This document shows positions 1 through 64,000 of a stretch of DNA of 64,000 nucleotides, in pieces. The notes beneath the pieces are model-generated. The model was not told the DNA's origin, made no database searches, and saw nothing but the letters and a program-made list of their open reading frames with translations. Each line of letters starts with the position of its first letter. Within the stretch, counting starts at the first letter, position 1. The DNA comes from Hydrangea macrophylla (Eukaryota > Streptophyta > Magnoliopsida > Cornales > Hydrangeaceae), in contig CM066983.1 of assembly GCA_033977485.1 (NCBI GenBank), positions 66,202,010 to 66,266,009 of the forward strand, in the 5' to 3' direction. Made by a program: the position numbers and the translations under genes.

Positions 1-1268
1 TACATAAGGGCAAAATGATTATTTTACTCTTAAAAATTCAAAATGCCATGAATTGTTAAGATTAAATCTAAATGCCTAAAAAGTACATAGATTGTAAAAT
101 GATCAATTCTGGTTAAATCTTAATAAATTATGGGTTTTTAAATATCTAAGGTCAAATTAGTCATTTTACAAATATATTCATGTAAATATAGATCGGCATT
201 AGATTCAGAATGTCGAAAATCTCGGGCTAGGTCACTATGTATTATTTGAAGACTTTAACAATGTTAACTTCTTATATGTAAGCCCTAAGGGCAATTTGGT
301 CATTTTACAATCTATATACCTTCTAAGTTCCAAAATGTTCTTCATAATAATATGAGTTCACATGCTTTGACAACGTTAAATTCTGATTTTATTTTAACAA
401 GTTATGGCATTTTAAAATTTTAAGGGTAAAATAGTCATTTTACAAATATATTCAAGTCAAATGGACCACACCATTGGATCCAGAATGTCGAAAAACCTTA
501 GGGTAGGCAACTCTGTAGTATTTGAAGACTATAACAATGTTAACTTCGTATATGTAAACCCCAAGGACAATTTGGTCATTTTATCATCTATGTACTTTTT
601 AGGTCCCAAATGTTCTTTATCCTAAATATGACCTCTCAGGCTCTGACGGCGTTCAATTCTAGTTTAGTCTTAACACGTTATAGCATTTTTAAATTTAGAG
701 GGCAAAATAGTCATTTTACAAATATTTTCAGGCCAAATGGTCCCTACCATTGAATCCAGAACGTCGAAAAACTTAGGGGTTGATCACTTCGTATTAATTG
801 ATGATTTAAACAATTTTAACTTCTTATATGTAAGCTCCAAAGACAATTTGATCATTTTATCATATACGATTTTTAGCTCCCTCAATTGGTCTTAATATTA
901 AGATGATTTCATAGGCTTTGACGACGTTCAATTCTAGTTTATTCTTAACAAGTTATGACATTTTGAAGTTTGAAGGGAAAAGTAGTCATTTTACAAATAA
1001 AATCAAACCAAATGAGCTCTGTCATTAGATCCAGAACGTCGAAAAACCTTAGGGGTAGGTCACTCTGTATTAATTGATGATTTTAACAATGTTAATTTCT
1101 TATATGTAAGCTCCAAGGGCAATTTGGTCATTTTACCATATATTTTCTTTTTAGCTCCCCAAATGGTCTTAATATTAGAATAAGTTCATAGGCTCTGACG
1201 ACGTTCCATTCTAGTTTAGTCTTAACAAGTTATAGCATTTTGAAGTTTGAATGACAAAATAGTCATTC
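1..1268. repeat. ~275-bp tandem repeat (satellite-like), about 4.5 units
   Basis: The phrase TCATTTTACAAAT recurs at about 161, 434, 711 and 985, with a decayed copy at 1263, giving a period of 273-278 bp. Other landmarks keep the same order in each unit: 'cagaaYgtcgaaaa', 'cttatatgtaag', 'caatttggtcattttac' and 'taacaagttat'. Units differ by roughly 10-20 percent, so this is an old array. It enters the window from the left and its true length is unknown. No coding potential is seen. Confidence 0.9.
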
Positions 1269-1560
1269 AATTTTCTTTTTCTTTTTTTTTTAAATTTAAA
1301 ATTTAAAAATTATTTTTTTTTCCAAATTTTTTTTAATTGAATGTTTTTTTTGAAAGAAAAAAATAGTAAAAAAAAATTTCAAAAAAAATAACAATAGTTT
1401 TGGTTGGTTGGCAAGTCAACCCGGGTCAACCCATATTAGACCTATATTTTAATGGATTATAAATAGTTTTGAAACAATTTTAACCCAACCTATTTTGATA
1501 CAACCCATATTTACCCATATTCAACCAATTGCCAAGCCTAACTGCAGGTTATCAATTTTA
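1269..1560. other. AT-rich low-complexity stretch, no gene
   Basis: Long A and T runs (1275-1400) are followed by a short tract of degenerate 'caacccatatt' words (about 1420-1530). No ORF, RNA gene or element end could be supported. Confidence 0.6.
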
Positions 1561-2437
1561 AAGAGTCTCCTAAGTTATATTACCACATTGTGATAAGATT
1601 AATTGGGAAGATAATATTCAGAATATTATCACATATGAGAACATTATCAAGATTTTAGGAAGATAATATTATCGTTTGGTAAGATAATATTTTTACTTTA
1701 TGGAGATATCTTTTATCTGCTAACAAAGTAAGTCGAACCAAGACAACATGTGGACCAAGTTCAAGATATATATATACACATATGTATGTATATTTATATT
1801 TGATGATATGGAAGCTTTTAGCAGATTTATAGGGATAAATCTGGTAAATTTTATCAGATTAATATTCATCATATATTTCTTGTCTTATCGTTACCAATCA
1901 GGCCGCTATAAATCAGCAGGCAGGCTGAGCTTTCATCTCACTCCGCGTCATCTCGGTACACAGCACTCATAGCATTCTTTCACAGCATTCAAAACATTCA
2001 AGCCTTTGTTTCTCAGCATCCGTAGCAAATAGGTCCTTCTCTTTTTGCTATTTTCTCAACTGTTTTTCATTCTTTGAACAATCAGAGCCTATTCTGATCT
2101 CGTTCTTTAGTTGTATGTTTTATTCTCCAAACATTTAATAAAATATCTGTATTTTATTAATCGTTTGTGATTGTTTATCTAGTAAACTCTTGCACTATTT
2201 GGCGTGTGCGTTTCAGTACTACCAAAGGATTTTTGATGGGTATACTTTCCTACTCATCACACACAATCATCTTTTAGAAGTCAGATCTTAAAGCCTTGAG
2301 TATCACTCACTCAAGCAGATAGAAAATTAGTTTGCACACACACCATACCCGTTTGACTCTGACATGCCTGCACAAAACTAGAGCAAACACTTTCACGGTT
2401 CACCCCACCAGATCCACACAAACTTAATACCAAAAAA
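1561..2437. other. Unclassified region with promoter-like words, no gene called
   Basis: It contains repeated 'gataatatt' words (1605-1690), a TATA-like CTATAAAT at about 1906 and polyadenylation-like AATAAAAT at about 2138. The layout resembles an LTR or a retroelement leader. No second copy, primer-binding site or target duplication was found, so it is left unclassified. The 74-codon ORF at 1748 resembles nothing and is probably chance. Confidence 0.3.
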
Positions 2438-2551
2438 GGGTTAATTACACTTACACCCCCTATACTTTATGTCAGTTTCACTTAGACCCCTTGTAGTTCA
2501 AAAAGTGACACTAACACCCCCTATACTTTGATTTAAAGTGTAACTGTCAAC
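2438..2551 (+). repeat. Left terminal inverted repeat of the MULE
   Basis: It begins GGGTTAATTACACTTACACC and is 114 bp long. It is itself internally repetitive: 'acaccccctatactt' occurs twice. It pairs with 6856-6969. Confidence 0.93.
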
Positions 2552-2797
2552 GGACGTTAACATTTTGCGTATATAACCATCGTACCCTCATATATTCTGT
2601 GTTTGGGCTAAGGGCATCTATCAACGAAAGAGAGAGAACAAAGCAAAGCTGAAGGATCAAACCCAAAAGATGTAGTAAGGATTGAAGATCTGCTCGAGGT
2701 GTACGCAGTGTTCGAAGATCCATTTTATGTGGACGAGGATCGAATCTAAGTCTTGCGAAATACAGAGAGAAGGGACAATCAATTTCTGTGAAGTATA

Positions 2798-2880
2798 ACA
2801 CTTTTTATGCTGAGTTGGTATCGATTTGTGTGGGGTTTAACACTTTTTTATGCTGAGTTGGTGTCGATTTGTGTGGGGAT
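2798..2880 (+). repeat. 41-bp direct duplication in the MULE leader
   Basis: Two adjacent copies of a unit containing 'tatgctgagttggt' and 'cgatttgtgtgggg' lie between the left TIR and the transposase. No function can be assigned. Confidence 0.8.
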
Positions 2881-3066
2881 TTATGCTGGACCACTTCACT
2901 TTCTGAAATTGTTGGGGGACCTTGCATGTACTAAAATGTTTAATATTAGACTTTCTGTTTGTTTTGGTAGAACTTTGGGGGGACAAATTGACTTTAGTAT
3001 TCATATATTCTTTATAAAATTAAAAAAAATGTTTAAAAATGTTAAAGTGTGAATTTTGTTGCAGAA

Positions 3067-5969
3067 ATGAGTGGAACATTGACGATTGCAATGCACCATG
3101 GCGGTTATTTTGAAAATGGTCAGTTGAAGGTGTATAAGAGAGGCCAAATTAAGGTATTTAAGGACATTGACCCAGATTTAATGTCCTATATTGAGCTTAA
3201 ACATATGTTGGTTAAACTAGGACACCCATCAACCAGCCTAGTGTACTATAAGGTACCTGGCTTGACCCTCAATGAAGGCTTAGAGAGGATTTTGGAGGAC
3301 AAGGAGGTTATGGAGATGCTGAAACAAGTTGAGATGCATGGTGAGGGGTTGGCTAATGTTGAGGTGTACGTAGAGAGCCGACAAGATGAAAACTCAGAGA
3401 AGGAACCTATGGAGCCTCATGTTGGTTTCAACAAGGTATAGGTGATGATGTGGAAGGTACATGGGATGACATATTTTATGAGGTTGCTGAGGCAGGTGCT
3501 GAGATTGAATCTGAGGAAGAATCTGATCCTAGTTGGATAAATGAAGGGCTCGAGGGCAGTGATGATGATATATTTAATGATGTCCATAATGGGGATAATA
3601 CTCAGATCCCAGGTCCATCAGCTCCTGAGGAGGGGGAATGCTGAAAGTGAAGAGGTGCTTAGCTTGGATGGTTGGCTTTCAGATCCATGTGATGATGATG
3701 TGCTTAGCTTGAATGGTTCCTCAGATGGTGATCATTGGCCAGAATTCAATGAGGATGTAGACATGTTAAAACCAGAGCTTAAAGTTGGTATGCAATTCTC
3801 TACACCCCAAGTGTTTAGAAATGCCTTGAAGGAATGTATTGTTCAAAATGGCTATGACATGAAGTTTGTTAAGAATGAGGCAAAACGAGTCATAGCTGTA
3901 TGTAGGAATGAATGTGGATGGAGAATACATGCATCTCCAATGCAAAGGCAGAAGACATTTCAAATAAAGTCACTTAAGGGGGAACACAAGTGTGGGAGGT
4001 CATTTATGAATCACCAAGTTACATCCAGGTATCTTTCACATAAGTACTTGGGTAGTATTAGAGACAATCCTGAGTGGAATATAGCTGTAATGCAGAAAAG
4101 TGTAAAGAGGAACATCATGGTTGATGTGAGTAGGAGTCAACTCTATCGGGCTAAGAGAAAAGCTAAGGACATTGTGTATGGTGATCATAGGATGCAATAT
4201 GCAAAGTTGTGGGATTATTGTGCGACTGTTAGGAAGTTCAACCCCAATAGCTATTTGAAGATAATGGTGGAAAGGCCTTCTTTGGACTTGTCACCTACAT
4301 TTCAAAGGATTTATGTTAGCTATGAGGCTCAAAAGGCTGGTTTTTTGAGTAGGTGTAGGCCAATTATTAGACTAGATGGATGCCATCTGAAGGGATTATA
4401 TGGAGGATAACTTCTGAGTGCAGTTGGCAGAGATGGCAATAACAACATGTTCCCTATTGTAGTTGCTGTGATTGAGGCAGAAACCAAGGATTCATGGACT
4501 TGGTTTTTTACTGAGTTGACTAATGATATTGGCAAACCTGAAGTAATGGGTTGGACCTTCATATCCGACAGACAAAAAGGGTTGGTAGAGACATTTGCTG
4601 AATTGTTGCCATCAACTAAGCACAGGTACTGTCTGAGGCACCTGTATGCAAACTTTAAAAAAAAGTTCAAAGGAAAGGAATTGAAGGACTTGATGTGGAA
4701 GGCAGCTTCATGTGGGACTGTTAAAGAATTTGAGCTGCATTTGAAGGAGTTGGAGGTACTTGATCCTCAGGGAAAACCACATACGTGGCTACTAAAAAAC
4801 CCACCAGAATTATGGGCCAGGTCCCATTTCACTCCAAAGAGTAGGTGTGACATACTTGTTAACAATTTATGTGATTCTTTTAATGGCTATATTCTTGAAG
4901 CGAGGGACAAGCCTATTATTACCATGCTTGAATGGATAAGAAGGAAACTAATGACTAGAATTCAGGTGAAAAAGAAAGGAATGAACAACTATACTGGTAA
5001 TATTTGTCCAGCTATTCAAACCAAATTGGAGGCGAATAAGGTTGAATCTAGGCATTGCTTCACTCAATGGGCTGGTGATTTACAGTTTGAAGTGGACTGT
5101 TTTAATACCACTTATGTTGTAGATTTGAAAACTAAAACATGTGGCTGCAGGTTATGGGACTTGACTGGCATCCCATGCAAACATGCCATAAGTGCCATTT
5201 ACAGGAACAGGGAGCTACCAGAGGCCTACCTTCACCAGTACTACAGCAAGGAGACATATATGAGGGCTTATGCAACTATGATCTCTCCTATTCCAGGTCA
5301 ACATGATTGGGTTGATACAGGAATTGATGCAATTACACCTCCACATTATAGGAAACCCCTTGGAAGACCAAAGAAATTAAGAAGAAGAGATCAAGATGAG
5401 GCAAAGAATCCTAACACCATTTCGAGGAATAATAGGTACATGCGATGCAAGAAATGCTTGAAACCTGGACACAACCAGAGGTCATGTAAAGGTCCAGTTC
5501 ATCCAAAATCTAAGCTTGTGAAAAATGGGGTCAGTTCAGCTTCTCAACCATGTGCAAGCAGCAAGGTGATTTTATTCATCTCTTTATTTATTACCTTAGC
5601 TAATTATTGTACATTACCTAATTATTGTGTATTATGTTTAAGGGTGGAATTGCCCAGGGTGTTAGTTCAACTTCTCAACCAACTATGCGACCGAGAGCTG
5701 CACCAATTGGTGGTTTTAACTCACCACCAAAAAGAACAGCACTATCAACTGCTGCACCAAAACGAACTGCACTTCCCAGAGCATCTCCAATAGGTGGGTT
5801 TAATTCGCCACCAAAAAGAGGGAAATTGAATGCAATACGAGGTAAACTTAAAGCAACAAGAGGTGGATTAACAAGAGCTGCAACAAATGCACTAAAAGCT
5901 GGAGCTGATGCATCAATAGGTGTTAAGAAAGGAAAGGATAAAGGAAAGGATAAAATAACCAACTTCTAA
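3067..5969 (+). pseudogene. MURA-type MULE transposase, broken
   Basis: Known role: a DDE transposase that cuts at the MULE TIRs. The first ATG at 3067 follows a splice-acceptor-like TTTTGTTGCAG, suggesting an intron in the leader. Domains in order are a PB1-like N-terminal domain (3067-3430), an acidic linker, the MURA DNA-binding region (about 3760-4130), and the MULE catalytic core (Asp in RLDGCHLKG at about 4375, Asp in ISDRQKG at about 4567). A SWIM zinc finger follows (CGC...CKH, about 5140-5190), then a CCHC knuckle (CKKCLKPGHNQRSC, about 5449). A 77-bp intron (5566-5642, GT-AG, phase 0) joins a basic Ser/Pro/Gly-rich tail that ends at 5969. Breaks: a frame change near 3436-3450, a compensating one near 3640-3650, and an in-frame TAA at 4408-4410 that looks like CAA to TAA. 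Confidence 0.9.
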
Positions 5970-6262
5970 AAGGTGTTTTCTGTGTTAGTTTTTGGGCTGC
6001 AAATATTCAATGCTGGCCAGAAATTTTGTGTGCATTATAGGACATGGATGCATATTTTTTGTTGGGGCATAAACCAAACATTATGGTTTCCATATGTTAT
6101 TACATGTGCAGAAATCAAACATTATGTTTGATATATGTTACAGTTTGATATGTTACTACGTTACTTATGTTTTAAACCAAATTCATTCTTATTCACTCAA
6201 AACATGCATTTTACTACATCACTTAGGCATTCTAGTTCAAAACATTCAAAGCATACATCTTT

Positions 6263-6673
6263 CTACATCAGACATGAAACTACAACCACCATTAGAGAGA
6301 GCCCAGCCATGAAAATGCATATGTTAATTAGTGTCTTCATTAAGCCAACAGTTCGTTCGAGCACACCGCAATGAGCGCTTAACTCTGCAACTTCTGCCCT
6401 AAGCTCTGTGATTTCATCATCATCCATCCTTGTTCTCTCGTAACCTTCAACCCTTGTGCTCTACCTCTGCCCAGCTTCAAGCCTTGTATTATTTGCAATG
6501 GGATTGCGCCAGTCCCACATTGCACAATACCCATTTGGACAAACATAGTACAACCTTCCTCTATTCTTTTCATTTTCTGTAACTTTCACAATTGCACGTT
6601 TCCCACAGTTACATAACCTGGTGTTGAACTTCAACGACCCACTTATTGTGTCGGAGCTGCCTGAAGACATCAT
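6263..6673 (-). pseudogene. GRF-type zinc-finger ORF of the MULE, one nonsense codon
   Basis: On the minus strand an ORF starts at ATG 6673. It shows a GRF zinc-finger signature: CNCG, then an aromatic-Cys pair in YYVCPNGYC, and MWDW. After an in-frame TAG (about 6460) the same frame continues with a short charged helix and a hydrophobic C-terminal segment ending at 6263. Zinc finger, coiled coil and one membrane segment is the layout I know for small plant GRF proteins carried by MULEs. The role is unknown; DNA or RNA binding is inferred from GRF fingers elsewhere. It faces the transposase gene. Confidence 0.7.
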
Positions 6674-6855
6674 CAAAGGAAGGGGAATGCTGGAAGGGGA
6701 ATGCTGGCAGAGCATGTAGTGTTATGTTTTGTTGGTATGAAATGTTTTGTTGGTTTAAGCTTTGTACCAGTTTTGAAGGGCAAATAGGTCCTTTAAAAGT
6801 CGTTTTTGGAGGGAAATTTCCCGCACAAGCATTTCCTGTTAAGTTAGACGGATTT

Positions 6856-6969
6856 GTTGACAGTTACACTTTAAATCAAAGTATAGGGGGTGTTAGTGTC
6901 ACTTTTTGAACTACAGGGGGTCTAAGTGAAACTGACCCAAAGTACAAGGGGTGTAAGTGTAATTAACCC
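6856..6969 (-). repeat. Right terminal inverted repeat of the MULE
   Basis: It is the reverse complement of 2438-2551 with a few substitutions. The outermost bases are ...AATTAACCC at 6969. Confidence 0.93.
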
Positions 6970-6978
6970 TACAAAAAA

Positions 6979-7932
6979 TAAATAGGGAATGCGCACATGG
7001 GCAAAGGATAGAGGAAAGATTGGTATTGGAACACACTCTCGGATCTATCCGGATTTATTTGTTGACAATAGGAGCGAAACCATTCTTTGGCCACTTCAGT
7101 TTATTTGTAAGCAGTTCATTAGAAAAAGTTTTAATAAAAATGGCTTATTAGAAAATAGTTAAATAAAAGCAGTTTGTTAAAAATTATTTGAAACCTATTT
7201 TAAAAAAATTGTTATTATTTATTTTCTAAGTGAAACATTTTAATAAAAAAACAATTTTTTTGAAAACAATTAAATAAAAATATTTTATTCGCATATTGGC
7301 AAAACGAGATTAGGTAGGTTGGTGGTAAGTTGGTGGTTTAGATAAACTGGATCACAAGAGATAAGTTGTGAGATACAAAATAGGAAGTCGATCAGAGCCT
7401 ACACCTAGTGGGCTAGGAGATGATTTGGGCTTGTTCACAGAGTGGGATGAGTTGTGGGCCGCCAGGTGATAGAACTGGCTGAGCTGGGCTGTGCTGGACT
7501 TAGTGGTGACGAGTGACACACCATTTAATTAGTACACGCACGTGATACTCAGCGTGCACATATACTTATCAACCAAGCTGTTCCTACCCTCTGCATCATG
7601 TTATCATGTCTCTGTACCATCACAGTTCCCAATGTCACACCCTCTGTCATGTGAAAGTGAAAGTGAAAGTGAAACACTAAGAATTTAAATTCTAAGTTGA
7701 CTATGGTCCTCAAAACCATAAAACAAACTATATTCTAGAAAACTGTGGCCCTCAAAACTATAATGCAAATTGTCGATTAGTAATACAATTTATGAATTTA
7801 ACAAGTTATAAATAGATATATAGATATATAATTTTTTTTTGGTTGAAAGGAAAAAGGCAAGTATAAATATATGAAAAATGCTAGTGTGATAGAATAGTAC
7901 TCCGTATTTGGAATATACATTATTTTTTTTTT
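6979..7932. other. Intergenic, no gene seen
   Basis: AT-rich DNA without a supported ORF or RNA gene. It includes short direct repeats such as 'gtgaaagtgaaagt' near 7650. Confidence 0.6.
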
Positions 7933-8294
7933 GGTAAATTGTAAATTACAACTCTATAGGTTGAGGATTGTGCGAATTACACTCTATGGTTTTAATTTTG
8001 ACAATTTATACTCTAAGTTAGAAAATTGTGCAAAATATATCCAATTACAAAAAAAAAAAATAAGGGCACAATAGGAATATCATATTATTTTTTGCCTAAA
8101 ATAATCTCATGTGCCGGGACAGACCCTAGGTTAAAAAAATTAATGTGATATTCTTATTGTGCCCTTACTTTTTTTGTAATTTGATAAATTTTACACAATT
8201 TTTAAATTATAAAATATAAATTACCAAAATTGAAACAACAAAACGTAATTTGCACAACCCTCAGAACTCTATGGGTATAACTTGCAATTTAACC
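7933..8294. mobile_element. MITE, about 362 bp
   Basis: The left end reads GGTAAATTGTAAATTACA and the right end, read on the minus strand, GGTTAAATTGCAAGTTATA. The similarity runs inward for more than 100 bp on each side (shared 'gaattacactctatggt', 'aagggcacaata'). It has no ORF. Flanking target duplications could not be read because of a T run on the left, so the superfamily is open. Confidence 0.75.
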
Positions 8295-8714
8295 TTGCAT
8301 TTGAGTTATTATATATGAAAATGCTGTGCGACGTCTACTTGGATTCGAGTATTATATATGTATATTCCACATAAGTTCTACAATTATGATAAAATCACAA
8401 TGTCCACACACTATTACATAAATTATATTTTTCAAATTAAGCGAGACTGTAACAGAGAAAAAACAAAATAAGTAACTACATGAATATTAAAGCCAGGTAC
8501 ATCACCTAAACTTCACAACTACTAATATGGTTCATTGAAAGACAACCCACCCCAACTTGTCCCACACTACAAAACAATCCCAAAAAAAACAAAAACAAAA
8601 AAAAAAAAACAAAAAAAAAAAAGGACCAAACTTACTCCACTAAACTGAGAATTTCAAGTCAAAGGTCAAATTCTCTCTCTCTCAACACTCTCTCATCACT
8701 CTATTTCCCACATT
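8295..8714. other. 3' flank and probable 3' UTR of the HIPP gene
   Basis: AT-rich DNA downstream (minus-strand sense) of the HIPP stop codon, with A runs near 8590-8620 and TC repeats near 8671-8700. A poly(A) site cannot be placed with confidence. Confidence 0.4.
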
Positions 8715-10413
8715 TTACATGATTGAACAGCTACTTGTGTTCTCATCACTGAACATATGGGCAGTACCAGATTGATCACCATTATAACTAGAACTAGGCT
8801 CACTGTAACCATACGGACCAGGGGTATAATTGTAATTATAGTAATACCCAGTGCTAGGAGGAACAAAAGGAGACCTTTGATACATCATCTGAGGCTGTTG
8901 TTGCATAACATGCCTATTCTGCTGAAACCCATTACTATTCATGTTCATCATCATAGCTGATGGATTATAATGACCTGTTCCAAGACCCCCACCACCACCA
9001 CCACCATTTGGTCCTAATCCACTGTTTGGATGGATTTGAAATCCACCCAAATTATTAGAATTCCCAATATTACCCCCATTCCCATGAAAACCAGCAAGAC
9101 CCATCATGGCATTTATGTCATTTCCCCTATTACCTTCCCCACCACCACCACCACCACCCAAATGAGGACTGTTGTTAAATTTCAGAGCTGCCATGGTTTT
9201 CTGATCAATCCCAACTGGGTTTCCTTTCAAACCCATATTCTGATTTGGGTTTCCTTTCTTTCCTACATTTCCATTCCCCAAATTAAGATTCATTTTTCCA
9301 TTGTTCGGAGCTCCATTAACAACTTTCTTTCCACTGTTTGGATCCATGGATTGTTGTCTGAGAAGACCCAACTGGTTCATTTTCTGTCTGAGAATTTTTA
9401 ACTCATCATCTTCATCTTCATCTTCATCACCATCACCATCAAAATAGTCATCATCATCATCTTCTTCTTCTTCAGAGATGAATGTGGTGGGGAATTTCTG
9501 CTGGTTTTTGAAGGCTTCAAGGTTCTTGATCAGACCTTGGTTTTGGGTTTTCTTGTTCTTGTTGTCATCTTTGATGCATTGTATTTGGGACTTTTGTTTC
9601 TGGTTCTGGTTGTTGCTTTTATGTGACCAAATCTCTGCATGTTTACCAGATCTGATCAGTTTCTTGATCAAAGTTGCTGAGTCAACACTCCCTGAAACTG
9701 TTACTCTCTGCTCCTCTGCATCTATTTTCACTTGGTAAACACCTACAACAAAAAGAGGAAGAGATAAAAACATATATATATATATATATACATGTGTGTG
9801 TGTGTCTCCATTTTCAGGCACTGTACAAGTAATGTATTTTAGAGTTGCTAACTCAAAAAAAAAAAAAAAAAAAAAAAGGTAACTTTTTTCTTATCTCATC
9901 ATATTGAACTGAAGCAATCAGTGAAGTGAAGAGTGATTACTCCTTTCTAAGCGCTAGTCATTGCAAAACTTTCTTCATTAATCATTATATACAAAACCCA
10001 GCCTACCCATATGGGATAAATCAAGAGTACACATTTATACATCTATATATACACACATCTATATAACAAAGGGAAACAAAAAAAAATTCAAATTTTAGAC
10101 TAATTTGAGAGATTTTCCACTGTAAGTTTCAAGTCTTTTATCCCTTATCATATTGAGATGAATGCAGAGCATGAATAAATACATTTCAGAGTTTGTATGT
10201 CATAATCATTGCAAAATGTTCTAAATTATACTCCGTATAGAAAACCCTGTCAACTTAGATGGAATAAATGCAGAGTAGCCAAAAAAAAAAAGCTAGGAAA
10301 AAATTAGAACTAAAGACCAATAAATTACTTTTTTACACTTGGAAAAGAGCTAAAAAAGCAGAGAAACATCTCTAAGTTGAAAAAGTACCCACATATTGTG
10401 CGTGCGTGCGTGC

Positions 10414-10485
<72 letters not shown>

Positions 10486-10854
10486 GGCTACTCTATCCCA
10501 ACAGCCAATCACTATCAAGAAAACATTTGGAAAGAAAATGATGAGAAAGGGAGCTGCACCTTCAATTCTCTGAAGGAGTTTCTTAACTTTCTGCTTACAC
10601 CCATCACAGTGAATGTTCACTTTGAGAACACAAGTCTGTAAATCAAACAACAACAACAACAAGAACAAATGGAATTTCAGAAAAAGACCAAAACTCAACT
10701 TTCTCTGGTTTTATTTATATATATGTATATATATATAGAAGCTCTATATAAACTATTATACACAAAAGGGACACATTAAAGACAGACATGATGGGTTTTT
10801 AGAGAGCAAAAAAACCTGGATCTTGAGGAGCTTAAAGTCATCATCTTTAGTCAT
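8715..10854 (-). CDS. Heavy-metal-associated isoprenylated plant protein (HIPP)
   Basis: Exons on the minus strand are 10854-10816, 10635-10560 and 9742-8715. All junctions are GT-AG and keep frame, giving 380 residues. The N-terminal HMA domain spans residues ~8-75 with the metal-binding CxxC in [10 protein letters not shown] (exon 2) and closes with [16 protein letters not shown] in exon 3. An acidic tract (EEEEDDDDD), Asn/Gly-rich repeats and a Tyr/Pro-rich segment follow. The C-terminus is CSIM, a CaaX box for prenylation, so membrane attachment is expected. The layout matches the long Gly-rich HIPP group (HIPP32-34-like in Arabidopsis). Family members bind metals or act in stress and interaction networks; the partner here is unknown. 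Intron 2 carries the GT/GA microsatellite at 10397-10482 and a TA/TG tract near 9773-9802. It is the only clearly intact host gene here. Confidence 0.92.
10397..10482. repeat. Compound microsatellite (TGCG/TG)n(AG)n in HIPP intron 2
   Basis: About 86 bp of GTGC/GT units run into about 27 GA units. It lies in intron 2, close to the exon 2 donor at 10559, and is likely to vary in length between individuals. Confidence 0.95.
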
Positions 10855-11280
10855 TTCTTCAGTGCTGTTTGGAATGTAGTCTCTCTCTCTCCTTCTCTCT
10901 CTCTCTGTGCTTGGAAAGAAAATAAAAATAAAAGGAACTGCCTAAGCTAGTGGGGGTAAAAGGGGCTTCTCTGTGTCTTTCTCTTCTCTCTCTCTTGAGT
11001 TGTTCTCAGAAAAATACAAAGCAAAAGCAATGATGGTTTCGATCCTAAAAAGAAGGAAACAGTGAAAATATAAAATTAATGGCAAAGACAAACAAAAGAA
11101 AACCATATAAAGGTATAAAGGGAAAGAAGATACAGAGAGAGAAAAGATAGTATTAGTCAGAAGGAATGGGGAGTAAAAGGTGGGAGAGAGAGAGATGGGG
11201 GTTTAAAGTCTGAATTCTTGAAGTGATGTGATTAAACGTTAAATCTGAGAAAAAAAAAAGAACAGCGACTTGACAGGCCT
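10855..11280 (-). promoter_or_regulatory. 5' leader and promoter region of the HIPP gene
   Basis: Immediately upstream of the ATG lie CT-rich tracts on the plus strand (10879-10910, 10978-10998), read as GA-rich on the gene strand. GA/CT tracts like this are common in plant 5' leaders. No TATA box or start site can be fixed. Confidence 0.4.
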
Positions 11281-11950
11281 ACTTTTATCCCTGTACCGTT
11301 TGTCACATTATACTCACTGCAGTAAACATTAATGTTATGCTTATCAAATTATCTATTCTATAATCTCACATCTAGTAATCTTGTAACGGTGGTGGAGGAG
11401 CGCTTCAACATTCTCTAATTAAAATTAAATGTCTTCACTGGTATATTATTTAAATCTTTTGAACTCACAGTCACATCATTCAAACGTAAATGATGTAGCG
11501 GTCGACTCACTTTATTTTGATTTGAGTACGTTGAAATGATCTCACATTGTTAAATCAATAATATTAGGTATACACATTTTTCTACATATTTTTTGACACA
11601 CTATGCTTTAAATATATGTATCTTGTGCTGTTTAAATTTTTCACATTTTTTTGTACACTACTCACACAACACAGGGTACATGCATTTAAAACTGTTTATC
11701 AAAAAGTATGTAGAAAAGTGTGTGGGTGTACTAGTGTTATTAAATTTGAAGATGGGACTATACTTCCCAAATTTTGTTTTCAAATGTTTCCTAAAAACAT
11801 GTGGTGAGATCACGTCAACATTTCAATCAAAATCAAATGTATGTAATGCCAAATGTGTTTAGAGACTATTTGTATTGCAAAATTTGAGAAGCAATGCATT
11901 ACTCTACTCAGTACTCTCCCCTCCGTTTCTCGTGAAAATTAGAAGAAAAT
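11281..11950. other. Intergenic, no gene seen
   Basis: AT-rich DNA with no supported ORF. The 89-codon ORF at 11593 has no recognisable features and low-complexity composition. Confidence 0.6.
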
Positions 11951-12129
11951 ATTTTTGCTCACCCAAAATTTGGTACACCAATGCTCACCCAAGCATCTCA
12001 TTGGCCAATGCAGTGGGGCCCAGGATTAAACAATATTAAACAACATTTGTTTAATCCTGGGCCCCACTGCATTGGCCAATGGGATGCTTGGGTGAGCATT
12101 GGTGTACCAAATTTTGGGTGAGCAAAAAT
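11951..12129. mobile_element. Foldback MITE with almost perfect ~80-bp arms
   Basis: The left arm (11951-12027) begins ATTTTTGCTCACCC. The right arm (12046-12129) is its reverse complement, with a single clear mismatch (ctc/ccc next to ATTGGCCAATGCAG). The loop is only about 18 bases. A transcript of either strand would fold into a long hairpin. Confidence 0.88.
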
Positions 12130-12149
12130 GCTCTCAAATTAGAAAGAAG

Positions 12150-12626
12150 AATGCTACACTTTCCAAATTTTGAATCACAAATTTCGTTCATAAAATGACT
12201 TAACAGTTATACCATATGTTGTGCCAATGATAGGTGGACCACTGGCCACTGCACGTGGTACAAGTGACAAGTATTTATGAACCAAATTTGGGATTCAAAT
12301 TTATTCTTCCCAATTTTGGCTCCCAAATACTCGTTTCTAGGGGTGAAAGAAAGCCGTTCAGAAAATCTCTCCCGTACAAAAATTGAACCGAATCGAGCCG
12401 AACCGAAAAAAAATCCACGATACTAAATCGAACTGAAACCGATCAGTTTCCATGAAAAATCACATCGAACCTAACCATTTTCACCCCTAGATTCCCAAAT
12501 TTGAACCTGAACAATTATATCAATTATCAGATGATGTGATAGTAATCAGTGATACACATACCACTACACATTATATAACTAACAAAACACTTGAATTTTA
12601 GAATTCAAATTGGAAAGTGTAGCATT
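12150..12626. mobile_element. MITE interrupted by a second MITE
   Basis: The ends are inverted: AATGCTACACTTTCCAAATT on the left, and the same word on the minus strand at 12626. It is about 477 bp including the nested element at 12337-12490. No ORF and no clear target duplication. Confidence 0.7.
12337..12490. mobile_element. Nested hAT-like MITE, 154 bp
   Basis: The ends are CTAGGGGTGAAA and TTTCACCCCTAG, a perfect 12-bp inverted pair typical of hAT-type MITEs. The interior holds the inverted words 'gaaccgaatcgagccgaacc' and 'atcgaacctaacc'. An 8-bp target duplication was not evident. Confidence 0.65.
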
Positions 12627-13853
12627 ATTAGTGAAAAAATAGTCAGCCTGCATAGCAAAGGGATACAGGTACAATATGACATTCCTTATTAGATCAAAAG
12701 GTTTATTGTCCCTTTTTTCCAACTCCTACCAAAACAATAAAACACAGGTAACTAGTAACTAACTATTAATGCATTTTCTCAGACAACTAATACATATGCA
12801 TCTTAATGAAGAGAAGAAATCAAGTCACATACAGGTGGAGCTCAGATCGACAGCAACAGTCAGGGTGTTGTCTACTCGACAATACTAATGGATGTTTTAC
12901 AGCGTATCATTCTTTAGCTTTTGATGCTAATGAGTTGATTGCATCCAAAGGAAAAATGTGCATATCTTTCTTCTTTTAGTCATCAAAGAGAAGAACTTTT
13001 TTGGGGCTATTATTATTATTTTTTTCAAATGACTATATTCTCTTTTTCTAGCTACTTCTTATTGAAGAAATTAGCACTCTTGTGTGATTTCTACTATATA
13101 TATGAGTATTCTACAATTTCAACGTAGAGATATCATAATAGTCGTTACATGAAATGATGGTGTTGTATGGGTGGGCCAACCCTAACAAGATCTCAATCAC
13201 AAAAATAAAGATAATTCACATGAATCGAATGGCAAGAGCCAGATAGATCTCACACACACACAAGATAATTAATACCACATAAGAGAAGAACACAAAAATA
13301 GTTAGATCTAGATCATCTGTACTTGTCATAAAAATAGTTAGATCTGAAAGAAAGTAATTAAATTGTCTTTACTCATCATAAAAATGTAAAACCCTAGTTT
13401 AAGTTACACCGGAGAAAAAAAAAACCCTGTTGTTTTTAAGCTTTCTCAATAAATTAGTTAGATCTAAATCATCATTAATTAAGAGGCATGTTTGGAAGCA
13501 ACAGAAAAACAAAATAAAAAATAGTTAAGAGGCATATTAGGGAAGAAATATCACGCTCCGTAGTAGTAAAAATAAGGAAAACAAAATTCTTTTTTGGACC
13601 TGTAGGCCATGACAGTTGAAAGTCACCATATTATCCATAGTCAAAGTCTAACCATCAGGGTTATAATGATTCAAACCACACAATGGAATATCAAATTTTC
13701 ACATATATAAATAGAGCTTAATACTAAAATATTACAAACCTTAAGTATCTGCGGGAAGATAAATAGAGTATTGCGGCACACGTGCCGATTACAAACTTGA
13801 AATGATTATAGAGTCTCTAAAACATAGATTATCTACAGCGAAGCTCCAGGATT
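12627..13853. other. Intergenic, no gene seen
   Basis: AT-rich DNA with scattered 'gttagatct' words (13307-13470). No supported ORF, element or RNA gene. The 3' part may be the 3' UTR of the exon at 13854. Confidence 0.5.
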
Positions 13854-13966
13854 TCAGCTCACGTAGTAGTCTTCTCCAGCATAGCCTCCATCATAATAGG
13901 CTTCCTCCTTATAGCCTCTCGCCATGTATTCTTCCCCTGTATGTTCATAACTGTGGCTAGCTGAAC
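13854..13966 (-). CDS. Possible 3'-terminal exon of an unidentified gene
   Basis: Read on the minus strand, an acceptor-like ATATTCTAG precedes 113 bases of open frame ending in TGA at 13854. The peptide is about 37 residues, rich in Tyr, Glu and Gly (SYEHTGEEYMARGYKEEAYY). No upstream exons were found in the window, so it may be the end of a gene broken by insertions, or an orphan fragment. I do not recognise the family. Confidence 0.3.
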
Positions 13967-14329
13967 CTAGAATATCCAGCAGCATAAAATGCCATCAGCT
14001 AGGAAATCTGAGTGAATGTAAATACTTACAAAGTATCCATAGATATGCAGTACATAAGACAATAACGTTAAATGATCATCTCATCGTTTGCATTCATGTA
14101 TGTACCTGTTCAATATATAACAACGGACATTGTCCCAACCAATCCTAACATAACCTGGACTCTTGGGTACACATTTCGCACGTAGCTTTACCTTTCTTAC
14201 TCAACTCATTTATCGAGCAATCCACACATAGTCTAATACTTCATAACTTAGCAAACCTAACACGTAGTTCCAGTTTTAATACATAAATCAGACACGTACT
14301 CCTATCTCTCTGGCCAAGCTGCCCCGATT

Positions 14330-14706
14330 ACGTTCTGCCCAACGCACCCTCATACATACTGTCCACCACGCCCTGAAACAAGCTGGCCAATACAACCCGA
14401 TACATTCTGGCCACCACGCCCTAATACATAATGGCCACCACGCCCTAATACATTCTGGTCGCCAGGCCCGAATACATTCTGGTCTCCCACACCCGAAACA
14501 TTCTGGTCACCACACCCTAATACATACTGGCCACCACGCCCTAATACATTCTGGTCGCCAGGCCCGAATACATTTGGTCTCCCACACCCAAAACATTCTG
14601 GCCACCACGCCCGAATACATTCTAGCCCCTACGCCCGATACATTTTGACCAACACGCCCAAACACATTGGCCAACACACCCCGATATATTTTGGCCACCA
14701 TGCCCT
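14330..14706. repeat. 24-bp minisatellite, about 15 degenerate units
   Basis: The unit is close to 'ctggccaccacgccctaata' plus 'catt' (24 bp), repeated with substitutions and small length changes. A pair of adjacent units is itself repeated ('ctggtcgccaggcccgaata'). The ORF across it is a product of the repeat. Confidence 0.9.
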
Positions 14707-15117
14707 GTTGTTTCAAACTTGACATGAAGTCCCATATCACACAACCTCTCCAAACCCGACACGTAGTCCAACTCTTGTATACGTAAATCAGACACACAGT
14801 CCCTGTCCTATCCTAGCTCATTAGGATCCCATACCCGACATTGTATGATTTTCGTGAACGCATTCACATGAACCAACATAAATAGTATCGACCTCTACGG
14901 TCGATAGACCCACTATTATGTACGCCGACTTCTCGATTTGGTTAATAGCATTATATCGTTATTATACAAATGGTACAAATGGTTCCACTGTTTAATGCAT
15001 TAAGCCCATTATTCAACGTTTGTATTATTCTGATACAACTTCCAACAATTAATGCATGATCAAACAACTTAACAGTTCATCATGTACTGATACCCAAAAC
15101 ATTTAACATTCTATCTT
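14707..15117. other. Intergenic, no gene seen
   Basis: No supported ORF or element end. The DNA from here to 16046 may be one LTR-like unit: on the minus strand, 16046 begins TGTCATACCCGCAATTTT, similar to the start of some chromovirus LTRs. No mate or target duplication was found. Confidence 0.3.
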
Positions 15118-15262
15118 GTTCAATCGATTGATTTTATGTTTAATCGATTCGATCAGTTTTGATCGATTAATACTATTCAATCGATTGAAATGGTTGGGTC
15201 CAGTTTCAATCGATTGAAACCATTTTAATTGACTGACTGGGGCTTACTCTCAATCGATTGAA
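15118..15262. repeat. Array of TCAATCGATTGA palindromes (left cluster)
   Basis: ATCGAT cores lie at 15123, 15143, 15162, 15180, 15209 and 15253, with a degenerate one near 15230. Most sit in the 12-bp palindrome TCAATCGATTGA or close variants. Neighbouring spacings are mainly 18-22 bp. Confidence 0.85.
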
Positions 15263-15547
15263 ACTATTTCGATCGGTTAAAAATGCGTCTTCTACCCAGA
15301 ATTGAACTAGACACTCTGCGCACATTCGGGGTCCATTCTTTCTTGCCGAAATGCATATATACCTACATAACTACGCTACTTAGTGAGTTTGGACACTCAC
15401 AGGTGAGTTCGGTGACGCCGGTGATGCGAGGTGGCCGCGGGTTCCTCTCAGGGAGTCTCCTCTTTCTCTTTCTTCTTCTCTTTCTTCTCTGTCTCCCTTC
15501 TTCTCCTTCCTCTGCTCTCATTCTTCTTCTCTCAGTCCAAGAGTGTA

Positions 15548-15627
15548 TGTGTGTGTGTGTGTGTGTGAGAGGGTGTTTGTGTGGGTATATATATATCGTA
15601 TGTGTATATATATGAGTGTATGTATAG

Positions 15628-15662
<35 letters not shown>
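15548..15662. repeat. Microsatellites (TG)n, (TA)n and (CT)16
   Basis: TG repeats at 15548-15567, TA repeats near 15586-15612 and CT repeats at 15631-15662. ORFs across this stretch are artefacts of the repeats. Confidence 0.95.
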
Positions 15663-15664
<2 letters not shown>

Positions 15665-15767
15665 ATTTTTAACAAGCATATAACATATATATGGGAGGGT
15701 ATATATAGGGGGAGGTGAGTGAAGCATAGCCACATGAAATAAACTTGGTGTTTACATTCAGTCACTT

Positions 15768-15951
15768 TCAATCGATTGAAAGTGTGTTCAATTAATTGTA
15801 ATAGATCCATGTCATGGATTCAGGTCAGAAGTGTTTCAATTAATTGAGGAAAGCTCAATCGATTGAGAAGTCACAAGTTCAATTAATTGATACTATTCAA
15901 TCGATTTAAAGGGCAATAATGTCAATCGATTGGGTGAGGTTCAATCGATAG
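15768..15951. repeat. Array of TCAATCGATTGA / TCAATTAATTGA palindromes (right cluster)
   Basis: Palindrome cores (ATCGAT or ATTAAT) lie at 15771, 15791, 15839, 15858, 15882, 15900, 15925 and 15944. They form four pairs with 18-20 bp between members. The last three pairs repeat every 43 bp (15839, 15882, 15925). Confidence 0.87.
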
Positions 15952-16438
15952 AGAAAGGTACTAAAGGAAAAGCAAATACATACATATCGAATCTTATTTA
16001 TATCACAAGTAATATAAAATGTACAACGAAAATTGCGGGTATGACAAGAAATCTAAAACAATGAAGTATTTTCATGCAAATATCTACAATCTCATATCAA
16101 TTTCTTCTTCTGATGTGGGTTTTATTTGTAACTTATTTCTCTTTTTTAAGAAAATTAGTAAATCTATCTTTCTTCCTATGGATGATTGCAATGAGTGATC
16201 ATCATATCTATAACAGAGCAATAAAATTTTAAGAGAACTGCATCGATTCTTGTCGTTAAGCCCCTCCAATAAAATCATACGAGTTCAAACTCAAGAATAA
16301 AGAAGATGATCTCTAGCATTAATAGCATTAATACCTTAACAATGAAAAAGTTGAACATCTCTATCATTAACAAAGGTAACCAAAGCAATAAAAGTGTATA
16401 AAAGCATACCTCGAAATTGTTGGGAAGGTTATTTAAAA
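15952..16438. other. Intergenic, no gene seen
   Basis: No supported feature apart from the LTR-like edge at 16046 and the left flank (tatttaaaa, 16430-16438) of the next element. Confidence 0.5.
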
Positions 16439-16834
16439 GGCTAACGATAAAGCACCTTTATTTTTTAATTAGAACACCTAAATTTTAGTTTAAAAAAATC
16501 TATTTTTTACATTTTACTTTAATTAGTAAGGGCACCTCACTTATTTTACTATATATTATCTCTTTGCATCTCTCTACTTATTTATTTCCAAATCCTTGGT
16601 TACTTCTGATTTATTTCTTTATTAACTCTTAATCTATATTCAACGTCTTCTTCGATTTGACTTCTTCTCTTGTAATTTTTTTGGTTTTTACTAATTGTGA
16701 TTCTTCTCTCTTCTCGATATGTGTCACATGATCCTCTTGAGCATAATTTATATAATAATATGAATTTGCCCATATAAGGTTTTGAGATTGTTTTTTTGCA
16801 TCATCAATTTATTACATTTTATGGTGAAATTACG

Positions 16835-16900
16835 TCTGTGTGTGTGTGTGTGTGTGTGTATGTGTGTGTGTATGTATGTGTGTGTGTGTGTGTGTGTGTG
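16835..16900. repeat. (TG)n / (TGTA)n microsatellite inside the Pack-MULE
   Basis: Two TG tracts are separated by TATG units. They give spurious Cys/Val-rich ORFs. Confidence 0.93.
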
Positions 16901-16992
16901 TTTGGCATGGGTCGTATTTATTCCAGATTTATACTTGCCGCAATTTAGCAGTCACATCATTTTTCCTTTTATATAATTTAATGGTCTTATGA

Positions 16993-17059
16993 GATCCAGA
17001 TATCAAGTGACGAAGCCTTAGAAACTGCAAAGCGTCTTGCACTAAAAGAAGGATTACTA
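16993..17059 (+). pseudogene. Captured exon fragment of O-acetylserine(thiol)lyase (cysteine synthase)
   Basis: The frame encodes SSDEALETAKRLALKEGLL and then a GTAAGT donor, with an acceptor-like CAG in front. In plant O-acetylserine(thiol)lyases this segment lies shortly before the GISSGAA motif of the pyridoxal-phosphate fold, and an intron after GLL is plausible. The next exon is absent, so it cannot make an enzyme. It is read in one orientation inside the inverted repeats, as expected for transduplication. The family call rests on motif memory, not a search. Confidence 0.72.
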
Positions 17060-17191
17060 GTAAGTTCAACTGTTATAAAACTCAATAATTGCAAGTAACA
17101 TTGCTGCAAGTACCAAATTTATGATTATTATTCTTTGAATATCTTTTAATTTTATAATATTTACGAAATTATATAATACCTGATTATGCGT

Positions 17192-17432
17192 GTTGTGCTT
17201 GTCCCTGTGGTTTGGTCCTTGCAATTTAGAAAGTGTCACTTTAGTACCTGTAGGTTCATAAGTGTGTCAAATAAGTACAATAAGTCCTTTAGTGATAAAT
17301 AATTTTGTCAATGAAAGTAAAAAATTTGTTACAAAAAGTGTTTGAGGGACTAAAATGACACACTTATGAAACTACATGGACTAGAATGACACTTTCTAAA
17401 CTACAGGGACCAAATTGACATAAAGGGCAAAC
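17192..17432. mobile_element. MITE nested in the Pack-MULE
   Basis: Inverted similarity runs from about 17192 inward and from about 17432 inward: 'tttagaaagtgtca' on the left, 'tgacactttctaaa' on the right, and 'ttcataagtgtgtca' with its inverse 'tgacacacttatgaa'. It is about 240 bp with no ORF. The exact ends are uncertain by a few bases. Confidence 0.7.
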
Positions 17433-17590
17433 TAAGAGGGTGTAAAATATAGTTAAAGCCTATAATATAGACAAAAATAAGTGAGGTCCCTTACTAATTA
17501 AAGTAAAAGGTAAAAAATAGATTTTTTTAACTTAAATTTAGGTGCCCTAATTAAAAAATAAAGGTGCCTTTATCGCCAGCCTATTAAAAA

Positions 17591-17882
17591 AGAATGTAGA
17601 GAAAAATACCAGCACTAAAAGACTTTTATACCAATAGTTATTCATATTATAGTTTTAGAAGACTTAGAATCCTATAAATATATGAATGGGCTTTAAGAAG
17701 TAATGCTTTTATCCATTGAGTCCATCAAAAGAAAAATAACAACAATAGGAATAAGTTAAAAGAAGGAACTGTACCAAGTGATGCATAGATCAAGTACAAA
17801 GTGCAAAGAGTTTGACATTTAAGTTCTGTCTAAGGCATTGGTTCGAAGTTCGAACCAACCCCTCTCCCATGTCATAAAAAAA
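17591..17882. other. Intergenic, no gene seen
   Basis: No supported feature. Confidence 0.6.
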
Positions 17883-18066
17883 GGGCAAGTCTATAGTGAG
17901 CAGCTTCTCATATGAGAAGACGGATTTTAACCGTTGGATGAGAATATAGCCTTAAGATTCCCCAGAATCTATGATCTCTAGATTCTGGAGAATCTTAAGG
18001 CTAGATTCTCATCGAACGGTTAAAACATACCTTCTCATATGAGAAGCTTCTCACAATAGACTTATC
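17883..18066. mobile_element. Foldback MITE, 184 bp
   Basis: Arms of about 85 bp are inverted: GGGCAAGTCTATAGTGAG at the left and, on the minus strand, GGATAAGTCTATTGTGAG at the right. Both contain CTTCTCATATGAGAAG, itself a palindrome, and 'ccttaagattc'. Confidence 0.88.
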
Positions 18067-18398
18067 CTAAAAAAAAAATTAAAAAATTAAAAAAAATAAA
18101 TAAATAAAAGAAGAAGAAGAATGAATTCCTAATTAATAGGAAAGTGATCAGGCAACAGAAAAATAGCCTTAAGAAACGTGAGTTTTAGTTTATTTTGGTG
18201 TCCTATCATTGTGAGATTGTAGTATTTGTAAAGAATAGGAATGTGAGCCAATGGAGGAAATGAGACCACCAAGACACCCCCACCCCCACACCAAAAAAAA
18301 AAAAAAAAGCCGCAACCCACAAGACAAGAACTTGAGTTTTGGTTTGTTTTAGGTGTGCTTGTTTTTTTTTTTTTTAATAATTATTTTAATTTGGTATT
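18067..18398. other. Low-complexity A/T-rich stretch, no gene
   Basis: A runs at 18069-18110 and 18292-18308 and a T run near 18362-18375. Nothing else is supported. Confidence 0.6.
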
Positions 18399-18587
18399 TG
18401 TTGTAAATATTACATATTTATGTGTAGCTGTCCACATTTTATATTAGGTTAGGGATCTAATTGTAAAGTGATATTTATTCACACACCCCTAACCTTACCC
18501 TATAAATAGGGAGCATATCAATGAGAAAGACTTACTTGATTCTAGTATTACTTTTCTTCTTTCTCTTATTCTCTCTTTATTGTAACA
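18399..18587 (+). repeat. 5' LTR of the copia element
   Basis: It begins TGTTGTAAATATTAC and ends ...TTGTAACA, followed by a tRNA-priming-like TTATCAGCACG. The TATA box CTATAAATAG lies at about 18500. At about 189 bp it is a typical short Ale-type LTR. The left edge is inferred from the TG and not confirmed by a second copy. Confidence 0.7.
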
Positions 18588-19261
18588 CGTTATCAGCACG
18601 ATAGCCTCTTAAAACCCTAGTTATTGAAAAGAGAGTCAACCAACTCTAAAGAAAACACAGGTATGGTCGTACGAGATGTGTGTGTAAGTAATACTATATT
18701 CTCTTCTTCGATCTAATCCATCTTACCTTTGGCATACGGGTCTGATGGTGAAGAAAGGAAGAAAAAAAGCTATCCTTTTCAATTATTTTATTATTTTTTA
18801 ATTCATTACATGATCTATCTAGAGATATAGATACATGTTTGTCAAACCAAACCACTGTAAGCCCTATATTATGTGTGTAGGCTATTCTAACAGATGTCTT
18901 TTGCAACTTTATGTGTGTAAGTCCTATATTTTGCCCTATTCACGATTTGTTCACATAGATCAAAGTAAATTTTCTCTTTGTTCACATGATCTAAAGCCAC
19001 GATCTATTTTGAAAAAAAAAAAATAAATTTGGTTTTATCAATTAAGCCACGAACTATTTTTTGAGCCCAACAATTAACCAATGAGTCCACAGACTGTTTT
19101 AAAAGTGTAGATTTTTATTTATTTTATTATTATTATTATTATTATTTTTGTTTCAATTCTATATTATTTTACTAGTTGATGATTATTGTGATTTACTCCG
19201 TTCATTATGTAAATTTTGATATGGCTCAAATTTATATATAGACTGATATATACATACATAT

Positions 19262-19460
19262 ATATTAGAACTTGAAGTTCTATATAAAATAATAATCCAG
19301 ACCTGAAGATCTGTGACATACATGAGAACCTGAAGTTCCTTATTAAATAATCGTCTAGACCCGAAGATCTGTGATGTAAATTTTGGAACCTGAAGTTCCA
19401 TATGAACATAATAATCCAAACCTGAAGATCTGTGATATATGTTTTAGAACTTGAAGTTCT
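19262..19460 (+). repeat. ~60-bp tandem array of paired palindromic words in the copia leader
   Basis: GAACYTGAAGTTC-type words start at 19269, 19326, 19386 and 19447. Between them lies 'cctgaagatctgtga' (three copies, about 19301, 19361 and 19421). The GAACTT/AAGTTC word and the AGATCT word are each self-complementary. The unit length is 57-61 bp. Confidence 0.85.
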
Positions 19461-20102
19461 ACTATTCCAGTTATTGGAAGTTATTTTTTTTATGTTTTAT
19501 TATTCATATAAAATGGTTAATTGAAACTAGAAGTTTTACATGCTAAAATCTAAAATCCTCAAGTATTCTAATTTTTATCATGCCCAGATTGTATATCTTC
19601 TTTAATTGTTTATTCATTTATTTATTTTCTCCCTTCAGATGTCGAGTCTTACAAAACTTGAATTTAATGCTCTTGCTGTCAATGGAGGGAACTATTTGTC
19701 TTGGCAGCTTGATGCCAAACTTCACTTGCAGTCTAAAAGGTTGGGTGATGCTATTAAAGAAGGAAATAAAATGTCTCCTGAAGAGAAAGCATCTGCACTT
19801 ATTTTCTTACGTCACCATATTCATGATGACCTCAAGAACGAGTACTTAATTGAGGAAGATCCCTTGAGTCTATGGAAGTCCCTGAAGGACAGGTATAACC
19901 ACCAGAAGATGGTCATACTTCCTAATGCACAGTAAGTTTCTGAACTTGAGGTACCAAGATTTTAAGACGGTTTCAGAATATAACTCCACATTATTCAACA
20001 TTGTCTCTCATCTTAAATTATGTGGTGAAAAAGTGACAGATGCTCAAATGATAGAAAAGACACTCTCAACCTTCCATGCCTCGAATGTGCTCCTGCAGCA
20101 GC

Positions 20103-20406
20103 TGTGACGACCAAGAGCCAATACTCCTGAGGCAGGATGGCCAAGATGGATGAGGTGAGGTTGGGTGTGGGGGCTTGTCCCACATCGCCTGGGGTGAAGT
20201 TCCTGGACTAGTCTATAAGGATTAATCGCCCCTCTATATGCAACAAGGCCTTTTAAAACCGTGAGGGAGCTAAACATGAAAGAACTTCACAGTTGAGCGT
20301 GCTGCTGCCAGAGCAGTACCAGGGATGGGTGACCCCCTGGGAAGTTCTTTGTGTTTAGGCCCAAAGCGGACAATATTGTTGCTAGATGGGGAGGTGGGTC
20401 GTTACA
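20103..20406 (+). repeat. Cassandra left LTR
   Basis: It begins TGTGACGACCAAGAGCC and ends GGTCGTTACA. It carries the 5S-like segment at 20281-20356 with TTGAGCG where 5S genes have TTAAGCG. Confidence 0.94.
20281..20356 (+). other. 5S rRNA-like domain in Cassandra LTR (second copy at 20665-20740)
   Basis: The words AGCGTGCT, AGCAGTACCAGGGATGGGTG and CCTGGGAAGT follow the 3' two-thirds of plant 5S rRNA (internal promoter boxes A to C). Known for Cassandra: the segment keeps 5S-like folding and RNA polymerase III promoter elements. It is not a functional 5S gene, because the 5' third is replaced. Confidence 0.88.
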
Positions 20407-20486
20407 AATGGTATCAGAGCGAAAAACCAGCCGGAAGTGTGGGGCGGGTCCCACACGAGGACGTGTGGCCCTTAAGGAGGGTGGAT

Positions 20487-20790
20487 TGTGACGACCAAGA
20501 GCCAATACTCCTGAGGCAGGATGGCCAAGATGGATGAGGTGAGGTTGGGTGTGGGGGCTTGTCCCACATCGCCTGGGGTGAAGTTCCTGGACTAGTTTAT
20601 AAGGATTAATCGCCCCTCTATATGCAACAAGACCTTTTAAAACCGTGAGGGAGCTAAACATGAAAGAACTTCACAGTTAAGCGTGCTGCTGCCAGAGCAG
20701 TACCAGGGATGGGTGACCCCCTGGGAAGTTCTTTGTGTTTAGGCCCAAAGCGGACAATATTGTTGCTAGATGGGGAGGTGGGTCGTTACA
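20487..20790 (+). repeat. Cassandra right LTR
   Basis: Same length as the left LTR. Differences seen: TTTATA versus CTATA near 20596, AAGACC versus AAGGCC near 20631, and TTAAGCG versus TTGAGCG near 20678. Confidence 0.94.
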
Positions 20791-21582
20791 GCAGCAATAT
20801 CGAGAGCGTAACTTTGCCAAGTATTCAGAATTGGTAACTTGTCTTCTTGTTGCAGAGGAAAATAGTAAGGTTTTAATGAAAAATCATAATGCTAGACCAA
20901 CTGGAGCTGTGGCATTTCCTGAAGCAAATGCAAACTTTGGCTACCAAAGAGGCTGAGGCAGGGGACGTGGTAGAAATATTAACTTTGGAAGAGGTGGCAA
21001 CCCCAGAAGAGGTGGTCATAATAATCATTCCAAGAGAGGTGGTTACAATAATATTGGTCCACAAAAGAATGTTAATTTCAAGAACCACAAGAAATGGTCT
21101 GCAACTCCTGCCAAAGGTAACAAGGGCACACCTAATAATACCAGGATGCCCAATGATGTTTGTTATAGATGTGGAAAAAGTGGACATTGGTCGTGCAATT
21201 GTCGTGCCTCCAAGCAGGAGGTGGAGCAATACCAAGCATCTATTAGAACCGCGGAGACAAACTTATTGGAAGAATGGGAAAATAGTGATATCCCATCTGG
21301 ATACACAATTGGCAACACCCATTTGGATTGTTCAGATTTTTTTCAGGATGAAGATGGAGAGCCTGTCACTAATGAGGCATTCAATATAATGTTAGGCGAT
21401 CCACCAGCCTCAGTCTAGATAGTTGAATAATTTCTTTAGTTGGAACTATTTTTATTTTACTTATATGCATGGGATGAGTTTAATTTGTTTGGGACATTTG
21501 AATAATTATGCGTTGAATAATATTTAAGATAGTTCATTGCTTAGTTAAATATTTTCTTTTCTTTACTTTTTTTTTTCAAGGT

Positions 21583-22496
21583 ATGGAACGGATGCAAAAA
21601 TGCGAGGATGATATATGCCTGGTCGATAGTGGGACAACTCACACCATACTTAAATGCCAAAAGTTCTTCTCTACACTAGAACTTAACAAACAAAATGTGT
21701 CTACTATAGCTGGATCTGCACAAATTATTGAAGGCTCCGGAAGAGGCCATATTTTGTTACCAAATGGTACTCACCTTTTCATTCAAAATGCGTTATATTC
21801 AAGTAGTTCCCGAAGAAACTTGCTAAGTTTTAAAGATATACGCATGAATGGGTATCATATTGAAACTAAAAATGAAGGTAACAAAGAATTTTTATGCATA
21901 ATTTCTTATATTGGAAGCCAGAAGCTTACATTAGAAAATTTCTCTATTTTCTCATTGGGATTATATTACACAACAATTGCGATTGTTGAATCACATGCCA
22001 TTATGAGCCAAAAGCTTAAAGGGAGCCAGAAGCTCAAAGACCCAAGTAATTTAATTCTTTGGCATGATCGTTTGGGTCATCCTGGATCTACAATGTTAAA
22101 GAAGATAGTGGATAACTCAAATGGGCATACTCTAGCAAACCAACATTTGATTTTGCCTAGTGGACACCTTTGTATTCCTTGTTCACAAGGAAAACTTATT
22201 ACTAGACCTTCATTTCTTAAAATTGCTTTTGAGTCACCATCATTCTTACAAAGGATACAAGGCGACATTTGTGGTCCAATTCACCCTGCTAGTGGCCCAT
22301 TTAGATATTACATGGTCTTATTAGATGCTTCCACTAGATGGTCACATGTATGCCTACTCTCTACACGTAATCTTGCCTTTGCCAGATTACTTGGTCAAAT
22401 TATCAAACTTAAGGTACACTTTCCGGACCAACGAATTAAGTCTATTCGACTCGACAATGCAGCTGAATTTACCTCTCAAGTTTTTGATGACTATTG
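21583..22496 (+). pseudogene. copia pol fragment: protease, GAG-pre-integrase, partial integrase
   Basis: The frame opens after a 164-bp non-coding gap from gag. It holds the aspartic protease motif LVDSGTTHTI (about 21622), the pre-integrase zinc motif LWHDRLGHPG...CIPCSQGK (22057-22190), and the integrase core up to the second acidic residue region (GDICGP at 22263, DNAAEF at 22453). Copia identity ends near 22496 at FDDYC; the ORF then runs into foreign sequence and stops at 22521. Confidence 0.88.
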
Positions 22497-23200
22497 TGAT
22501 GGAAAAATCGGTTTAAATTAAAAGTTTAAACGCACAGCGGAAAAATCAAGTTGTAAAAACTTATTTGGTAGCCCAGGATTTACTACTCATCAATTCCATA
22601 GATGCGTACAAGAGGGGACAAGAGTTATACCTTAGTGTCTTGAACCCAATTCCGAAATCTCTAACTTTCAGCAGCTCCCACTAGATGGTCTTCACCCTTA
22701 TGACTCCTGCAGATGCTTCCCAGAGAGACTAGAGATGGTGGGATCTCTAATAGAGAGGAAGGAGAAGGTTTTGGGGTACTAAAACAGTTTCTGCAGCTTC
22801 TGGTTAATAAAAACGAAGAAAAAACTTTTTTTCCAGAACGCAACTGCCCTATTTATAGATTCCCAGAACCGACCTAACCTTCAATCGATCGAAGGACTTC
22901 GATCGATCGAACATTAGATCGATCGAACCATTCTCGATCGATCGAACCTGCCATGACTTCGATCGATCGAACTAGCTTCAATCGATCGAACATGTCTTGA
23001 CAGCTTCCTCAAGTGTCTTTCCAAGTATCCTGGCGGAGCTAAGAGTGGGACCTCTTAGGCTCTTTATTGTTAGCTCAGATCAGTCGATTAATTCCCATGA
23101 CCAAACTCTTTGATCAGCAAATTAATCGACTGATCAGTTAACGTTTATTCCACTATAAAACGATAACTGAACTCCAACGCAAAAGAACATATCCGAAGCG
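22497..23200 (-). other. Unclassified LTR-like sequence that truncates the copia element
   Basis: Copia coding similarity stops where TGATGG begins (22497). On the minus strand the segment has a TATA-like CTATAAATAG (about 22858-22849) and ends TTTCCATCA at 22497, so it reads like the end of a minus-strand LTR. No partner LTR, primer site or target duplication was found, and its right edge is arbitrary. Confidence 0.4.
22884..22990. repeat. Array of TCGATCGATCGA palindromes
   Basis: Six ATCGATCGA cores lie in about 105 bp; the CGATCGA words start at 22886, 22904, 22920, 22939, 22964 and 22983. Most are followed by 'ac', giving the consensus TTCGATCGATCGAAC. Spacings are 16-25 bp. Confidence 0.88.
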
Positions 23201-23980
23201 ATAACTAGACTTGTATGTTGTACTCATGTGTTCACGTGCACGCATCCATGTAGATTGGTATTCGTAAATAGAATTCATCTTGTGTTAAGGAGTTGTTACT
23301 TAGGAAGTTCAAATGACATGTTTTATGTAAAATGTGGGACTAATCCTTTGTTTTGTAGCGCTTTTTGAGGTTCAACTTCTCAACTCTCCTTTAGTTCATT
23401 CTATTCGTTGGTTTTATTGTTTTTGTTTTTCGACTCCATGTACGACACTTTAGGTTACGGTTTGCCTTATGTGCTTATATGTGATTAGAGACTCCTTTCA
23501 CTAGGTTTTCTTTTATTTGCATGCATTGCACGTTTAATATTCGCGGCTGGATCCTGGGTAAGTTCTCTTGTTCCTTGTTTGCATATCATATCGCTTGCTA
23601 CTTGAATTAGTTGGTTTTGAATGATATTTTGTAAATTGGCAATTTTACACCATTTTTAACATGTTTGTGTAATGTATACTTTATATATGTATTAATTGAG
23701 GGCATACTTAGATTAGTAATTAGATTAAAAGGATGTTAAGTAGAGGCCTATCGCGAGATAGGATGAAAAGGGGTGCTTTAGTCCGTTGGGCTCCTTCCCT
23801 TTTCATTCCATAATCCCCGGACCTAGTCGAATCTTTGGTTTCGCAAAAGATCAGTTTCCTTTTGAAATGGTTTCTTAATTTTCCTTTAAAAATTAAGTGG
23901 CGACTCTTTTGTTTTGAATTTGAGATTTGTAAAAAGATTTTTAAAAGTCGTGGGTAAGTCAACCTGCGATATCCACAATC
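23201..23980 (+). repeat. Putative 3' part of the Ogre 5' LTR
   Basis: The sequence immediately before the primer site ends in ...GCGATATCCACAATC at about 23980. Without a second copy the start cannot be placed. No ORF of interest. Confidence 0.45.
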
Positions 23981-24006
23981 TGGCGACTCTGCTGGGGATC
24001 GAACCC
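23981..24006 (+). promoter_or_regulatory. Ogre primer-binding site (tRNA-Arg type)
   Basis: TGGCGACTCTGCTGGGGA (23981-23998) continues into ATCGAACCC. It is complementary to the 3' end of a tRNA, from the CCA through the T arm. Ogre elements are known for this long Arg-tRNA type of site. Confidence 0.85.
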
Positions 24007-25103
24007 AGAATCTCTGGTTTCGCAGACCAGAATTTTGATTTTGGGTTCACTCGAGGATTAGACTTGAAATGCATCCTTTTAATCAAATTAATTAATCTTT
24101 GTATGTCTGTTGCATTGCACTTGCATGTCTCGCCAGTCGATTGCACGGAACTATGACCTTGGGGGCTCGGGGTAACCCGGTCGGTCAAGTCATCATGGGA
24201 CTGTGTGATCACCCTTGATCTCGTACCATGATTTGGTATATGAAGCATCCTATCGGGTGTGTGTCGAGGGTCCCTTATTTGACCAAAACCCAACCTTTGC
24301 ATAGTAGCTTCTATAGAACCTTTCAATCTTAGGGATTTAATTCTTGATTAGGGCTATATGTTAGGGAGTTTGTGTGCCCGAAAGGGATTATTTGAGATGA
24401 TGACGATGCTTGCTTGATAAAAGATGTATAATCTTTTAATCACCTTTTAGCAGTTCCTCCTTAATCTGGAGAAAATGCTGAACCCTGATTATGAGATTAT
24501 ACTTCTTATATCATGTTTAGCTAAGCATCATTGACCTTGTATGTATCCAAGTCCATAAAGAGTGCGGTGATAATCCGATCATGTGATCCTTCTACCCAAG
24601 GAATTTTGAATCCGCCTTTGAGAGCGAATGGTTTCTTTTTAATCCAAAGCTTTCAAATACTCTTTCAAAAATCTTTTGGGTCCACTTTTGACTAAAGCTC
24701 CGAATTAATCTTTGGGAATTGTTTTTGAAAGAAAATAATTTTCTAAGCAGAATTTCATCTTTAGTGAGAAGACTCAAAACTCTTAAGAACTGTTTTCATC
24801 AATCTAAAAATGCTTTTCGAATGAAATTTTGAGAGGGTAATAAGGATCACAATGAGAAGAGAAATTGGCGCACTCGACATGGGTGAGGATCTTATGTGTT
24901 TGTGTGCTTATGTGTTAGGATTAGGATTTTCTTTTTGGCATATAGAGTAGGCACACACGCACACATGCATTGCATCCGCATGATGTATAAAATAAAAGTC
25001 TTCCTCGAATAAAATGAAGGTAAAAAGGGTTTTCTAAAAAAAGAAATTTTCAAAATTTGCTGTAGGAGCAAAAATAGCAAATCAAGCGTGGTTTAGGGAT
25101 CCT
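24007..25103 (+). other. Ogre leader, no extra upstream ORF seen
   Basis: About 1.1 kb between primer site and gag. Classical Ogre elements carry an ORF1 before gag; none longer than about 80 codons is visible here on the plus strand. Confidence 0.55.
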
Positions 25104-26903
25104 ATGGCAAGGCTAGTAAGGGGAGGATACGCTGACATGGCCGAAGAGAGAAACAACGAAGAGATGACCGGGTTGAGGGTACTAGTAGAACAGCAGGCGG
25201 AACAGATGCGGAGACAGGCTGAAAACATGAACCGAATGATGGGAATGATAGAAGAACTGAACCGCCGACCACCGCATATGGTTCCACCTGTCATGGACCC
25301 ACCTTTGGGAGGAGGAGAAGGCGATTGGTTTGACGATCAGGAGGCACAATGGACCGATGCACTAAGGGCCAACAGAGACAAGGAGCAAGCTGAGAAAGAG
25401 AAGCAATTAACCGAGAAAATAGAGAAGCTGGAAAGGGTAATGCGCAAGGCTCAAGGGGTTGATACCTATCTGATGGAGTTAGAAGGCCTGTATGATGGGG
25501 TCCACGAGACGTTGCCCGCCGGATTCAAAATGCCAGTTTTTGATAAGTTTGATGGCACAGGCAACCCCCGCAGTCACGTCCGAATGTGCAAAGGAGCTTT
25601 TCAGCCTAGTGGGCTGAGCACTACCATGATGGCTATCCTGTTTCAGCAAACCTTAACAGGAGCTGCTCTATCATGGTACCTTACACTTGAGCCGAGCAAA
25701 ACCAGAGTTTGGGAAGAAGTGGTGAAGTCATTTGTGGCCCAGTATGAATACAATCAAGACTTGGACGTCACTATCCGGGACCTAGAAACAACCAGGCAAG
25801 GGAACAAAGAATCATTCGCTGAGTATCTGAGCCGTTGGAGGGGGAAGGCCACAAAGATGGTACAGAGGCCGTCCGAGAAAGATCAAATCCGAATGTTAAT
25901 GAAAAACCTACAGCCAGTCTACCAGGAGAAGATGAGGTTCCAGTCAATCAACACCTTTGTTGAGGTGTTCGATGTGGGGACAAGAATCGAAGATGCGATT
26001 CAAGAAGGGACAATCAAGAAGGAAGAACCACAAAACCGATATCGGAGGCCAAGTTATGGATCAAATGGAGGGCATTCGGGGGGTCACTCTGGCCCCACCG
26101 ATGTCAATGCACTTAGCCAGCCGGAGAGAAAATTTGATATCACCAGAAACCACCCAAGAGGAGGAGAGGATAAGCCACTAAGAAAGTTTTCGGATTTGGG
26201 AGTATCATTATCAACCGCCCTCGACAGGCTGTTAGCAAAAGGGCATCTCCGTCAGTTGGAACCTTGACCCCCGCCGAGTCCGCTCCCACCGCATTTTAAA
26301 GGAGATCTCTACTGCAAATACCATCAGCAGAAGGGCCACTCGACGGATCAATGCATGAGGTTAAGGCATGAAATACAAGACCTCATCGACAACAAAGTCA
26401 TATCTGAACCACCTGTCAAAGCCCCCAATGTCACCAAGAATCCTTTGTCGAACCACCATGCTGTACCGCCGCCGCGGGGTCTTTACTTCTTAGGGGTAGG
26501 AGGAATGACATTTAATCCATCCAAGCTAATCACAAAGGTCGGGGAACCGAGAAGGTTTTATCAGTTACCGGAAGATCTGGGAATCTGTACACTTGGGAGT
26601 CAGCCGGAAATATGGGAAGAGGAAGTAATTGGGCAGTCAGATTGGTGGGTTTTTGAAGGCGATGGTCGGGGCATGAACCAAGTAGAGGACGATCTGTGGT
26701 ATCAAAGTGACGAAGAGGCAAAAATTGAGGAGGAAAGTTCAGGGGTCATTTCAGAAATCGACGATGTTTGGGCAAGAGAAGAGATCAATCACCTGACTCG
26801 ATCTGGTAGACACTTCAAGCCGCACGAACTAGAAGAGGATCACCCGGGGAGGGAACTGGAAAAAGGGAAAGGGAAGGTGAACGAAGAAGAAGAAGAGGAC
26901 AGG
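25104..26903 (+). pseudogene. Ogre gag, one nonsense codon, cut by the Athila insertion
   Basis: The ATG at 25104 opens a gag with a coiled-coil N-terminal region (residues ~10-130). The retrotrans-gag domain follows (about 25540-25960, TGAALSWYLTLEPS...ESFAEYLSRWR). An in-frame TGA at 26265-26267 (probably CGA to TGA) precedes a zinc-knuckle-like YCKYHQQKGHSTDQC (about 26312-26356) and an acidic tail with LTRSGRHFKP (26788). The frame is open up to the insertion site at 26903 and continues in phase at 53021. Gag would form the particle core. Confidence 0.87.
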
Positions 26904-28284
26904 TGATTACGTCAAAATCAAGTTCTTATTTAACCCTATTAAAAACGTAGTATGTTGGAAGTAGGGTGTCGAGTCCACAGGGATTAGAATGTAACAATGC
27001 TTGTTGAACGCTTAATAACCAATTACCGTACAAGGAGCAACTAACAAACTAAGAAATAAAAGTGAGTCTTTTCGACTTTGAGTTTGGTTTGGTTTATAAA
27101 CAATTATACTACAATGACTATTCATCATAAAAAGAGAAAGTAAATTTAAGATAAATCTAAGTTTAATTAACAATGGAGGGTCTTGTAGTGGAGGAGAAAT
27201 TGAGGTTGGGGAGCATTCCCCCACCTTGGACCAAACAACTTATGGCTCTCATACTTGCAACACATTCTAGGGTAGAAAATTCCATTGTGACAAACTATCA
27301 AACATGTGGTAGTCAACCAACATGCTAGATAGATGTTCCAATGCAATACATGGGTATAGGGTTAGAGTTTTGAGATTTAGCAACTTCCAATGCTTGACAT
27401 GGGAAGTGGGGTCTCAAAACTTCAAACCGTACACCCATGAACTCTAGATATGCTATCAAGGGTGAGAGACCTACAATCAAAACACATGGGTCCAATGGTG
27501 GGTTTATGATCCCCAACCTACATGATTTAGCTACTCATAATTAAAATGATAACAAAATTTAAGAGAGGGAAAGAGAGATTATACCAACTAGAAAACATCA
27601 CCATTAATGCCATAGGAAATCCAAGAGATTCTTCAATTAAAAGCTTCCAAATGTGCAATACATTCACTCCTTCTTCTCTCTCTAACACTAGATGGGAGTT
27701 AATGTGGGTAGATGAGGAGTAATGGGGCATTAGAGAGGAAGAGCTTACAACCTAAGAAAAAGACTAAGTAAAATAAAAGCTAACCTAACAAAACTAATCT
27801 CTAACTATTTATACCCAATCCAAACAATGGCAAAGTTGTAAAACAAAAAGAAGGGATCTTCTGAGGCCGCGGATCGATCCGCGGCAAACAGGCGGATCGA
27901 TCCATTTATCATTTGGGGAAGCAGAATCTCTGCGCCAGAACGCGGATCGATCCCTTCACAACCGCGGATCGATCCGGGTCTTCAGGATTTGCCAGTAACT
28001 TCCTTTTAAACACGCGGATCGATCCCCTCTTTGAGCCGGATCGATCCGCCTCTTCTGAGCTTGGCTACTTGCCCCTTTTCATACCCAGATTGCCACAAAG
28101 GTTGAGTTCCACTTCACCCACGCCTACAAAACCTACAAGAAAGAGATTATTATTATGAAAAAGTGAACAACAACAAGAATAACAAAAGTGCAATTTATCC
28201 ATTAAATCTCCCCGTGTGAGTGATAATTCGTGTCCAGTAAGGGTAAAATCATAAAGTAAAAAATGCAATATTGAACACGAATCA
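26904..28284 (-). repeat. Athila 3' LTR (left copy)
   Basis: On the plus strand it runs from TGATTACGTCAAAATC to ...ACACGAATCA. It contains six GGATCGATCC palindromes at 27871-28047 and a TATA-like TATAAATAG on the minus strand near 27812. The short ORFs inside are repeated identically in the other LTR and look non-coding. Confidence 0.96.
27871..28047. repeat. GGATCGATCC palindrome array, 3 pairs (left LTR)
   Basis: The 10-bp palindrome starts at 27871, 27894, 27944, 27966, 28016 and 28038. Within a pair the spacing is 22-23 bp; pairs repeat every 72-73 bp. Intervening sequence is different in each interval, so the palindromes are more conserved than the spacers. Confidence 0.97.
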
Positions 28285-28296
28285 CACCCCCCAACT
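28285..28296 (-). promoter_or_regulatory. Athila polypurine tract
   Basis: On the minus strand TTGGGGGGTG directly precedes the 3' LTR start TGATTCGTG. It is the expected primer for plus-strand DNA synthesis. Similar words recur at 42752 and 43074. Confidence 0.8.
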
Positions 28297-28688
28297 AGCA
28301 TGTTGCTAGTCTCTTAGCAACAAAACTAAATACGAAGAGATTGAAGAATAACTTTGCACAACAATTTATTTAAAAAGAAAGATAAACCGTTTTCGTGGGG
28401 AACACGATTGCATTGAGCATATGCAACAAGCCGTTAAACCTCTACGTTACCCGTAGAGGCGGAGTGTTGTCTCCGGAGGGTTCTCAGAATGATACCCACA
28501 AACATTTTGTTTCCTCATGATAGATGCCCACAATCTAAAGCCGACACTCAACAAAGTCTCAAGAATTTTCAAAAGATTTTAGCACATAACACGCAAATCC
28601 AAAAATTCACAAACTATCAAAATTATTAGATAAACTTCATTAAGTTCAATCTTGGATGCGTGTGTGGTGTGAAGTGCATAACTACAAC
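28297..28688 (-). other. Athila 3' non-coding region, distal part
   Basis: It lies between the polypurine tract and the Tat insertion site. No ORF. It continues at 41505 on the other side of the Tat element. The target duplication ACAAC is at 28684-28688 and 41505-41509. Confidence 0.7.
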
Positions 28689-29283
28689 TGATAGGCTCAG
28701 AATTATCCAGCGTGGGTCCAACGGCCACGTCAGCATCGAAGACCAAGCAGAACCCTGGGGTCCACACCCAGGGCTTGCCAGCGTCACCGCTCGGGATGCC
28801 TGCACAGCCCGGGCGTGACCTTCGGCGGCTCTCCCGGACACGCGGCTCATCTCCAGCAGTCTCCTTGTGCGGCCAGAGCCCTATTAGGAATGAAACTCGA
28901 TAAATTCCTAATCTGATAGGGATCTTCCCTTAACTTATGCACATCGAATTGTGATTGATATAGGCTTCCTAATGTATCTAAGTTTCCATGTAGAGGTGGA
29001 CTCTTGCATCTATAAAAGAGCCCACCCATACCCTTCTAAGGGGGGAACGATCTTGAGAAACCTAATAACTAGAGCATACACTGAAACGCATATACCCGGA
29101 CGGTATTACTGGTAGTGCCGCCCACCATTGTTGGCTCACCAGGCCGCCGGTGATCTGCTAGTATAGCGCCTAGACGCACACGTGGACGTAGGTCACCTCA
29201 TTAACGGGGCCGAACCACATACAACTCCTTGGTGTTTCTCTGTCTCTCTTTTAATCCTCTCTTACCAATTCTAGGCACCATCA
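28689..29283 (+). repeat. Tat element 5' LTR
   Basis: It begins TGATAGGCTCAGAATTATCC and ends TAGGCACCATCA. The TATA box TATAAAAGAG is at 29011. Confidence 0.96.
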
Positions 29284-29286
29284 GTT

Positions 29287-29306
29287 TGGCGCCGTCTGTG
29301 GGAACC
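29287..29306 (+). promoter_or_regulatory. Tat element primer-binding site
   Basis: TGGCGCCGTCTGTGGGAACC lies three bases after the LTR. This is the primer-site type usual in the Tat clade. Confidence 0.88.
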
Positions 29307-29344
29307 GTCAGTTTCCTCATCGAAAAAATCTTTGACTGATCGAT

Positions 29345-32300
29345 ATGCCGAAGAAAAAGGGCAAGAAGACCGCTGACTCGACCGGTCAGGCGGATCAGTC
29401 AGGTCAGGCGGACCAGTCGGGCCAGGGGGATCTACAGATCGAGACACGGGCTGCCTCCATGTCCACCGAGCAAGTTACGGCGGCACTAGAGCAACTCTTG
29501 GAGAGTCAGATCCGGGCGCAACGGCAAATAGAGACGCTCATGGCCCAGCATGGAAAGGTGGTCAAGGACCACGAGAAAAACCCTTCGTCGGGGAAGCGGC
29601 CCGAAAAGAGCGTTCCTAGCCAAAGGCCCGCTCGGACCCGCGGAAAAGCCCGATCTGCACCAGTGTCCCCACCAGATCGAGAACACCATGGAGAAGGAGA
29701 ACGTAGCCAGCCTACGAGGCGTCCAAAGGAAGGGCCTCGGTATGTTCCTCGCCGAGCACGCCGAGTGGAGGACGCCCGGTTACTCATCGAACGACGCCGA
29801 GCCGCAAGGGGAGAAGCGTCCGGACGAAAGGTAAGGGAACCGGTCGACGATCCGCCCACCCTGAGCCGGGAGGATCTTAGGCACAGGCTATCCCGGACCC
29901 ATAGCCGGGTGCTATCCCCAAGATCGACACGCTTCGAGGATGAGGACGAGGCATCATCGTCCGACCCCACTTATTATTCAGATGCAGATAGGAGGATAGG
30001 GCACACTAACGTTAAAGCCCAGGTCGAAGAGTTGCAGCAGCAAATTGAGAGGCTGAACCGTAAGTCCGGTCACGACCTCACAAACACAGAAACGGAGTCG
30101 CCCTACACCTCCCGGGTGACACAGTTCCCCATTCCGCGGAAATTCAAGCCCCCGCACCTTAGCTCTTACGACGGCAAGGGAAGTCCGGTGGACCACATCC
30201 GCACCTATAAGGCGCAGATGGCACTGGTCGCTACAACCGACGAACTGCTGTGCCTGGCCTTCCCCAGCACCTTAAAGGGATCGGCCGCGCAATGGTTCCA
30301 TTCGCTGAAGCCTCGGACGGTTGACGACTTCAAATGTCTGAGCAAACTCTTCATCAGCCAGTTCGTGGGGATGCTTGACCGATCACAGCCGGACACCCAG
30401 CTGCTCACTGTGAAGCAGCGCAAGGGAGAATCTCTGAGAGAATACGTGGACCGCTTCAATCAGCAGAGGCTCCAGATCCGTAATCTCAATGAGACAGCAG
30501 CAATCATGGCCTTTTGTTCAGGGGTCCAACACACCAAGGTTGCCACGTCGTTCCATCGTGACCGACCGACAACCCTGGTGGAACTCTCGGACAGGGTCGG
30601 CAAGCACATTGATACCGAGGAATTCCTAAGGGCAAAGCGCTCCGGAACCGGGGAAGATGAGTCTCCGAGGTCCAAGCGCAAGCATGAAGGGCCGGACAAA
30701 GGCTTGGGCAAGAAGCCCAGACAGGATCAGCAGCGAGGCGGCCGGGACCAGCAGCGGGGTGGCCGGGATCAGCCCCAAGCCACCTTCACGCCACTCTCCC
30801 GACCTATCCAGGAAGTAATGGCCGCTGCCGAGGCTCGGAGGCTACTCCCGCAGCCAGCAAAGCTTAGGGCACCCCCCGGCAAAAGAAACCGGGACAAATT
30901 CTGCCGTTTTCACAGGGACCATGGCCACGACACGGACGACTGCTTTAAATTGAAGATAGCCATAGAGAAGCTGATTGAGCAGGGGCACCTAGCCGAGTTT
31001 GTCACAACAGACAGGCAACCCCGACAAGGTAACCGAACTCCGGATCAGCCTCCTCCTCTCGGCCAGATCAATGTGATTTCCGGCGGCACCTCGGGCGGAG
31101 GGGATTCGCAGACAGCAAGGAAGAGGCATGCTCGGGCATCCCGGGCGGATGTCTGGCACGTCCAATCCACAGACTCCCCGCCGTCCGACATGTTGACCTT
31201 TTCTTCCGACGATGTGCGGGACCTCCACTGCCCCCACGATGACCCGCTGGTTGTAACGCTCTCCATCGCCAATTATGTGGTCAAGAGGGTACTAGTGGAT
31301 ACGGGCAGTTCATCGGACATTATGTTCATCTCAGCGTTCGAGCAGCTAGGGATATCCCGGGATCGATTACGACCGGTGACGACCCCACTGGTAGGCTTCA
31401 ATGGGTCCAGCACATTGCCGCTCGGCACCATCGACCTTCCAGTCCTCATGGGAACTTACCCCCAGCAAGCCTCTGTGCTGGCGAACTTTGTTATCGTGGA
31501 AACACCATCCGCCTACAATGCCATCCTCGGTAGGCCAACCCTCAACAAAGCCAAGGCGGTCGTCTCGACGTACAGTCTGACAGTTAAGTTCCCGACCCCC
31601 CAGGGGCCCGGAAGCCTACGCGGAGATCAGATGACCGCACGGAGTTGTTACGTCAGCTCCCTGCGAAAGGGCGCCGTCACAGAATCCTTCAGCGTCCAGG
31701 AGATGGATCCGAGGGACCCAAGCGACAAAGTCGGCCCGGTAGAGGAGTTGGAAAGAGTGGTCCTGGACCCTCAACTCCCAGACCGGACTGTCAGCGTCGG
31801 TACCCTCCTTGAGCCTAGCCTCCGGGAAAGACTCATCCAGTTCCTGCGCCAAAGCCAGGACGTCTTCGCGTGGTGCCACGAAGACATGCCCGGGATTGAC
31901 TCACGGGTTATGTCTCACCGCCTCAATGTCAACCCGGACTCTCGGCCGGTGAAGCAGAAAAGACGAGGCATGGCCCCCGAAAGGCAAATTGCGGTCTCTG
32001 AGGAAGTAGAGAAGCTCCTCAAGGCGGGCTCAATCCGAGAAGTCCTCTATCCCGACTGGTTGGCCAACGTCGTATTGGTCAAAAAGAGTAACGGAAAATG
32101 GAGGATGTGCGTGGACTTTACGGACTTGAACAAAGCTTGTCCCAAGGATTGCTATCCACTACCTAGGATAGACCTCCTTGTGGACTCCACCGCCGGCCAT
32201 TCGCTCCTCTCCTTCATGGACGCCTACTCCGGGTACAACCAGATAAGCATGCACCCCGGAGACGAAGAAAAAACTGCCTTCATTACAGATCAAGGCACGT

Positions 32301-34981
32301 ATTGTTACAAGGTGATGCCCTTCGGCCTCAAGAACGCCGGGGCAACCTACCAGCGGTTAGTCAACCACATGTTTAAAGATCTAATTGGTAAAACTATGGA
32401 GGTATACGTTGACGATCTGCTGGTCAAGAGTCGCGATGAGACCGACCACTTGGACCATCTGGCCGGAGCCTTCAGCATTTTGAGAAAGTTCGGAATGAGG
32501 TTGAACCCGGCCAAATGCACATTCGGTGTCTCATCCGGAAAATTCCTTGGCCACCTTGTCAGCAGGCGGGGAATCGAGGCTAACCCTGAGAAAATACAGG
32601 CCATCATCAACATGAAGTCCCCCCGATCAACCAAAGAAGTCCAAAGTTTGGCCGGACGGGTAGCCGCACTGAACAGATTCGTCTCCCGAGCCACCGATCG
32701 TTGCCTGCCATTCTTCAAAATCCTCCGAAAGGCGTTTCAATGGTCGGAGGAGTGCGAGGGGGCATTCCAGGAACTCAAAAAGTACTTGGCCTCTCCCCCT
32801 CTGCTCTCAACGCCAGCGCCGGGGGAAGAACTGCTCCTATACTTGGCGGTGTCACCTTCGGCGGTCAGTTCAGCTTTAGTTCGGGAAGAGCACGGGATAC
32901 AGTTCCCCGTGTACTACACAAGCCGAGCACTCCAGGGCGCCGAAAGCAGATATTCCCGGGTTGAGAAGCTCGCTTTTGCGCTCGTGACATCTGCTCGAAG
33001 GCTCCGCCCATACTTCCAGGCCCACACAATTGCAGTGCTCACAGACCAGCCGCTGCGCCGGATCCTGAGCAGACCCGAAACATCGGGAAGACTCGTTAAG
33101 TGGGCCCTGGAATTGGAAGAATTTGAAGTGGTCTACCGACCCCGGACAGCCCTCAAGGGGCAGGCAGTGGCAGATTTCCTGGTCGAATTTACCTACGCAG
33201 AAGATCAGACCGAAGAGCTCGACCCACCAGTCTTGCCGACCGGGCTGCAGATCAACATCCCGACCTGGATACTCTACGTCGACGGTTCTTCCAACAGCCA
33301 GGGCAGCGGAGCAGGAATCATCCTGACCTCTCCTGACGGAATCCAGCTCGAGTATGCGCTGCGGTTCGGATTCCGCGCTTCAAACAATGAAGCCGAGTAC
33401 GAAGCCCTACTGGCAGGGTTACAGTTAGCTACATCTATGGGAGCACAGCAGGTCCAAGGGTACAGTGATTCCCAGCTCGTGGTTAACCAAATCAGTCAGG
33501 AGTATGAGGCCCGAGAAGACAACATGGTGGCCTACCTGGCCCTTGTCCGAGCGGTTTCGAAGGGACTCAAAGGACTGGCCATCACGCAGATACCGCGGGA
33601 GGAGAACACCAGGGCCGACCGGTTGGCCCGCCTAGCTTCATCTTCTGAGTCAGACTTGCCCGGGATAAGGATAGAATACCTGCCCGAGCCGAGTGTGATC
33701 AATTCAGAAGGAATGGAGGTGGACCCGGTGGACCTGGGACCCAGTTGGATGGACCCCATAGTTACATTCTTAGCGACCGGCGTGTTACCGGACGGAAAAG
33801 ATGAGGCCCGCCGCACCAAATACCGTGCAGCCAGGTACCATTTAATTGATGGCATACTCTACAAAAGGGGCTTTACCATACCATACCTCCGCTGCGTTCA
33901 TCCCGGGCAAATTCAAACGATCTTGTATGAAATCCATGAAGGAATTTGTGGGAACCACGTTGGAGGCCGGGCACTCTCGCGGAAAGCGCTGCTACAAGGC
34001 TATTACTGGCCAACTATGGCTCGGGATTCCAGGGACTATGTGAAAAGGTGTGACAGATGCCAAAGGTTCTCCCCCATGATCAATCGTCCGGGAGAGATGC
34101 AGACACCCATCCTTAGCCCCTGGCCGTTTGTTCAATGGGGCATCGACATAGTAGGCCCCCTGCCAATGGGAAAAGGGCAAGTCAAGTTTGCTGTCATAGC
34201 CGTGGACTACTTTACCAAGTGGGCAGAAGCCGAGCCATTGGCCACCATCACCGAGAAGAAGATGGAGGGTTTTTTAGAGAAGAATATCCTCAGCAGGTTT
34301 GGCACCCCCCGTGTATTGGTGAGCGACAATGGCAGACAGTTTGACACCCCGGTGTTTCGGCAGTTCTGCTCGGGCTACGGGATATCCAATCATTACTCCT
34401 CTCCCGAGCACCCTCAGGCCAACGGCCAAGCCGAGGTGACGAATAGGACAATCTTGCAATCAATCAAGACTCGGCTTGAAAGTGCCAAAAGTCTGTGGGC
34501 TGAAGAGTTGCCAACCCTCCTGTGGGCCTACCGTACCACTCCCCGAGCAGCAACAGGCGAAACGCCGTTCTCACTCACCTATGGCTTCGAGGCCGTAGTC
34601 CCCACAGAGCTCGGATTGCCCTCCTACCGGGTAGCCAATTTCAGTGAGCAAGGCAACGAGGAAGCTCTGAGAACCGAACTTGATTTGGTAGAAGAGAAAA
34701 GAGATCAAGCCTATCTAAGAGTGGCAGCGTACAAGCAGAGGGTGTCGAGGTACTATAACAGCAAGGTCAAGCATCGCAGCTTCCAAGTGGGTGATCTTGT
34801 CCTGAAGGCGGTAAACCAGTCGACCAGAATCCCGAATCATGGGAAGTTGGGGCCGAACTGGGAAGGCCCATATACGGTTACCCGGATTCATCGACCGGGA
34901 ACCTATTGGCTACAAGATTTCGACGGGCATGAGCTTTCCCACCCGTGGAACATACAGCACCTTCGAAAATATTTTCAGTAG
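29345..34981 (+). CDS. Tat gag-pol polyprotein, 1878 residues, intact
   Basis: Single frame from ATG 29345 to TAG 34981. Domains: a basic Arg/Ser-rich N-terminus (residues 1-240), retrotrans-gag (~270-400, GSAAQWFHSLKP), and a degenerate zinc finger CRFHRDHGHDTDDC (~520). Next come aspartic protease LVDTGSSSDIMF (~649), reverse transcriptase with YVDD (~1020), Ty3-type RNase H (~1110-1260) and archaeal-type RNase H starting YVDGSSNSQGSGAG (~1310-1430). Integrase has the HHCC finger (GNHVGG...CDRCQ) and core (GIDIVGP, VSDNGRQF, ~1515-1750). The C-terminus (NWEGPYTVTRIHRPGTYWLQD) ends without a chromodomain. No stop or frameshift is seen. It makes all proteins for copying and inserting the element. 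Dual RNase H marks the Tat clade. Confidence 0.96.
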   Translation: MPKKKGKKTADSTGQADQSGQADQSGQGDLQIETRAASMSTEQVTAALEQLLESQIRAQRQIETLMAQHGKVVKDHEKNPSSGKRPEKSVPSQRPARTRGKARSAPVSPPDREHHGEGERSQPTRRPKEGPRYVPRRARRVEDARLLIERRRAARGEASGRKVREPVDDPPTLSREDLRHRLSRTHSRVLSPRSTRFEDEDEASSSDPTYYSDADRRIGHTNVKAQVEELQQQIERLNRKSGHDLTNTETESPYTSRVTQFPIPRKFKPPHLSSYDGKGSPVDHIRTYKAQMALVATTDELLCLAFPSTLKGSAAQWFHSLKPRTVDDFKCLSKLFISQFVGMLDRSQPDTQLLTVKQRKGESLREYVDRFNQQRLQIRNLNETAAIMAFCSGVQHTKVATSFHRDRPTTLVELSDRVGKHIDTEEFLRAKRSGTGEDESPRSKRKHEGPDKGLGKKPRQDQQRGGRDQQRGGRDQPQATFTPLSRPIQEVMAAAEARRLLPQPAKLRAPPGKRNRDKFCRFHRDHGHDTDDCFKLKIAIEKLIEQGHLAEFVTTDRQPRQGNRTPDQPPPLGQINVISGGTSGGGDSQTARKRHARASRADVWHVQSTDSPPSDMLTFSSDDVRDLHCPHDDPLVVTLSIANYVVKRVLVDTGSSSDIMFISAFEQLGISRDRLRPVTTPLVGFNGSSTLPLGTIDLPVLMGTYPQQASVLANFVIVETPSAYNAILGRPTLNKAKAVVSTYSLTVKFPTPQGPGSLRGDQMTARSCYVSSLRKGAVTESFSVQEMDPRDPSDKVGPVEELERVVLDPQLPDRTVSVGTLLEPSLRERLIQFLRQSQDVFAWCHEDMPGIDSRVMSHRLNVNPDSRPVKQKRRGMAPERQIAVSEEVEKLLKAGSIREVLYPDWLANVVLVKKSNGKWRMCVDFTDLNKACPKDCYPLPRIDLLVDSTAGHSLLSFMDAYSGYNQISMHPGDEEKTAFITDQGTYCYKVMPFGLKNAGATYQRLVNHMFKDLIGKTMEVYVDDLLVKSRDETDHLDHLAGAFSILRKFGMRLNPAKCTFGVSSGKFLGHLVSRRGIEANPEKIQAIINMKSPRSTKEVQSLAGRVAALNRFVSRATDRCLPFFKILRKAFQWSEECEGAFQELKKYLASPPLLSTPAPGEELLLYLAVSPSAVSSALVREEHGIQFPVYYTSRALQGAESRYSRVEKLAFALVTSARRLRPYFQAHTIAVLTDQPLRRILSRPETSGRLVKWALELEEFEVVYRPRTALKGQAVADFLVEFTYAEDQTEELDPPVLPTGLQINIPTWILYVDGSSNSQGSGAGIILTSPDGIQLEYALRFGFRASNNEAEYEALLAGLQLATSMGAQQVQGYSDSQLVVNQISQEYEAREDNMVAYLALVRAVSKGLKGLAITQIPREENTRADRLARLASSSESDLPGIRIEYLPEPSVINSEGMEVDPVDLGPSWMDPIVTFLATGVLPDGKDEARRTKYRAARYHLIDGILYKRGFTIPYLRCVHPGQIQTILYEIHEGICGNHVGGRALSRKALLQGYYWPTMARDSRDYVKRCDRCQRFSPMINRPGEMQTPILSPWPFVQWGIDIVGPLPMGKGQVKFAVIAVDYFTKWAEAEPLATITEKKMEGFLEKNILSRFGTPRVLVSDNGRQFDTPVFRQFCSGYGISNHYSSPEHPQANGQAEVTNRTILQSIKTRLESAKSLWAEELPTLLWAYRTTPRAATGETPFSLTYGFEAVVPTELGLPSYRVANFSEQGNEEALRTELDLVEEKRDQAYLRVAAYKQRVSRYYNSKVKHRSFQVGDLVLKAVNQSTRIPNHGKLGPNWEGPYTVTRIHRPGTYWLQDFDGHELSHPWNIQHLRKYFQ

Positions 34982-35106
34982 CAAGGATGAAGGGGGTTAG
35001 CGATCGATTAGGACTCTTTGTAGCTCTACCCGAGCAGTTAAAATGAATTTGAAATAAAGTAATTACTTTTCTGCAAAGTTCCTACTCAAGTGTTCCACCC
35101 CAGCAC

Positions 35107-35575
35107 AAAAAGACCTCGGGCCTAATCCCGAGGCACCTTCAAAGACCTTGGCTAAACACCAAGGCACAAAAAGACCTCGGGCCTAACCCCGAGGCGCAGG
35201 CTTCGCCTAGGTCCAGCCAACGATGGGGCCTAACCCCCTAGGCAGCCAATGATGGCAAGTCTCAAAGGACCCTGCAACCACCCATGTTCCAGGTCGGTTT
35301 CCTACGGTCGGTATTCCCGTCCATCTCCCTAACAAAACGCTTGGGGGGCAAGGGAATGCAGGCTTAAACAGGAAATTAAACAAGGTTTAACCTAGGTCCA
35401 ACCGACAATGGGGGCAAACCCCCTAGGTGACCCACGATGGCTAAATCCCAAAGGACCCTGCAACCACCCATGTTCCAGGTCGATTTCCTAAGGTTGCTCG
35501 CTACTACGCACCCGCCTTACCAAAATGCTTGGGGGGCAGGGGAATGCAGCCTTAAACAGGGAATCACACCGGTCA
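35107..35575 (+). repeat. Tandem repeats and hairpin words after Tat pol
   Basis: A 62-bp unit with CCTCGGGCCTAAYCCCGAGG (at 35114 and 35175) alternates with CCTTGGCTAAACACCAAGG (35147). Then two copies of a 185-bp unit follow (35206-35390 and 35391-35575), each with 'aaaggaccctgcaaccaccc' and 'gcttggggggca'. The first words form perfect short stems. The position between pol and the antisense genes suggests 3' end or regulatory function; this is inference. Confidence 0.85.
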
Positions 35576-36055
35576 TTAACAGTACTTGGGGTCCTAGCAT
35601 TCCCAAGTACTAACAGTGATCAGAGATAAATAACCCGGACGGTAAAACAGGACAAGTCCTATAATACACCGGGTATGCCTTCAAAAATAGGTCGAGAAGA
35701 CCAGGCGTTCTACCAGTTACGGTCTTAAACCATTTTGCTAAGGCAGTGTTCGGTTCGACTAAAACTGGTCAGATACTGGCAGAGGACCAATTATTCAACC
35801 GGATGCAACCCTAATCCATGTGTTAAGTGAAGGGTCTTGCAATTGAAAACTGGTTGGGGATTGGCAATCACACGGGCATGCAAGTATAAAATGTAAACAG
35901 GCAATGGAAAGGAAAGTGGCCTCAGGGGCCTTGTCATTGATTAAAAGCAGACTTGTACAGACCCTAGGGTGAGCAATTGTAGTAGCTCACCCCCCCCCCC
36001 ACAAAACAAAAAATACTACAACAGTAAAAGAAGAAAAAGAAAGGGCATAAAAGCC
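35576..36055 (+). other. Tat spacer and 3' end of antisense gene A
   Basis: No ORF. 35918-36000 resembles 39170-39245 (both 'gcctcaRGGRCCTTGT' followed by 'cattgatt' and 'actgtac' or 'cttgtac' words). Both lie just beyond the stop of an antisense gene, so this is probably its 3' UTR and terminator. A C13 run at 35989 is a G run on the gene strand. Confidence 0.6.
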
Positions 36056-38185
36056 CTACTGGTCACCCACAACGTCCAGCTCTTCCTCCGCAGCAGGAGC
36101 GGCCCCAACTGGCGCAGCCTCCGCAGGCCCCCCGCCAGCAGCCCGGTCCTCTTTCCAGTAATCGGATTCGGCCCAGGAATAGCCGGAGATATCCCAGTCC
36201 GGGTGATCCGCCGCAACACGGGCAATCAGATCCTTATAGCCCTTGAGGAATCCAGCCTCGAATTCCTCCTCGGTATCTTTCGTCTCTGCTTCAAGGGCGG
36301 CGGTCGCTTCGGACAGAGTGGCGGTCAGAGCCTCAGCATCCTTCTCGGCAGCAACCCGACCAGCCTCCGCGTCAGCAAGCTTGGCCTCTAAAGCAGCGAG
36401 CTGGGCCTCAGCAGCCGTTCGGGAAGCCCGCTCGGTTAACACCACACCTCGGGCCTCCCCCAGCTCCTGGCCCAAAGACCTAGCCTTCTCCGCCTCTGCC
36501 TCCCGGGCCGTCTTTTCCATGGAGAGGGCCTCCTCAGCAGCCGCCAGTTTCCCGGTCAGCGCGGGAAAGGTCGCCTCGGACCCCGCTGCTATACAACCGA
36601 CCTGCAAACGAAAACAGCTATAAGCATTATGAGCAAAACAAGCAATAAGCACCTATGAGAAGTACGAAATATGGACGCACCATATGGCTAATGCTGTAGA
36701 GCCAAGCGGTCACGTCCTCCGGGCTCAACAAGGAGCACTTGTCCACCTGACCCGGCAGCAGAGCGGGGCGGATCCTCCCGCGTACCTCATCCGCCCTCTC
36801 AACCGGCGGCACTGCAGGAAGCCCTGTATGCACGGTCTCCTCCACAGTAGGAAAGGAGACGCCAGCTGTTTTGGAAGCAGCAGGCGTCTTGGGGGGCACG
36901 GCAATGGTCACCCCGGGTGCCGAGGTGCCTACCCCCTCCTTGTCAGGGCGGATGACGATGCCCCGGGTGAGCCTCTTGAGCTTCTGGCCCTCGGTGGGCT
37001 CCAGCCTCTTCCTCTTTGGTCCAGCTCGGGCAAGCAGGGCCTCCTCTTTCTCCTTCAGCGCCGCCGCGTCCTTGGGAGCCATTGCTGCAAAACAGCCGGA
37101 AAGATATTAGGCCGAAAAGAAAGATGCAAGATATCAGGCCGCAAAGAAAGTTGTAAAAGGAAACAGGGGAATGAATAGAACGCTGACCGGGAACAGTAGG
37201 AGAGGAAGCAGGGACTTCTGAGGGCTCCGCGGGGGAATAAGACACCACTATGTCTCCCGTCGGGGACAGAACGTTCCGAATGTTGGTGGGCAACTGTGCT
37301 AAGCCCCGAATCCTGGTCTGGGACGCCTCGGAGATCTCAGGAATGTCTGCCGACCCAGCTGCAAGTAGAAGCATAAAACCGGTTAACAGGACAATAAATC
37401 CATAAAACCGAAAAGAGATAAACAAAAGAAAGACAGGTAGCCTTACCCCTCAGCTCCTTCACCCAGGATGTCCTCGGCCGGGTCCCCGCGGCCTCGTCAC
37501 AAAGGAGAAGGGTGGACACTTGGAAGAACTTGCTCTTCCACCCCTTGTTGTTACTGGGGCACTTGTCGATAATCTTTCTGCCCGGTCGGGCGGAGAAAGA
37601 AAAGAACCCCAGTTCCCCGTGTACGGAAAACGGCCGATGGGCCCATAGAAACTCCTCGAGGGTCACCTCACACCCGAACGCCTGGGGCCACAGAGATATA
37701 CAACCCATCAGGAATCTCCACCCGTTGGGGGCCAGTTGCCCGGGAGCAATCCCAAGGTGAATCAGGATGGCCCTGGCTACTGGGTGGAGCGGAAGGCGGA
37801 GACCTGCCATCATTGCATCCTCGAAAAGAGTCGTGAAGCCCGGATAGTAAAGGTGCGCCCCCCCGGAACTCACCGCCAAAGAACAACTACCCGGGAAGGA
37901 GTATTTCTTCCTAATCCGGATAAGGTCCTCGGAACGCAAAATCGAGAATACTGACTCACAAGCAAACCCAACGCCGGGATCGGACTCCCCGGGCGCCTCG
38001 TCGCCCAAACCCCTAGAGACGGAGGCAACGGGGGCCCCCTCGGCGGATTCGTCATCAGATTGACGGGCTGGAATCAGGCCCTCACTCTGGTGGTCAGAAG
38101 GAGGGTCCAAAATCGGGGCGGAGTCATCCGACCGGAACATCTCGCTAATCGAACGGGACGCAGAATTGAAGCCGGAATGCTCCAT
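36056..38185 (-). CDS. Tat antisense gene A, four exons, 619 residues, unknown role
   Basis: Exons on the minus strand: 38185-37447, 37358-37188, 37084-36681, 36601-36056. All three introns are GT-AG, 76-104 bp, and the phases (1, 1, 0) keep one frame to TGA at 36056; that consistency is the main support. Exon 1 holds a domain like the Pfam family named 'putative gypsy type transposon' (PF04195; HPVARAILIHLGIAPGQLAP, WRFLMGC). Exons 2-3 are Pro/Lys-rich with a basic stretch (PKRKRLEPTEGQKLKRL) that could be a nuclear signal. Exon 4 is an Ala/Glu coiled coil. Antisense extra ORFs are known in Tat elements; their function is not. It is a paralogue of the gene at 39292-40386. Confidence 0.85.
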
Positions 38186-38648
38186 CTCGGATGCCCCTGG
38201 GGAAGGAAGAGGGAGTAGGTCGCGACCTAAATACGGATCGGAAACCCCGAGCCTGAGGTACAGGGAAGGCAATGTCACTAACCTAAAAGGCAGAGCGTAG
38301 ATGGCCCTAAACGTCAGAAGGCACTCTCTCAGTGAAGCTACGGAGACGCCGGTCCGGCTCAAATGGCCTGAGTCTCCACCCGACCGGAAGAACGAGCAGA
38401 ATCTAAGGAAGAAAAAATCCCACTCCCGCTCGAACCCTACCGGATTCACTCTCTCCAGTCTCGCTACGAAAAGAAGAGAAGATGGGGAAAGGGAAGAAGG
38501 GAGCAACAGACGAAAGTTCGGAAGGAAGAGGACTTACAAAGCTTGCGCAGAAAAGAGAACTCGAGAATCTTGCTCGGACTAGCCTCTGCTCTCAGGACGT
38601 TCGGCGATCTCTCTGCAGTAAAGGGCCAGAGAAGTGGACAAGCATTCA

Positions 38649-39030
38649 TTTTATAGAAATCGGGAACGGCCCAGATCAAAACGTATCCAACGGTCCGTGT
38701 GATTCCCCGCCCGAAATTGCTGACAGTTGTCTCCTCGGGCGCATGAAACGTTGCCTAGAAAGGCGTGCGCATTAAAAGCCTGACGTGACTGTTCGGTTGG
38801 CGCGCAAGTGGCTTGGTTGCGTCCGCGCTAGCGTAGTTCGAACCTAACCAGGTCAACGACCAGCGAACACGTGGCAACAGCGACTCCCGAACCAACGGAT
38901 CTCCCGCTCGGGGAAGGCCCCGCCCGAAGGACAAAATCCCGGTCTACTACCGAACGGTTCCCTGGGAAAATTTCAGTTTTCAACCCTCATCAGACGGAGC
39001 GTCCAATCAGCTTTGAAAATGGGGGGCAGG
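38649..39030 (-). promoter_or_regulatory. Promoter copy A of the Tat antisense genes, with a ghost polypurine tract
   Basis: Similar in order and sequence to 40505-40909: 'ttttata' near 38650, 'cgggcgcatgaaacg' against 'aaaaggcgcatgcatt', and 'gacgtgact' against 'gacgtgacg'. It ends in 'gaaaatggggggcagg' (39015-39030), which matches the true polypurine tract at 40894-40909. This copy lies upstream of antisense gene A. No LTR follows it. Confidence 0.75.
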
Positions 39031-39169
39031 TGGTACGTGCACGAGCATCTCGGCGTAACCACACAGCAAGTCCACAAGGTCTATTGGATGCTGGTTGGAA
39101 TTTTGGAACCCCAACCGAACAAACCACTGTCAAAATAGAAATCGGAAGTACAATTAACGCGAAAGGGAT

Positions 39170-39240
39170 GGCCTCAAGGACCTTGTTCATTGATTTAAGA
39201 GAAACTGTACAAGTTCGGGGGGCAGTTGTAGTAGCCTCCC

Positions 39241-39278
<38 letters not shown>

Positions 39279-39291
39279 AGGACGGCAGACT
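39170..39291 (-). other. 3' end of antisense gene B, with poly(A) run
   Basis: It holds the second copy of the 3' end motif also seen at 35918-36000, next to an A tract at 39241-39276 (T tract on the gene strand). Confidence 0.6.
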
Positions 39292-40386
39292 TCAAGTGCC
39301 CTTATCCTTCAAAGCCTTGATCTCCTCCTCCAAGGCCGCCACCTTTGCCACCAGCCCCTCAACGGCGATCTCCAGAGCATGGACGTCCACCCCCCGCAGG
39401 GCGGAGTCCATCTGCAGTTCATCACCCACCTTCTCCACCGCCTGCAAGCGTTCTTCCATGTGCGCGAGAGAGACGTCCGACCATGAGCCCGGCATGCGGG
39501 GACTGGTGAACGTTTCCGTCCGGCTCCTCTTCGGTGGGGGCTGAGAATTCTCTTCGGTCTGCTTCTCCTTGCCCTTCCTGGACGGGCCCGGTGGCGGGCT
39601 TGCATCCTCAGATGAGGAGGAGTCACTGCTGGTGGACAAGGTGACCGGCCCCTCGGGCTGGCCCGTCCGGCTAGCAGGGCGCGCCCCGGTCGCCATGGAT
39701 CGGGTATAGCGCCGCGATCCAGAAGCTGCAGCGGCAGGGGTCACAGAAGAGGGACCGGCAATCTCATTCTCCGCAGGTCTCCCTTTCAAGTAGGAAAACG
39801 ACATGCCGGCCTCAATGGCTTGATTAAACGCCTCCATGTCATCCTCGGAAGGAACGACTCCACGAAGGTCGGTGAAAGCCTGTCTGCAGCGGTCGGGATT
39901 ATAATCCGCAGGGGGGGAGAGACCGTCATTCTCCAGCCAGTTACCAGCAACCAGGACCCAAGGGTACCGTTGCCAGTTCTTGTTTGGGAAATCTAGACCT
40001 CGGACTAAATCTTTTCCCTCAGTCTTAGGGCGGAAGTAGGGGCCTCCGTTGTCAATGCCCATTACGTAACACCTCGCAACATCGGCGGCCCGGAGAAATA
40101 ACCCCAGTCGCTCGTTCAACGCTGCAATCCCCCACAAGAGGCGGGCAACGTTCGGTCGGCATTTGTGTAGTGGGATATCCAATCCCTGAAGAAGGTCGCA
40201 GAATGAGACCGGCAGAGGAAAGCGTAATCCCACAATCAGCAGCAGATAGCTGCTGATGAGGAAGAAAGGATGGGCTACTTCTTCTCCCTCAATGTGTGGA
40301 CGGACTACCACGTCGTCCGGAATTTGGCAGTCCTCTCGGAAGGCTCTGAGCCCTTCGTCAGACGACAGGTCGATGTTGGAAGCCAT
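39292..40386 (-). CDS. Tat antisense gene B, single exon, 364 residues
   Basis: ATG at 40386 to stop at 39292, no break. The N-terminal ~170 residues resemble the same family as gene A ('putative gypsy type transposon', PF04195-like: SSYLLLIVGLRFPLPVSFCD, RPNVARLLWGI). A Ser/Pro-rich, probably disordered linker with a basic patch (SRKGKEKQ, PPPKRSRTE) follows, then a C-terminal coiled coil (EEIKALKDKGT). Related to gene A by domain order and by copied flanks, but without introns and shorter. The role is unknown; DNA or protein binding in the nucleus is a guess from the basic patches. Confidence 0.82.
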   Translation of the reverse strand: MASNIDLSSDEGLRAFREDCQIPDDVVVRPHIEGEEVAHPFFLISSYLLLIVGLRFPLPVSFCDLLQGLDIPLHKCRPNVARLLWGIAALNERLGLFLRAADVARCYVMGIDNGGPYFRPKTEGKDLVRGLDFPNKNWQRYPWVLVAGNWLENDGLSPPADYNPDRCRQAFTDLRGVVPSEDDMEAFNQAIEAGMSFSYLKGRPAENEIAGPSSVTPAAAASGSRRYTRSMATGARPASRTGQPEGPVTLSTSSDSSSSEDASPPPGPSRKGKEKQTEENSQPPPKRSRTETFTSPRMPGSWSDVSLAHMEERLQAVEKVGDELQMDSALRGVDVHALEIAVEGLVAKVAALEEEIKALKDKGT

Positions 40387-40504
40387 TGGGAGGAAGATTG
40401 AATTAGTATGAACAGAGGAAAAGGGGTCGGGAGTGCTTTTCTCTGAAAACCCGCTCGGTGATTATTGATCTTCAAACAGTGGTGAGTATGTAGAATGAAC
40501 TGAC

Positions 40505-40909
40505 GCTCCTTTTATAAAGACAAAGGACGGCTCAGATTGAATCAGATCGGACGGTCAGGACGTTTTCCCGCTCTTAGCGACTGACGGCTGTCACATCGGG
40601 CATACCATACACCGCCTCAAAAGGCGCATGCATTAAATGCACGACGTGACGGTTTAGTCCCAACGCAAACGGTTCGGTTACCTCCACGATGGCTTCGTCA
40701 CATCCCAACCAGGCCTGCAAGCAACTGACACGTGGCCCTGGATAATACCGGACCCTCCAGTCACCCGCTCGGTCCCGGAAAGACAACCCCGGGTCAGCCT
40801 TACCTCGGGGAAGGCCTCGGCCTCTTCCCGAGCGGTTTCTCGTGAATAGCTCTGATTTCCAAACCTCATCCGATATGGCATCCAATTAGCTCTGGAAATG
40901 GGGGGCAGC
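40505..40909 (-). promoter_or_regulatory. Promoter copy B of the Tat antisense genes and Tat polypurine tract
   Basis: The region upstream of antisense gene B contains 'ttttataaaga' (about 40510), with TTTATAAA readable on either strand. It ends in 'ggaaatggggggcagc' (40894-40909), the polypurine tract abutting the 3' LTR at 40910. Confidence 0.75.
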
Positions 40910-41504
40910 TGATAGGCTCAGAATTATCCAGCGTGGGTCCAACGGCCACGTCAGCATCGAAGACCAAGCAGAACCCTGGGGTCCACACCCAGGGCTTGCC
41001 AGCGTCACCGCTCGGGATGCCTGCACAGCCCGGGCGTGACCTTCGGCGGCTCTCCCGGACACGCGGCTCATCTCCAGCAGTCTCCTTGTGCGGCCAGAGC
41101 CCTATTAGGAATGAAACTCGATAAATTCCTAATCTGATAGGGATCTTCCCTTAACTTATGCACATCGAATTGTGATTGATATAGGCTTCCTAATGTATCT
41201 AAGTTTCCATGTAGAGGTGGACTCTTGCATCTATAAAAGAGCCCACCCATACCCTTCTAAGGGGGGAACGATCTTGAGAAACCTAATAACTAGAGCATAC
41301 ACTGAAACGCATATACCCGGACGGTATTACTGGTAGTGCCGCCCACCATTGTTGGCTCACCAGGCCGCCGGTGATCTGCTAGTATAGCGCCTAGACGCAC
41401 ACGTGGACGTAGGTCACCTCATTAACGGGGCCGAACCACATACAACTCCTTGGTGTTTCTCTGTCTCTCTTTTAATCCTCTCTTACCAATTCTAGGCACC
41501 ATCA
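40910..41504 (+). repeat. Tat element 3' LTR
   Basis: 595 bp, no difference from 28689-29283 found by eye. The TATA box is at about 41232. Confidence 0.96.
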
Positions 41505-43082
41505 ACAACTATCAAGACAATGGCAACGCTTTCATAATCCGAATTTCGTTCAAAACGCGCTTCAACTCAATTCTCACCGGTATTACACTCTAAAAATGAA
41601 TCACTCGGAATGGGTAATACACTCGGGGCATGCGGGTAAAAGAGTAATGGAAATAGGAATCAAAACCACGCACATGCCAATGATGAAAAACGTAAGCGTG
41701 AAAAACGAGTAAAAATAATCTCATGAAAGATATCATTCACTAGAGGATGTGAAATAACTCAAACTACTTGTCATGATCGTCTCAAACTCTGAATCACAAA
41801 ACTTAAGAATCAATTAGGTCCTTGAGGGGGTTGAAAAGTGGGAAAGAGATATGATGTGAAGGACAAGGGGAAATGAAGTGCGATGATTGGGCACAAGCTT
41901 GGGATTAATTTGAAATGCATGAATACAAATGACCGTAAGAGATGAATCTTTCACAAATGCTCTTTGAAGCTCCAAAAAGAAGTACAATTGACTCTTAGGC
42001 TTTTTTTTTTTTTTATTTTTTAGGAAAGAGTCTTTTCTCTTCTTTTCCTTGTACTCTCACAACAACACGATTCAATCTCTTTTACGACTTTACAAATCCG
42101 ATCTCATGCAAAGACATCCCAAGAATGTAGTCCAAATGCGCATATGGAAGGTGTATGGTTAAGTGAATGAAGGGTATGTGTGGTTGAGGTCAGAAATGGT
42201 GAAAAAGACCAAAAATCAATTCCTCGGACAATGTGATTCTTTATTCTCCACTACAATGACAAGCAAGCATGAGTTTTTCATTCCACAAGATGACTCCTCT
42301 AATGAACAATCAACGCAAGAAAATGAGATTATCAACGACTTTTGTATGTTTTTCAAAAAGGAGAGAATTGAAGTATGCAACACTCAACAATGGAGATAAG
42401 GATCAAAATCTCACACAGGTAAAGTCTCCACAAATGTTTTGAACGATTTCTGGGTGACAATCGCATTAAGCGTCATCCTAACACATGTAGTCATGCAACG
42501 TGCTTAATAATCCAAGATTTGAAATTCATGCAATTCACTATAATCAAGATAGTTATAGAACTAAGGGGATTACCAAGTGTCACATACTAATATCAGAAGA
42601 AAATTTCAAGATAGGTGTCATCGCTCGGCATTAGAAAGAGACAATTATACTGAAATCATTGGAGACACAAGATAATGCACAAAAATTTTTTTTTTTTTTT
42701 TTTTTTTTACAAAGGAAATCCAAGTATGAGAGAAGCTAGAAAGCTCTCACACCCCCCAACTAGGACTGAACATTGTCCTCAATGAGATAATTAAGTGCAA
42801 GGAGAAGAACAATATTACCGGAGGCAAGGACAGGGAGCGGCCGGTAATAAACTGTGCCTGCAAGGTTAGAATCACCCGAGAAAGAGAAAGAAAAAGGAAA
42901 AGAAGCAGTTGACATGGCAAAAAGGAGAGGGAAATAAGCAACGCCAATGGTCAACAAAAAGAAACAATATCCATACATCCATACTGAAGTAGCCCAAAGT
43001 CACAAAGCAAAACAGAAAATGACATCATCCATACTAAAATAAGAGAACAGAAAGCATCATCAAAACAAAACCAACCCCCCAA
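41505..43082 (-). other. Athila 3' non-coding region, proximal part
   Basis: About 1.6 kb between ORF3 and the Tat insertion site. No ORF is supported. T/A runs at 42001-42014 and 42690-42708. The polypurine-like word CACCCCCCAACTA (plus strand) occurs at about 42751 and, as AACCCCCCAACTA, at 43073, resembling the true tract at 28285. Confidence 0.65.
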
Positions 43083-44366
43083 CTACTCATCATCATCCCC
43101 CTCATCACCACCAAAAGGATCGGAACCACCGGTGCCGCCATAAGCACCGGAGCCACTGGCGCCACCAAAAGCACCTGGACCGCCGGAACCGCTGTAGGGG
43201 TCCGAACCACCATAACCCCCAAAGCCGCCTGCACCACCAAGACCGGCTGCTCCACCATAGGGATCTCGAAAGTAATCCGGGACATCTGCACCCGGGTACT
43301 GCATACGGAAAGAGTCAGTCTGGAACCGCATCATCATGCTGATATCCCGTCGATAGCTCATGCTGAACCCATCGAACTCTCCCCGCAGGCTACGGACATC
43401 ACTCCGTATGCCGGCAATCTCCTCTCCCTGCTGCCTCTGCTCAGTACTCATCGTCTCGAAGCGACGATGCAGATCGACCATGCCAGGTGCGTAAACCGGC
43501 TCCTCCTCCTCTGCGGCAGCCTGAGCACCAGACGGTCCCTCCGCTACTCTAGCTCTCTTGGACGCAGATCTAACCTGTGCGTCGCTACGAGCGATCGTCG
43601 TCCCATCGATTGGAGACGGCGCTGGCTTGAGGACATCAGTCGCTAGGGCATCGCACCCATGTGAGGTGCAAAGCCGGGTGACAAGGGTAGGAAATGGGAG
43701 ACTGGAAGTGGCACCTGTGTCGTTAGACGCCGCTATCATGAGGTAAATGATGGTGCTCGCGAGGTCAACCCGTGCGGTGGGATCGGTAATAGCGTACAGG
43801 AGGGTACCGTGATCCCCCCTGACAGTCTTGTGGCGAGTGGGCCACACCGCTGCGGTGACAATGATATTACAGCACCGGTAGAGCTTGGTGAATGTGGAAG
43901 GGGCAATCTGGTCCCCGATCCACTCAGCTGGTCGTCCCGTGAAGCGGGTAGCGTAGGTATCGTAATGAGGCCGCTGCTCCTGATCCTCCAGGTACGGCTC
44001 GGGGTTCTCCTCATGAGGAACCCCCATGAAAACGGCCAAAGTAGCCGGGGTAACCTGGATACGGACACCCCGAACATATGCCTCAAAGGTGCGAGTGCCA
44101 GTGGTGACTATGCTGGCGAAGAAAATCCTAACCCAAGTCTCATTGTACCCTCCTGAATGCTCCAACTGGGGGATCCAGCGACGTCTCCTAAAGATCTGGA
44201 CGACATCGTCCGGGAAATCGAAGATGGCGATGGGTCGCTCAGGGAGGATGGACTTTTTGGTTTTAAAGAAATTCACGAACCACTGCTTCTCAGTTTTGGA
44301 CCTAAAGCGATCATAGCCGCGGGCCGGAGAACACTCGGTTTTGTCATACTTAAGTGGATTCGCCAT
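43083..44366 (-). CDS. Athila ORF3 ('env-like' position), 427 residues
   Basis: The chosen ATG is 44366 (MANPLKYDKTE). It is preceded on the minus strand by TTATTTGCAG, a good splice acceptor, so a spliced subgenomic RNA is likely. The longer open frame to 44675 is probably intron. The N-terminal ~260 residues resemble the plant 'putative transposon protein' family common in Athila (WVRIFFASI, TPATLAVFMGVPHEE, RLCTSHGC). A coiled-coil segment (~310-360) follows, then a Gly/Tyr-rich tail (GGYGGSDPYSGSGG) and an acidic end. Athila ORF3 is often called env-like, but I see no signal peptide or membrane segment in this product. No break is seen. The function is unknown. Confidence 0.85.
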   Translation of the reverse strand: MANPLKYDKTECSPARGYDRFRSKTEKQWFVNFFKTKKSILPERPIAIFDFPDDVVQIFRRRRWIPQLEHSGGYNETWVRIFFASIVTTGTRTFEAYVRGVRIQVTPATLAVFMGVPHEENPEPYLEDQEQRPHYDTYATRFTGRPAEWIGDQIAPSTFTKLYRCCNIIVTAAVWPTRHKTVRGDHGTLLYAITDPTARVDLASTIIYLMIAASNDTGATSSLPFPTLVTRLCTSHGCDALATDVLKPAPSPIDGTTIARSDAQVRSASKRARVAEGPSGAQAAAEEEEPVYAPGMVDLHRRFETMSTEQRQQGEEIAGIRSDVRSLRGEFDGFSMSYRRDISMMMRFQTDSFRMQYPGADVPDYFRDPYGGAAGLGGAGGFGGYGGSDPYSGSGGPGAFGGASGSGAYGGTGGSDPFGGDEGDDDE

Positions 44367-45596
44367 TGTGCCTGCAAATAACAAGAGCAAGTGCAACCAA
44401 TAAGATGGTAAAATCGACGCTAATGAATTGCCCAAGACAAAAGACATGAGAACCTTAGGAATACAGGCAGAATGCACGGGGATGGACACGATCGCACGTG
44501 CACGGTCGACATGCAGGGAAATGGTCGAGCGGCGCGTGCCACAACTCTCGAAATTTACGGTGAAAACTGCCCACGAAAATGAAGTCATATGCCTAAAATG
44601 GGAAATTAAGAACAATGCACGTGACGGTTTGAAAAATGCACGGGTGGATTGGATGTATGCACGGAGGGATTCCAATGTGGCATTCTGTCGAACACCTTGT
44701 GGGCAGGGTGAAAACGTTAAAAGTTTAACAAGATGTGATACATGGATCTATCCCAAACAAACCACAATGTGGCTTGAGCATGCAACACAACCAATTAGCA
44801 AGAGGTAACAACCCAAAATACAGAGAAAAGGGCGAGAAATGAGCCCTAAGGTTGAAGTTTTCAATATAGTGAGCAATGAGTAACTAAACACAACCTAGGG
44901 TGTAATCATCCTCTACATATGAAAATTAATCAATGAGCGATGATAAAAACATACCTTGGATGAATGGCAAGGGAGATCTTGAAAATGGAAAAACACAGGG
45001 GGAGATTGGAGAAGTTAGGGCAAAGAGGGTTGAGAGAGTTTGAGAGAGTGTTTGAAATTTTTTTTTTTTTTTTTTTTTTAAAACAAATGGATAGCCTCGG
45101 CAGATTTAAGCTGAACTGCCCCCCGCGGATCGATCCGAAGTCAGGCCGGATCGATCCGATATTTTAAAACGTTATTAATGTACCTTTTTGAAAAGGCGGA
45201 TCGATCCGCTTGAAAAGCCCGGATCGATCCATTTAACTCAAACTCTCGCAGAATGTTTCTCCAAGTTCGCGGATCGATCCGCTCAAAAGCCCGGATCGAT
45301 CCATTTAACTCAAACTCTCGCAGAATGTCATCTCAAATTCCCGGATCGATCCGCTCAGTAGGCCGGATCGATCCGGTCTTTCCCAGCTTGGTCAATAAGA
45401 TCCCCAGAAACATGCGGATCGATCCCCCAATTCCTCGGATCGATCCGCCCCTTGTGCTACTTGGATTTGGACCTTGAAAATTCTTATTAAAAAGGGAAAA
45501 GATCACAATGGATGTAATGGACAAGTGCAAGAACAAAAATTTATGCCAAGAATGTAACATGGGGCATACAAAAAGAAGAGTATAGCTCACTAGAGC
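44367..45596 (-). other. Athila pol-ORF3 spacer, with probable intron and palindrome array
   Basis: Non-coding on the minus strand. It contains the GGATCGATCC array (45127-45446), a T run at 45060-45079 and the acceptor before ORF3 at about 44372. Predicted role: leader or intron of the ORF3 transcript. Confidence 0.7.
45127..45446. repeat. GGATCGATCC palindrome array, 5 pairs (pol-ORF3 spacer)
   Basis: The palindrome starts at 45127/45148, 45198/45221, 45271/45293, 45343/45365 and 45416/45437. The spacing within a pair is 21-23 bp, and pairs repeat every 71-73 bp. Flanks of pairs 2 to 4 also share 'atttaactcaaactctcg', so local duplication contributed. The periodicity matches the LTR array although the spacer sequences differ. 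Confidence 0.97.
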
Positions 45597-48500
45597 CTAC
45601 TCACCCCTAACATTGGGGTCCTCCAAAGGAATTGACACCAACTCGGTGTCGAAACCTTCGAGAAAAGGTTTGAGCCGTTGCCCATTAACCTTAGAAATTG
45701 TCCCATTTGCGGGATCTTGAATATCAACGGCGCCATGGTTATACACTTTGTGCACAATGTAAGGGCCAATCCAACGGGATTGCAACTTACCCAGAAATAG
45801 ATGGAGCCTTGAATCGTACAAAAGCACCTTGTTACCCACCACAAAATGCTTACGCACAATGTGTTTGTCATGGAAAGCTTTAGTGCGTGCTTTATAAACC
45901 TTTGAACTCTCGTAGAGTTCACCCCGAATCTCTTCCAACTCGTCAAGTTGGAGTTTCCGTTTCTCACCACTCTCATCAATGTCGAAATTGAGTTTCTTAA
46001 TTGCCCAATAAGCTCGATGCTCAAGTTCGACGGGCAAATGGCAAGCTTTCCCGTAAACCAAACGATAGGGGGACATTCCTAAATTTGTCTTATAGGCCGT
46101 CCTATACGCCCATAGCGCATCGGTTAGCCTAGTAGACCAATCCTTCTTTGACGGATCAACCGTCTTTTCTAGGATTCCCTTAATTTCCCTATTGGCCAAT
46201 TCGGCTTGGCCATTGGTTTGGGGATGATACGTGGTGGAAACTTTGTGGGTGACGCCATATTGCTCCATTAACCGAGCAAAAGGGGAATTGCAAAAGTGCA
46301 CCCCTTGATCACTAATTATGGCTTTTGGAGTGCCAAATCGGGACAAAATATGTTCCTTAAGGAATTTCAATACCACCTTGTGGTCATTGGTCCGTGACGG
46401 TATGGCCTCAACCCACTTGGAGACGTAGTCAACCGCCACCAAAATGTACTCAAAATTATTGGATTTAGGAAAAGGACCCATGAAGTCTATACCCCAACAA
46501 TCAAAAACTTCAATAACGAGAACGGGGTTTAGAGGCATCATGTTCCTCCGGGTAACTTTTCCGAGAAGTTGGCACCGAGGGCATGCTTTACAATAAGCAT
46601 GTGCGTCTTTAAATATAGTGGGCCAATACAAACCGCTATGGAGCACTTTGAACGCGGTCTTTTGTGAAGAGAAATGACCTCCACAAGCTTGATCGTGGCA
46701 AAACGATAACACACTTGGTATCTCGTCGTTGGGCACACATCTCCTCACGATTTGATCGGCACAATACTTAAACACATAGGGATCGTCGTAAAAGAACGAT
46801 CGTGCCATCACTATAAGTCTCTCTCGGTCTGTGACAGACCACTCTTGAGGTAACTCTCCCGTGACAAGAAAATTAACTACGTCCGCATACCACGGGAGAG
46901 TAGAGACTTTGAGCAATTGCTCGTCCGGAAAGCATTCCCGGATAGGGATGGGGTCTATATGATCATGATCAAATGTCAATCGTGACAAATGATCAGCTAC
47001 CACATTTTCCACCCCTTTCTTATCCTTGATGGATATGTCAAATTCTTGTAGCAATAGAATCCAACGAATGAGCCGCGCTTTAGCATCTTTCTTGGAGAAG
47101 AGATACTTAAGGGCGGCGTGATCGGTAAAGCAAATTATCCGCGATCCTACCACATACGACCGGAACTTCTCAAGAGCAAAAACTATGGCGAGTAACTCTT
47201 TCTCCGTCGTGGAGTAGTTGATTTGAGCATCATCTAAAGTGCGGCTCGCATAGCATATAACATGGGGCTTTTTGTCTTTTCTTTGCCCCAAAACGGCTCC
47301 GATGGCATAATCACTCGCGTCGCACATTAATTCGAATGGAAGACTCCAATCGGGAGGTTGCATAATTGGTGCGGACGTGAGTAATGCCTTGAGCTTCTCA
47401 AATGCTTCTTGGCAATCCTTGGACCACTCGAAAGGGATGTCCTTAGCTAAGAGGAGACACAACGGTCTCGAGATCGCGCTAAAGTCTTTTATAAACCTGC
47501 GATAGAAACCTGCGTGGCCCAAGAATGACCTAATGTCTTTGAGATTCCTAGGAGGGGGGAGGTTGGAAATGACATCAATTTTGGCTTTGTCAACTTGCAT
47601 TCCCTCGCTAGACACAATGTGGCCCAGTACAATCCCTTGTGTCACCATGAAGTGGCACTTTTCCCAGTTAAGAACGAGATTCTTTTCTATACATCTCTTG
47701 AGAACCTTCTCGAGATTCCCAAGACATTCATCGAACGAATCTCCAAAGACTGTGAAGTCATCCATGAAGACTTCCAAATATTTCTCCACCATATCACTAA
47801 AGATACTAAGCATGCACCTTTGAAAGGTCGCTGGTGCATTGCAAAGTCCAAAAGGCATCCTCCGATAGGCAAACGTGCCAAAGGGGCAAGTGAAGGTGGT
47901 TTTTTCTTGGTCCTCGGGGGCTATTTCAATTTGGTTGTACCCCGAGTAACCATCTAGGAAGCAGTAGTGCTTGTGGCCCGCCACTCTTTCTAGGACTTGA
48001 TCAAGGAAGGGCAAAGGGAAATGATCCTTTCTTGTGACCGAATTTAGCTTCCTATAATCAATACACACACGCCACCCCGTGGTGGCTCTAGTGGGGACCA
48101 ACTCTCCACTCTCATTCTCAATGACGGTAATCCCTGACTTCTTAGGGACCACTTGGGTGGGGCTCACCCATTCACTATCAGAGATGGGATAGATTATCCC
48201 CACATCCAACAACTTGATGACTTCCGCCATCACCACCTCTTTCATATTCGGATTGAGCCTCCTTTGCATTTGACGTGAAGGCTTGGCTTCATCCTCTAGA
48301 TAAATCTTGTGGGTGCAAATCTTCGGAGAAATGCCCCTCAAGTCCGCTATGCACCACCCTATGGCACTTTTGTGTTCCTTCAAGACCTTCATCAATCTCC
48401 CTTCTTGACAAGGGTCAAGTTGGGACGACACCACTACCGGAAAACTCTCGCTCTCTCCCAAAAAGGCATACTTGAGCTCACTTGGCAAGGTTTTGAGCTC

Positions 48501-49778
48501 AAGTTTGGGTATGACAACATTAGATGGAAGAGGGAAAGTATCCCTCGGAGGTAATCTTTCGAAGTTAGAGGTCCACATGGCCTCTTCGATAATTCGCTCA
48601 ACACTCGCCTCTTCCTCATCCTCTATCTCCTCATCTCTCATCTCGTTCTCTCGCGCAAACTCGTGAACACACTCAACAATAGCATTATCACTATTCAAGC
48701 ATTTCTCAACATGTTCGATGCTAGTTATGTTGTCATTAAGCACATAAGTATGATCAAGAGAAGAAGTGATGCAAGAATCATTAACATCGGAATCACTAGA
48801 AAAATTGAAACAATCTTGCACCAATGAATCAATGAGAGAGATTTCATAAATTTCATCACCGTCCTTCTCATCGAGATCCGGTTGCTTAAAGAGAGAGAAG
48901 ATATTTACATCCACAGTCATGTTTCCAAAAGTTAAGCGCATGAGACCATTCCTACAATTGATTAAGGCATTAACAGTAGCAAGGAAGGGCCGCCCTAAGA
49001 TGATTGGAATTTGTGATTGCTCATTGACCACGGGTTGCGTGTCAAGCACGATAAAATCCACCGGATAGTAGAAGTTACCAACTTGAACAATGACATCTTC
49101 TATAATGCCCCGTGGCATCTTAACGGATCGATCGGCCATTTGTAAGGTGACACGGGTCTCCTTAAGCTCTCCTAGGCCCAACTGGACATACACCGAATAC
49201 GGAAGAAGATTTACACTAGCACCCAAATCAAGGAGGGCTCGGTCTATGTGGTGTTGTCCAATCACACATGCTATGGTAGGACAGCCGGGGTCCTTGTATT
49301 TGGGTGGAACTTCGTTAAGGATAACGGAGCTCGCATGTGCGGCCATGTAGGCACTCTTTTTGACGTTAAGCTTCCTTTTAACTGTGCAAAGATCCTTGAG
49401 GAATTTGGCATAGGCCGGAACTTGTTTAATGGCCTCTAAAAGAGGTATGTTGATTTCCACTTTGTTAAACAATTCCAAGAATTCATGATTCTTGTTGTTC
49501 TCGACCTTCTTTTTGAGCCTTTGAGGGAATGGTGGAGCGGGATTCAAAAATTCTTGATCCATGAAGTCGGGGACTTTAGGAACATCCTCTTCCAGCTCCA
49601 AGTCAATAGGGGACGACGAGTCCCCCTCTTCGAGTTCGGCTTCAACTCTAACTGGGTGGATTTGTGGTTCTTGAGAAGGCTTTTGGACCTTGTTATCCAC
49701 GGTTTTTCCACTACGAAGAGTAGTGACTCCCTTTAGATGTTCAACGGGACCATTGGAATTGGAGGCCCCACCATTCAT
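45597..49778 (-). CDS. Athila pol: protease, RT, RNase H, integrase, 1393 residues
   Basis: Open from 49778 to 45597, with first Met [10 protein letters not shown]. Protease has the Athila-type [10 protein letters not shown] (residue ~183). Reverse transcriptase has FMDD in [11 protein letters not shown] (~669). RNase H carries [12 protein letters not shown] and [10 protein letters not shown]. Integrase has a zinc finger (GGHFSSQKT...CPRCQLLG) and core [27 protein letters not shown] (~1097-1210). The end is EDPNVRGE. No stop or frameshift is visible within it. It is in the same frame as gag and separated only by a TAA 18 codons upstream, so it could be made by readthrough. If not, this copy depends on other Athila copies. 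Confidence 0.94.
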
Positions 49779-49832
49779 TTGCCCTTTAGGATTTTGGAAG
49801 GGTTGTGCGGGGAGCTTTCCCTTATCAACTAC

Positions 49833-51485
49833 TTATTGATTTTGGAGCAATTGAGCCAATTGAGCTTGTAAAGCTTGCATTGATTGAGCGTGCGATGATT
49901 GCATCGCTTGTATGGATTGCTCAAGTTGGCTCATTCTTTGGGACAAGCCATGATTATGGTCCTCGAAATTTTTCTTGTGAGGAGGCACATAAGTGGGTGG
50001 AGGTTGTTGTCCCCCTTGATTTTGCACAAAAGGGGGTCCTTGGGATTGAGATACGGGAGCACCAAAATTTTGAGGTGCATACGGTGGTGGGGGTGGTTGA
50101 TGCGGGCAAAATTGTTGTGCAGAGACATGGGGAGCAACACTCACCCCTTTGTTATTATGGTAGTTAAGTCCCGGTGCCGACCACCTCCCGGGAGGATTGT
50201 AGGCATCATTTTGGGAAGGATTATATCTAGGCCTAACATTCATCCCAAGTGCACACGCTTGCTCCAAAGCTTGGTTTTGAACTAGAGGAAGAATGGGGCA
50301 CTCGTTGGTTGAGTGCTCCGGAGCATAGCAAAGGTAGCAATGTGACGGATTGACCGGGGCAAGGATTGGGGGAAGAGTGGGAGTCATGGTGACCTTTTGA
50401 GACTCCAAGGCTTCCACTTTCCTAGTGAGTTCCGAAATGGAGTCGGCCTCACTTGGCCCTTGGAAGGGATTATGGTTCAATGGGGCCACGGTAACCGGCA
50501 AGGTTCGGTCATGAGGGTTAGATGCACCCCAACCGCGAGAAGTTTCATAAACGTATTCAAGATGAGCCTCGGCTTGCTCGGCCTCAAGAGTCAAGAAACT
50601 CCCGGCACACATGGTTTCGATTAACTGCTTGGTATTGGGTTGTAACCCCCCATAACAAATGGAAATTTGACGGAATTTGTCGAAACCATGGTGTGGGCAT
50701 TTCCTAAGGAGATCCTTAAATCTCAACCAACACTCGGCAAAGGTTTCATGTTCTCCTTGGGAGAAATTTTGGATTTGTTTAACCAATGCTTGAGTTTTGT
50801 GCATGGGGAAAAACTCCTTATAGAATTGCTTTTGCAGTTCCGGCCATGAGCCTATGGAATTTGGAGGTAGGGTCACCAACCAATCTTTTGCCCTATCCTT
50901 GAGGGAAAATGTGAACAATTTGAGCCTTATGAGCTCGGGTGTGCATCTTTGTTGTTCAAATGTCCCACATATGTCCTCATACTCCCGAATATGCTTGTAG
51001 GGGTCCTCGTTCTCTCGCCCATGAAAGTTGGGTAAGAGATTGATCATTCCTGGTTTAAATCGAAACACCCCTGCATTGTACGGGAATGTTATGCAAGATG
51101 GGGAAGACACGGTCTCGGGTTGAAGGTAATCCCCGATCGTTCTCCCAAAGGTTTGATCCATTTGAGGAGGTGGAGGGGCATAAGGATGTTGATAAGGAGG
51201 TGGTTGATGCGGCGGATACCTAGGTGGAGGAGCGGGATTATGTTGATCCCATTGCTCCCGATGGAATCGATCCATGGGAGTTTCGTCCTCGGTGGCAAAC
51301 GTGGCATGATCCGAAAATGCATCAACTACCGGCTCTCGGTGGCTGGTACTGTGCGAATTTTGAGTGAATGATGGTGAGGATGTGGTAGGGGGCCGCCAAA
51401 ACGACCCACTACTACTACTAGAAGAACTGACATTAGAATTCACTGCAAAGGGATTAGTCATACCTGCGTTGCTCGGATTGGACAT
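49833..51485 (-). CDS. Athila gag, 550 residues
   Basis: ATG at 51485 to TAA at 49833. A Ser/Pro-rich N-terminus (residues ~15-115) precedes retrotrans-gag (~150-300; LKDRAKDWLVTLPP, SFLTLEAEQAEAH) and a zinc-knuckle-like CYLCYAPEHSTNEC (~395). A Gln/Pro-rich region and a short coiled coil at the end (MSQLEQSIQAM, LQAQLAQLLQNQ) follow. In Athila elements I know, gag and pol form one frame; here a TAA follows CAA and the frame continues into the expected gag-pol linker. Confidence 0.93.
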   Translation of the reverse strand: MSNPSNAGMTNPFAVNSNVSSSSSSSGSFWRPPTTSSPSFTQNSHSTSHREPVVDAFSDHATFATEDETPMDRFHREQWDQHNPAPPPRYPPHQPPPYQHPYAPPPPQMDQTFGRTIGDYLQPETVSSPSCITFPYNAGVFRFKPGMINLLPNFHGRENEDPYKHIREYEDICGTFEQQRCTPELIRLKLFTFSLKDRAKDWLVTLPPNSIGSWPELQKQFYKEFFPMHKTQALVKQIQNFSQGEHETFAECWLRFKDLLRKCPHHGFDKFRQISICYGGLQPNTKQLIETMCAGSFLTLEAEQAEAHLEYVYETSRGWGASNPHDRTLPVTVAPLNHNPFQGPSEADSISELTRKVEALESQKVTMTPTLPPILAPVNPSHCYLCYAPEHSTNECPILPLVQNQALEQACALGMNVRPRYNPSQNDAYNPPGRWSAPGLNYHNNKGVSVAPHVSAQQFCPHQPPPPPYAPQNFGAPVSQSQGPPFVQNQGGQQPPPTYVPPHKKNFEDHNHGLSQRMSQLEQSIQAMQSSHAQSMQALQAQLAQLLQNQ

Positions 51486-51613
51486 TGTGCAAAGCTGTTG
51501 AGTTTCACCTAAAGGCTACTCCTTCAAAGACACTCAACACGAAAGCAACGACGGTTAGAAGTAAAAGCACTATAATTGGATACTAAGCGACCTAAGGTTG
51601 TTACCAACGCCAA

Positions 51614-51631
51614 TCCCCGGCAACGGCGCCA
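51614..51631 (-). promoter_or_regulatory. Athila primer-binding site
   Basis: On the minus strand TGGCGCCGTTGCCGGGGA lies three bases after the 5' LTR end. This is the tRNA-Asp-type site typical of Athila. Confidence 0.92.
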
Positions 51632-51634
51632 TTT

Positions 51635-53015
51635 TGATTACGTCAAAATCAAGTTCTTATTTAACCCTATTAAAAACGTAGTATGTTGGAAGTAGGGTGT
51701 CGAGTCCACAGGGATTAGAATGTAACAATGCTTGTTGAACGCTTAATAACCAATTACCGTACAAGGAGCAACTAACAAACTAAGAAATAAAAGTGAGTCT
51801 TTTCGACTTTGAGTTTGGTTTGGTTTATAAACAATTATACTACAATGACTATTCATCATAAAAAGAGAAAGTAAATTTAAGATAAATCTAAGTTTAATTA
51901 ACAATGGAGGGTCTTGTAGTGGAGGAGAAATTGAGGTTGGGGAGCATTCCCCCACCTTGGACCAAACAACTTATGGCTCTCATACTTGCAACACATTCTA
52001 GGGTAGAAAATTCCATTGTGACAAACTATCAAACATGTGGTAGTCAACCAACATGCTAGATAGATGTTCCAATGCAATACATGGGTATAGGGTTAGAGTT
52101 TTGAGATTTAGCAACTTCCAATGCTTGACATGGGAAGTGGGGTCTCAAAACTTCAAACCGTACACCCATGAACTCTAGATATGCTATCAAGGGTGAGAGA
52201 CCTACAATCAAAACACATGGGTCCAATGGTGGGTTTATGATCCCCAACCTACATGATTTAGCTACTCATAATTAAAATGATAACAAAATTTAAGAGAGGG
52301 AAAGAGAGATTATACCAACTAGAAAACATCACCATTAATGCCATAGGAAATCCAAGAGATTCTTCAATTAAAAGCTTCCAAATGTGCAATACATTCACTC
52401 CTTCTTCTCTCTCTAACACTAGATGGGAGTTAATGTGGGTAGATGAGGAGTAATGGGGCATTAGAGAGGAAGAGCTTACAACCTAAGAAAAAGACTAAGT
52501 AAAATAAAAGCTAACCTAACAAAACTAATCTCTAACTATTTATACCCAATCCAAACAATGGCAAAGTTGTAAAACAAAAAGAAGGGATCTTCTGAGGCCG
52601 CGGATCGATCCGCGGCAAACAGGCGGATCGATCCATTTATCATTTGGGGAAGCAGAATCTCTGCGCCAGAACGCGGATCGATCCCTTCACAACCGCGGAT
52701 CGATCCGGGTCTTCAGGATTTGCCAGTAACTTCCTTTTAAACACGCGGATCGATCCCCTCTTTGAGCCGGATCGATCCGCCTCTTCTGAGCTTGGCTACT
52801 TGCCCCTTTTCATACCCAGATTGCCACAAAGGTTGAGTTCCACTTCACCCACGCCTACAAAACCTACAAGAAAGAGATTATTATTATGAAAAAGTGAACA
52901 ACAACAAGAATAACAAAAGTGCAATTTATCCATTAAATCTCCCCGTGTGAGTGATAATTCGTGTCCAGTAAGGGTAAAATCATGAAGTAAAAAATGCAAT
53001 ATTGAACACGAATCA
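51635..53015 (-). repeat. Athila 5' LTR (right copy)
   Basis: 1381 bp, matching 26904-28284 at a fixed offset of 24,731 with one difference noticed (52984 G against 28253 A). Confidence 0.96.
52602..52778. repeat. GGATCGATCC palindrome array, 3 pairs (right LTR)
   Basis: The exact counterpart of the array at 27871-28047, in the other LTR. Confidence 0.97.
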
Positions 53016-53020
53016 ACAGG

Positions 53021-56000
53021 GTTTTAAGACAGATGAGGAAAACACAAGCTAACATCACTATCTGGGGACTGCTGATCGCCTCCAAAAAACACAGGCAGGC
53101 AGTCTTGGATGCTTTAAACCAATCCGATGTCTCTATCGATACAGCACCGGAAGACCTCGTGGGGATGATCAGTAGAATCCCGGCTCTAGCTATTACCTTC
53201 TCGTCCGACGACCTACCTCCCGGAGGGCCCGTGCATAACAAGCCTTTGTATGTCACCGTCAAATGCTTGGGTCTGTTGCCTGCCTGTCTGGTGGACAATG
53301 GATCAGCCTTAAACGTGTGCCCATTTTGAACTGTCAATCGCATGGGTTTGGACGAATCAACTTTCATACCATCTGAGCAAAGGGTGAGAGCGTACGACAA
53401 CACTCAGAGAACTGTCATGGGCATAATTCTCCTTCACCTCGCTATCGGTCCACTTGAGAAGGAGGCCGAATTTCAGGTCATCGACATTCCTGCATCCTTC
53501 AACCTGCTGCTTGGAAGGCTATGGTTAGACAGTTTGGGCGCCATACCATCAACAATCCACCAGAAGGTCAAATGTGTTTGGAAGAGCAGGGTCTGTGACA
53601 TTCTCGGGGATAGCTGGGTTCATCCGTCTGAAGCTTCATCAAGCGCACCGGTCTTAGAGGCACAGCTGCAAGAAGAGGAGACAGGTTTGGGGGGATTCGA
53701 GTTCATTAACATGCTGGAAGAGGGAAAGCCGCGAGAGTTCCTACCGCTTTATTTTGATCAATACGCCAGTCCGTTGGTCACAGGGATAATGAAAAAGATG
53801 GGTTTCTTCCCGGGCATGGGATTGGGTAAAAATCATCAAGGCCTGCCTGAATTCCTGCGCATTCTGAGTCAGACTCACTCTCATGGTTTGGGTTACCAGC
53901 CAACAAAGGAGGAATTGAGGGCAAAGAAGAAGACAGCTAACGCGCCAATGGACCCCTATCAGAAAACACTCAACGGGTACTTCGTAAAGGAAGGAGAAGA
54001 TTTCCCCTTCTGTGGCTTCCCGAAGCCGTGGATGGATCAGAAAGGCAAATGTCTAAAGCCAGGGTTCGAGATCTTTTTTTCCCATGAGTTCTCTAAGTAC
54101 AAAGACCCATTTTTGCAAATACCTGAAAAGTCTGCTACAGTTGGCGATTGGATTGGTGTACTGGACGGACCGGTCATGCATAACCTGTTGAGCGAAAAGG
54201 GGGTAAAAGACGAAGGGAAAGGAAAGGAAGACAAGGGTCTGGAGGTCAAGGCTGAAGAAGGGTATGTTGAGGATGTATTGGAAGAGGAACCAGAGGAAGA
54301 ATCAGTGGAAAAGCCGGGGAAAGAAGAAGTGGAAGTGATTACCAAAACAGAGAATCTGGAAGAATGCTTCATCACCGACAAGGGAGGGGAAAGCAAGAAA
54401 GAATGGGTCTTTGAGTCTAGTGATAGGTATCCCCCACCCCCGGAGTCTGTAATGGCCCAAATGAGGCGTCTTTCAATTTCTATGTCTGTTGTAATTGCTC
54501 CAAAGAAAATGAATGAAAATGTGACTGATTCTGCCTACTCGAATGCGCTTAATGAATGTGATGAATATGATGATCATGAAATACCAATTGAATTGCAAAA
54601 ATTTATTGAAAAAGAAAAGGAACCTGCATGTAAAGTCATCGAAGACACTCGAACAATTAATCTGGGAAGTAAAGACAACCCTCAAAATGTTTTTATTGGC
54701 TCAACACTTAGCAATGAAGAAAGCGAAGAGCTAATCAATCTATTAAATGAATTCAAAGACGTTTTTGCATGGTCTTATAGCGATATGCCAGGAATTGATC
54801 CAAAAATCGTCCAACACCATATCCCCCTATTTCCAAATTTTAAACCAATAAAACAAAAGTTGAGGCGAATGAGGCCTGAATGGGCACTTAAGGTAAAAGA
54901 GGAGGTTGAAAAGCAATTAGGGGCCGGATTCTTGATGGTCACCGAGTATCCAGATTGGATCGCCAATATAGTACCGATTCCGAAAAAAGATGGTCGTGTT
55001 AGGGTATGCGTGGATTTCCGAGATTTGAATAAAGCAAGCCCTAAGGACGATTTTCCATTACCTCACATTGATGTTCTGGTCGATAATACGGCAGGTCACG
55101 AGCTCCTATCTTTCATGGATGGCTTCTCAGGTTATAACCAGATCCTCATGGCACCCAAGGAAAGAGAGAAAACCACTTTCATCACGCCCTGGGGGACATA
55201 TTGTTATAGAGTGATGCCATTCGGTCTTAAGAACGCAGGCGCGACCTATCAGAGGGCTGCCACCACTTTACTGCACGACATGATCCACAAAGAGGTAGAG
55301 GTGTATGTGGATGACATGATTGTGAAATCCAAGGAAAGAGGAGGACACCTAGGGGCTTTGAGGAAGTTCTTTGGGAGGTTGAGGGAGTTCAAAATGAGGC
55401 TAAACCCGCAAAAATGCACCTTCGGAGTCACTACTGGAAAATTATTAGGGTTTCTCATCACTCAAAGAGGAATAGAGGTGGACCCCACCAAAATAAAAGC
55501 CATAACCGAAATGAACCCGCCTAAAAATGAGAAAGAACTGAGGGGATTTCTGGGGAGGGTACAGTTCATTAGCCGCTTCATTTCCAAACTTACCTTAACC
55601 TGCGACCCACTGTTCAAACTACTCTGAAAAGGAGAGAAGTTTGAATGGGACGCCCCTTGCCAACAAGCCTTCGACAAAATCAAAACCTACCTCCAAAACC
55701 CACCTGTCCTGTCACCACCTTCACCCGGGAGACCCCTGTTACTTTATCTCTCTGTGTCCGAAAATTCGATGGGGTGTATGTTGGCCCAAGAAGGAGAAGA
55801 AGGTCACGTGAAAAAAGCCATTTACTACTTGAGCAAAAGAATGGTCGGATATGAGTTAAAGTATTCACCCTTGGAAAAGGCCTGTTGGGCCTTGGTTTAG
55901 TGTACCTGTCGCCTTCGCCACTACATGCTAGCCTTCCCTGTAATCCTGATATCCCGAATGGACCCATTAAAATACATATTCGAAAAGCCTGTCTTGACCA

Positions 56001-57903
56001 GTAGGATTTCCCGGTGGACCATGATGCTAGCCGAGTTTGATATTAAGTACGTCACCGCCAAATCCATGAAAGGGAGGGCCGTCGCCGAATTTCTAGCCGA
56101 TCTCGCCGTAGAATCTGAAGATAAGGGCGAATTTAAGTTTCCTGATGAGGAGGTAATGGAGGTAAAAGAGGACTTGTGGAAGATGTACTTTGACGGAGCG
56201 GCCAACCAATTGGGATATGGGGTTGGAATCATTCTCATAGCACCCGATGGGACCCCCACTCCATTAGCCGTCAAACTCAGGTATGACTCTACCAATAACA
56301 CTGCAGAATATGAGGCATGTATAATCGAAATAGAAGCGGCCTTGGCCCTGAAAGTTGAAAGGATCGATGTCTTCGGGGATTCTAACCTGATCATATCCCA
56401 AGTACGAGGCGATTGGAGGGTGAAGCATGAGAAATTGAGACCTTACCATGACTACCTAGAAAGCCTGAAAGTGCAATTCAAAAGGATTTCCTTCTATTAC
56501 CTTCCCCGAGAAGAGAACCAACTAGCCGATTCCTTAGCAACCCTAGCCTCAATGATCCAAATCCCTTCCAAGACTACCATGATCCCACTATCCATAGAAG
56601 TAAGAAGTCAACCATCATTCAAAATGATCACGGCCATAAAAGAAGAGGGTGAGGTGCCTTGGTTTGAGGACGTCTGGAATTTCATTAAAAAGGGAGAGTA
56701 CCCCGAGGGAGCCTCAGAAAAGGACAAGAAAGCAGTTCGGCGATTCTCTGCTCAGTTTGTGATCTACGCGGATAAACTATGGAAGAAGTCCTACACCGGG
56801 TATAATCTGGAGTGTTTATATGGGAATGAGGCTAAAAGAATGATGGAGGAAATACACGAAGGAGTGTGCGGGCCCCATATGAATGGGCACATGCTAGCAA
56901 AGAAGATCATCCGACAAGGGTATTATTAGACAACCTTGGACAAAGACTGTTGCGAATACGTCAAAAGATGTCACAAGTGTCAAATTCATGCAAATCTGAT
57001 GCACACTCCACCGTCACAGCTTTATAGCATGACCACCCCTTGGCCATTTTCTGTATGGGGGATCGATATCATTGGTGAGATAGTTCCCAAGGCTTCCAAT
57101 GGGCACCGATACATAATCGTGGCAATCGATTATTTTACAAAATGGGTAGAGGCAGCCTCGTATGCAACTTTGAAAGCCAAGGATGTGGTAAGTTTCATCG
57201 AAAAGAACATAATCTGTAGATATGGGGTCCCGAATGAATTCATCTCTGATCATGGTAGTCATTTCCAAGGAGAAGTCATCCCGCTATTAGAAAAATATAA
57301 GATCACCCGTCATCAGTCGTCTCCATATAGGCCTCAGACAAACGGAACGGTGGAAGCGGCAAATAAAAATGTCAAGGCGATCTTGGGAAAGACGACGGAT
57401 ACGTACAAGGACTGGCATGAAAAACTACCGTTTGCCTTATGGGGATACAGGACCTCTGTAAGAACATCTACTGGGGCAACACGTACTCCTTGGTATATGG
57501 GATGGAGGCCGTTCTCCCGGTTGAAGTAGAAATACCATCTCTAAGGGTCTTGACGGAATGTGAAGTAACCGAGCTAGAATGGATAAAGGCGAGATACGAA
57601 GAGTTGATGTTACTTGATGAGAAAAGGTTGGTGGCAATAAATCACACTCAGGGATACCAGAAGAGGATAGCCCGTGCTTTCAACAAAAAGGTTCGCCCAA
57701 GGAAGCTTGTTGAGGGTGACCTGGTCCTCAAAGAACTTAAAGTGCCCGTTTATGACCCCAGAGGAAAATTCAAACCCAACTGGGTCGGTCCATACATCAT
57801 CAAAACTCTCCTTTCCGGAGGGGCAGCCTATCTCATGGACCTGGATGGGGTTGAATTTAAGCAACCAATTAACCTCGATCGCCTCAAGAAATATTTTGCT
57901 TGA
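53021..57903 (+). pseudogene. Ogre pol: protease, G-patch, RT, RNase H, aRNH, integrase; decayed
   Basis: It continues the gag frame after the Athila insertion. Segments: protease with LVDNGSALNV (about 53288), a G-patch-like stretch MGFFPGMGLGKNHQG (about 53799-53843), an acidic linker, reverse transcriptase with YVDD (about 55302), RNase H (about 55650-55960), archaeal-type RNase H MYFDGAANQLGYG (from about 56183), and integrase (about 56880-57500; CHKCQ, GIDIIGE, ISDHGSHF). The C-terminus ends RLKKYFA. Breaks: TGA 53327-53329, TGA 55625-55627, TAG 55898-55900, TAG 56927-56929, and a one-base loss near 57481 that shifts the frame. All four stops look like C-to-T or G-to-A changes from Arg or Trp codons. 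The copy cannot make an active polyprotein. Confidence 0.9.
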
Positions 57904-58557
57904 AACCTTTTTTTTTTCTTTCAAAACCTTCAGATTAGATGAACTACGCTTGACCTGATTCCCGTTAGGGGATACGTAGGCAACCTATTCGGTTCGGTCA
58001 GTGAATAATCGCCTGATTGGCACTTTCTTTTGAAGCCTTAAGCCGAACTACTCAGGACCTGATACCCACTCGGGGATAAGTAGGCGGGCTATACCGGCCT
58101 TCGGTCCATGAAAATTCAAAAAAAAAAAAAAAATCCCTGTGTCAAACTAGGGGCACTCTCGCGTTCGCCCAGAAACACATCGAAGCCCCAAAACCAGGGG
58201 CAAACTTCGTTTGCTACCCGAAGAACCCAGATATTCCAAAAAAACCCGTCTCTGGATCCCCGGCTATTAAAATAAGTACTGTAAAAGAATATACGGAATT
58301 CATGGTATAGAATGACTAAAGCTTCAAGCAAGATTCAAAGTAAAGTAAAGAACCAAGTAAAGGCATTAAAAGGGGGATGTTCTTCATAAAAGATTAATTA
58401 GAAAAGTGAAAGCCCTGATTGAACATAAAGTCTTCCAAAAACATAAAAATCACATCTCAAAAGCGCAGCGTGAGTAGGCAGGGTCTGTCAGAAAGTTTTG
58501 TAAATGGCAAGATTCTCCCTGTTTTCTTCTACTTTATTATGCATGCATCTATCAGGC
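57904..58557 (+). other. Ogre 3' non-coding region with repeated motif
   Basis: Two related motifs, 'acctgattcccgttagggg' with 'atacgtaggc' (57951-57980) and 'acctgatacccactcgggg' with 'ataagtaggc' (58057-58085), are typical of the Ogre/Tat segment just after pol. An A15 run is at about 58118. No ORF. The distal part is probably the 3' UTR of the antisense gene at 58558. Confidence 0.7.
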
Positions 58558-59643
58558 CTACCTCGTAGCCGAAACTTGAATCTCCCGAAGGTATTCAGCA
58601 GTAGGAACGACCGAAGAAAGGGCTTCCGAAAACGGGACAGCCATCCTGCTGTGCCAAGCCTCAATGAAAGCCTTCACGACAGAAGGACGCAAAATGGATC
58701 CCCTCGTAAAATCAGCCGTGACAGCCTCAGTAGCATCCTGCAAGAGCCCAAACTGGCGGACCACCCAATCAGGAATGTAGAAAGTAGTAGCATGCAAGCC
58801 CGGTAGCCAAATGCCGGGTCGCCCAGGAAGTCGTACAGCAGTAGAACGACGAATCCACCACGGGCAGACCCAGCAGATATCGCTGTAAGATAAGCCTTGG
58901 AGCCAACCAAGCCATGCATCGATAGAGTGGAACAAGCTGTGAATCTCCATACGATCGTAAAGAAGTGACCCGCGGAGATTGGAAGGGTGTATGAAGAGGT
59001 CCAAACGCTCCATAAGCCAAACCTGCAGAACAAAAGGTGCCCCCGCAGATAATATGGCCCCTGTAGCGTGAGCATGATCCAGTCCTATCAAAGTCTCGCC
59101 GAGAACCAGCATGACCGCACTCTTCATCTCCCTCAAACCGCAGGCAATAGGTACGAGAATGTCGGAAGACGATTGAAAGAGAAAGTAAGAAAGCATAGCA
59201 ATCGATAGAGCGCTACGCCGTATAATTTGATACCCGCTGTCGTAAGGATCCCCAATGAGAGCATAAACTGAGGAGAGGCGCTCGAAGTCAATCTGTCTAT
59301 CATGAATGAAAGAGCTCGCGGTACCACGGGATATATGGAGAAGAGCCGCCAAGTCCTGAACATACCCGGCTTGTACGGGAGGAACAATCAGATCCGCGGA
59401 GGGGTCCGTATGAAGGATAGCACTGAACTCTTCAAACAATGGACAAATCTCCTGATAACCGAAGCGGAAGACGTGGAGCGAAGGATCCCAACACCGGGCA
59501 GCAGCTTGAAGCAGGCTTTCGTTTAGGAACATTCGACGGAAAGAGAAGAGATCGTTTAATCGGAAACACTCAAAGTTGAGCTTGTCAATACCCGAGAGAG
59601 TATCCATCCACGGGAAGAGGATTTGGGAGCTAACGGGGGCCAT
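58558..59643 (-). CDS. Ogre antisense gene 1, plant-mobile-domain-like, 361 residues
   Basis: ATG 59643 to stop 58558, uninterrupted. The protein resembles the plant transposon family annotated as DUF7745, related to the plant mobile domain: HVFRFGYQEICPLFEEFSAI, an all-helical pattern, and RRSALSIAMLSYFLFQSSSD. No catalytic motif is seen. It lies antisense, downstream of integrase. It is intact although the sense ORF of the same element has six breaks, which may mean selection or simply chance. Upstream (59738-59870) is a GC-rich array of inverted words shared with antisense gene 2. Confidence 0.75.
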   Translation of the reverse strand: MAPVSSQILFPWMDTLSGIDKLNFECFRLNDLFSFRRMFLNESLLQAAARCWDPSLHVFRFGYQEICPLFEEFSAILHTDPSADLIVPPVQAGYVQDLAALLHISRGTASSFIHDRQIDFERLSSVYALIGDPYDSGYQIIRRSALSIAMLSYFLFQSSSDILVPIACGLREMKSAVMLVLGETLIGLDHAHATGAILSAGAPFVLQVWLMERLDLFIHPSNLRGSLLYDRMEIHSLFHSIDAWLGWLQGLSYSDICWVCPWWIRRSTAVRLPGRPGIWLPGLHATTFYIPDWVVRQFGLLQDATEAVTADFTRGSILRPSVVKAFIEAWHSRMAVPFSEALSSVVPTAEYLREIQVSATR

Positions 59644-59737
59644 CTTGAAAAGAGGAGAAGGAAGGAAGATGGTGTTTTGCGGAGTATTGGGGAAGGAAGA
59701 AGTATAAATAGGAGAATGGGGATCTACCTACCCGCGG

Positions 59738-59870
59738 CACTCGATAAAGTGCAGCGGCACTCGATGTAGTGCCGCGCGGCAGTCCGTGAACGCCGTACGG
59801 CAGTCTCTGACTGCCGCAGCAGCACTCATCGAGTGCCGCGGAGGCCTAACTGAGTGCCGTTCCGGGTTCT
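59738..59870 (-). promoter_or_regulatory. GC-rich dyad array upstream of Ogre antisense gene 1
   Basis: Repeated GCGGCACTC / GAGTGCCGC and CGGCAGTC / GACTGCCG words form several 8-bp stems, for example GCGGCACT...AGTGCCGC at about 59753-59774 and CGGCAGTC...GACTGCCG at about 59799-59817. The surrounding DNA is AT-rich. It starts about 95 bp upstream of the ATG. Confidence 0.8.
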
Positions 59871-60230
59871 GCATTGGCCAGGGCCTGTTTGTAACACGTT
59901 CAGCCCACCTGCAAACAGAAAACTAGATAGAAAACAATAAAACGTGCACATCATGCAGCACGTGCAACAATACATTCATTCATTCATTTATTCATAAAAA
60001 TAAAAAGGGAAAACGGGATCAAGCCATGATCCCACGTACGGCAAGAAATGGATCAAGCTATGGTCACGAATAAAATAAATATCAATAAAAAAGCAATAAT
60101 AAAAGTGTTAGGAGTGCCTATCCTACCAGGGGGTAGCCATCAAAATAAAGTATGTGTGTGTATATACAGTCATCCCAATAAAGTATAAATCCTCCCATAA
60201 CACTCAAAAGCAAAAACAACAAAAGAGGGG
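59871..60230. other. Spacer between the two Ogre antisense genes
   Basis: It contains a short 'attcattcattc' repeat (59977-59989) and AT-rich DNA. No ORF. Probably upstream region of gene 1 and 3' UTR of gene 2. Confidence 0.5.
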
Positions 60231-63040
60231 TCAACCCCGACCCCGACCCCGGCCGCGAGTCTGACGAGTCGTGCGCCTGAGAGGCTCCTCCTCCGACTCG
60301 GTCCCGCTGCCTCCACCGCTCCCTCCACGACCGCCGCTGCTACCACCTCTGCCTCTGCTGGTGCCCTCGCCGCCGCCTCCGCCACGCCCAGCGCCACTAC
60401 CTCCGGGGACATCGCTGAGAGGGATGCCGAACTGCTGGAGCCGCTGCTGATGCTGCCCCACCTGCTGAGACAGGACTCTGTTCTCCTCCATCTGGAAAAG
60501 AGAAGATAAGCCCAGAAAGCAGTAAATAGACGACCGGAATACTAAGAATATAAAAGGGTAAAAGATCATACATGAGCCCTCAACTGAGCCGCAGTAGTCG
60601 CTCGAGCTCCCTCAGCCTGAAAGCAAGAATCAAGAATAAAAGATTAGCAAAGAGAGCGACAATCCTGGTCAAAGTAAAAGTGGGGATGAGTTTCTTACAA
60701 TCCACTCTCGCCCAAGGACCCACTGTCGCACGCTATGGGCATACGTCAGGCCCTCCTCCGCGTAAGCACGCGGAATGACGTCGTAATGAAGAGGTATGGT
60801 GGGAGCGCCATGTGAGAGGCGGGGAATCATCATCGAGTGAGGCTCCCCGAACGAGACGGTCGACATGGTCCAGTCCCACTCAGACAGGGCAGGGGGACGA
60901 ACCGCAGCAGGAACGGGCTACAAACGAAAGTAATAAAACATGAATAAAGAATAAAAGAAGAACTCACAGAAATAATAAAGGAATCGTTTACTCACCCGAG
61001 TCACTTCCATCAGAGGGAAGTTCGGCATCAGCTTGGCGGCACGGAAGGCCGCATATCCTACAGGGTCGTCCAAGAAGCCGTGAATACCGAAGCCGGCTCG
61101 AGCAGCCATGAAATCGCTGCCCTGAAGTGTATCCGTGGCCCTCATAGAGTCTGGAGGAGGGAACGGCACAAAGAATCTGGGGGCCGCCAGTGACTGTCTA
61201 GTCACCCTCTCTCCTAGATACCATGCCTGGCCCTCTGACCCACCATCAAGAAGTCGTCTCGTCGGGTCGTATCCAGCCGACTGCCGGATCTCCGCGCGAA
61301 CCTCAGTTAGCACCCTGAGCCACGGCTGCCAATGCACGTGCTCCTCCCTCAGATTCGTCAAGAAATTCCTGAATGAAACAAAATCGTGGGCCCCAGTCTT
61401 TCGCCCAACGCTGTCCTTCGCCCACTTCAGCCCCTGGGGCAGAGCGAGGGCGTCAGCAGCACGTGTCTTAGGAGACATCATACAGAGATACTCGTGGGAC
61501 CAAATCTGTAATAAAAGAGGAGAGAAAATGGGAGGTTAGTATAACAATTTAAATAAGTTTCTGAAAGTATAATAAGCAATGGAATATAGGAAAAAGGAGA
61601 TACCTCCCACGCTCTCCAAAAGCCACTAGTAGAGGCCGGCCTGTCCCGGGAGATGTCACCCATATGACAGTACAGGATAGCTAATCCTGTACTAGCCCAA
61701 TCAAACTCCGCAACCCGATCCAGGTGCTCCAGAGATGCCACCAGGGAAACAGAGACCCGATCACCCTTGGTGCTCAACAGAGAGCACCCCAGCATGTACA
61801 TCAGAAAGCCTCGGGCCATCTGCTCGTCGGTGAAGCCGGGTTTCCCCCAGAATGTGTCCATAAACCACCGGGCCGTGACCAAGGCCTCCTCCGGAATCAC
61901 TCCTAATAAGGGCTCCACCTGATCCCACTCCTGGTCTGTAAGGTACCGCAGGGGCTCTCCTCCGAATGGAATCCCCGTGATCATGCTAAAGTCTAGCGGG
62001 GTCATAGTCATCTCCCCAAAATCGAAATGGAAAGTACTCGTGGTATCCCACCACCGCTCAGCCAACGCATGTATCTGATGTAAGTCGTTGGAGCTCTTCG
62101 TCAAGAGTTTGACGAAGCTCCAAACCCTGCTGCATCGATAAGCCCCCGTATGGTCCCACCCAGCTCTGTATACCACTTGTACTCGTGGGCCAGGCTGCCA
62201 TGTCCCTTCAGCACTTTAGGCTGTAGCTGCAAAAAAAGAATCACAAGATTTGTTGTTAGGAAATGGATAAAGAAGAGAGCAATAAAAAGATAAGTAATAA
62301 ATAAAGGAAAAGAAGATCTAGAAGTGTTCGTAGGAAATTTCACAAGCGTGGCGCTCGTTTGCGTTAAAGGGGAAATGCATAAAAGAAAACACTTAATGAT
62401 CTAGCAAAAGAAAGAGCAGTTTGTTCACGTTTTTTTGAAATACATGCATATGTAATGTGTTGGGCCCGAAAGAGGTATAGTTTCAAGGGAGAAGTACGTA
62501 ATCGCAAGCTTTCAAGAATCAGTTTTGAATGATGAAATGGCATTAAGAACATTCAAGAAAATCCACGAGTATAATAAATGAAGAGAAGGTTCAGGATTTC
62601 ATTAGATTCTTTATTCACAAGCATCGATTAAATGGCTTTGAAAAGTCTTTGAGAAAAGCCAAAAGGAGAAAATAAAGGATGAGTGTTCGGAAAATTCAAG
62701 CGTAACATCCAGTTTCTGAAGTCCATGAGAATTGAAAATAAAATAAAAATAGAATTTCTTTACAAAAGGCATGGAATAAAGCATTCGAGATGCACGAGGT
62801 CGCCGCAAGCATGTCATTCAGAACAGGGTATCTAAAAGATGTGGCAATCCTACGTTACATTCACACAGAAAAGAAAATGCGAGAAAGAAATACGAGAAAT
62901 AAGAAAAGAGAAGCGTTTACCTCGCGTTTAAACGCGCGGGCCGACAAGTGCTCATCGGGGTCCCTCAGTAAGAGTGTGGCGTCCGGATGATGAGTGGCCG
63001 TGTATTTGGCCCTCTTCTTCCTCCCCGAACCGCTCGCCAT
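60231..63040 (-). pseudogene. Ogre antisense gene 2, plant mobile domain (MAIL-like) protein, six exons, one frameshift
   Basis: Exons on the minus strand: 63040-62921, 62226-61604, 61505-60996, 60917-60699, 60616-60572, 60491-60231. All introns are GT-AG and all phase 0. Exon 2 needs one lost base (near 62119) to keep frame; every other exon length is a multiple of three, which supports the model. The product would be about 592 residues. It has a basic N-terminus (SGSGRKKRAKY), a plant mobile domain in exons 2-3 (LAERWWD, TFHFDFGEMTMTPLDFSMIT, EEALVTARWFMDTFWG) and an Arg/Gly-rich tail (GGGGGEGTSRGRGGSSGGRG). Cellular relatives (MAIL/MAIN proteins) act in silencing and genome stability; whether the element version does so is unknown. 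Confidence 0.8.
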
Positions 63041-63267
63041 AATCTGTCAAAGGAAAAGAGAGATCCGCGCGTTAAATTCGTGAAAAATTCAGAAAAACTA
63101 CGAAACAAAAGAGTTTGATCAAGTCTTGATCAAAAAGAACATACCTGTGAATGTCGTGGATCAATACAGAAGCAAAGAGAGGATGGGAGAAAATTTCTCC
63201 AGAGAGATTTCGAGATGGAGAGAGTTGAGAGAATGAACGAAATGAGTTGAACCCGGCGGTTTAAGCC
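63041..63267 (-). promoter_or_regulatory. Upstream region of Ogre antisense gene 2
   Basis: The 5' leader and proximal promoter of the gene starting at 63040. No clear TATA box was fixed. It is followed upstream by the dyad array. Confidence 0.4.
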
Positions 63268-63403
63268 ACTGCCGCTCATCGCGGCACTCGGTTTTTCGTG
63301 CGCGGCAGTTGATGGACTGCCGCGTGGCACTCACTAACTGTCGCAACGGCACTCTGAGAATGCCGCGCGGCACTCACGGACTGCCGCAAAAAACCGCGTG
63401 TGC
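63268..63403 (-). promoter_or_regulatory. GC-rich dyad array upstream of Ogre antisense gene 2
   Basis: The same vocabulary as 59738-59870: GCGGCACTC, GCGGCAGT...ACTGCCGC (about 63302-63323), CGGCACTC and GACTGCCGC. It lies about 230 bp upstream of the ATG. Confidence 0.8.
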
Positions 63404-63569
63404 CGCGATTAAGGCGGTTCAAAGATGCTCGCTTTCCCCCCGAAAATTCAAATCAAGTCCCGAAAATTGAATTTGAGGCCCCCAAAATTTGCCCTCATTA
63501 CACTTTTGGCCCTCGGGGTCATTTTTAGGTACACATTGACTACAAATTTCAAAATTTAAGAGTATATAT

Positions 63570-63775
63570 GAGCCCGTGGGCCCCAAATTTTTGAAAAGTG
63601 AAGATATTTGAGCTCGTGGGCCTCCAACCTTGGAAAATTGATAATATCCGAGCTTGTGGGCTCCCGAATTTTGACAGCTGATAATATTCGAGCCCGTGGG
63701 CTCCCGAATTTTGAAAATCAAAATTTTTTTCGAGCCTGTGGGCTCTCAAATTTGAAAATTTGAGCCTACGGGCCC
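63570..63775. repeat. ~40-bp tandem repeat, five to six units
   Basis: 'agcYYgtggg' words start at 63571, 63611, 63651, 63691 and 63733, with a variant at 63761. Each is followed by 'ctcccgaattttga' or similar. Confidence 0.88.
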
Positions 63776-63805
63776 AAAATCTGGAAAATTGATAGAAGAT
63801 TTCGG

Positions 63806-64000
63806 GAATATAACAGATTAATATTCCCGATCCACGTAACGGATTTATTTTCTCGGTTTTCGCAACAGACTTGCGTTTACCCTCATTTTGAGAATATAAC
63901 AGATTAATATTCCCGATCCACGTAACGGATTTACTTTATCGGTTTTCGCAACAGACTTGCGTTTACCCTCATTTTGAGAATGTAACAGATTTATTTTCTC
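63806..64000. repeat. 86-bp tandem repeat, continuing past the window
   Basis: Units start GAATATAACAGATTAATATT at 63806 and 63892 and GAATGTAACAG at 63978. Each contains 'cgcaacagacttgcgttt', a 5-bp-arm hairpin word. Units differ by few bases, so the array is recent. Confidence 0.92.

Follow-up and report, generated by a model that had tools for sequence, protein, structure and literature searches.

A Sirevirus-like arrangement of palindrome arrays in an Athila-type element of Hydrangea macrophylla, and a centre possibly shared with arrays nearby

Results

The window analysed here, a 64,000-nt stretch of the Hydrangea macrophylla genome, carries an Athila-type Ty3/gypsy element whose parts are listed in Table 1. 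Assignment to the Athila lineage is supported by the order of the pol domains (protease, RT, RNase H, integrase) and by an extra ORF after pol, ORF3, which in a domain search matched PF20167 ('putative plant transposon protein'). The primer site TGGCGCCGTTGCCGGGGA, which we take to be the tRNA-Asp site of Athila, directly follows the 5' LTR, and the best 120 of 7933 pol relatives are plant retroelement proteins. In Ty1/copia elements the integrase precedes RT; here it comes after RT and RNase H, which places the element outside the Sireviruses (Ty1/copia). Alignment of the two LTRs revealed a single differing position (99.93% identity). This near-identity points to a recent insertion and thus to a young copy, so that the arrays described below should look as they do in a lineage that is active, with little imprint of post-insertion decay.

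A nested LTR element (plus strand, 28689-41504, Ty3/gypsy order, duplication ACAAC) sits between ORF3 and the 3' LTR; it has an unbroken gag-pol frame of 1881 aa and two loose clusters of CGG-armed inverted repeats (35116-35178 and 38119-38349). An RT frame with a G-patch domain at 53330-55627 belongs to the element into which the Athila-type element inserted. Elsewhere in the window, MuDR DNA-binding and MULE transposase domains are found in a pair of adjacent frames separated by a stop (3541-5793), and a 276-bp unit is repeated in tandem about four times with 79% matches (103-1267).

Table 1. Features of the Athila-type element and ATCGAT arrays in the window (splice sites are predicted from sequence; a slash marks the exon-intron junction)
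Feature	Position	Strand	Remarks
Athila-type Ty3/gypsy element	LTRs at 26904-28284 and 51635-53015	-	flanking target duplication ACAGG on both sides
5' LTR	51635..53015	-	1381 bp, TG...CA, one mismatch to 3' LTR over 1381 positions
U3 array, 5' LTR	52602..52778	-	six GGATCGATCC words
TATAAATAG of 5' LTR	52536..52544	-	57 nt downstream of array (distance measured on 3' LTR)
gag frame	49833..51515	-	PF03732, E 1.4e-21
pol frame	45597..49832	-	protease, RT, RNase H, integrase; Ty3/gypsy order
Spacer array, pol-ORF3	45127..45446	-	ten GGATCGATCC words
Candidate splice donor AAG/GTATGT (the GT)	44954..44955	-	172 nt past spacer array
Candidate acceptor TTTGCAG/GCACAATGG	44371..44373	-	44371 is first exon base
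ORF3 from likely ATG	43083..44366	-	427 aa; PF20167; relative P0121 begins at same residue
3' LTR	26904..28284	-	1381 bp
U3 array, 3' LTR	27871..28047	-	six GGATCGATCC words; LTR positions 238-414 of 1381
TATAAATAG of 3' LTR	27805..27813	-	begins at LTR position 472, 57 nt past last word
ATCGAT array	15120-15265; ATCGAT cluster 15123-15253		6 centres; TCAATCGATTGA-type words; palindromes of at least 12 bp 4/6
ATCGAT array	15768-15949; ATCGAT cluster 15771-15944		5 centres and 3 ATTAAT; TCAATCGATTGA-type words; palindromes of at least 12 bp 2/5
ATCGAT array	22880-22990; ATCGAT cluster 22884-22981		6 centres; TTCRATCGATYGAA-type words; palindromes of at least 12 bp 3/6

An exact search of the window yielded 22 copies of GGATCGATCC in three arrays (6 + 10 + 6), the same numbers that the first-pass annotation had given for the two LTRs and the spacer, while shuffled windows contained 0.03 copies on average and none of 100 shuffles reached 22. 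Because the two LTRs are nearly identical, these amount to 16 independent words. All ten internal copies lie between pol and ORF3, and a window scan allowing up to 2 mismatches detected no decayed variants (1-2 mismatches) inside the three arrays. Short start-to-start spacings are 23, 22 and 22 bp in the LTR and 21, 23, 22, 22 and 21 bp in the spacer; long ones are 50 and 50 bp and 50, 50, 50 and 51 bp, respectively. Pairs therefore recur every 71-73 bp, as had been noted together with a 21-23 bp distance within pairs, and no word deviates by more than 1 bp from a 22/72-bp lattice. The accompanying reading of two helical turns roughly fits the 22-bp step but does not extend to the 50- and 72-bp steps: with 10.5 bp to the turn, neither is a whole number of turns, and the pairs do not all lie on one face of the helix. 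On the sense strand of the element a G follows 16 of the 16 words whereas a C precedes only 10, which makes GGATCGATCCG the preserved word rather than a strictly symmetric 12-mer. The CGG-CCG signature CGGATCGATCCG is present in 10/16 independent words, and the other 6 retain one full arm.

The U3 array aligns to the last three spacer pairs in the same order and orientation (69.8% over 192 columns), and the two arrays are homologous. With linkers aligned individually, words agree at 60/60 and linkers at 71/130 positions (70/126 in an alternative register). The contrast corresponds to about 2e-16 if sites are independent, a figure that is optimistic since the search for words was exact and the alignment is anchored on them, although the lack of decayed words inside the arrays backs it. 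Linker homology between the arrays is modest: among eight LTR-spacer comparisons of long linkers the best two gave z 2.8 and 2.4 at positions that fit one register while the rest ranged from -1.5 to 1.9, and in the outer flanks of the arrays homology was marginal, with 53 and 35 of 1000 shuffles equally good. The six long linkers are 40, 40, 40, 40, 40 and 41 bp long though mostly diverged; over their 15 pairs mean ungapped identity was 0.43 compared with 0.27 for shuffled sequence, a mean that includes one duplicate pair (0.82). Two spacer long linkers match at 36/39 aligned positions, which indicates a recent duplication of a 72-bp unit in the spacer array. Thus the earlier statement that intervening bases differ in most intervals holds for the other long linkers and not for these two, whereas the view that words and phasing are more constrained than the rest is borne out by the conserved words and spacing next to diverged linkers. 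The homology of the arrays and the duplicated unit would also suit a neutral tandem repeat, with a 72-bp unit multiplying by duplication, one array arising as a copy of the other, and functionless words. Such a unit should lose its words as fast as its linkers, contrary to the agreement seen here and the absence of decayed words, and even with the caveat of exact search and anchoring we regard this explanation as improbable.

Both arrays are rich in CpG. Observed/expected ratios are 1.36 for the U3 array against 0.23 and 0.56 for the two remaining parts of the LTR, and 1.55 for the spacer array against 0.24 and 0.00 for its non-coding flanks, 0.70 for gag-pol and 0.90 for ORF3. In a CpG-island scan (200 bp, G+C ≥ 0.5, ratio ≥ 0.6) the U3 and spacer arrays pass, as do five further, mostly coding stretches between 42995 and 51484.

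We also considered a function in RNA, where the palindromes would fold in the transcript for packaging or dimerisation or would mark the origin of host small RNAs. Predicted folding of the two arrays is stronger than that of shuffled sequence (z -7.34 and -5.65), but repeated palindromes always fold strongly and such scores cannot separate RNA from DNA function; an Rfam scan gave zero matches at gathering score. PMC5311732, in the available part, describes palindromes in LTR regulatory regions as hotspots of small-RNA mapping for the three maize Copia families that it examined. However, pairing does not call for a single palindrome across all 16 words, and the U3 array lies upstream of the TATA motif, so that a transcript from the promoter of the 5' LTR would not include it. 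RNA pairing or dimerisation, offered in the first-pass annotation as one option, requires partner words that match each other rather than 16 identical palindromes and explains less than a DNA site does; of the alternatives weighed here, the RNA reading is given the lowest probability.

On the sense side the spacer array is followed by an A-run of 22, a pyrimidine-rich stretch and then the candidate donor, where AGGTANGT has its sole occurrence on the sense strand of 41505-53015. The candidate acceptor lies 5 nt before the ORF3 ATG; the leader has two more acceptor-like sites, at 44592 and 44566. No ATG is found between the spacer array and the candidate donor, so that after a 44954 to 44371 splice the ATG of ORF3 would come first. 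A donor at this place would be most useful with a transcription start just upstream, from which we infer a putative internal promoter. Two observations stand against it: the 150 nt downstream from the end of the spacer array contain no TATAWAW, and there are rival acceptors, one of which (44592) has a better pyrimidine tract.

ORF3 itself was considered as the binder of the words. PF20167 is its sole domain match, and no DNA-binding family was found. A structure model was too poor to use (mean pLDDT 36), comparison with the PDB produced no informative match and weak ones to the tail alone, and a protein search found nothing at E 0.001, with a restricted search returning a single relative. ORF3 as word binder thus gained no supporting evidence from domain, structure model or PDB searches.

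ATCGAT is the centre of GGATCGATCC, and further ATCGAT arrays lie at 15.1, 15.8 and 22.9 kb of the window, with symmetry less perfect than that of the Athila words. All 4096 hexamers were scored for clusters in the window (at least 4 copies, gaps of at most 100 bp). AAAAAA formed 14 clusters, TTTTTT 8 and ATCGAT 6, with no other hexamer above ATCGAT; with the LTRs counted once, ATCGAT has 5 and is tied with TATATA, AATAAA and AAAAAT, and the pattern was noticed post hoc in this single window. Clusters hold 39/55 ATCGAT copies, and no ATCGAT cluster appeared in 60 shuffles. The array at 22.9 kb lies 22 nt upstream of a minus-strand TATAAATAG, in LTR-like sequence adjoining a broken copia integrase frame. 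On that strand the window has TATAAATAG three times, once in each Athila LTR and once here. Position 24581, a TSD/CA candidate, was rejected as the boundary of this LTR-like stretch as there is no integrase continuation beyond it. The arrays at 15.1 and 15.8 kb are about 500 bp apart; TATA-like words lie about 60 nt off on both sides of the 15.8-kb array, and none lie within 150 nt of the 15.1-kb array.

A search of genome contigs by pol returned three plant-like contigs filed under bacterial assemblies, which are probably plant contamination. Two of them, L004 and L005, are Athila-type sequences in Geminicoccus harenae and Solirubrobacter sp. assemblies; being 99.7% identical over 9013 bp, they were counted as one relative next to L006. 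In the contig sequence obtained, where LTRs are not among the identified parts, all three have no GGATCGATCC, no ATCGAT cluster and at most one CGG-armed inverted repeat. An array downstream of pol is absent in these two distant relatives and is therefore not general in the group. PF20167 was not found in the five frames scanned (two of L005, three of L006), and the array may accompany ORF3, as Sirevirus linker copies accompany the envelope-like gene, though two relatives are too few to judge. After the related pol of L006, a frame at 1736-2347 matches Viral_NABP (PF05515, E 4.2e-08) and weakly Carla_C4; it could encode a nucleic-acid-binding protein of virus type at the place that ORF3 might occupy. 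Viral contigs searched by pol and by pol alignment gave no relative. A motif search of viral contigs led to three loci, taken for phage or prokaryotic DNA, which were discarded as family copies as each has one word pair and no array in the stretches examined.

Discussion

According to the available parts of PMC2829016, 13 Sireviruses carry palindromic RM boxes in 8-32 copies with a CGG-CCG signature in all but Tnd-1; 92% of LTR copies lie in the upper LTR half, 97% of those in the linker precede the envelope-like gene, and the clusters form CpG islands with the TATA averaging 37 bp after the island. The first-pass annotation had found the layout to match no known Athila feature. If this is read as nothing comparable being known, it does not stand, because the RM boxes share the layout: palindromes with CGG...CCG arms in many copies, CpG-rich and far better kept than their flanks, with a U3 array in the upper LTR half upstream of the TATA and further copies before an envelope-like gene. 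With ORF3 counted as a putative envelope-like gene, signature, upper LTR position before TATA, position upstream of ORF3 and CpG islands are all found here, and the ten spacer words and six per LTR fall inside the Sirevirus copy-number range. There are also differences. RM is called Sirevirus-specific relative to classic Ty1/copia elements, whereas the element described here is Ty3/gypsy; strict pairs on a 22/72-bp lattice go without mention in those parts of the paper; and in several Sireviruses RM clusters are the only CpG islands while the Athila-type element has others. The Tnd-1 box ACAATCGATTGT is the sole Table 3 entry with an ATCGAT centre and lacks CGG arms. An internal promoter of Sireviruses is supported in the same source without one being identified (Bousios et al. 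2010).

A second parallel is found in the VANDAL DNA transposons, which likewise have short tandem motifs in non-coding parts, kept as the repeats change (PMC5735166 and PMC10398659, in excerpt). By analogy, a protein of the element, ORF3 or another, might bind the arrays and strip silencing marks as VANC does at VANDAL motifs. VANC targets are dense short motifs of the same orientation that grow by tandem repeat formation, and the 72-bp duplication in the spacer array would fit such growth. VANDAL proteins, however, bind a non-palindromic 9-base motif. The domain search of ORF3 gave no DNA-binding family, and ATCGAT arrays are present outside the Athila-type element too. An anti-silencing platform of this kind thus has a low probability in our view. 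The arrays elsewhere in the window argue for a host factor rather than ORF3 as the binder. Among plant proteins, LBD (AS2/LOB) factors are said, in the available parts of PMC10118128 and PMC7178066, to form dimers that tell palindromic DNA targets apart, the half site being rich in G+C. That half site is GCGGCG and not CGGATC, and it would leave the arrays lacking CGG arms unexplained; LBD factors are a lead only and a poor fit.

A search of the literature on palindromes or internal promoters in Athila, weak and with subscription papers largely missing, brought up only PMC2829016 to the point among the matches listed. Exact GGATCGATCC occurs in 63 papers; among the 20 matches listed no title concerned plant retroelements, and its occurrences are taken for primers or cloning sites.

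The array is real and non-random and probably functional as a cis-regulatory element. With slightly better than even confidence, we propose that the words are sites for a dimeric transcription factor, most likely host-encoded, and that the U3 array regulates the LTR promoter and the spacer array an internal promoter of ORF3. Dimers of this factor would bind the palindromic words, the U3 words would act as the upstream regulatory array of the LTR promoter, and the homologous spacer array would regulate an internal promoter from which ORF3 gets a spliced mRNA of its own. Regular spacing could let adjacent dimers act together, and selection would be the reason for the identity of the words. This proposal is supported by the position of the U3 array upstream of the TATA, by CpG richness, preserved words and lattice, by the candidate splice sites of the ORF3 leader, by the Sirevirus parallel and by the other ATCGAT-centred arrays in the window, one of them close upstream of a TATAAATAG. 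A strict dimer symmetry does not predict the one-sided invariant G, which speaks against the dimer reading. The further CpG-island-like stretches of the element and the two distant relatives that have no array after pol also count against the proposal. The earlier idea of a multi-site platform is retained in as far as preserved words and spacing and a layout shared by two non-coding parts fit it; for ORF3 as its protein the searches gave no evidence.

The arrangement is a known one that occurs here in a different superfamily, and the neighbouring arrays may have their centre in common. A wider reading, which we offer as speculative and hold to be rather unlikely as a whole, is that several unrelated mobile-element promoters in this plant genome independently built ATCGAT-centred palindrome arrays via one host factor, and that the second array of the Athila-type element is an internal ORF3 promoter of a kind that the Ty1/copia Sireviruses reached separately. 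That two unrelated superfamilies carry matching arrays of palindromes in the same pair of positions makes the idea of an internal promoter directly testable, which bears on how the envelope-like genes of plant retroelements are expressed, and the common ATCGAT centre would provide a concrete bait for the host factor.
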